Virus record (IMG/VR): IMGVR_UViG_3300044971_001916
Span: 1-34,834 of that record
DNA: 34,834 bases
Origin: a virus
Strand: one strand, 5' to 3'
Positions within the stretch are counted from its first letter, which is position 1; every line of letters starts with the position of its first letter. The notes under the pieces were generated by a model that worked only from the letters and a program-made list of their open reading frames with translations, was not told where the DNA came from and ran no database searches. Both the position numbers and the translations under genes were made by a program. Positions 1-34,834 of the stretch are shown piece by piece.

Positions 1-481
1 AACGATCAGACTCGCCAAGATTTGCAGCCATGTGTTTTGTAGTGCCAGTCCAGCTGAACCATGAACCGGCCGGACCGTGGCAAAATTTATCCTCTATCCA
101 TAACTGATGACCTGGTTGGCTATCATGTAAAAAAACAATTATCCTAACAATATTTTCTATGTTATCAATATTCATGTTTTTACTGTACGTAGGATAAGTG
201 TCCCAATGCCAAGGTAACAACATACCAGGAGTGTATTTACTAAGATCGCAAACTAAATCTTTTAGTAGAAAATAGTTTTTAACTTTTTCAAATACGTCCG
301 GAACTGTTCTTGGAATTAGTACACCAATATTATTTTTGTACGGATCTAAATTTTGTTTGTTTGAATCAAATCCTGGTGAGCCATTGTGTTGGTACCAGCT
401 AACTTCTGTATAGTCGTGTTCTTTCCAGGTTACTGGAATAGTACCTGTTTTATTTTTCCAATTATTAAAAGTGTATTCCAA
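1..481 (-). CDS. 2OG-Fe(II) oxygenase, C-terminus cut by window edge
   Basis: I translated 160 codons on the minus strand; the frame is still open at base 1, so the C-terminus lies outside. What is seen: an iron-binding HxD motif in LLPWHWDTYPTY, then IVRIIVFLHDSQPGHQLWIE, then a distal histidine and arginine in TKHMAANLGESDR. This HxD...H...R order, with PGH and the final HMAAN stretch, fits phage 2-oxoglutarate/Fe(II)-dependent oxygenases, which hydroxylate or otherwise oxidise a protein, base or sugar; the substrate here is unknown. An in-frame TAG lies just upstream (491-493), so the start must follow it. TTG at 481-479 is the best candidate, but no clear ribosome site precedes it. The upstream gene ends at 487, so the two are probably cotranscribed. 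Confidence 0.8.
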   Translation of the reverse strand, partial: MEYTFNNWKNKTGTIPVTWKEHDYTEVSWYQHNGSPGFDSNKQNLDPYKNNIGVLIPRTVPDVFEKVKNYFLLKDLVCDLSKYTPGMLLPWHWDTYPTYSKNMNIDNIENIVRIIVFLHDSQPGHQLWIEDKFCHGPAGSWFSWTGTTKHMAANLGESDR

Positions 482-486
482 AGTCT

Positions 487-1056
487 TTATCTAGGTTTTA
501 TGTTTTTTTTACAATTAATTTCAAATTTTAAAATTTGTTGAGGAACTAACGTATTAAAATAATGGGTATGATTGTGTTGCAAAATTGGCATCATGTCTAA
601 TAGCATTTTTTGTAAAGTTGAAAGATCCTGTGTACCAATCCAATTAATAATATCAAGCACAGCAAATAATCTTTCTGTAGGATCGCTAATGTTATCGTAA
701 TCCTCACTCCACCAATCGCTAAACGTATAAAACCCTAATTTTTGCAAATCCTTTAACGATCCAGGAACACTTAAAATTACAAAAGGTCTTAAACAACTGA
801 TTGGTTTAAAAGTTTTTTCTCCGTAGGCATTATGAGGATAATCATAAACTGTTTCTGTGACTACTTGTAAAAAACACTGCTGATAAAGTTCTGGTTCAGC
901 CTGTTTATGATGATAAGGATCCTCAAAATTTGAATAATTTGTTTGAAAATCAAAGTTCTTTAATAATTCTAATAAATTTTGATCTCTAACTTGCCATCCG
1001 TCCTTGATTCTTAAAAAAGGCGAAGTGTGAATTAGTTCAAGATTGCTTTGCACCAA
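487..1056 (-). CDS. Glycosyltransferase-like protein, C-terminal half
   Basis: 189 residues, apparently from a TTG start overlapping the end of the neighbouring minus-strand gene by 20 bases. Residues 66-121 hold QVVTETVY, EKTFKPI, PFVILSVPGSL and GFYTFSDWWSEDYD. This series resembles the C-terminal part of a phage glycosyltransferase-like family, where E-K-T-F/W-K-P-I, a PGSL loop and a GF-TF-WW-D/E-YD run are typical. A TGA at 1062-1060 closes this frame just upstream, and no N-terminal domain is present. The missing N-terminal half is encoded directly upstream in another frame. The pair therefore looks like one protein divided by a +1 shift. It may be two cooperating chains, a frameshifted gene or a sequencing indel. 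Sugar substrate unknown; the glycosyltransferase assignment rests on recalled motif similarity. Confidence 0.55.
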   Translation of the reverse strand: MVQSNLELIHTSPFLRIKDGWQVRDQNLLELLKNFDFQTNYSNFEDPYHHKQAEPELYQQCFLQVVTETVYDYPHNAYGEKTFKPISCLRPFVILSVPGSLKDLQKLGFYTFSDWWSEDYDNISDPTERLFAVLDIINWIGTQDLSTLQKMLLDMMPILQHNHTHYFNTLVPQQILKFEINCKKNIKPR

Positions 1057-1570
1057 AACTCACCATTCCTTTATCTAGTAAATTATTTTCTTTAAGTAAA
1101 ACAAACATAGCTAATCTATGGAACCTTTTTTGACGATTAAAGCATGAATAATTCTTCACAATTTTATCGCTGTTTAAATTTTCAACAAGTTGAGGAAAAT
1201 AATTAATATTTTGCAAAGGATGTGTAATACAAGCTATTGAAACATCTTCGGTTGTTTCTTCTATCCTTAATCTATCTAATTCATTTTCTAAATTTTGCTG
1301 ACTTAATATTAAGCAAAAATAATTTCCAATACCCAACGACCAAATCATGCGCTGTAGGTTGCGCAGCAAAACTCCAGGTTGATCATTGGTGATGTAATAA
1401 TCTGTGTCGTAATGTAAAAATATAAATCTATAATTATTTTCGTAGTGTGGTTTACTTAACTGCTTTAGTTCTTCGTACAAACTTTGTAAATCTTCGTCAT
1501 AATCTAGTAAATCAAATATCTTGTCATACCAAAAGTATTTGTCAAGTATAGGTGTTATATGGTCAATCAT
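1037..1570 (-). CDS. Glycosyltransferase-like protein, N-terminal half
   Basis: 177 residues. RFIFLHYDTDYY (48-59) is followed by a GVLLRNLQRMIWSLGI segment, and the C-terminus (140-173) reads NYSCFNRQKRFHR...NLLDKGMVSFG. This N-R-x-x-R-x-H-R...LLDKG-VSFG run is what precedes the EKTFKPI/PGSL domain in full-length aquatic-phage homologues as I remember them. Here the frame closes at TGA 1039-1037, just where that second domain should begin, and the second domain continues in the +1 frame. Its ATG overlaps the stop of the gp47-like gene as ATGA (1570-1567), a typical translational-coupling arrangement. I infer it is the first half of a split gene. It has no function I can assign alone. Confidence 0.55.
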   Translation of the reverse strand: MIDHITPILDKYFWYDKIFDLLDYDEDLQSLYEELKQLSKPHYENNYRFIFLHYDTDYYITNDQPGVLLRNLQRMIWSLGIGNYFCLILSQQNLENELDRLRIEETTEDVSIACITHPLQNINYFPQLVENLNSDKIVKNYSCFNRQKRFHRLAMFVLLKENNLLDKGMVSFGAKQS

Positions 1571-2586
1571 AAAGTTTGATATATTTGCAGCAGTAAATTT
1601 TTATTATACTGTTCGCTTTGTATATTTGTAAGTTGATTAGTTACAATAGTATCAACACTTTCAAACATTATGTTACCAGTTATATCATAATTGATATCTT
1701 CATTTACTATTTTCTGTGGTATTAGTGTGATTTCTCTGAGGCCATACGTGCTAACAAACGTTTCTTTAATAAATGCAGCTTCTTCGTAACTGATGTCAAC
1801 ATCTAAATTTACACGAACATGCATACCTCTATGTAATAGTGCATCTGTATTAGTTAGAACATCGCTTAGTTGATATACACGATATCTAGGTTGATCTGGC
1901 CAAGCATGATATTCTGGCTCCTTGCCCCATTCTAATACCATCATACCACGCTCGTCGTCGTGATTATCGGCATAGTTGTGTGGGAAGCAATTACCAATGT
2001 AAGTTATGTTACGCTGTGTTTGGCGTTTGTGAAAATGACCAGTGAATACATGTTCGACACCAGTGAAGTCATCTTGTTTTACATCACCGTGATCGGGCAT
2101 TTGAACCATTGCATTCATGTAAAAATGCGGCAGTTCAAAATGCCCAAACATATATTTGGCATTTAGTTTTGGTATACGCTTATAATCATCGCCAACCAAC
2201 CAAGGAGCAATAACCACGTCGCCACTGATATACCAATCATTACAAATATGAATGTTAGGTAAGTTCCGTGCCCACGCAACACTTTGGACATCCCTCTTAT
2301 CGCGATAATAAAGATCGTGATTGCCAGGAATAAAATAAACACAGTCAAAATTGTCATTCAAATGCTCCAGAGCTTTGAGGCTATAGTTGAGAGTAACAAT
2401 GTTAATTGATGCACGATTATTATGCCAGTCGCCAAGAAAGAAAGCAGTTTCGCACCCTTCCTCTTTGGCCTTTGCTGTGAACCATTTGATAAAATTCAAA
2501 CAATCATCATTGTGTGTTTGACTGTTGCTTTTTAATCCAAAATGTATATCTGTGCAGACTGCTGCTTTCTTGAATAAGTTAGACAT
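1567..2586 (-). CDS. 47: gp47-like recombination nuclease subunit (Mre11 family)
   Basis: 339 residues with the ordered metallophosphoesterase motifs of SbcD/Mre11: D13-x-H15 (TDIHFG), G52-D53 (FLGDWHNNR), G88-N89-H90-D91 (IPGNHDLYYR), G148-H149-F and G183-H184-F-H186. These residues bind two metal ions. In T4, gp47 pairs with the ATPase gp46 to resect double-strand ends for recombination-dependent replication. The length matches T4 gp47 (about 340 residues). Gene 46 is not in the window. The gene lies 38 bases downstream of the gp55-like sigma gene on the same strand and overlaps the next gene by four bases. A small membrane-type reading frame is embedded at 2163-2357 in another frame (see findings). 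Confidence 0.92.
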   Translation of the reverse strand: MSNLFKKAAVCTDIHFGLKSNSQTHNDDCLNFIKWFTAKAKEEGCETAFFLGDWHNNRASINIVTLNYSLKALEHLNDNFDCVYFIPGNHDLYYRDKRDVQSVAWARNLPNIHICNDWYISGDVVIAPWLVGDDYKRIPKLNAKYMFGHFELPHFYMNAMVQMPDHGDVKQDDFTGVEHVFTGHFHKRQTQRNITYIGNCFPHNYADNHDDERGMMVLEWGKEPEYHAWPDQPRYRVYQLSDVLTNTDALLHRGMHVRVNLDVDISYEEAAFIKETFVSTYGLREITLIPQKIVNEDINYDITGNIMFESVDTIVTNQLTNIQSEQYNKNLLLQIYQTL

Positions 2587-2624
2587 CCGTTTAGTTTACA
2601 CTTTTATAACCAGCAAAGTCAAAC

Positions 2625-3509
2625 TCAATCATCATTATATTCACCAGACGTCGAGCCGCCGCCCCAGGAGCCCATACCTTGTCTGGTATAACTAGGAGTT
2701 AGTCCGTTCATTTCAAGAATATCATCTCGAAGATTCTGGTTGCGCTTTTCAATGTTAAGGACTCGAGTAAAGGAATTAGTGATAGCAGCAGTGTAATAAG
2801 CAAAAGGATTTTGTGATTTTGATTCATCAAATTGTAGTCCAATTTGGCTGAGTTGAAGTAGTGCTTGACTACGCATTTCGTCGTTGTATGTATATCCACG
2901 CCAGTTTGAACGGGTAGCATAACGTTCGCACAGTTTCATGAACATGTGTGCTAGTGTGCGTGTCATTGTACCATGCTCTCTGTTAAATTTGCCTTTTTCA
3001 AGATCGCCTTGCCAATGACTTTTGCCTACACAGTACGGCGTGCCGTCCTCATCAATTTTATAATGCTGGAATGGAGGAAAATTGACCTTGACGAATTTGC
3101 TAGGCAGCGCCGCCGCAGCATCATCATATTCGGTAATAGGATCTTCGTCGTCGTTTAGTACAATTTGTGTTTTTTGTTTTTTAGACTTTACTGTATCTGT
3201 TGGTATGTGTTCCCAAGTCATTATACGAAACACTATGTCTGTTGCAGCTATTTTACTAGGTTTGACAGCAAAATCATCTAGTTTTAGTTTTACTGTGCTT
3301 GTGCTTTGGGCTTGATCAAACGCCGCTCTTGTTAGTCTTTCTGCTCGTAATTTACGACCTTCGGCTATATTTTTCTTATTAATTTTATCAATACCGGGCA
3401 AAATTATATCGTAGTGCGCATCTTCTGGCGCCAAAAAGCTACAATAAGTTATTTTGCTTTTGTGTATTTCCTTTAAGATATCGCGGTTGTTTAGATAGTT
3501 GTGTTTCAT
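2625..3509 (-). CDS. 55: gp55-like late-transcription sigma factor, extended
   Basis: 294 residues. The C-terminal part (about 185-267) reads LAHMFMKLCERY...YNDEMRSQALLQL...NPFAYYTAAITNSFTRVLN..EKRNQNLRDDIL. This matches the reduced sigma region-2-like fold of T4 gp55, which directs host RNA polymerase to TATAAATA-type late promoters. Matching ATAAATA boxes occur in this window. T4 gp55 is 185 residues; here about 180 extra N-terminal residues precede the sigma part, including LAPEDAHYDIILPGIDKIN (26-44) and KFVKVNFPPFQHYKI (138-152). The C-terminus is GGGSTSGEYNDD, not the hydrophobic/acidic tail that T4 gp55 uses to bind the sliding clamp. The start is preceded by AAGGAA at good spacing. 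It is the first minus-strand gene, divergent from the baseplate operon. Confidence 0.8.
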   Translation of the reverse strand: MKHNYLNNRDILKEIHKSKITYCSFLAPEDAHYDIILPGIDKINKKNIAEGRKLRAERLTRAAFDQAQSTSTVKLKLDDFAVKPSKIAATDIVFRIMTWEHIPTDTVKSKKQKTQIVLNDDEDPITEYDDAAAALPSKFVKVNFPPFQHYKIDEDGTPYCVGKSHWQGDLEKGKFNREHGTMTRTLAHMFMKLCERYATRSNWRGYTYNDEMRSQALLQLSQIGLQFDESKSQNPFAYYTAAITNSFTRVLNIEKRNQNLRDDILEMNGLTPSYTRQGMGSWGGGSTSGEYNDD

Positions 3510-3541
3510 TCGGTTCCTTTAAATACGCTGTTAATTTAACA

Positions 3542-3549
3542 AATAAATA
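3542..3549 (+). promoter_or_regulatory. Probable T4-type late promoter for the baseplate operon
   Basis: AATAAATA lies in the 63-base divergent gap, 24 bases upstream of the first baseplate ATG. It differs from the T4 late consensus TATAAATA by one base and is where a gp55-type sigma would act. The initiation point should fall about 6 bases downstream, leaving a short leader with GAGA before the ATG at 3573. Confidence 0.55.
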
Positions 3550-3572
3550 ATAAAAATGCAAGAGAAAATATA

Positions 3573-4580
3573 ATGCCTAAAGTAACTCCGATTAATCAAA
3601 CAAATACCAATTCATTTCGCTCACTTACCAATACTGTAGGCGCAGCAGTTAATGGAGTTGTCAACCGTTTTATACCTGGTAATGGAAACCAAACTACTTC
3701 GGCTGGTAGTTTAAATCCTGCAGATGCACGTAGAAGTTTGGCAGGTTTACTACCCGGAGGTAGTGCAGTTGCAAAGTCATCTACCCAAAGTCCTAGTGTG
3801 CAGTTTGGCACAAGCGACGATTCTGGTAACGATTGGCGAGTACGAATTAGTATTAATCCTTCTAGTAAAATCTTGTATTGGGATCCATCATCGTCTGGTA
3901 ATGTACCTGGTTTAGTGGCTCCTTTGAAACAAACTGATGGCTTTATTTTCCCCTATGTGCCATCTGTAACAGTAGCACATTCAGCAAATTATCAAACCCA
4001 ACAACTTACTCATTCTAACTACGCTCAATATTTTTACGAATCAAGTTCTGTTGCTGCTATTAATATTTCTGCTGATTTTACTGTGCAAAATTTAGATGAA
4101 GCTAGATATTTTTTAGCAGGCATTTATTATTTTAGAGCTTTAACAAAGATGTTTTACGGTATGTCATCTGATTACCAAGGTAGCCCGCCACCTATAGTAT
4201 ATCTTGATGGTTATGGACAACACTATTTACCCCATATTTCCTGTGTTGTGACTAGTTTCAGTCATACGATGCCCAATGACGTTGATTACATTGAAGTAAG
4301 TACTCCGCAGAGTGTAACAACAAAATCTACAAGTAATACACTTAGTGGCACCTATGGATCTATAACATTACCTAGTGTAAACGGAACTAATGCTGGTAAT
4401 GAAATTTTAACACAGACAATTAATTCAGCATTTAATCGTGTACCAACTTCAAGTACTTTTAGTTTAACTTTACAACCTGTAATTAGTCGTACACAAGCAA
4501 TAGCTTTTGATTATAAAGAGTTTGCTCGAGGAGGATTAATAGTAGGGAAAAATAATACTTTCTCTGGAGGCTATCTATAA
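3573..4580 (+). CDS. Baseplate tail-tube cap protein (gp48-like)
   Basis: 335 residues. After a flexible, Ser/Asn/Gly-rich N-terminus (1-85) comes a folded domain with WRVRISINP (88-96), GFIFPYVPSVTVAHSANYQ, LTHSNYAQYFYESS, ADFTVQNLDEARYFLAGIYY, and PPPIVYLDGYGQHYLPHISC followed by VVTSFSHTMPNDVDYIEV. I associate this with the protein that aquatic T4-like phages carry just ahead of gene 53, usually called the baseplate tail-tube cap gp48, which seats the tail tube on the hub. T4 gp48 is about 364 residues. The related gp54 initiator is an alternative I cannot exclude. The stop shares its A with the ATG of the next gene. Confidence 0.6.
   Translation: MPKVTPINQTNTNSFRSLTNTVGAAVNGVVNRFIPGNGNQTTSAGSLNPADARRSLAGLLPGGSAVAKSSTQSPSVQFGTSDDSGNDWRVRISINPSSKILYWDPSSSGNVPGLVAPLKQTDGFIFPYVPSVTVAHSANYQTQQLTHSNYAQYFYESSSVAAINISADFTVQNLDEARYFLAGIYYFRALTKMFYGMSSDYQGSPPPIVYLDGYGQHYLPHISCVVTSFSHTMPNDVDYIEVSTPQSVTTKSTSNTLSGTYGSITLPSVNGTNAGNEILTQTINSAFNRVPTSSTFSLTLQPVISRTQAIAFDYKEFARGGLIVGKNNTFSGGYL
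4566..4570 (+). promoter_or_regulatory. Strong Shine-Dalgarno site for gp53
   Basis: GGAGG sits inside the last codons of the upstream gene, 9 bases before the ATG at 4580. It fixes that start despite the one-base overlap. Confidence 0.75.
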
Positions 4581-4882
4581 TGGCTGCACAATACAGTTCT
4601 AGTAGTCCATACTACAACACAAAAGTATTTGGTAATTTTTTAGATGTTATGACCAATAGACCAATTTCTAAATTTCCTGACGATGTGTTATATGAAATAG
4701 ACAGTGTGTACGAATATAGGCCAGATTTACTTTCGGCCGATTTATACGGAACCAGTGCATTGTGGTGGGTGTTTGCTCAACGCAATCCTAATGTATTAGT
4801 AGACCCTTTATTAGATTTTAGAGCAGGAACTAGAATTTACATTCCTAAATTAGATACGCTTAAACAAGACCTAGGAGTTTAA
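4580..4882 (+). CDS. 53: gp53-like baseplate wedge subunit
   Basis: 100 residues. The core Y-E-Y-R-P-D-LLS-ADLYG-xxx-LWWVFAQRNPN (45-71) followed by DPLLDFRAGTRIYIPK is the hallmark of phage gp53: a compact domain ending in a LysM-like G-x-x-I-Y-I-P strand. In T4, gp53 clamps neighbouring baseplate wedges around the hub. T4 gp53 is about 196 residues; the short form is common in aquatic relatives. The gene sits between the tube-cap-like gene and the hub-like gene, in step with its structural role. Confidence 0.8.
   Translation: MAAQYSSSSPYYNTKVFGNFLDVMTNRPISKFPDDVLYEIDSVYEYRPDLLSADLYGTSALWWVFAQRNPNVLVDPLLDFRAGTRIYIPKLDTLKQDLGV
4873..4877 (+). promoter_or_regulatory. Shine-Dalgarno site deciding a GTG start
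   Basis: AGGAG lies in the 3' end of gene 53, 8 bases before GTG at 4886. It supports GTG as the true start of the 850-residue hub-like protein. Confidence 0.7.
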
Positions 4883-4885
4883 TCT

Positions 4886-7438
4886 GTGGCTATAATATCA
4901 GAAGAAAACTTTGATCAGGTTAATGTATCAAACAATAGTTCAATAGTAGGCAATAATGTAACAGGTAAACAGTCAGACTATACCCCTCAAACACCAGGTC
5001 CTGTACCGCAAAACATTTTACATGATTATACTAGTTACACTTATAGAATCACATTATTTTTCTTAACATCACAGGACTATAATAATCTCTCAGCAAATCC
5101 TACCTCCTTTACGCCAAAATATAGTTTAATAAGTAGTGCAGGTGGTTATGCAACTACAATTGGGGATTTAGTAGCACAGGAAACTAGAACAGGACGGGCA
5201 AATTATAATCAAACATTAAGGCATCCAGATTTTCAAACTGATTTTTTTATTGATAACTTATCAATGGAATCTGTAGTTGGGCTTAATGCAAAAACAAAAG
5301 CGTCAAACGCCATTGACATTTCCTTTACTATCACAGAACCATATGGTTTAAGTTTATTAGATAGATTATTAAGCGCCTGCGAAACTTCTGATGACAGAAG
5401 TATTAACTACATGTCTCAGCCATATTTACTGCAGGTAGACATCTTAGCTAATCCATCAGATGATAAACTTAATCAATTGCAAATTACAAATAATGTTGTT
5501 GTAAGTAAAAAAATTGCTATCAAATTGATTGAAATGAAAATTAAACCAACTGGTAGCGGAACAACTTATGCAGTTTCAGCTATACCTTACAATCATTCAG
5601 CTTTTGATAATATTACAGCTTCGTTGCCTGTGCCCATGACAGTAGAAGCAGGAACAGTAGGTGAATTTTTCAGTAGCAATGATGAACTAGAAAAACTGTT
5701 TGTAGGACAAATAAAAACAGAGGAAGAAAGAATAGAACGTGAAGTAGAAAAATGGATTGCCGCCTATAAAAATTCTGCAACTCCTTCGGCCGCTGAAATA
5801 GAAAATCAAAGAAGATTACTCACAGCAAAAGAAAAATTTAAAGTAAAAAGTTTACCTGCTGCCTATAATGGTTACATGGAGAAAATTAAAACTAGTAAAA
5901 AACTAGCAATACAAATACCAACTAGAATAGCATTTAATATACCCGACGACGAAATAGCAAAATCTAAAATTGTCAATGCGGCTGATAGTTCCACAACTGA
6001 TGTTGGTATGTCTAATTCTAGTAGTGCTTACAATCAAGTGCCTAGTTCTGGAAAAGACAAACAAGTTTTATCTTTTAATGCTGGGTACAGCATTATAGAT
6101 ATCGTTGATGCTATTTTGAGTAAAAGCGAATATATAAAAAATCAATTAAAAACACAACCATCAGAACAAAGTCAAACAGATAGTAATGCTCAATATACCG
6201 GTAGTAATGATAGAAGTGGGCAAACAAATACACCAAAAAAACTAAAATGGTTTAAAATATTGCCTACAGTTGCATTGCAGGACTTTGATCCGTCAACAAA
6301 CACATACAGTAAAACTGTGCTGTATTCTATACTACCTTATACCGCCGCAAATGCATATCACCCAAATTTTCCAAAAGTTAACTCTTCAAATGTAGCAGAT
6401 ACTGTTGTGCGTGTTTATGATTATCTATATACAGGAAAAAACAAAGATATAATTAGACTTGACATAGATTTTGATTCTTCATTTTATACTCTAATAACAA
6501 CTAAAGGCGACCAAGTTGTTAGAGGTGGCAATGATGCAGATAGCGATACAGACAATGTTGAAACAGCCAAATACAGTGCTCAGATTACAGAAAGATCTTT
6601 TCCTCCGGTCGTGAAAGCATTTGCAGGCGCCCAAAAAGGTTCAGTTGGTACTACAAAATCCACTGATCCTGATGAGCAAATTATTGCTGACTTGAAAACA
6701 AGCCTCTATAGCAGTCAGCGAGGCGATGCTTTAAATTTAAAACTACAAATAATTGGTGATCCAGCTTTTATTAAACAAGATGATGTGTTTTATAATCCAG
6801 GTAGTCCTGAAGAGTATGCACGCCTATTGGAAAATAGATTAGCAAACAATTCTACAAGACCTATTAGCGACAATGGGCAAATACTATTTGATGCCGAACA
6901 AGTTTATGTAAGAGTAAATGTAAAAAATGCCATAGATATTAATGATCCAATTGGTATAGTTAATAAACAAGATATTTTATCAAATGGCCGTACAACTGAC
7001 GGATCATTTTCTGGAATTTATAAAGTGATAACAGTGGTTAGTGAATTCAATAGAGGTCAGTTTACACAAACTTTAGATCTAATAAGAATTCCTGATGCAT
7101 TGACACCGCCGGCCAAACCCGCCAGACAAACAACTCGAGTAAACACTAATGAGACCTTAGATCAAGATGCTGAGGCAAAAAGAGGAATATTTTCTAATCC
7201 GGTTATTCCTACACCAAATGCTCCACCAGTGCCATCTAGCTCGCCAACACAGCCATCTCAGTTTACACAATCAAATCAGCCCTTGACTTTCTCAGATGCT
7301 TTTGCTCAGGCTAGAAAAGATTTTGGAAATAAACCAGGGGGAGTCTTTGAGTGGCGTGGTAAGTTGTATCAAACAAATCTTCAAAATGAACCATTTGTAG
7401 CTAATCCTACACCTGTATATCCTGGAGCAAATGAATAA
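4886..7438 (+). CDS. Baseplate hub-like structural protein
   Basis: 850 residues from GTG. Residues 50-165 contain YTYRITLFFLTSQDY and DFFIDNLSMESVVGLN...DISFTITEPYGLSLLDRL, a pattern I recall from virion proteins of aquatic T4-like phages. A charged, helix-prone stretch (about 270-345, EEERIEREVEKWIAAY) follows. Later, SLYSSQRGDALNLKLQIIGDP and GIYKVITVVSEFNRGQFTQTLDLIRIP resemble the closing strands of hub proteins of the gp27/gpD type. A Pro/Ser/Gln linker leads to a C-terminal motif (800-835) with SDAFAQARKDFG and VFEWRGKLYQT. Its position directly before the gp5-like spike suggests it fills the gp27 hub role in enlarged form; that is inference. Its stop overlaps the next ATG by one base. 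Confidence 0.55.
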   Translation: MAIISEENFDQVNVSNNSSIVGNNVTGKQSDYTPQTPGPVPQNILHDYTSYTYRITLFFLTSQDYNNLSANPTSFTPKYSLISSAGGYATTIGDLVAQETRTGRANYNQTLRHPDFQTDFFIDNLSMESVVGLNAKTKASNAIDISFTITEPYGLSLLDRLLSACETSDDRSINYMSQPYLLQVDILANPSDDKLNQLQITNNVVVSKKIAIKLIEMKIKPTGSGTTYAVSAIPYNHSAFDNITASLPVPMTVEAGTVGEFFSSNDELEKLFVGQIKTEEERIEREVEKWIAAYKNSATPSAAEIENQRRLLTAKEKFKVKSLPAAYNGYMEKIKTSKKLAIQIPTRIAFNIPDDEIAKSKIVNAADSSTTDVGMSNSSSAYNQVPSSGKDKQVLSFNAGYSIIDIVDAILSKSEYIKNQLKTQPSEQSQTDSNAQYTGSNDRSGQTNTPKKLKWFKILPTVALQDFDPSTNTYSKTVLYSILPYTAANAYHPNFPKVNSSNVADTVVRVYDYLYTGKNKDIIRLDIDFDSSFYTLITTKGDQVVRGGNDADSDTDNVETAKYSAQITERSFPPVVKAFAGAQKGSVGTTKSTDPDEQIIADLKTSLYSSQRGDALNLKLQIIGDPAFIKQDDVFYNPGSPEEYARLLENRLANNSTRPISDNGQILFDAEQVYVRVNVKNAIDINDPIGIVNKQDILSNGRTTDGSFSGIYKVITVVSEFNRGQFTQTLDLIRIPDALTPPAKPARQTTRVNTNETLDQDAEAKRGIFSNPVIPTPNAPPVPSSSPTQPSQFTQSNQPLTFSDAFAQARKDFGNKPGGVFEWRGKLYQTNLQNEPFVANPTPVYPGANE

Positions 7439-8922
7439 TGGCAGTTAATAAATCAAGCCAAGGCAGATTACCAGACTGGACCGGTACAAAACAAACCGGT
7501 GTCAAACTTGATCCGGGTCCATTTATTGGCATTATAAAAAATAATTCAGATCCTGCTAGAGCCGGTAGACTAGCTGTATGGATACCTGACATAAGCGGTG
7601 ACGAAGAAGAAGCAGATAAATGGTATGTCATGAAGTACGCATCTCCATTTTTTGGAAGCACATTAGGCCTACCAGGGGATGATAAAAATAATTTTACTAC
7701 TGCACAACAAACTTATGGTTTTTGGGCTGTGCCCCCTGATATTGGCAATAAAGTTTTGGTTACGTTTGTAATGGGAGATCCTAATCAAGGATTTTGGTTT
7801 GCTTGCATACCTAACTTGCCAACAACACACATGACTCCGGGGTTAGCTAGACCAGACGGAACCAATATTGGCACTAGTAAAATCAACAACGATAAAACCT
7901 TTGGCTCTGGTAGAATAAGCAGTGGTAGCTATTTGCCCACGGCAGAACTAGTAGCTCAAAACAAGAAAGATGACTTAGATCCTAAATTTTTTGATTTGCC
8001 AAGAGTTGTACACACATATCAAGCAAATATTGTAATAGAACAAGGATTAGACAAAGATCCTGTGCGAGGCACTATTACCAGTAGTAGCCAGCGTGAAACA
8101 CCTAGTCAAGTAGTTGGTTTAAGCAGCCCTGGTAGATCTGTTCCTGATCCTGCAGATTTTCCTGATCTTGAAGAACGTATAGCCCAAGGAGATTTGCCAA
8201 TTGGTCTATTACAACAATTTCCTAATCGTAAAGGCGGGCACTCGTTGGTTATGGACGATGGTGACTTGTTTGGCGAAAGTAGACTTTTGCGTTTAAGAAG
8301 TAGTGGGGGTCATCAAATACTAATGCATGATACCGAAGATATTATGTATATTGGTAATAGTAAAGGAACAACTTGGATAGAACTTACACCCAACGGAAGT
8401 ATCAATATTTTTACTAACAACGATTTTAATGTAAGAGCACAACAAAACATAAATTTTCATGCCGACAATGAAATTAATTTTCATAGTGGCAATGCTATTA
8501 AGATGTATGCAGAAAAATATTTTTTAAACGAAACAGAAAGTTACACAATTACTGCGGCAAAAAACATAGCTGTAAATGCAGGAAACGTAGGCATTAAAAG
8601 TGGCTCATCATTGTTAATGGAGGCAATCACAGGAGGTTGGAAAACTTCCGGCGATTTAGTGTTAAAAGGTAGAAACATTTATCTTAATACAAGCACACCG
8701 TCTTCACCTCTTACTAATGTTCCTTTTGAATTTTACAAACAAGCCAATGTTAAGTATAACAACGAACAAAAATTATGGGTGTCGTCGGACTCTACATTTG
8801 AAAGTATTGCTCCTTTTACGCCAACTCACGAACCATGGCAAAGACAAACAGGACAATTAAAAAAGAATAATGGCTCAGTAGTAAAGCCCGTGGCACAGAC
8901 TAAAGGCAAAAACAATGGCTAA
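7438..8922 (+). CDS. 5: gp5-like central spike, no lysozyme domain seen
   Basis: 494 residues. An OB-fold (about 27-130) includes FIGIIKNNSDPARAGRLAVW, FWAVPPDIGNKVLVTFVMGD and GFWFACIP, as in the N-terminus of T4 gp5 and VgrG. The C-terminal part (288-418) is a triple-stranded beta-helix: LMHDTEDIMYIGNSKGTTWI, then repeating short strands such as INFHADNEINFHSGN and IAVNAGNVGIKSGS. It forms the membrane-piercing needle below the hub. Between them (about 135-285) I see a linker with RGTITSSSQRETPSQVVGLS but no T4-lysozyme-type catalytic pattern. T4 gp5 is 575 residues and includes a lysozyme domain there. GGAG at 7424-7427 serves as ribosome site; the 3' end overlaps the next gene by 8 bases. 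Confidence 0.8.
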   Translation: MAVNKSSQGRLPDWTGTKQTGVKLDPGPFIGIIKNNSDPARAGRLAVWIPDISGDEEEADKWYVMKYASPFFGSTLGLPGDDKNNFTTAQQTYGFWAVPPDIGNKVLVTFVMGDPNQGFWFACIPNLPTTHMTPGLARPDGTNIGTSKINNDKTFGSGRISSGSYLPTAELVAQNKKDDLDPKFFDLPRVVHTYQANIVIEQGLDKDPVRGTITSSSQRETPSQVVGLSSPGRSVPDPADFPDLEERIAQGDLPIGLLQQFPNRKGGHSLVMDDGDLFGESRLLRLRSSGGHQILMHDTEDIMYIGNSKGTTWIELTPNGSINIFTNNDFNVRAQQNINFHADNEINFHSGNAIKMYAEKYFLNETESYTITAAKNIAVNAGNVGIKSGSSLLMEAITGGWKTSGDLVLKGRNIYLNTSTPSSPLTNVPFEFYKQANVKYNNEQKLWVSSDSTFESIAPFTPTHEPWQRQTGQLKKNNGSVVKPVAQTKGKNNG

Positions 8923-10000
8923 TACAGGTATAACAACATCTCTTCAGTTTCCTGTGATTAATCCTGCTAGTCGCAGTTTGCTAGTAGATCCTGATGCTCC
9001 AAGAGGAGTTTCAATAAAACAAACTAGACCGGACGTACCTGGATTAAACAGATTTGAGGTTAGATGTTTATTAATACAACTTGGCCAATTAGAAAGTAAC
9101 ACCAATGCCAACTTAATTGGTGTAGGCGTACCACAAATAGGAATTTATAAAGCCAGTATAAGTTCTAATACATCATTTGCCAATGTTGCATCTATAACAA
9201 TTACAAACAATGATCATAGTGAAATAAAAGTTGGCATGTTTGCTAACATTGCCGGAACCAGCACAGGTGCATTTGGTAGTAATACAATTGTTATTGAAAA
9301 ATCTTTAGGCGGAGATACTCAAGCAGGCAAGTTTGTTCCTGGATTTACTTATACAATCACTAGCATTGGCACTACTGACTTTACACTGTGCGGCGTACCA
9401 TTTGTAGCAAATGTAGCAGTTGGTTTAGAATTCATTGCAAATGCTGTTGGTAGCGGAACTGGCACTGCACTTATAGGTAATAATCAAATTAAACTGGCTA
9501 GTAATCACACTATTAGTGGTGCTATTTCTTTTACTGTTAGCCCATTACTGCTAGGAAAATATCAAAATAGTCAATGGTTGTTGTACAATAAAGGCTTCTT
9601 AGATATCAATAATCAATGGACGGGCAAAGATGGAATAGATTCAAATGATTTATTCCTAGCTGCAACACTGATACAAGAAAATGTCATGACCGAGTTTTTG
9701 ACTGAAAAATACAACGAACTGATTAAAAGTAATGCTATACGTAGCGGCGATACTAAAGACAAAGTGGCCGGAATGTTAGCTCTGGCATATCAGTACCAAG
9801 ACCTAGGTAATCCTCAGTTAAAACAAAGTGTTTATAATTCTGACGGCACTATTAATTCAGAAACATTTTCTATTGCAAGTAAAGCAAATGTATGGCGAGA
9901 AACAGGTCAAACAGTGGATAGTAGGGGTCGCCCGGGGCACATTTACTTTAATAATGGGCGTTACGCTATCATGACTTTAGGGGCTGATACACCAGAATAA
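8915..10000 (+). CDS. Virion structural protein of the baseplate operon
   Basis: 361 residues, no function I recognise. The N-terminus has LQFPVINPASRSLLVDPD and VPGLNRFEVRCLLIQLGQLE; a long beta-rich middle (about 75-215) is followed by a helical part, FLAATLIQENVMTEFLTEKY and VAGMLALAYQYQDLG. The C-terminus ends HIYFNNGRYAIMTLGA. Residues 137-186 are a copy of a Gly/Thr-rich beta module that also occurs in gp6 and the giant protein of this window. The two ends read as one compact protein into which beta modules were inserted. The gene sits between the spike and gp25, so a hub- or spike-associated structural role is likely but not shown. Confidence 0.6.
   Translation: MANTGITTSLQFPVINPASRSLLVDPDAPRGVSIKQTRPDVPGLNRFEVRCLLIQLGQLESNTNANLIGVGVPQIGIYKASISSNTSFANVASITITNNDHSEIKVGMFANIAGTSTGAFGSNTIVIEKSLGGDTQAGKFVPGFTYTITSIGTTDFTLCGVPFVANVAVGLEFIANAVGSGTGTALIGNNQIKLASNHTISGAISFTVSPLLLGKYQNSQWLLYNKGFLDINNQWTGKDGIDSNDLFLAATLIQENVMTEFLTEKYNELIKSNAIRSGDTKDKVAGMLALAYQYQDLGNPQLKQSVYNSDGTINSETFSIASKANVWRETGQTVDSRGRPGHIYFNNGRYAIMTLGADTPE
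9323..9472 (+). repeat. Dispersed beta module, copy 1
   Basis: Residues 137-186 of the 361-residue protein: TYTITSIGTTDFTLCGVP followed by VGLEFIANAVGSGTGTAL. It shares the frame Y-x-I-x-(S/T)-x-G-(T/S)-T-x-(F/W)-x-x-x-G...G-x-x-F-x-A...G-(S/T)-G-T with copies at 12062 and 15697. Confidence 0.75.
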
Positions 10001-10008
10001 ATACATTT

Positions 10009-10386
10009 ATGGTCACAAGATATAAAGGTTTTAGCACAATAGATAGATACAAAAAATTTAGATTAACTGATCTAGAATTGATTAAGCGCGATCTATTGAA
10101 TCATTTTGCCATAAGAAAAGGCGAAAAGCTAATGAATCCAGAGTTTGGCAGTATAATTTGGAATGTATTGTTTGAGCCTTTGACTGCTGATGTAAAAGCA
10201 CTGATAGTGTCAGATATACAAAGAGTAGTAAGCTATGACCCAAGAATACGAGTTGACAACGTTCTAGTTGATCAATTTGATTATGGACTACAAATTCAAG
10301 TAGAAATAACTTTTTTACCTGACAATTACAGCGATGTATTATCTTTACAATTTGATCGCGAACAAAACAATGTAATAGCAATTTAA
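10009..10386 (+). CDS. 25: gp25-like baseplate wedge protein
   Basis: 125 residues matching the GPW/gp25 family. The family signature is RKGEKLMNPEFGSIIWNVLF (36-55), followed by EPL and a helix with VSDIQRVVSYDPRI, then paired strands VDNVLVDQF and LQIQVEITFL. In T4, gp25 links the wedge to the first sheath ring and seeds sheath polymerisation. The family is sometimes called lysozyme-like, but I see no catalytic pattern. The length is close to T4 gp25 (132 residues). It is immediately upstream of gene 6, the conserved order in T4-like and Mu/P2-type tails. No clear ribosome site precedes its ATG, so it may depend on readthrough from the gene ending 8 bases earlier. Confidence 0.9.
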   Translation: MVTRYKGFSTIDRYKKFRLTDLELIKRDLLNHFAIRKGEKLMNPEFGSIIWNVLFEPLTADVKALIVSDIQRVVSYDPRIRVDNVLVDQFDYGLQIQVEITFLPDNYSDVLSLQFDREQNNVIAI

Positions 10387-10411
10387 CATAAAAGTACCAG
10401 AAAATAATTTG

Positions 10412-10419
10412 AATAAATA
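10412..10419 (+). promoter_or_regulatory. Probable T4-type late promoter for gene 6
   Basis: AATAAATA lies in the 52-base gap between genes 25 and 6. It is one base off the TATAAATA consensus and 19 bases before the gene 6 ATG. An AGG in the following leader serves as a weak ribosome site. Confidence 0.55.
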
Positions 10420-10438
10420 TTAAAAATAGGTATTTAGA

Positions 10439-13400
10439 ATGGCTATTACTACAAGACAAACAAGTTTACTAGTTCAACAAGATTGGACTAAAATCTACCA
10501 AACTTTTAGAGAAGCTGACTTCCAAAGTTTTGACTATGAAACTTTGCGTAAGTCAATGATTGAATATTTACGCACATATTATCCTGAAGATTTTAACGAT
10601 TTTACTGACAGTTCAGAATACATTGCGCTTATTGATTTAATTGCTTTTTTAGGTCAAAGTTTAGCTTTTAGAACAGATCTAAATGCACGTGAAAATTTTA
10701 TTGATACTGCCGAACGCAGAGATAGCATATTAAAACTAGCTCGTTTAGTTAGTTATAATCCCAAGCGCAGTACACCAGCTTCTGGATTTTTAAAATTTGA
10801 TAGTGTTAGTACCACTGAAGCAATTTTTGATAGTACTGGCATTAATCTAAGCAATATTATTATTAACTGGAATGACAGTTCAAACGAAAACTGGCTAGAA
10901 CAGTTCACTGGCGTGTTAAACGCTGCTATTCTTCCCACGCAGGCAATTGGTAAACCTGGAGCTTCAAAATCTCTCAATGGTGTCTCTACTGATGAATACA
11001 CAGTATCAACGCTATCTGGGTCTACAACTACATATCCTTATACAGCAACAGTGGGCGGTGTAACATTTCCTTTTGAAATTGTAAGTGCTACTAGTATTGA
11101 TCAATCATACATTTATGAACTGCCTCCAGCACCGGGCGGCAGTTTTAACTTTTTATATAAAAATGATAATCAAGGCAACGGCAGTAATAACACAGGATAT
11201 TTTTTCTACTTTAAACAAGGTAGTTTAAGTAATCTAGATTTTGTTATTACAGAAAGCTTGCCTAACAGAATCGTTAATATTAATTTTGATAATATTAATA
11301 ATATTGACGCTTGGCTATACAGTTTGACTAGCAGCGGAGCACTCAATCAATTATGGACACAAGTGCCTGCTGTTAATGGAATTAATGTAATTTATAATAA
11401 TACTGACGAGAGAAATCTTTATAGTGTTGCAAGTAGAGCAAATGATCAAATTGATTTAGTGTTTGGTGACGGTAGTTTTACTAATATTCCAGTAGGCAAT
11501 TTTAGAGTTTATTATAGAACAAGTAATAATTTAACTTATAAAATTACGCCAGATGAAATGGCTGGAATAACTGTTACTATACCATACCGTGGTCGTTCAG
11601 GTAGGGCAGAAACCCTAACAGTGAGAGCTAGTTTACAGTACACAGTTTCAAATGCTATATCAAGAGAATCTCTTGACAGCATAAGAACAAATGCTCCGCA
11701 GCAGTATTACACACAAAATAGAATGGTGACTGCTGAGGACTATAATGTTTTACCATTTACAACCTTCAACAATATTTTAAAATTGAAGGCAGTAAATAGA
11801 ACTAGTTCGGGCACAAGTAGATATCTTGATGTTATTGATGCAACTGGAAAATATTCTAGCACAAATATTTTTGCTCAGGACGGTTTAATTTATAAAGATC
11901 CTTACTATACAGATACAGTCACATTCCAATTTACTAGCACAGTAGAAGTAAGTGCAATAGTAAGAAATCGTCTAAAACCGTTGATCTCTAGCATTGCAAC
12001 TAGACATCTTTATTATGATACTGCAACTAGAACCCAACCGCAAGGGCCAACTATTGCAGCCACTAGTTTAACAGCCGGTAAAACCTATAAAATTATTACG
12101 TCAGGTTCTACTTCATTCACCAGCATTGGCGCAGCATCTAATGCAGCGGGTACAATTTTTACAGCCACGGCTGTGCCAGGATCAGGATCGGGCACAGTAG
12201 CATTAATAGCAACATGGACACAAACATCTGTAGCAAGCGGAAGAAGTTCTGGCACATTTGCTAGTCCCAATTACAATTTTTTATTGCAAGGCAGTCTAGT
12301 TAAATTTGTTCTACCAGCCGGCCAATATTTTGATGCTCAAAATCAAATACAAATTGGAACCCCTACTACCGAATTCCAGCGCACAGAGTTGTGGGCAAGT
12401 ATTATAAATTATGATAATCCTGGACTTACTTCGGTAGCAACTCTAAGTGTTGTTGTTCCTACTGGTGCTGTAATTGACCAAATTATTCCAGTATTTGCCA
12501 ATGATTGGTCTGAAGCATTAATCAATGATATTATTACTCAAATTTTAAGTTTTAAAACCTTTGGCCTCAGATACGATATTCCATCATTATCATGGAAAAT
12601 TATTGAAAGCCAGAATCTTGGAACCGGAGAATTTAGTCTAGCTAATGCTGGTAGCACAGCCGGCACAAGTTTAGATTCTAGTTGGTTTTTAAGTTTAACT
12701 TATCTAAACGGAGAATACACTGCTGTCAGCAGAGGTATAGATTATTATTTTGAAAGTGAACGGGAAACTAGATTTTATTTTGATCCTGATGTAAGAGTGT
12801 ATGATAGTAGAACTGCCACTACACTAAGTGATGCAATTAAAGTTTTGCGTACTAATACCGAGCCAGATTCTAGTGATTCAATATTCTATAGTCAAACTTA
12901 TAGAATTTGGGATGTAGCCCTAGGGCAGGACGGAATAGAAGACAATAGAAAAGTTAAAATTACTTTTCCTGATGATAACTTAGACGAAGTACCTGATGAT
13001 CCAGACTTGTTTGTCAATTTAGTTGCACCTACAGTAAATCCAGAAAACAAATTTGTATTCTTTGTAAAAAGCACCAACGAATATAATTTTATTACATTTA
13101 ATCCAATTGATCAGACTGAGGTTGTAAGTGAATATGGAACCGAAGAAGAAATTTTAGAAAATATTTTATTGTATCCTGATAACACAGTATTCTTTGCAAT
13201 AGATACACACTTGTTTTACATTTCAAGTGGCACTACACTACAAGAAACAACCGATTATATAGCAAGAGTAGGGCGCAAAGATTTAATGTTCCAATACAAG
13301 CATAACGCACCAAATAATAGAAGAATTGATCCTAGCCCTAATAATCTAATTGATTTTTATATTCTAACTAAGACCTATGCCAATGATTATTTTGCATATA

Positions 13401-13903
13401 TCACTGACACCGGCGGAAAAATTGCAGAACCCGCTCCTCCTAGTGTAAACGAACTTAGAACAGAATTTGAATCAATTGAAGCATTTAAAACAGTAAGCGA
13501 CAGTATAATCTACAATCCTGCTGTTTTTAAACCGTTGTTTGGTAGCAAAGCCAATCCAACATTGCGAGCTACATTTAAAGTAATTAAAAATCCTAATATA
13601 ATGATTAGCGATAATGAAATAAAAAGCCAGGTTATCGCTGCAATTAACACATACTTTGACATTAACAATTGGGAATTTGGTGAAACATTTTATTTTAGTG
13701 AACTAAGTGCATACCTGCACACATCGTTAGTGCCTAATGTAAGCAGCATTATAATTGTTCCGGCTGATACAGAGTCTCAATTTGGAACATTATTTCAAAT
13801 TAATGCTGATCCGGATGAAATTTTAGTAAGCGCCGCCACTGTAGATAATGTGCAAATTATACCGGCTATAACCGCATCACAAATTAATATTACTAGCTTG
13901 TAG
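10439..13903 (+). CDS. 6: gp6-like baseplate wedge protein, enlarged
   Basis: 1,154 residues. The N-terminal 115 residues carry the gp6 signature: FDYETLRKSMIEYLRTYYPE, DFNDFTDSSEYIALIDLIAF, LGQSLAFRTDLNARENFIDTA and RRDSILKLARLVSYNPKR. The C-terminal ~120 residues (SQVIAAINTYFDINNWEFGE, FYFSELSAYLH, DEILVSAATVDNVQII) fit the gp6/gpJ-type end. Dimers of gp6 form the inner ring of the baseplate and join the wedges. T4 gp6 is 660 residues; the extra ~500 lie mostly in the middle, where residues 542-589 are a copy of the dispersed beta module. The gene ends 8 bases before the giant gene, whose ribosome site AGGA overlaps this stop. Confidence 0.88.
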   Translation: MAITTRQTSLLVQQDWTKIYQTFREADFQSFDYETLRKSMIEYLRTYYPEDFNDFTDSSEYIALIDLIAFLGQSLAFRTDLNARENFIDTAERRDSILKLARLVSYNPKRSTPASGFLKFDSVSTTEAIFDSTGINLSNIIINWNDSSNENWLEQFTGVLNAAILPTQAIGKPGASKSLNGVSTDEYTVSTLSGSTTTYPYTATVGGVTFPFEIVSATSIDQSYIYELPPAPGGSFNFLYKNDNQGNGSNNTGYFFYFKQGSLSNLDFVITESLPNRIVNINFDNINNIDAWLYSLTSSGALNQLWTQVPAVNGINVIYNNTDERNLYSVASRANDQIDLVFGDGSFTNIPVGNFRVYYRTSNNLTYKITPDEMAGITVTIPYRGRSGRAETLTVRASLQYTVSNAISRESLDSIRTNAPQQYYTQNRMVTAEDYNVLPFTTFNNILKLKAVNRTSSGTSRYLDVIDATGKYSSTNIFAQDGLIYKDPYYTDTVTFQFTSTVEVSAIVRNRLKPLISSIATRHLYYDTATRTQPQGPTIAATSLTAGKTYKIITSGSTSFTSIGAASNAAGTIFTATAVPGSGSGTVALIATWTQTSVASGRSSGTFASPNYNFLLQGSLVKFVLPAGQYFDAQNQIQIGTPTTEFQRTELWASIINYDNPGLTSVATLSVVVPTGAVIDQIIPVFANDWSEALINDIITQILSFKTFGLRYDIPSLSWKIIESQNLGTGEFSLANAGSTAGTSLDSSWFLSLTYLNGEYTAVSRGIDYYFESERETRFYFDPDVRVYDSRTATTLSDAIKVLRTNTEPDSSDSIFYSQTYRIWDVALGQDGIEDNRKVKITFPDDNLDEVPDDPDLFVNLVAPTVNPENKFVFFVKSTNEYNFITFNPIDQTEVVSEYGTEEEILENILLYPDNTVFFAIDTHLFYISSGTTLQETTDYIARVGRKDLMFQYKHNAPNNRRIDPSPNNLIDFYILTKTYANDYFAYITDTGGKIAEPAPPSVNELRTEFESIEAFKTVSDSIIYNPAVFKPLFGSKANPTLRATFKVIKNPNIMISDNEIKSQVIAAINTYFDINNWEFGETFYFSELSAYLHTSLVPNVSSIIIVPADTESQFGTLFQINADPDEILVSAATVDNVQIIPAITASQINITSL
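12062..12205 (+). repeat. Dispersed beta module, copy 2
   Basis: Residues 542-589 of the gp6-like protein: LTAGKTYKIITSGSTSFTSI, then GTIFTATAVPGSGSGTVAL. It is the same module as at 9323 and 15697. Confidence 0.75.
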
Positions 13904-13911
13904 GATAAAAA

Positions 13912-16900
13912 ATGGCAGTTTTTAAGACTTTACAATTTTTACCAGAAATTTTCAGAACAGAAACAAATAAAAAGTTTCTTAATGCCACTGTTGATCAATT
14001 ATATAGTGAACCTAACCTAGTTAGAATAAATGGATACATTGGCAGAAAACTGGCTCCTTCCTATAAAGCCAATGATAGCTATATCACTGAACCAACACAA
14101 GATAGACAAAACTATCAACTAGAACCTTCGGTTATAATAAAAGATCCTGTTACTCAAGAGCTTAACTTTGCAACCACTTATACAGATATAGTTAATAAGA
14201 TTAATTTTTACGGAGGTTTAACAAGTAATCATAATAGGTTATTTGACAATGAATATTATTCCTACGACCCACAAATTGATCTTGATAAATTTATTAATTT
14301 TGTACAATATTATTGGTTAGAAAATGGGCCAGATGCTGTAACAATAAGTGCGTTGGATACTCCTCTTGAAAGAAATTTTAACGCAACATTTGATGCAACT
14401 ACTAACACATACAATTTTGTCGGATTTGATAATATTTCAAATCCATTGATTACGTTAGCTAGGGGCGGAACATATACGTTTACTGTAAATGATCCAGATA
14501 ACAAATTTTATATTCAGAGTAAACCAGGATCAACAGGTGTAGATCCCACTTTAAATAATCTAAATACTCGTGAAGTATTAGGTGTTACAAACAACGGTGC
14601 CGACGTCGGCACGATTTCATTCACAGTACCAACTTCTACTGCGCAAATTCAATGGACTTCAATGCCCATTGTTGACAATGTGAATTTTGCCACAAATCTA
14701 AGTTACCAAACTTTGCAAGGATGTTTGCTGTCTGAATTAAGCGAGTTAGGAGGTCTTGACGGACCAACTACATCTTATGATAACACTTCTGTGGTGTTTA
14801 TCAATAACTCATTTATTGATGACACGTATTGGCACAATACAGCAAGAGTTTTAGATAATGTAATTTACTTAGATCAAGACAATCTTATTCCCCAAAGTCA
14901 AAGGACCAGTATATACCAAATTAATGTGTATCCTGATAGTCAGGGCGACTTAAGAATATACCTTAGTCAAAAATTTGAAGTTTCAAATGAAAACAAAGTA
15001 AGAATCGTAGCAGGTGCTAGTAATTCAGGCAAAGAATTCTATAAAAGAACCAATATATATTTTCAGGTTCCTAACATTACAGCACCGTTGGATTATCTTT
15101 ACTATCAAAGTGACCAGTCTGACACTGCTTTTGGTACTATTAAATTAGCTTTAACTATTGATCCTGATAATGAAATAATTGGGGAACCTAATTATGTAAG
15201 CCCTTCTGGTGTTAATTTTACCAATGGATTAAAAGTTGAATTTGATTCTACGGCAGTTGCTCCTTATACAAATAACACTTATTATGTTGAAGGGGTAGGT
15301 ACAGCAATAAAATTAGTGGACGCAAGTAAGCTGGTTTCTTCTGAATTAGATTATAATTATTCAACCCCTGATTATATTACAATAAACAGAAGTTCAATTG
15401 ACCAAAACGCATGGTCAAGAAGTAATCGCTGGTTCCATGTTGAAGTTATTGAAAAAACTGCAGAATACAACAATACTGAATTAATTTTAGATCAAAATGT
15501 AAGAGCACAAAGACCTATCATTGAATTTAATTCAGACTTACAACTTTATAATTTTGGAGTAGAAGCAAAGGATCCTATTGATGTATTAGACACCTTAATT
15601 ACTAATGCATTTTCCCAGGTACAAGGCGTTGTTGTTCCTAAAACAACAGCATTTGCACCTACTTCGGCAGTTTTTTCTCTAATATTAAATTCTAGCGAAC
15701 TAAGAGTTGGTCGTACATATGAAATAACAACACTAGGAACAACAAATTGGGAAGCAGCCGGAGCCCCAGTAGGGTATACTGTTGGTACCACGTTTGTTGC
15801 CTCTGCGGCAGTTGCTGGCACAGGAACTGCTACTGATCTTGAAGTTGTAGTGTTAAACAATGGAGATAGAGTAGTTTTTACAGCCGACGAAGATTTAAAT
15901 ATCAGAAACAAAATTTACAGATTCAGTATAGAGCTTTTTAGCGAAAGCCCAGAGATGTATCGTGCTTATATACAGGAAACTGATGATTCTGAGGTTTTAG
16001 AAGGCAACACTGTTGCGGTAAACTCTGGCACCAATGGATCTAAGCAATGGCATTTCAATGGCGAAAGCTGGATAGAGTCTCAACAAAAAACCGCAGTTAA
16101 TCAACCACCTCAATTTGATATTGTTAGCAATCAAGGAATCAGTTTAAGTAATCAATCAGTTTACAACAACTCAAATTTTGTTGGAACTAAGTTATTTTCC
16201 TACAAAAGTGGCACCGGAAATAATGATCCAGTTTTAGGATTCCCTGTTAGTTATAAAAACTTGCAAACGCAAGGTGATTTACTTTTTGAAAACAATTTTG
16301 ACGTTGATACTTTTGCCTACAGATTATCAAGTGGTTTAGAAGAAATTAGTAATATTAATATTGGATTCTTACAAAAAAATCTTTCAAGAACCACCAATGA
16401 GCGTTTAAACATTTGGAATATTAATTTAGATTTTACCAAGCAATATCAACTTTTTAATTACATTTACGATGGACAAACAAATTTATTTCCAATTGATATT
16501 TTACCAGACCAGACAGTTGATACTCCTAATGTAAAAATAACAATTAACAATCAAAGAGTAGCCAACGGCAATTGGGCAATTACGCAAACCAATAATAAAT
16601 TAGCTATTCTCATAAACCCTGAAATTCTGACAGCAGATGATGTAGTTTTTATTTCAATCTTTAATTCTAAAGATACGTCTCAGCAAGGATTCTATGAAAT
16701 TCCGCTGAATTATGATATTAATGCTCTTAACAATGACATAACAACATTAACTCTTGGACAAATAAGAAATCATTTAATTGGGTTCAAAAATAACAGCACT
16801 GACATAATTGGCGATGTTCCTGGAAAAAGTAATATTAGGGACATAAATTTTGTCAATCGCGGTGGTACAATTGTACAACATAGTGCCCCGGCAGTGTATG

Positions 16901-19900
16901 CTGGTTTATTTTTAAATCATCCTACAATGAATTTTGTAGAATCGTTAAGATTAGCGTCAAAAGAATATACGCAGTTTAAACAAAAATTTCTAGAGCATGC
17001 TGCCAATTTAGAATTAGATAGAAACAATGTTGCGGCTTCTGTAGATACAATTTTATTAACTATTAACAATGTAAAGAACAGTTCTTTTCCATGGTTTTAT
17101 AGTGACATGGTTCCCTACGGTGATGACGAAAAAGTTGTCTTACCAAGTTATCAGGTATTTGACCCAGAAATTAGAAGTTATGAAATAACAAATATATTTC
17201 AAGACACTGTTATAAGCAACAAAGCTGTTCTAGTTTATATAACAAGAACCTTAAACAATATAACAACCACTGAACTATTAGTTAAAGACAGAGATTACAC
17301 ATTTGATCAAACTAGACCTGCTATTAACATTGCAGACAATTTTATTTTATTAATTGATGATATTTTAACAATTGTTGAATATAACAATACCGATGGAAGT
17401 TACATTCCTGAGACTCCGACCAAGTTAGGCATATATCCAAAATTTGAACCTGTAATTTATACAGACAACACTTATAGAACTCCTATAACAGTTATACAAG
17501 GACACGACGGTAGTATTACTCCGGCATTTGGTGACTTTAGAGACAAATTCTTATTAGAACTAGAAAGAAGAATCTATAACAATATTAAAATTGAATATAA
17601 TGTAACTAACTTTAATATTAACGATTACATTCCTGGGAAATTTAGATTAGTTGATTATACAAGGGCAGAATTTGATCAATTAATTGGGCAAAGCTTTTTA
17701 CGTTGGGTAGGTACAAACAGAATTGATTACACTACCAATTCTACGTTTGTAGCCTCAGATCCTTTCACCTGGAATTATAAAAAATTCAGAGACGTAATAA
17801 ATGGAGAAAGTCTGCCAGGAACATGGCGCAGCGTATTTAGATATTTCTTTGATACAGATAGACCGCACACCCATCCATGGGAAATGCTCGGTTTCAGCGA
17901 GAAACCAGATTATTGGGTGGATAGATACGGACCAGCGCCCTATACAGGCGGTAACTTAGTTTTATGGAGTGATCTAGAAGCAGGTTATATTCATGCAGGA
18001 ACAAGAGCTGGCATTGATTTTAGATATAGTCGTCCGGGATTGACTCAAATTATTCCTGTAGATGATAGTGGTAATCTACGTAGTCCGTCAGAATTTTTAG
18101 TTACAGATTATGATAGTGCAGCAGCTAATGTGAGTTACGCAGTAGGGGATATTGGACCTTCAGAGCTGGCATGGCGTAGAAGTAGTGATTATCCGTTTGC
18201 TATACATTTTGCTCTTGCCTTGGCTAAACCAGCTAGATATTTTGGCCTATTAATTGATGTTGAAAACTATTACAGAGATGTAGCAACAGGCCAGTTTTTA
18301 ATTGAAAGTAATGGTCACTTAAAACCAAGTATAGTAAAAATTAATGGTTACGAAGATGAATTAGGAAATACGCAAAGAGCAGCTAGTTATATAAATTGGA
18401 TTCGTGATTATGTAAAAAATTTAGGAATAGCTGATGCAAGCACACTAATTCACAATAATTTAAATCTAATAACTGTACAGCTTGCATATAAAATGTCTGG
18501 CTTTTCAGACAAAAAATTTATTGAGTTATTAGCAGAACAGTTTAGCCCAAGTAGCGTTAACGACAGTATTGTTGTACCTGAAGAAAATTATTCAATTGAA
18601 TTATTCAAAGGTGCTCCTTTAGATAAGCTTTCTTATTCGGCTGTAATTGTAGAAAAAAGTGCAAATGGCTATACTGTAAGTGGATATGATTTATATAATC
18701 CTTATTTTACATTAATACCTAGTTTACCAAATAACAATTCATATACAATTGAAGTTGGTGGTACCAGGGCTGTAATTTATAATGATTTTAAAAATCAAAG
18801 AATAGTCATTCCATACGGATTTGAATTTACTAAAAAACAAGAAGTAGTAGACTTTTTAGTAAGTTATCAAAGACATCTTGCTTCACAAGGGTTTATCTTT
18901 GAAGATAGAGATAATCAACTTAATGAGAAAAAAGATTTTATTTTAAGTGCTAAAGAATTTTTACACTGGTCTGATCAAGGCTGGAAACAAGGTAACATAA
19001 TAGTTTTAAGTCCGGTGTCAGATAACATTAAAATATTCAATGATACCACAGTAGTAGACGAAGTCACGAATACCGTAAATGGCAGTAGAGTCTTAGATAT
19101 TAATTATCAAACTATACGAAAAAATAATTTTACAATTTCAAGAGAAAGTGGATTATTTTCTTTAAAAGTAATTAGTACGGAAAGTGTTGGGCTAGCTACA
19201 TTTAATTTTGTTCAATATGAACATCTATTGATTTTAGACAACACCACTGTTTTTAATGATGTAATTTATGTACCAGAAACAGGAAATAGACAGTTTAGAT
19301 TAAAATTAATAGGTGCAAAAACAGGATTTTGGAACGGTGGCCTAGAACTTCCAGGATACATTTTCAGTGATAGGAACATTGAAGAATGGTTGCCTGGTGT
19401 AGATTACTTAAAAGGTACATTAGTTGAATACAAATCTCAACTGTACACAGCATTGCAAAATGTACTAGCAGCAGATCAATTCCAAGTTTCAAATTGGCAA
19501 CAAATTAATAGTTCAGCAGTAAAAACTGGATTAATTTCCAATTTTGCCACAAATTCGTCACAATCACTAAAATATTATGATATAAATGATCAACCATTTG
19601 ATGAAACTCTACAAATTTTTAGTAATAGTTTAATTGGTTTTAGACCAAGAGAATACTTTACTAATTTAGGTATTGACGTTACTACACAAAGTAAATTTTA
19701 TCAGGGAATTATTAAACAAGGCGGAACAATTAACGCCATCAATGCTCTTCGTGGCGCTAAGTTTAATATATTAGGTACACAACCTTTAAGTTTATTTGAA
19801 AATTGGGCCATACGTGTAGGTGAATACGGCTCTTTAGAAATCAATGATTTTATTGAATTTATTTTGCCCGAGGAAAACTTTAAGACAAATCCTTCGGTGT

Positions 19901-22900
19901 TTGAAGTTAATGGAGTAACAGCAGTTCCGGATATTGATGTAAACATTTTCACAGAAACTTCTGTTTATAAAAAAGGCGGCGCCTTTAAAAAGAATTTTTT
20001 ACGCGAGGAAAGCAAGGACCTTCCACTAGAATTTAAACCTTTGCCGGTTGCTGGCTTTGTTAATTTAGATGATGTTAATTACACTGTATTTGACATAAAA
20101 AATTATGCAGATTACAAAGACGTTGCAGATGAAATAGGAACAGGTTTTACAATTTGGACTGCTAGAGACCTTGATAATCATTGGAATGTTTACCGAGCAA
20201 CATTAATACCTGGTGCAGTCTTTATTCTCAGATACCAACTAGAATCCCAAGTAGAATTCGTAGTCAACGTAGACCACGGATTGATTGTTAATGATTTAGT
20301 TGTTTTGAAAAATTTTGATCCAAGATATAATGGAGTTTATCGTGTAGATTCAATTATTGACAGTACTAGATTTTTAGTAACAATGTATCAAAATTTACAA
20401 GATATAATAGATAGCGAAGCTGTAATTGCACTTGGCCTGCTTTATAAATTAGTAAGTAGTAAACTGGCTACACCTAATTCTATTATTGATAACACTCCTG
20501 TAACAGGTTATATTAAAAATGATAAATTTTGGGTCGAAGACATCGACGATCAAGGAACCTGGGGTGTATATACAAAAACAGATCCTTGGGCACATCGTGT
20601 TACACTAGAATTAGACCAATACACAGGATCAGATCATTTTGGAAAATCTGTAGCCATTGATAGATTTGCACGCTATGTTTATGCAGGTGCACCAGACAAT
20701 TCAGGAGGTCGCGTTGCTGGATTTATCAGAGGCGCAAATATTGACTTTGATAGAAAACCCGCTGTAGCAGCCAATCACATTTACTCTGGGGTAACCAATT
20801 TTGGGCAAGTATTGGCCACTGGCCTTAAAGACAACGTAGACAGTTATCTGGCTGTAGCAGATCCTACTGCTGCAAGTGGAAAAGGTGTTGTTTACATTTA
20901 TAAAAATTTAGGATTAATAAACATTTTAACAGACATTGCAGGAGTTGCTGATGATAGTTTTGGTTACTCATTGGCCATGTCAGATGACGCTCAATACTTG
21001 TATATTGGTGCGCCGGGTGCAAATAAAGTTTTTTGTTATAGTTTAGATTATCCACGGTTAACTTCTGTTCAAGAAATTATAGCTTCAGGGGCAACAACAT
21101 TCACTTTACAAACTACTGCTACAGTATCAATTGATTTAATTGTCTTGGCACCACTATCGGGCGCTGAATTCTTACCAACCATTGATTATACCCTTGCACA
21201 AGTAACAAATGCTATAACAGGTTTTACAAAAACTGGAACGCCGGCATTAGGTACAGGAGCGTTTTACAACATATCTGCAACAGGTGGAACCGGAACAGGT
21301 GCTAGATTTAGAGTAGAACGATCTGCTGTGACAGGGTTACCATCAGATGAATATGTTGTAACATTAGAAAATGGGGGATCTGGTTATACAAATGGTGAGA
21401 CCCTAACAATTGCAGGAGCAAGCGTAGGAGGAACTACGCCAGCAAACAATATTACTGTTACAGTTACCGGAGTTGGTGCTGCGACTAACATAGTGTTTGG
21501 TGTTGCCCCAGCTCTATTTTTAAAAATTGCAGTACAGAAAAAAGCTGATAGATATACACTGATTGATTCACTGCCTTTGGGATCAGAAGTTGCTGCTTTT
21601 AGTAGATTTGGTTCAGCATTGGCATGTAGTTCAGATGGATCAACCATAGCTGTTGGAGCAGAGTCAGCCAACGTAGGTGGTGTTTCAAACGCTGGTTCAG
21701 TTTATGTATATCATAGAACCAAGACAGAAATTGTCACCAATGGATTAACAAACATCTATACGTTGCCAGATAATTTTAATAATGTTTATAGAGTATTTTT
21801 TAACGGAACTTTAATATATGATCCAACTAATGTGCCAGCCGGTCAAAGTGCTGTGTATTTTATTACTGGTGGAAATACATTAAACTATGGTGACTCTGGT
21901 ACAGCTACACTGCCACGTAATAACAAATTCTTTGTTGAAACTAATCAATTTGTATTAGATCAAATATTATATCAAGAAACACCAACTAGTTTTGTAAGTA
22001 ATTTTGGATCAAAACTTGCTATGTGTTCAAGCGGATGCAACATTTACGTAGTAAGCTCCGAATATAAAGAACAAGACTATACAGCCGGACTAGTTACTAG
22101 ATTTTTAAATCTAGGTAGAGTATACGGAACAGTGATAGGCACCATTACAAATCCTACGGTTACTGCAGGACAAAGAATTGTAATCAATGATAGAACAATT
22201 ACTTTTACTGGAACTACTTTAACTTCGGTTATCAATAATATTAATAATGCAGTTATTACCGGAGTACGTGCCTCTAATGCAAATAACAGACTAAGAATTG
22301 ATAGTGACGTAGTCTTAGTTGGTCAGAAACTAAGTTTATTAAATGGAAGTACAGGAACACCTTTAGCTGACCTTGGTATAGAAACCTATCAATATACACA
22401 AATTATTCAACATCCTGAAAATGATCAACAATCGTTTGGAATTAGTTTAGCTGTTGATCAAGACAGTGGAACACTAGCAGTTGGTAGTGCTGGCGCAGAC
22501 ATCTTTCAGCCAATGGCGTTTGATCCTTTACTGGTACAGGCAACTATTTTTGATAGCGGCACAACCACTTTTGCTAATAAGGTTAAAGATAGTGGTGCAG
22601 TCTTCATATTCAACTTATTAGAAAATCCCAACGAAGACGCCGATAACCCATCACTGTTTGCTTACAGTCAAAAACTATTTGGTCCCAACTTGGAAGATAA
22701 TGTTGATTTTGGAGCTGGAATAGGCTTAACCTCAGACTATCTTTTTGTAGGTTTGGCTAATGCTACTGTACAGGATACAGTCGCCCAAGGCGGATTGTTG
22801 CATTACTATTATAATGAAAATGCCAAGAGTGGTTGGGAATTATCAAGAAACAAAGAGCCACGTGTTGATACAAGTGCAATTGGTTCGGCTTTTATATATA

Positions 22901-25900
22901 ACAAAGTATCTCAAGAAATTTTAGACTTTTTTGATTACATTGATCCTGCCAAAGGAAAATTACTAGGTGTAGTAGATCAAGAATTAGATTATAAAGAAGA
23001 ATATGATCCTGCTAGTTACAATAAATCTAGTAGAACAGATACAATTAATAACACCAGTTTTTATTGGTATGATAGACAGGTTGGTAGAACCTGGTGGGAT
23101 TTAAGCACTGTTAGTTTTATTGATTATGAACAAGCCAGCATTACCTACCGAGTAAAAAATTGGGGAAGATTATTCCCAGGGAGTCAAGTAACGATTTATG
23201 AATGGGTAGAAAGTAATTTCTTACCTAGCCAGTATGTAGATGCAGTAGGCGATGGTGTTCCAAAATATACTGATGATTCTGCATATTCATCAATTAGTTT
23301 AGTTGACCCAGCTACTGGTATAATTACACAAAAATATTACTACTGGGTTTCTGGCAAAACTGGAGTTGATACTTTAAAGGCCAAGAGAACTTTAAGTGTT
23401 AGATCTTTAGAAAACTATATAACTAATCCTAAAGATCAGAATATACCTTATTTAGGATTAATAGCTACCAATGCGGTTGCAATTTATAACGTAGAAAATA
23501 AATTATCCGGCGATGATATTGTTTTACATCTAACAGTATCAGAATCAAGAAACAATAATTTAATACACAATGAATGGCAGTTAGTACAACAAGGTGCTTC
23601 AGCTGATTCAATTCCTAACAGAGCTGTTCAAAAATTAAAAGACAGTCTAGGCGGATTTGATGTTAATGGAAACGCAGTTCCAAGTCCATTATTAAGCCCT
23701 CAGGACAAATTAGGAATATTGAATAATCCTATTCAGTCAATAGTTCACGACAGATTAGCTGCTCTTAGACTTTATGTAGAAACATTAAATTCGACACTAA
23801 TTAAATATCCTATTTTATTAACAAACTCTGTTTCTCTTTTAAAAACAGAAGATCCATTGCCTATTAGTGGATATGACTTAGAAACTAATAATGTTAATGA
23901 TTTGCTTTACATTGACACAAGTCAATTGCCTGATGGGTATAAAATTTTAGTAACCAGTGATTCAGATCAAAATGGATTGTGGACATTATACAAATATAAT
24001 TCTTCCACCGGTCTTTTTGATCTTGAACGAATTCAGGGCTTTAAGACAACTAGATTTTGGAACCCAATTGATTGGTATGACAGTTCATATCAAGTTGGTA
24101 AAACAATAGACTACATCGTAAACATTTATTCTGATATCCAGGCTTTGACTCCACAGCCGTCGTCTTACATAAAAGTGTTAGATGGAGGCAACGGAAATTG
24201 GTTGTTATACGAAGTACAGTCAGACGGGTCTTTAAATTTAGTTGGAACTCAAAATGGTACGCTTCAAATAAAAACTGAAGTATACGATCCTAGCTTAGGC
24301 AGTGGTTACGATACTCTGTCATTTGATATTACTGCTCTAGATCCTAATCCTACACAAGAGTTTAGAAATATATATGATGGGGTTTCACAACAAATTCTTG
24401 TAGGAAATCTTAGTACAGAATTTAATGGATTATTCCTAACTTTATTAAACTTTATTTTCATTGAACAAAAGAGTCCAGACTGGGTAATTAAAACTTCCTT
24501 TATAGACGTCTTCCACAGTCTACGAGCACTAGATCAATTTCCTAACTTTGTTAAAGATAATCAAGATTTTTACATTGATTACATTAACGAAATTAAACCT
24601 TACAGAACAAAAGTAAGAGAATATATTCCTAATTATTTTAATCAAGATCCTCTTGATGGCAACTTTACAGACTTTGATTTACCTAGTGCTTATGATTCTC
24701 GTTACAGAACATACAGAGCACCTGACGTAACATTAGAAAGCGATCAGGAACTATTACAACAAGATGAATATGTAAATTGGTATGAAAATTACAAATTTAA
24801 AATTACTGATTATATTGTTGGCAATATAGGATTAAATTATATATTACCACCAAACGTTGAAATTACCGGAGGAGGAGGATCCGGCGCTACAGCTATTACT
24901 ACCTTATTTGGTAATGGCAGTGTAAGCGGAGTTATTGTAACCAATGCAGGTTCGGGTTATACTTCGACTCCTAATGTGTTCATTAACGGCGATGGCGTTG
25001 GTGCTACTGCATATCCTTTATTAAAGAATGAATATTATTCACTACAAGCCAATTTAAGCTATAACCTAGTAAGAAGCATAGACACTGTTCTTAAATTTGA
25101 CAGATTTGAATATTCTAGCAATTTACAAATTTGGGAACCAAATGCATCTTATCCTGCCACTATAGTGACCTCTGGAAATACAACAAATAGTGTTGGCAAT
25201 TTATATGTAAGTTCAGGAAATATTATTGTCTATAACAATAATGCTTATTTGGCAACCAATGCTGAAGCTAATGTATGGCAAGCAAGTACAATTTATCCTG
25301 TAAACAGTCTTATTACTTTTGGAGGTAATGTTTATACCACGACTGGTAATGTATTTGCTACCTCTAGTAGTTTAATTAATACTGCTAATGTTCAGTTAGT
25401 AGAAAATTTTGATTTTACAAGATTTTCAAGAATAGAAAGTGGTAACGTTCTTCTTAACGCACTAGACAGAATAGTATCTTACTACAGTCCAGAAGTTGGC
25501 ATGCCAGGCAAAGATCTTGAACAATTAGTATCAGGTATCGTATATCCTGCGTCAAAAGTTGCTGGCCCAGTATTTAGAGCCAATGCATTTGAAGTTTCTA
25601 GCAACTTAGTATCGTTTAATTATGAAGGCTTAACTATTAATAGTGGCAATGTCAGCCAACTTAATTTCTTAGATCGTGGTTTTGAATTAAACAAAGCAAT
25701 TAGAATCTCAGCTAATGTTCCATTCCAATTTCAAAATAACGGATACTTCAAGATTATAAGTGTTGATAGAGATACTATGACATTGACAGGTCAGCCTGTT
25801 GAAACCACTTACAAAATAACATTAGACACAACTATTTCAGCTCAAGCAGGAGATTATATCACGCAGGCAAATACTGCTGGCAATGCATGGGTACTTCAGT

Positions 25901-28104
25901 CTGTTACTAATTCTAATAAACTAGACATAATCTATATTAATCCTGAATTTACCACTGTGGCAGCAGGAAATGTATTTGCTAATTTGCAAATATCAAAAAA
26001 TGGCACACCTCTTAGTGCTAATATTTCAAGTATAACTAATTTTGATAAAACATTTACTCCAATTGCATCTGGTGGTAATGTAGATGTTACTATATCTTAT
26101 CTTGATGAAGATTTTATTATTGATTCCAATATCTACAGCACATATCTTGATACTGCCTTGGGCACTAGACCTCAGGATATTAATATAGTTGGTGGCGCAT
26201 ACTATGACATCTATTCAAGTCATGCACCTGAAGAACTAGTACCAGGTCGAATGTATGACTCTTTAGAAATGCGTGTGTTCACTAATACAGTAGCAAACAC
26301 TAGCACTTATGGCTTTAGAGTATTCAAGCCAATGAGTGCAAACATTGAGTATACACGAATTAGTGCTAATTCTACCACAACACTAGCAGCTAATCTAAGT
26401 TTAAGTGATGATCAAATTATAGTTTCTGATGTAACTAAACTGCCTGATCCAAATCCTGTTGCTGGTATACCTGGCGTCATATTTGTCAATGGCGAAAAAA
26501 TTACTTACTATCAAAAATATGACGCAGCAAAGCTGGCTACTGCTGTTCCTTGGACTGCTAACACTGTGTTTGCTCTAAGCAGTTTAATTGTATTTGATAG
26601 CAACACCTATTTGACCACTGGTAACGTTTTTGCTAACGCAAACTCATATGTTAATTCAGCAAACATTCAGCTTATTACTGCAAATTCATTGCGACAAATA
26701 CGTCGCGCTGTTGATGGAACAGGTGCAGCTAATATAATACTGCTAGGTAATTTAGTTTCAGACAGTTCAGAAAGCACACAGTTAATACCTGATGCGCAAA
26801 TTGCAAATATAAGCACAGTCAGCGGTAATATTACAGTCACTTCAAACGTTACTTACAAGGTTGTATTGGGCGAACCAATTACGGCTAACATAGGTGACTA
26901 CATTACTCAATTTGTAAACAATACAGGCAATGCTAGAATATTATCTAATGTGACTAACAGTAAAGTTGTAGCCGTTGATATTGTATCGCCAGGATTTTAT
27001 GCTAATGCAAATCTTGATTATACATTAACATTGAGCAGTCCAATTACTGCCAACCGTGGAGATCGTATTGGGCAATTCTTTGATAACAACACGTACTTGT
27101 TAGAGTTATCAAGTCCTATTACATCAAACATTGGCGATTATATTACTCAATTCCAAGGCAATACATATAGATTAGAACTATCAAGTCCTATTAGTGCCAA
27201 TGTTGGAGATTATATTACACAGTTCGTTGGTAATCTATCTAACTTGTTAGTCATTGGCTCTAACACTGTTTCTAATATTGTTAATGTACAGTTTGTGACA
27301 GCCAATGTAGAAAACTTACAGTTCGCTACAAACGTAGGTACGAGAGTAAACATTGCTAATCTTTACAGTAGCGGCGGTAGTGTGTTTAGTCAAACAACTG
27401 CTAATATTGTAAGTATAACACTCAATGGCTTTAGTCCTAATGTATTCAGTGTAGGTAATGCAAATTTACGTGTAACACAAAATGTTGTAAATTCAAATGT
27501 CATACCAGTACAGTTTATAACCGGTACTACATCTGTTATACAAACAGCAGCTAACATTGGTACTCGTGTTAATATTGCAAATATTCAAGCTGGAACGTTT
27601 AATTTTTCAACAGCAAATATTTCCTCAATTACTCTTGCCCCAAATGTTCAGAGCAATCTAAGAGTTAGAGCAAATGTTACTTCGTCTGTAACTGTTCCTG
27701 TTGAGTTTATTAGTGGAAACTTAAACACACTTAAAACAGCCGCAAATGTTGCAACAAGAATTATAAATGGCAGTACGTTCACTAATGTTAACATTGTTTC
27801 TATTAATTTAGAAGGATTTGGTAGTAATTTGTTTGGCAATGCTGGCACAAGAATCAATCTAGTAAGTACAACTTCAGGTGTATCTAGTCTTGTAGCTAAT
27901 ATTGTTTCTTTACAACCGCTTGGCCAAGTAACATTTACAAGCAATGCCGAATATCCTAGAATTTTACTTTCAAATGGTAATGTGGTCCTTACAAGCACTA
28001 CAGTGTTTAGAAGTAATATATGGGAACAATTTAGCACAACTTTACAAAATAGCACAACAGTAGGTGCGCAGTTTATAAGATTGGAGCCTAGTTACATACC
28101 ATGA
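13912..28104 (+). CDS. Giant 4,730-residue baseplate protein in gp7 position
   Basis: One unbroken frame of 14.2 kb. The N-terminus (FKTLQFLPEIFRTETNKKFL, VRINGYIGRKLAPSYK, DLDKFINFVQYYWLENGPDA) and segments such as SGFSDKKFIELLAEQFSPSS (about 1525-1545) and YINEIKPYRTKVREYIPNYF (about 3555-3580) recall large baseplate wedge proteins of aquatic T4-like phages. T4 gp7, the wedge organiser encoded between gp6 and gp8, has 1,032 residues. Modules seen: a beta module (596-642), a CBM5/12-like W-x(5)Y module (1824-1865), seven FG-GAP-type blades (2240-2967) with two inserts, a GSGYT module (3646-3703), more W/Y modules (about 3741-3830, 4214-4255) and tandem repeats (4314-4441, 4454-4657). I infer a wedge scaffold carrying outward adhesin modules. 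The stop overlaps the next ATG (ATGA). The gp7 assignment is by position. Confidence 0.75.
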   Translation: MAVFKTLQFLPEIFRTETNKKFLNATVDQLYSEPNLVRINGYIGRKLAPSYKANDSYITEPTQDRQNYQLEPSVIIKDPVTQELNFATTYTDIVNKINFYGGLTSNHNRLFDNEYYSYDPQIDLDKFINFVQYYWLENGPDAVTISALDTPLERNFNATFDATTNTYNFVGFDNISNPLITLARGGTYTFTVNDPDNKFYIQSKPGSTGVDPTLNNLNTREVLGVTNNGADVGTISFTVPTSTAQIQWTSMPIVDNVNFATNLSYQTLQGCLLSELSELGGLDGPTTSYDNTSVVFINNSFIDDTYWHNTARVLDNVIYLDQDNLIPQSQRTSIYQINVYPDSQGDLRIYLSQKFEVSNENKVRIVAGASNSGKEFYKRTNIYFQVPNITAPLDYLYYQSDQSDTAFGTIKLALTIDPDNEIIGEPNYVSPSGVNFTNGLKVEFDSTAVAPYTNNTYYVEGVGTAIKLVDASKLVSSELDYNYSTPDYITINRSSIDQNAWSRSNRWFHVEVIEKTAEYNNTELILDQNVRAQRPIIEFNSDLQLYNFGVEAKDPIDVLDTLITNAFSQVQGVVVPKTTAFAPTSAVFSLILNSSELRVGRTYEITTLGTTNWEAAGAPVGYTVGTTFVASAAVAGTGTATDLEVVVLNNGDRVVFTADEDLNIRNKIYRFSIELFSESPEMYRAYIQETDDSEVLEGNTVAVNSGTNGSKQWHFNGESWIESQQKTAVNQPPQFDIVSNQGISLSNQSVYNNSNFVGTKLFSYKSGTGNNDPVLGFPVSYKNLQTQGDLLFENNFDVDTFAYRLSSGLEEISNINIGFLQKNLSRTTNERLNIWNINLDFTKQYQLFNYIYDGQTNLFPIDILPDQTVDTPNVKITINNQRVANGNWAITQTNNKLAILINPEILTADDVVFISIFNSKDTSQQGFYEIPLNYDINALNNDITTLTLGQIRNHLIGFKNNSTDIIGDVPGKSNIRDINFVNRGGTIVQHSAPAVYAGLFLNHPTMNFVESLRLASKEYTQFKQKFLEHAANLELDRNNVAASVDTILLTINNVKNSSFPWFYSDMVPYGDDEKVVLPSYQVFDPEIRSYEITNIFQDTVISNKAVLVYITRTLNNITTTELLVKDRDYTFDQTRPAINIADNFILLIDDILTIVEYNNTDGSYIPETPTKLGIYPKFEPVIYTDNTYRTPITVIQGHDGSITPAFGDFRDKFLLELERRIYNNIKIEYNVTNFNINDYIPGKFRLVDYTRAEFDQLIGQSFLRWVGTNRIDYTTNSTFVASDPFTWNYKKFRDVINGESLPGTWRSVFRYFFDTDRPHTHPWEMLGFSEKPDYWVDRYGPAPYTGGNLVLWSDLEAGYIHAGTRAGIDFRYSRPGLTQIIPVDDSGNLRSPSEFLVTDYDSAAANVSYAVGDIGPSELAWRRSSDYPFAIHFALALAKPARYFGLLIDVENYYRDVATGQFLIESNGHLKPSIVKINGYEDELGNTQRAASYINWIRDYVKNLGIADASTLIHNNLNLITVQLAYKMSGFSDKKFIELLAEQFSPSSVNDSIVVPEENYSIELFKGAPLDKLSYSAVIVEKSANGYTVSGYDLYNPYFTLIPSLPNNNSYTIEVGGTRAVIYNDFKNQRIVIPYGFEFTKKQEVVDFLVSYQRHLASQGFIFEDRDNQLNEKKDFILSAKEFLHWSDQGWKQGNIIVLSPVSDNIKIFNDTTVVDEVTNTVNGSRVLDINYQTIRKNNFTISRESGLFSLKVISTESVGLATFNFVQYEHLLILDNTTVFNDVIYVPETGNRQFRLKLIGAKTGFWNGGLELPGYIFSDRNIEEWLPGVDYLKGTLVEYKSQLYTALQNVLAADQFQVSNWQQINSSAVKTGLISNFATNSSQSLKYYDINDQPFDETLQIFSNSLIGFRPREYFTNLGIDVTTQSKFYQGIIKQGGTINAINALRGAKFNILGTQPLSLFENWAIRVGEYGSLEINDFIEFILPEENFKTNPSVFEVNGVTAVPDIDVNIFTETSVYKKGGAFKKNFLREESKDLPLEFKPLPVAGFVNLDDVNYTVFDIKNYADYKDVADEIGTGFTIWTARDLDNHWNVYRATLIPGAVFILRYQLESQVEFVVNVDHGLIVNDLVVLKNFDPRYNGVYRVDSIIDSTRFLVTMYQNLQDIIDSEAVIALGLLYKLVSSKLATPNSIIDNTPVTGYIKNDKFWVEDIDDQGTWGVYTKTDPWAHRVTLELDQYTGSDHFGKSVAIDRFARYVYAGAPDNSGGRVAGFIRGANIDFDRKPAVAANHIYSGVTNFGQVLATGLKDNVDSYLAVADPTAASGKGVVYIYKNLGLINILTDIAGVADDSFGYSLAMSDDAQYLYIGAPGANKVFCYSLDYPRLTSVQEIIASGATTFTLQTTATVSIDLIVLAPLSGAEFLPTIDYTLAQVTNAITGFTKTGTPALGTGAFYNISATGGTGTGARFRVERSAVTGLPSDEYVVTLENGGSGYTNGETLTIAGASVGGTTPANNITVTVTGVGAATNIVFGVAPALFLKIAVQKKADRYTLIDSLPLGSEVAAFSRFGSALACSSDGSTIAVGAESANVGGVSNAGSVYVYHRTKTEIVTNGLTNIYTLPDNFNNVYRVFFNGTLIYDPTNVPAGQSAVYFITGGNTLNYGDSGTATLPRNNKFFVETNQFVLDQILYQETPTSFVSNFGSKLAMCSSGCNIYVVSSEYKEQDYTAGLVTRFLNLGRVYGTVIGTITNPTVTAGQRIVINDRTITFTGTTLTSVINNINNAVITGVRASNANNRLRIDSDVVLVGQKLSLLNGSTGTPLADLGIETYQYTQIIQHPENDQQSFGISLAVDQDSGTLAVGSAGADIFQPMAFDPLLVQATIFDSGTTTFANKVKDSGAVFIFNLLENPNEDADNPSLFAYSQKLFGPNLEDNVDFGAGIGLTSDYLFVGLANATVQDTVAQGGLLHYYYNENAKSGWELSRNKEPRVDTSAIGSAFIYNKVSQEILDFFDYIDPAKGKLLGVVDQELDYKEEYDPASYNKSSRTDTINNTSFYWYDRQVGRTWWDLSTVSFIDYEQASITYRVKNWGRLFPGSQVTIYEWVESNFLPSQYVDAVGDGVPKYTDDSAYSSISLVDPATGIITQKYYYWVSGKTGVDTLKAKRTLSVRSLENYITNPKDQNIPYLGLIATNAVAIYNVENKLSGDDIVLHLTVSESRNNNLIHNEWQLVQQGASADSIPNRAVQKLKDSLGGFDVNGNAVPSPLLSPQDKLGILNNPIQSIVHDRLAALRLYVETLNSTLIKYPILLTNSVSLLKTEDPLPISGYDLETNNVNDLLYIDTSQLPDGYKILVTSDSDQNGLWTLYKYNSSTGLFDLERIQGFKTTRFWNPIDWYDSSYQVGKTIDYIVNIYSDIQALTPQPSSYIKVLDGGNGNWLLYEVQSDGSLNLVGTQNGTLQIKTEVYDPSLGSGYDTLSFDITALDPNPTQEFRNIYDGVSQQILVGNLSTEFNGLFLTLLNFIFIEQKSPDWVIKTSFIDVFHSLRALDQFPNFVKDNQDFYIDYINEIKPYRTKVREYIPNYFNQDPLDGNFTDFDLPSAYDSRYRTYRAPDVTLESDQELLQQDEYVNWYENYKFKITDYIVGNIGLNYILPPNVEITGGGGSGATAITTLFGNGSVSGVIVTNAGSGYTSTPNVFINGDGVGATAYPLLKNEYYSLQANLSYNLVRSIDTVLKFDRFEYSSNLQIWEPNASYPATIVTSGNTTNSVGNLYVSSGNIIVYNNNAYLATNAEANVWQASTIYPVNSLITFGGNVYTTTGNVFATSSSLINTANVQLVENFDFTRFSRIESGNVLLNALDRIVSYYSPEVGMPGKDLEQLVSGIVYPASKVAGPVFRANAFEVSSNLVSFNYEGLTINSGNVSQLNFLDRGFELNKAIRISANVPFQFQNNGYFKIISVDRDTMTLTGQPVETTYKITLDTTISAQAGDYITQANTAGNAWVLQSVTNSNKLDIIYINPEFTTVAAGNVFANLQISKNGTPLSANISSITNFDKTFTPIASGGNVDVTISYLDEDFIIDSNIYSTYLDTALGTRPQDINIVGGAYYDIYSSHAPEELVPGRMYDSLEMRVFTNTVANTSTYGFRVFKPMSANIEYTRISANSTTTLAANLSLSDDQIIVSDVTKLPDPNPVAGIPGVIFVNGEKITYYQKYDAAKLATAVPWTANTVFALSSLIVFDSNTYLTTGNVFANANSYVNSANIQLITANSLRQIRRAVDGTGAANIILLGNLVSDSSESTQLIPDAQIANISTVSGNITVTSNVTYKVVLGEPITANIGDYITQFVNNTGNARILSNVTNSKVVAVDIVSPGFYANANLDYTLTLSSPITANRGDRIGQFFDNNTYLLELSSPITSNIGDYITQFQGNTYRLELSSPISANVGDYITQFVGNLSNLLVIGSNTVSNIVNVQFVTANVENLQFATNVGTRVNIANLYSSGGSVFSQTTANIVSITLNGFSPNVFSVGNANLRVTQNVVNSNVIPVQFITGTTSVIQTAANIGTRVNIANIQAGTFNFSTANISSITLAPNVQSNLRVRANVTSSVTVPVEFISGNLNTLKTAANVATRIINGSTFTNVNIVSINLEGFGSNLFGNAGTRINLVSTTSGVSSLVANIVSLQPLGQVTFTSNAEYPRILLSNGNVVLTSTTVFRSNIWEQFSTTLQNSTTVGAQFIRLEPSYIP
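15697..15837 (+). repeat. Dispersed beta module, copy 3
   Basis: Residues 596-642 of the giant protein: ELRVGRTYEITTLGTTNWEA, then VGTTFVASAAVAGTGTATD. It is the same module as at 9323 and 12062. Confidence 0.75.
19381..19506 (+). other. Carbohydrate-binding-like module in giant protein
   Basis: Residues 1824-1865: EEWLPGVDYLKGTLVEYKSQ, then LYTALQNVLAADQFQVSNWQ. The spacing W-x(5)Y-x(2)G-x-x-V-x(5)LY-x-A...W resembles the chitin/cellulose-binding CBM5/12 fold. Looser relatives lie at 25132-25401 and 26551-26676. Confidence 0.45.
21223..21474 (+). other. GSGYT-type beta module inserted in the propeller
   Basis: Residues 2438-2521: GTGAFYNISATGGTGTGARF, ENGGSGYTNGETLTIAGA and TTPANNITVTVTG. 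It lies between blades 3 and 4. A related GSGYT module occurs at 24847-25020 (VIVTNAGSGYTSTPNVFING). Confidence 0.55.
22141..22380 (+). other. Flagellin-IN-like module inserted in the propeller
   Basis: Residues 2744-2823: GQRIVINDRTITFTGTTLTS, VINNINNAVITGVRASNANN, RLRIDSD and a closing LADLGI. The layout resembles the flagellin/hook-associated IN motif (strand with I-x-(I/F), TL-x-x-(V/I)-x-x-IN-xA, GV-A, L-x-I). It is placed between blades 5 and 6. Confidence 0.4.
24847..25020 (+). other. Second GSGYT-type beta module in giant protein
   Basis: Residues 3646-3703: ITGGGGSGATAITTLFGNG, then VIVTNAGSGYTSTPNVFING. It shares the G-G/A-GSGYT core and Gly/Ala-rich flanks with the module at 21223. 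Confidence 0.5.
26851..27234 (+). repeat. C-terminal repeats with SSPIT/GDYITQ core
   Basis: Four copies of a (Y/L)-x-L-x-L-S-S-P-I-(T/S)-(A/S)-N-x-G-D-Y-I-T-Q-F unit begin near 26851, 27019, 27097 and 27166. The last two are 69 bases apart. The second copy has diverged to GDRIGQF. A more distant copy is at 25807 (YKITLDTTISAQAGDYITQ). These are protein-level repeats in the giant structural protein. Confidence 0.8.
27271..27880 (+). repeat. C-terminal 63-75-residue repeats with ANxGTRVNIAN core
   Basis: Three copies begin near 27271, 27496 and 27685. Each has (N/I/V)-V-x-V-(Q/E)-F-(V/I)-(T/S), then (T/A)-N-(V/I)-(G/A)-T-R-(V/I), then a TANI-x-SI-(T/N)-L strand. The third is the most diverged. 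They close the giant protein. Confidence 0.75.
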
Positions 28105-28805
28105 ACAATGACCAACTAAATAGTAATATGGATAAAAATATGGACGATTTACACAAAGACGCTAAGGAAACCGCTGCAAAACCTGATGAAATAGGCGGCA
28201 TACATGTACAAGGTCATATTAAGATCTTTGATCCAGAAACGGGCGAAGTCTTTATAGACAAACGTAATGCTATTCACTACGAAAACATCAGTGAAGCAAT
28301 TGGTTATAGTCTAGCAAACAAAGGGCAAAGTTACATATACGAAATGCACTTTGGCAATGGCGGCACTAGTGTAGACCCAACAGGAATTATTAATTACTTG
28401 CCGCCAAACACAAACACAGGCAATAGTAACTTGTACAATCCTACTTTTGCTAAAATTGTTGATAATACAAGTGCATTAAATAATGATCCTACTAGAAATA
28501 AAATGGAAATTAGACACATTCCTGGTAGAGTCTATACTGATATTGTGATAAGTTGCTTATTAGATTACGGTGAACCAACTGGGCAAAGTGCTTTTGATAA
28601 TAGTACAAATCTTGAAGATACTTACACTTTTGATGAACTAGGCTTAAAGGCTCGCAGTACAGATGGTACTTCTGGATTAACAACAACTGGTAAACTACTC
28701 ACTCACGTAATTTTCCATCCGGTACAAAAAAGTTTGAATAGATTAATTCAAATTGATTATACCGTCAGGATTCAAACATTAACGAATCTAAGTAGTATAG
28801 GATAA
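28101..28805 (+). CDS. Virion structural protein downstream of giant gene
   Basis: 234 residues. After a polar, charged N-terminus (1-32) comes GIHVQGHIKIFDPETGEVFI, RNAIHYENISEAIGYSLAN, YIYEMHFGNGGTSVDPTG and, near the end, THVIFHPVQKSLNRLIQIDY. I recall this pattern from structural proteins of aquatic T4-like phages but know no defined role. It occupies the gp8 position of T4 (after gp7), yet is shorter than T4 gp8 (334 residues) and I see no clear gp8 signature. Its ATG overlaps the giant gene's stop as ATGA, so the two are probably made in a coupled way and may assemble together. Confidence 0.65.
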   Translation: MNNDQLNSNMDKNMDDLHKDAKETAAKPDEIGGIHVQGHIKIFDPETGEVFIDKRNAIHYENISEAIGYSLANKGQSYIYEMHFGNGGTSVDPTGIINYLPPNTNTGNSNLYNPTFAKIVDNTSALNNDPTRNKMEIRHIPGRVYTDIVISCLLDYGEPTGQSAFDNSTNLEDTYTFDELGLKARSTDGTSGLTTTGKLLTHVIFHPVQKSLNRLIQIDYTVRIQTLTNLSSIG

Positions 28806-28809
28806 TAAA

Positions 28810-29949
28810 ATGCCATATAATGTAACCAAAACTGACGGAACAGCGATTGTAGTTCTAGATGGAACAAAAGATACACTTAGTACTAGTCTAACATTATTCG
28901 GACGTTTAGCACAAAATTACGGCGATCAACAAAATGAAAATTTTGTGCGTCTATTAGAAAATTTTGCGTTTGAGGTAAGTCCAGCGTTTCCAATTCAAGG
29001 TCAACTTTGGTTTGATAAAACTTCAAATAACATTAAGGTATATGATACAAATAATACATGGGTAACTGTTGGTAGCGTTATTCAAGGTAATGTTGATATT
29101 AGCGGTAATTTAGAAATAGGTTCAACTGGATTTACAGTAAAAAATATAACAGGCGATATTGAATTTAGAAATTCCTCTAACCTCGCTGATATTAGTTTCT
29201 TTAGCAATGTAAATGGAGTTTCAACTAGATCACTTTTTGTAAACGGTAATACAGGTTTATTAGAAGTTGCTGCAAATGCTACAGCAAATTTTGGACTAAC
29301 AACAAAAATTTATGTTGATAGTATAATACAGGCTGCAACCTCGGGTGGCGACACTAATTTATCATCAAACGTTGGTATTATCAATGCAAATTTAGCTTCA
29401 CGAGTAGATGCCGAAAACGCATTAAGAGCAAATATCACTGCTGCTAACGCACAAATTGCACTAAGAGATACTATCTCTCGAGTAGATTCTATCAATTCTG
29501 CCATAGATACCGCAATCACATCAAATGTAAGTGTAATTAATGCTAACCTAGCTCAAAGATACAATCAAACATTGGCAGTTGAAACAGCAATGTTAGCTAA
29601 TGTAAATGCAGCCAATTTAAGATTAACCGGCGCCTTATCTACTGCAGGAACTGGAATACAAACACAAATTGATAATTTGACTGCAAATTTAAATGCAGTG
29701 AATGTAGCAAAAGACATTGCATTGTTTTCAAATCTAGCTCTTAAAGCAGACGTTTCGAGTCCTGCCTTAAGCGGAGTTCCTACTGCACCTACGGCAGCTT
29801 TTGGAGCAAACACACTACAAATTGCCACTACACAATATGTAATGACTAGATCGGTGTTTTGGGACGGAAGTAGAAAATTTGTAAGTACCGCCGATCCTAG
29901 TGCCAGTGACGGAAATAACGGTGATATCTGGTTCAAATATCTTCCCTAA
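28810..29949 (+). CDS. Tail fibre protein with long helical stalk
   Basis: 379 residues. The N-terminus (1-90) has ITK/VTK-TDGTAIVVLDGTKD, NFVRLLENFAFEVSP and PIQGQLWFDKTSNNIKVYD. It is related to the N-terminus of the fibre gene at 31016, which suggests a shared attachment domain. Residues about 165-325 are rich in Ala, Asn, Ile and Leu with repeated SRVDAENALRANI-type heptads, consistent with a trimeric coiled stalk. Near the C-terminus SPALSGVPTAPTAAFGANTL, then QIATTQYV, is a classic tail-fibre segment, followed by DGNNGDIWFKY. I infer a short or side fibre on the baseplate. The ribosome site is weak (GGATAATAAA) and the gene starts four bases after the previous stop. Confidence 0.75.
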   Translation: MPYNVTKTDGTAIVVLDGTKDTLSTSLTLFGRLAQNYGDQQNENFVRLLENFAFEVSPAFPIQGQLWFDKTSNNIKVYDTNNTWVTVGSVIQGNVDISGNLEIGSTGFTVKNITGDIEFRNSSNLADISFFSNVNGVSTRSLFVNGNTGLLEVAANATANFGLTTKIYVDSIIQAATSGGDTNLSSNVGIINANLASRVDAENALRANITAANAQIALRDTISRVDSINSAIDTAITSNVSVINANLAQRYNQTLAVETAMLANVNAANLRLTGALSTAGTGIQTQIDNLTANLNAVNVAKDIALFSNLALKADVSSPALSGVPTAPTAAFGANTLQIATTQYVMTRSVFWDGSRKFVSTADPSASDGNNGDIWFKYLP

Positions 29950-29952
29950 GCA

Positions 29953-30963
29953 ATGACCACGAGATTAATTCAAAGAGAATTTACCATTCAAAATACTACA
30001 GGTAGATATGTAGTTACTATGCCTTTTCGCGCTAATATAACAGCTTATGCCTGGGGAGGTGGTGGCGGTGGTGGTGGTGTTGATGCTGGTACTCAAGGAG
30101 GTATTGGAAGTCCAGGTCTTTACAACACAACTACTTTTTCTATCAATATAGGACAAAAGTTAGAAGTATTTGTTGGTGCAGGCGGACGCGGCGGCGGCAG
30201 CAATTCAGGCAGCGCACCTGGAGGTTCGGCTGGTAACAGTAGAATTAATATTAATGGTGATACAACAAAATCATTTAATGGCGGCGCAGGAACAGCAGCA
30301 GGCCCTACTCCTTATTCCGGAGCTGGCGGTGGTGGTGGGGGTGCCTCGGGCGTACTTGTTGACAATGTTCCTGTGTTAGTTGCCGCCGGTGGCGGCGGTG
30401 GCGGTGGTGCCGGAAATGATGGCAATAGAACGGCTCAATATGCCAGAAGAGATGCAGTGATAACAAATAACGCAATTGGTGCAGTGGGCACAGATTATCG
30501 CGGAGAAAACGGACAAACAAAAGGTGGCGACGGCGGCGGTGCCGGCGGCGGTGGAGGAGGATATCCTGGGGGACAAGGCGGTCCGGTAGCCGGTGGCGAC
30601 GCCAGTGCATTTGCTGGCCAATGTGGCGGTAATTTTCCTGTGCTTGCAGCTACAACTGGAACAAACACAGGATACTACAAAACCGGATTTGCAAGCGGGG
30701 GAGCAAGAGGCGGAGGAAATGGACAAAATGGTAGGGTTGTTTTATTAATTGAACCTTTTGGATTTAATTCAGTGAAAGTCACAGGAGACTGGAAACAAAT
30801 TGAACAAACTTACGTAAAAGTAGCAGGAAATTGGCAGGAAATAGACAAAATATACATCAAAGTTAATGATAGCTGGAAACTTGTAGAAGGATCCGGGCAA
30901 GGAGATTTAACTCTGGCAGGTAATACACAATCTTATGGCACATCTGTAAGAAGCTACTCATAA
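29953..30963 (+). CDS. Polyglycine-rich adhesin, likely receptor-binding
   Basis: 336 residues. The start, FTIQNTTGRYVVTMPFRANI followed by TAYAWGGGGGGGG, leads into about 230 residues of glycine-dense sequence with at least four poly-Gly runs (for example AAGGGGGGGGAG and GGGAGGGGGGYPGG). Such sequences form stacked polyglycine-II helices in tip adhesins such as the gp38 type, where loops between Gly runs contact the host surface. Residues 273-312 are three short repeats of (V/I)-K-V-x-x-x-W-(K/Q)-x-(I/V). The DNA is locally GC-rich because of GGN codons. It sits between two fibre genes, which supports a role at a fibre tip. It could instead be a separate baseplate spike or decoration. Confidence 0.7.
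   Translation: MTTRLIQREFTIQNTTGRYVVTMPFRANITAYAWGGGGGGGGVDAGTQGGIGSPGLYNTTTFSINIGQKLEVFVGAGGRGGGSNSGSAPGGSAGNSRININGDTTKSFNGGAGTAAGPTPYSGAGGGGGGASGVLVDNVPVLVAAGGGGGGGAGNDGNRTAQYARRDAVITNNAIGAVGTDYRGENGQTKGGDGGGAGGGGGGYPGGQGGPVAGGDASAFAGQCGGNFPVLAATTGTNTGYYKTGFASGGARGGGNGQNGRVVLLIEPFGFNSVKVTGDWKQIEQTYVKVAGNWQEIDKIYIKVNDSWKLVEGSGQGDLTLAGNTQSYGTSVRSYS
30769..30888 (+). repeat. Three tandem VKVxGxWKxI repeats in the adhesin
   Basis: VKVTGDWKQIEQTY, VKVAGNWQEIDKIY and IKVNDSWKLVEG follow each other directly with a 14-residue period, just after the glycine-rich domain. Confidence 0.85.
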
Positions 30964-30985
30964 GCATTACCTTGATTTAACCGCG

Positions 30986-30993
30986 CATAAATA
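30986..30993 (+). promoter_or_regulatory. Probable T4-type late promoter for second fibre gene
   Basis: CATAAATA in the 52-base gap is one base off TATAAATA, 22 bases before the ATG at 31016. GGAG at 31002-31005 supplies the ribosome site. It would allow the fibre gene to be transcribed apart from the upstream operon. Confidence 0.6.
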
Positions 30994-31015
30994 ATAAAGT
31001 TGGAGAATTTTTAAA

Positions 31016-32668
31016 ATGGCATATAACATTACCTTAACTAACGGATCTGCTTTAATCACCGGTGGATTAACTGATGGTACTATTGATATTACAAATAGCA
31101 GCTTAACATTAGTTGGTAAAAACTATCCAGGTTATGGTTTATTTCTAAATCAAAACATGGTAAGATTAGTGGAGAATTTCAGCAATGCTTCTGCTCCTGC
31201 GGCACCTTTGCCCGGGCAGTTGTGGTGGAATTCGGCAACAAAATACCTTACGGTTAATACTGCAACATCAAAAGGAACTGCTAACGCAGTTTGGAAAACT
31301 ATAGCTACTATGACATATGCTAGTAGTTTTACACAAACACCAATAGCAGGGGAACAATGGTTTGATACAGTAAACCAACAGTTAAAAGTATGGTCAGGCA
31401 CATCCTGGGTAGTAATTGGTCCCATTACATCAACCGCTCTAGGTAATACTGGTGCTGTTCCTGATACTATTCAATCTGTATTAGGCGGCGGTGGCGCAGG
31501 CCCAACATACGTAGTTTTAAAATTCTTTATTAATAGTGTACTAGTTGGTATATGGAGCAAGGAAAACACCTTTAACACTGAAATTGATGGTTTTACAACA
31601 GTAAACAAAGGTTTGAATTTAAACACAACACTTGATCAACAATTATGGGGCAATGCGTCAACTGCCTTAGGTTTGTATGTGTCTGGTGTAAGCGTACCAA
31701 CAAGTAGCTTCTTGAGAAACGATCAAGCTGGTACAATTAACGGCGCACTAACTGTAGCAGACGACGATGGGGTAACAGTAGGCGAAGCAGGGGATTTTAA
31801 AGTTGATGTCAACTCAGGTGTAGTTTACCTTAAAAATCAAACAAATAACAAAGATTTTTATCTGCAAATGAAAATTAGCGGTACTCCTACCGACTTCTTG
31901 CGCGGTAATGCTACCAGCGGTCTAGCAGAAGCGATATCATCGGTTAACGATGCCTCGGCTCCGGCAACACTAGCAACAAAACAATACATTGATGGTAAAT
32001 TTGGTGGCGGTACATTTACTAGTACGTTTAACGCAAGTTTGAATCCTCTAGCAAACGTAACCTTTACATTAGGTAACACCACAAATAGATGGAGTAATGT
32101 TTTCACGCAAAGTATGTTAGTTGGTAACGTTTTTGCAGCCAACGTTGATGTATTTAGAACCAATGTATCAACAGTATATGTAGCAAGCACAATTATGCCA
32201 ACTACCAACGTTTCAGTTAATTTAGGTAGCACAGGTATGTGGTTTAATACATTTTATGGTAAATCAGTACAAGCTCAATACGCTGACTTGGCAGAAAGAT
32301 TCGAAGCTGATCAACCTTACGCACCAGGGACAGTTGTAGCTATTGGCGGGACTAACGAAATTACAGCCGAAACAGAAGATTTAAGCGAAGACGTTTTTGG
32401 AGTTATTAGTACAAGAGCTGCGTATCTAATGAACGGTGCAGCAGGTACAGATGATACACATCCTCCAGTTGCAGTAAACGGTCGTGTTCCTGTTAGAGTA
32501 ATTGGAAGAATACGTAAAGGAGATCGATTAGTCAGTGCTGGCAACGGATTGGCCAGAGCCGGTGCAAAAAATGAAATTTCTTCATTTAATGTAATCGGAA
32601 GAAGTCTTCAAGATAAATTAGATACAGGCGAAGGTGTAATTGAAGCCATTGTAAAATTAAACAGTTAA
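31016..32668 (+). CDS. Tail fibre with C-terminal G2-like chaperone domain
   Basis: 550 residues. The N-terminus (MAYNITLTNGSALITGG, SLTLVGKNYPGYG, MVRLVENFSNASAPAAPLPG, QLWWN) is related to that of the fibre gene at 28810. A second QWFD...LKVWSGTSWVVIG unit follows. The middle is beta-rich with an SAPATLATKQYIDGKF segment near residue 320, typical of fibre domain junctions. Residues 422-550 begin YADLAERFEADQPYAPGTVV and continue with FGVISTRAAYLMN, VAVNGRVPVRVIGRIRKGDR and LVSAG. This resembles peptidase-G2/intramolecular-chaperone domains, which help a trimeric fibre fold and then cleave themselves off. The catalytic residues are not certain to me. It has its own late promoter. Confidence 0.75.
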   Translation: MAYNITLTNGSALITGGLTDGTIDITNSSLTLVGKNYPGYGLFLNQNMVRLVENFSNASAPAAPLPGQLWWNSATKYLTVNTATSKGTANAVWKTIATMTYASSFTQTPIAGEQWFDTVNQQLKVWSGTSWVVIGPITSTALGNTGAVPDTIQSVLGGGGAGPTYVVLKFFINSVLVGIWSKENTFNTEIDGFTTVNKGLNLNTTLDQQLWGNASTALGLYVSGVSVPTSSFLRNDQAGTINGALTVADDDGVTVGEAGDFKVDVNSGVVYLKNQTNNKDFYLQMKISGTPTDFLRGNATSGLAEAISSVNDASAPATLATKQYIDGKFGGGTFTSTFNASLNPLANVTFTLGNTTNRWSNVFTQSMLVGNVFAANVDVFRTNVSTVYVASTIMPTTNVSVNLGSTGMWFNTFYGKSVQAQYADLAERFEADQPYAPGTVVAIGGTNEITAETEDLSEDVFGVISTRAAYLMNGAAGTDDTHPPVAVNGRVPVRVIGRIRKGDRLVSAGNGLARAGAKNEISSFNVIGRSLQDKLDTGEGVIEAIVKLNS

Positions 32669-32683
32669 TAGGAACATACTTAC

Positions 32684-33604
32684 ATGAGTTACTCGCAGGG
32701 TAATCTAATTGAAGCTACAGATTATAACAATTTGATAAACGGAACCAATCAGCTCAACACTGTATGGGCTGTTGGCAATGGAGATGCTGGGTATGGACAA
32801 ACCGCTATTGCAACAGTTGCAGTAAGTAACACGGTTACAGCAACACAATGGGCATCATTGATAAACACTTTAAACAGTGCTAGAACTCATCAATCCGGAT
32901 CAGGGTCAGGTATTTCCGCAGTTACCGCTGGTCAAACAATAGATTGGATAAGCACATTACAAACGCAGATTGACAGTGCTTATACAAATAGAGGAAGTTT
33001 TGCGGCACAAGGAACAACAGTAACTGGCTCTAATGATGCAACTAACCCAAGTGCTGCTGCTACTTCTGCTTTTAGTTATTTTCGAGATACTAACGTGGTG
33101 TTTTCTAGTGCAAATGCTGCTAGATATTTTTTTAATGCCGGTGGTCAGATTAACTTTGTGTGTAGTGCAACAGATAATGCTGGTACTACTCGCAGTACTA
33201 CATTACGAGATATGGTTAACCAAGTTGGTGGATTATCAGCATTTCGTAACACAACCAATGGCGGAAGGTCGGGTACAGGAGGCACTATTGTAACTAACAA
33301 CACTGCGTTTGGTTATAGAAATTTAGTATTCAACAGTGCTAGCACTTTAGTAGATAATGATGTTGCTGGAACCTATTCAGCTCATAATGTTCTTTTACAA
33401 GTGTTTACTGCAAGTAATGATACTACCAATGGAGCAAATGGAAACCAAGTGACATTCCGCTTGTTAATGAGCGCAAATGCAGATGACGCATTTGGTGGAG
33501 CAATTAATTTAACAGTGAATGTAAGAGCAGACATTGTTCCCCCATCTACTACAAACCTAAGTAATGTTTGGGGAACACCAACTATCTCATTTGACAGCAC
33601 CTAA
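32684..33604 (+). CDS. Virion structural protein, fibre-region
   Basis: 306 residues. The N-terminus reads MSYSQGNLIEATDYNNLING, with TATQWASLINTLNSARTHQS after it; the C-terminal half contains ANAARYFFNAGGQINFVCSA and a final beta stretch VNVRADIVPP. I recall this type from tail-region proteins of aquatic T4-like phages, where FFNAGGQI-x-F is characteristic, but no precise role is known to me. It is the last gene of the structural block; a terminator-like hairpin follows 36 bases later. The ATG is preceded by AGGAA at 9 bases. It is likely a further fibre or adhesin component, by position only. Confidence 0.65.
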   Translation: MSYSQGNLIEATDYNNLINGTNQLNTVWAVGNGDAGYGQTAIATVAVSNTVTATQWASLINTLNSARTHQSGSGSGISAVTAGQTIDWISTLQTQIDSAYTNRGSFAAQGTTVTGSNDATNPSAAATSAFSYFRDTNVVFSSANAARYFFNAGGQINFVCSATDNAGTTRSTTLRDMVNQVGGLSAFRNTTNGGRSGTGGTIVTNNTAFGYRNLVFNSASTLVDNDVAGTYSAHNVLLQVFTASNDTTNGANGNQVTFRLLMSANADDAFGGAINLTVNVRADIVPPSTTNLSNVWGTPTISFDST

Positions 33605-33610
33605 AATCCA

Positions 33611-33639
33611 TTGACCTAGTTAATTGTAGGTGTTATAAT
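33611..33639 (+). promoter_or_regulatory. Near-consensus sigma-70 promoter, extended -10
   Basis: TTGACC (33611-33616), a 17-base spacer and TATAAT (33634-33639), with TG one base before the -10 hexamer. This is 11 of 12 consensus bases plus an extended -10. It is host-type, unlike the ATAAATA late boxes. It points to early transcription of the small gene and glycosyltransferase genes to the right. Predicted start about 33646, inside the hairpin that follows. Confidence 0.75.
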
Positions 33640-33667
33640 AAAAGGTAAGCAAAAAACTTACCTTTTT
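33640..33667 (+). terminator. Rho-independent terminator-like hairpin
   Basis: AAAAGGTAAG (33640-33649) pairs with CTTACCTTTT (33657-33666) over a 7-base CAAAAAA loop, with a T run on the 3' arm. The GGTAAG/CTTACC core flanked by A and T tracts works in either direction. It would stop the late structural transcript. Confidence 0.7.
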
Positions 33668-33684
33668 ATAAGTTATACACTCTT

Positions 33685-33999
33685 ATGTCAGAATTAGAAC
33701 AGCTAACAGCGCAAATTAAACAATCAACCGACTACCAAACTAATAAACAAATTCTGCGTGAAAAAATTCAAACAGATTTACATATAACACACAACGGTGG
33801 CATGTTCAAAATAACGCCTGAGTTGTTGGCATTTGTAAAAACTTGGCCAGTTGACGAAATGTACTTAGAGGACGTATATCAAAATCCAATTCAAATTGAT
33901 CGTCAGGTATTTCTTGTAACCGCACAACAACACTATCAATTGATAATGAATCAATGGCATCAAGAACATGAAAAACTCAAGCAACTCCGTAAAGTCTAG
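33685..33999 (+). CDS. Small helical protein, unknown function
   Basis: 104 residues. Mostly helical and charged, with SELEQLTAQIKQ at the start and WHQEHEKLKQLRKV at the end. The middle contains HITHNGGMFKITPELLAFVK, then TWPVDEMYLEDVYQNPIQID, which looks conserved and folded. I do not recognise a function. It is the first gene after the sigma-70-type promoter, has no evident Shine-Dalgarno sequence in its ~38-base leader, and overlaps the next gene by 32 bases. The position suggests early expression together with the glycosyltransferase-like gene. A small assembly or regulatory protein is possible, but unsupported. Confidence 0.7.
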   Translation: MSELEQLTAQIKQSTDYQTNKQILREKIQTDLHITHNGGMFKITPELLAFVKTWPVDEMYLEDVYQNPIQIDRQVFLVTAQQHYQLIMNQWHQEHEKLKQLRKV

Positions 34000-34777
34000 G
34001 GGCGTACTGTTATTTGCTTTTAATACCAACGCAGTCAATTATGTGCAAATAGCAGATCAAGCAGCACGATTAGTGCATCACACACTGAATTTACCGGTAA
34101 CACTAGTTACTGACCACGAAGCTAAAACAAAACATATAGATCATACTATTATAGTCAACCACACATTGCAAAATGTGCGCAAGGGATATGCTAATCTCAC
34201 AACTTGGCGTAACAGTGATAGATATCAAGCCTATGCACTAAGTCCATATGACCAAACTATACTGATAGATAGCGATTATCTAATGTTAGATCAATCTTTA
34301 TGCTCTTTATTGGATGTCTGTGTTGATTATCAAATCATGTGTAACAACCGATACATAAACAGATCAACGCCGCGACTAATAGACATTAACAGTATTGATC
34401 AGGTATGGGCAACAGCTATAGTTTTTAAACGCACAGACAAAAGTCAACTGCTATTTAATTTAGTAGGTAGAATACAACGTAATTACGACTATTACAGAAA
34501 GTTGTATAATATACGACCTACAAATTTTCGCAACGACTTTGCCTTTGCTATAGCAAATAACATAATAAATGGATATACTCAAAACAATACAATACCTTGG
34601 TCCATGCTAACTGTTGAAAATGCTATCACTAGCTTAGAAAAAATAAACAATTCATTGATAGTTAGGGAATCTGATCGGGCACATGTGCTACCTTATCAAA
34701 ATTTACATGTAATTGATAAAGATTATCTAGCATTGTCTGAATTTGAACAATTTGTTAACAGCGTATGCCAAGACTGA
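33968..34777 (+). CDS. GT-A-like glycosyltransferase (GT8-like)
   Basis: 269 residues. GVLLFAFNTNAVNYVQIADQ opens a nucleotide-sugar-type fold; LNLPVTLVTD follows. A DxD motif in QTILIDSDYLMLD (about 95-107) would bind metal and the sugar nucleotide. Later come VWATAIVFKRT and FRNDFAFAIANNIING. The order matches a phage protein family resembling GT-A glycosyltransferases. The acceptor could be phage DNA, a virion protein or host surface sugar. The start overlaps the previous gene by 32 bases and lacks a good ribosome site; the conserved fold begins at residue 12, so a slightly later start is possible but no good codon is evident. The 3' end overlaps the next start by 13 bases. Confidence 0.65.
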   Translation: MKNSSNSVKSRGVLLFAFNTNAVNYVQIADQAARLVHHTLNLPVTLVTDHEAKTKHIDHTIIVNHTLQNVRKGYANLTTWRNSDRYQAYALSPYDQTILIDSDYLMLDQSLCSLLDVCVDYQIMCNNRYINRSTPRLIDINSIDQVWATAIVFKRTDKSQLLFNLVGRIQRNYDYYRKLYNIRPTNFRNDFAFAIANNIINGYTQNNTIPWSMLTVENAITSLEKINNSLIVRESDRAHVLPYQNLHVIDKDYLALSEFEQFVNSVCQD

Positions 34778-34834
34778 CACCTCATCAGGAACAGCAAGGT
34801 TTTTTGACTATTGCACAAAATAATGCAGATACTA
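34765..34834 (+). CDS. Start of a further gene, cut by window edge
   Basis: An ATG at 34765 opens a frame that remains open to the window end: MPRLTPHQEQQGFLTIAQNN and three more residues. It overlaps the end of the glycosyltransferase-like gene by 13 bases, like the other coupled genes here. The GFLTIAQNN phrase recalls the start of another phage family near such glycosyltransferases, but 23 residues are too few to assign it. Confidence 0.45.
   Translation, partial: MPRLTPHQEQQGFLTIAQNNADT

Follow-up and report, generated by a model that had tools for sequence, protein, structure and literature searches.

Which protein serves as gp7 in a phage whose gene behind gp6 encodes a chain of 4,730 residues? 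This question is raised by the window analysed here, an IMG/VR record of 34,834 bases in which matches to gp53, gp5, gp25 and gp6 give the gene order gp53...gp5...gp25-gp6-giant. The original prediction had assigned the giant protein the T4 gp7 position, and this has been borne out: within the wedge cluster its gene comes next after gp25 and gp6. The main features of the locus are the following:

4580-4882 (+): gp53-like baseplate wedge protein
10009-10386 (+): gp25-like baseplate wedge protein
10439-13903 (+): gp6-like baseplate wedge protein, 1,154 aa
13912-28104 (+): giant protein, 4,730 aa
28101-28805 (+): PHROG 11259 protein, 234 aa

The giant gene is, as predicted, one unbroken frame, running from an ATG, with AGGA upstream as a plausible ribosome site, through 4,730 codons to its stop with zero internal stops. 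Upstream, the gp6 gene extends to position 13903; downstream, the giant ORF shares 4 bases (ATGA) with the next gene, whose start is at 28101. This next gene, encoding the PHROG 11259 protein, is kept beside the giant gene in many relatives and has no assigned function; homologues are found in PA5oct, Atu_ph07, Phosso, SCTP-2, Vibrio 2.275.O, XacN1 and CM1. It occupies the place of T4 gp8, without resembling gp8. Further downstream, a glycine-rich protein with (GGC/GGT)n-type tracts (29953-30963; local GC up to 48%, G skew +0.25) is possibly a tail-tip or adhesive protein. It is flanked by two fibre-like proteins (28810-29949 and 31016-32668) with a related N-terminal segment (PHROG 14394), which suggests that they attach through a common domain and differ distally.

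A family of giant virion proteins

The giant protein matches the PHROG 10938 profile (3,324 positions, named only 'virion structural protein') in four stretches across most of its core, with E=0 and 1,094 bits. When it was used as a tblastn query, relatives were found in 84-88 cultured-phage records, and relatives are encoded at 79 distinct viral-contig loci. Counting the loci at which the end of the frame is present, there are 42 homologues, each a single frame, with lengths of 3,326-4,730 aa, and several longer ones run off contig ends and fall outside this count. Full-length single-ORF relatives occur in RaK2, CBB, PA5oct, Atu_ph07, Phosso, SCTP-2, a Vibrio phage and dozens of IMG/VR contigs. 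Thus, the size that the original prediction had considered exceptional is not so within the family, nor beside a cyanophage gp7 of 4,156 aa. Judged by its sequence, the window protein adds one more member to a family of giant virion proteins of jumbo phages that is already known but functionally uncharacterised and whose named members include:

RaK2 gp465/ORF070: 3,326 aa
CBB_236: 3,340 aa
PA5oct gp355: 3,857 aa
Atu_ph07 gp180: 4,449 aa
Phosso giant protein: 4,555 aa
XacN1 ORF325: 3,313 aa, distant member
Stenotrophomonas phage CM1 giant protein: about 3,148 aa, distant member

The gene is located right behind gp6 in PA5oct, Atu_ph07, Phosso, RaK2, CBB, Vibrio 2.275.O and XacN1. The exception is SCTP-2, where the giant gene and gp6 are at separate loci, so that the linkage to gp6 is not absolute. 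This Salicola phage also has a second giant ORF (L004, 4612-13902), of about 3,097 aa, directly upstream of its giant gene. In Klebsiella phage K64-1, record NC_027399 annotates 11 hypothetical proteins under the match and the other record, AB897757, lists one; the split in NC_027399 is probably an annotation problem.

Virion mass spectrometry is available for cultured relatives. CBB_236 was represented by 21 unique peptides, which cover 7.7% of it, and the gp6 homologue CBB_237 by 13; the published list of CBB baseplate proteins omits CBB_236 (PMC5259590). The 382-kDa phAPEC6 gp245, called hypothetical, gave 17 unique peptides against 21 for the adjacent gp6-like gp244 (PMC7247149); it was assigned to the family on the basis of its size, its gene order and tblastn matches. 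The PA5oct record flags gp355 as detected by ESI-MS/MS. None of the three sources names the protein gp7. Relative to gp6, the peptide count of the giant per kDa is low, which fits a low-copy protein. The virion location is thus documented in the relatives from CBB, phAPEC6 and PA5oct, the window phage itself being uncultured.

Taken by themselves, the extreme length and mosaic content of the frame could suggest that separate genes had been fused by an assembly or sequencing error, an outcome that the original prediction had named as counting against it. However, the same single ORF recurs in dozens of independent contigs and in phages that have been cultured and sequenced, an independent IMG/VR contig (L017) equals the window base for base over 3912-19814, covering the gp6/giant junction and the 5' half of the giant ORF, and the virion peptides of phAPEC6 gp245 derive from a protein of 382 kDa. 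These observations already refute such a fusion for the whole family, and for the window it can be regarded as excluded, its probability being negligible.

Conserved core and variable modules

An alignment of 43 full-length proteins separates a conserved core (about residues 1-145, 500-555, 660-1830, 1900-2010, 2990-3600, 4055-4195 and the C-terminus) from segments that vary among lineages. Along the window protein they are arranged as follows:

Residues 1-145, 13912-14346 (+): N-terminal block, conserved to RaK2, PA5oct, SCTP-2, XacN1 and CM1
Residues 150-480, 14359-15351 (+): beta-rich, found in the close clade but not in the RaK2/CBB/Vibrio relatives
Residues 500-555, 15409-15576 (+): conserved core block
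Residues 555-650, 15574-15861 (+): small insert, missing in most relatives
Residues 660-1830, 15889-19401 (+): conserved core, including the deeply conserved block 1214-1557
Residues 1825-1855, 19384-19476 (+): CBM5/12-like module, below the Pfam cut-off
Residues 1900-2010, 19609-19941 (+): deeply conserved block with helices modelled at low to moderate confidence
Residues 2215-2985, 20554-22866 (+): FG-GAP beta-propeller region and further inserts
Residues 2440-2520, 21229-21471 (+): GSGYT-type insert within the propeller, only in some relatives
Residues 2990-3600, 22879-24711 (+): conserved core, with 2986-3108 conserved to XacN1/CM1
Residues 3640-3705, 24829-25026 (+): GSGYT module, PHROG 460 cross-hit
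Residues 3783-3830, 25258-25401 (+): CBM-like module, copy of 4205-4258
Residues 4055-4195, 26074-26496 (+): conserved C-terminal block
Residues 4205-4258, 26524-26685 (+): CBM-like module, second copy of a 30-residue repeat
Residues 4310-4660, 26839-27891 (+): two repeat families, LSSPITANxGDYITQF and xVQFITxxxxxxxTAANxGTRVNIAN
Residues 4700-4730, 28009-28101 (+): conserved C-terminus

The mosaic build that had been described from the window is largely right as regards a core, an optional propeller and repeats. The propeller reaches 40.8 bits with PF14312 (E=2.5e-10, three stretches), over the curated cut-off of 23 bits, and its region is optional: occupancy of 2215-2985 is 12-40% in the RaK2, CBB, Vibrio, PA5oct and SCTP-2 relatives, and XacN1 has a 137-residue gap. 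The GSGYT modules (at residues ~2489 and ~3680), the two repeat families (~4310-4660) and the 30-residue pair (3800/4225) score 82-111 in windowed self-comparison against at most 46 in shuffled sequences, confirming the modules and repeats noted originally. The repeat-rich part is largely lineage-specific, being nearly private to the window member and one other member (L016). The sugar-binding-like modules fared less well, as what is seen is a weak CBM5/12-like resemblance, at 16.3 bits below the curated threshold of 26.2 bits. As for the blocks described as wedge-like, their conservation is real and their wedge nature putative. The match to PHROG 460 would have given a 'head closure' identity, which was rejected because the match falls on the GSGYT module, and this module aligns to cyanophage gp7 at several sites too.

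The search for gp7

None of the comparisons made with known gp7 proteins detected a homologous block. With hhalign, 11 overlapping segments of the family gave nothing significant against T4-type gp7 (with and without Aeh1/F86) or the N-termini of cyanophage gp7; the sole 25% match, which pairs 3840-4210 with a cyanophage segment, was discarded because it concerns a small beta module and not the gp7 motif. The Pfam gp7 models (Gp7_helical, Gp7_5th, Gp7_6th and Baseplate_wedge) do not match the family, T4 and S-SM2 serving as positive controls, and the gp7 motif SKDFYxxxGT was not found in it. No family member appears among the best 60 of 1,435 records in a tblastn search with T4 gp7, and profile searches of PDB sequences with three alignments returned nothing. 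The same profile method does detect gp6, the gp6 of the family matching that of T4 at 3.5e-5 and that of S-SM2 at 1.6e-8. Comparison with gp10, which the original prediction had proposed, revealed no similarity to any block, and profiles of gp8, gp9 and gp11 likewise failed to match any segment of the giant.

AlphaFold2 models were obtained for residues 1-1190 (pLDDT 79.6) and 1190-2215 (pLDDT 73.9). Foldseek searches of both against the PDB, which contains T4 gp7, retrieved no gp7, residues 1-110 being modelled at low confidence; the hits were weak (tail protein HRP29, cupredoxin-like proteins, E1 enzymes and endosialidases; best E=1.5e-3), and those in BFVD were mainly the giant family itself. 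The homology to gp7 expected in the conserved blocks, on whose structural match the original prediction had made its case depend, was therefore not detected by hhalign and Pfam, nor by Foldseek over the folded span 1-2215, in which the likeliest core-bundle segment, residues 1-110, was modelled at low confidence.

Residues 1-145 are a candidate core-bundle segment, whose helices are predicted by AlphaFold2 with low confidence. In XM1 gp17, core-bundle helices lie in the segment that corresponds to residues 1-110 (PMC10457771), and the low confidence of these residues might be expected if the segment folds only with gp6. The N-terminal block has an LP motif at residues 10-11, and its start, KTLQFLPEIFR, resembles KSINYLPPNLR of a short protein encoded behind gp6 in Rhizobium phage RHph_TM40, a likeness that is not significant alone. 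A viral scan for relatives of this short gp7-like protein found none.

T4, T6SS and further contractile systems share a conserved (gp6)2-gp7 core (PMC10457771). The complement of wedge genes was analysed by six-frame searches of nine complete family genomes. In all nine gp25 was found, and in none did gp7 (PF23786, PF21427), gpI (PF09684), gp8 (PF09215) or gp9/10 (PF07880) exceed the cut-off; among the controls, gp25, gp7 and gp8 were recovered in T4 and S-SM2 and gp9/10 in T4 only, and gpI had no positive phage. The lack of recognisable gp7, gp8 and gp10 may reflect divergence alone. Since the core is conserved and no other recognisable gp7 is present, we infer that the giant is the best candidate for its third chain.

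Probable role in the wedge and known systems

Position and elimination together suggest that the giant probably performs the gp7 job in jumbo myoviruses of the RaK2/PA5oct/Atu_ph07 type. Against this role stand the lack of any profile, Pfam or Foldseek match to gp7 in the blocks tested, while the gp6 of the same phages does match, and the separate loci of the two genes in SCTP-2. One alternative is that the giant is a genuine orthologue of T4/cyanophage gp7 that has diverged to an extreme degree and has been enlarged by module insertion as in cyanophages. The gp7 position behind gp6, the GSGYT modules of a cyanophage gp7 of comparable length and the N-terminal LP motif agree with such an origin, which we regard as possible but doubtful, as no block detectably resembles gp7 by profile or, over residues 1-2215, by fold, and the SKDFYxxxGT motif was not found in the family.

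It could also be thought that the giant is a peripheral adhesin, fibre or whisker-like part whose gene merely shares the baseplate operon, gp7 being the product of another gene that has escaped recognition. The propeller, CBM-like and repeat modules would suit such a part, as would the PHROG category, which is only 'head and packaging: virion structural protein', and the virions of CBB and phAPEC6 bear hairy appendages without assigned genes. However, it is the core, and not the adhesin-like modules, that is conserved to RaK2, XacN1 and CM1, the gene follows gp6 in tight synteny in most relatives, and the nine complete genomes yielded no other gp7 candidate, all of which makes a peripheral part unlikely.

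If the giant does perform the gp7 job, each wedge would contain a single chain of it, attached to the gp6 dimer probably by way of the conserved N-terminal 145 residues. The long conserved core would form the outer part of the wedge, replacing separate gp7, gp8 and gp10, and the propeller, CBM-like, GSGYT and repeat modules, which are lineage-variable insertions, would be displayed on this scaffold, where they might plausibly serve fibre docking or glycan contact. The host-contact arms of the original prediction are a speculation drawn only from the weak CBM-like matches, the propeller and the repeats. In the most far-reaching version, one unrelated giant polypeptide does the work of gp7, gp8 and gp10 and makes up the entire periphery of the wedge; the baseplate arms would then consist of one chain per wedge, its surface diversified by swapping of propeller, carbohydrate-binding and repeat modules, in place of several separately assembling proteins. 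This version seems improbable to us.

In any case, a widespread virion protein of 380-520 kDa, often encoded right behind gp6 in jumbo phages, has had no assigned role. Should it be a wedge scaffold, the third subunit of (gp6)2-gp7-type baseplates can be an entirely different and much larger protein, and host-range determinants might be sought in the modular inserts.

Among known systems, T4 gp7 (1,032 aa; PDB 5hx2, 5iv5) is likewise encoded directly behind gp6, but it is 4.6 times shorter than the giant, in which its Pfam domains, motifs and folds are undetected (folds over residues 1-2215). The gp7 of cyanophage S-SM2 (YP_004322253.1; NC_015279, 9547-22017), annotated as such in the order gp25-gp6-gp7, occupies the same place behind gp25-gp6, reaches a similar size with its 4,156 aa and also contains GSGYT modules. 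However, its N-terminal part has a 34-residue motif in common with T4 gp7 726-759 (hhalign E=1e-7) and a recognisable gp8 follows it, whereas with the giant only the GSGYT module aligns, core homology being undetected. S-SM2 and the jumbo phages thus represent at least two lineages with a giant protein at the gp7 position, and no core homology is detectable between these proteins.

Within the jumbo phages, XacN1 ORF325 and the CM1 protein have five blocks in common with the window protein (4-145, ~500-547, ~1214-1557, ~1874-2008 and 2986-3108), without a propeller-sized insert and with unrelated sequence outside these blocks. The RaK2-like and PA5oct-like giants of PHROG 10938 have a homologous core, a single ORF and, mostly, a place directly behind gp6; compared with them, the window member ranks among the largest, and several cultured relatives are without its propeller region, its CBM-like modules and its C-terminal repeats.
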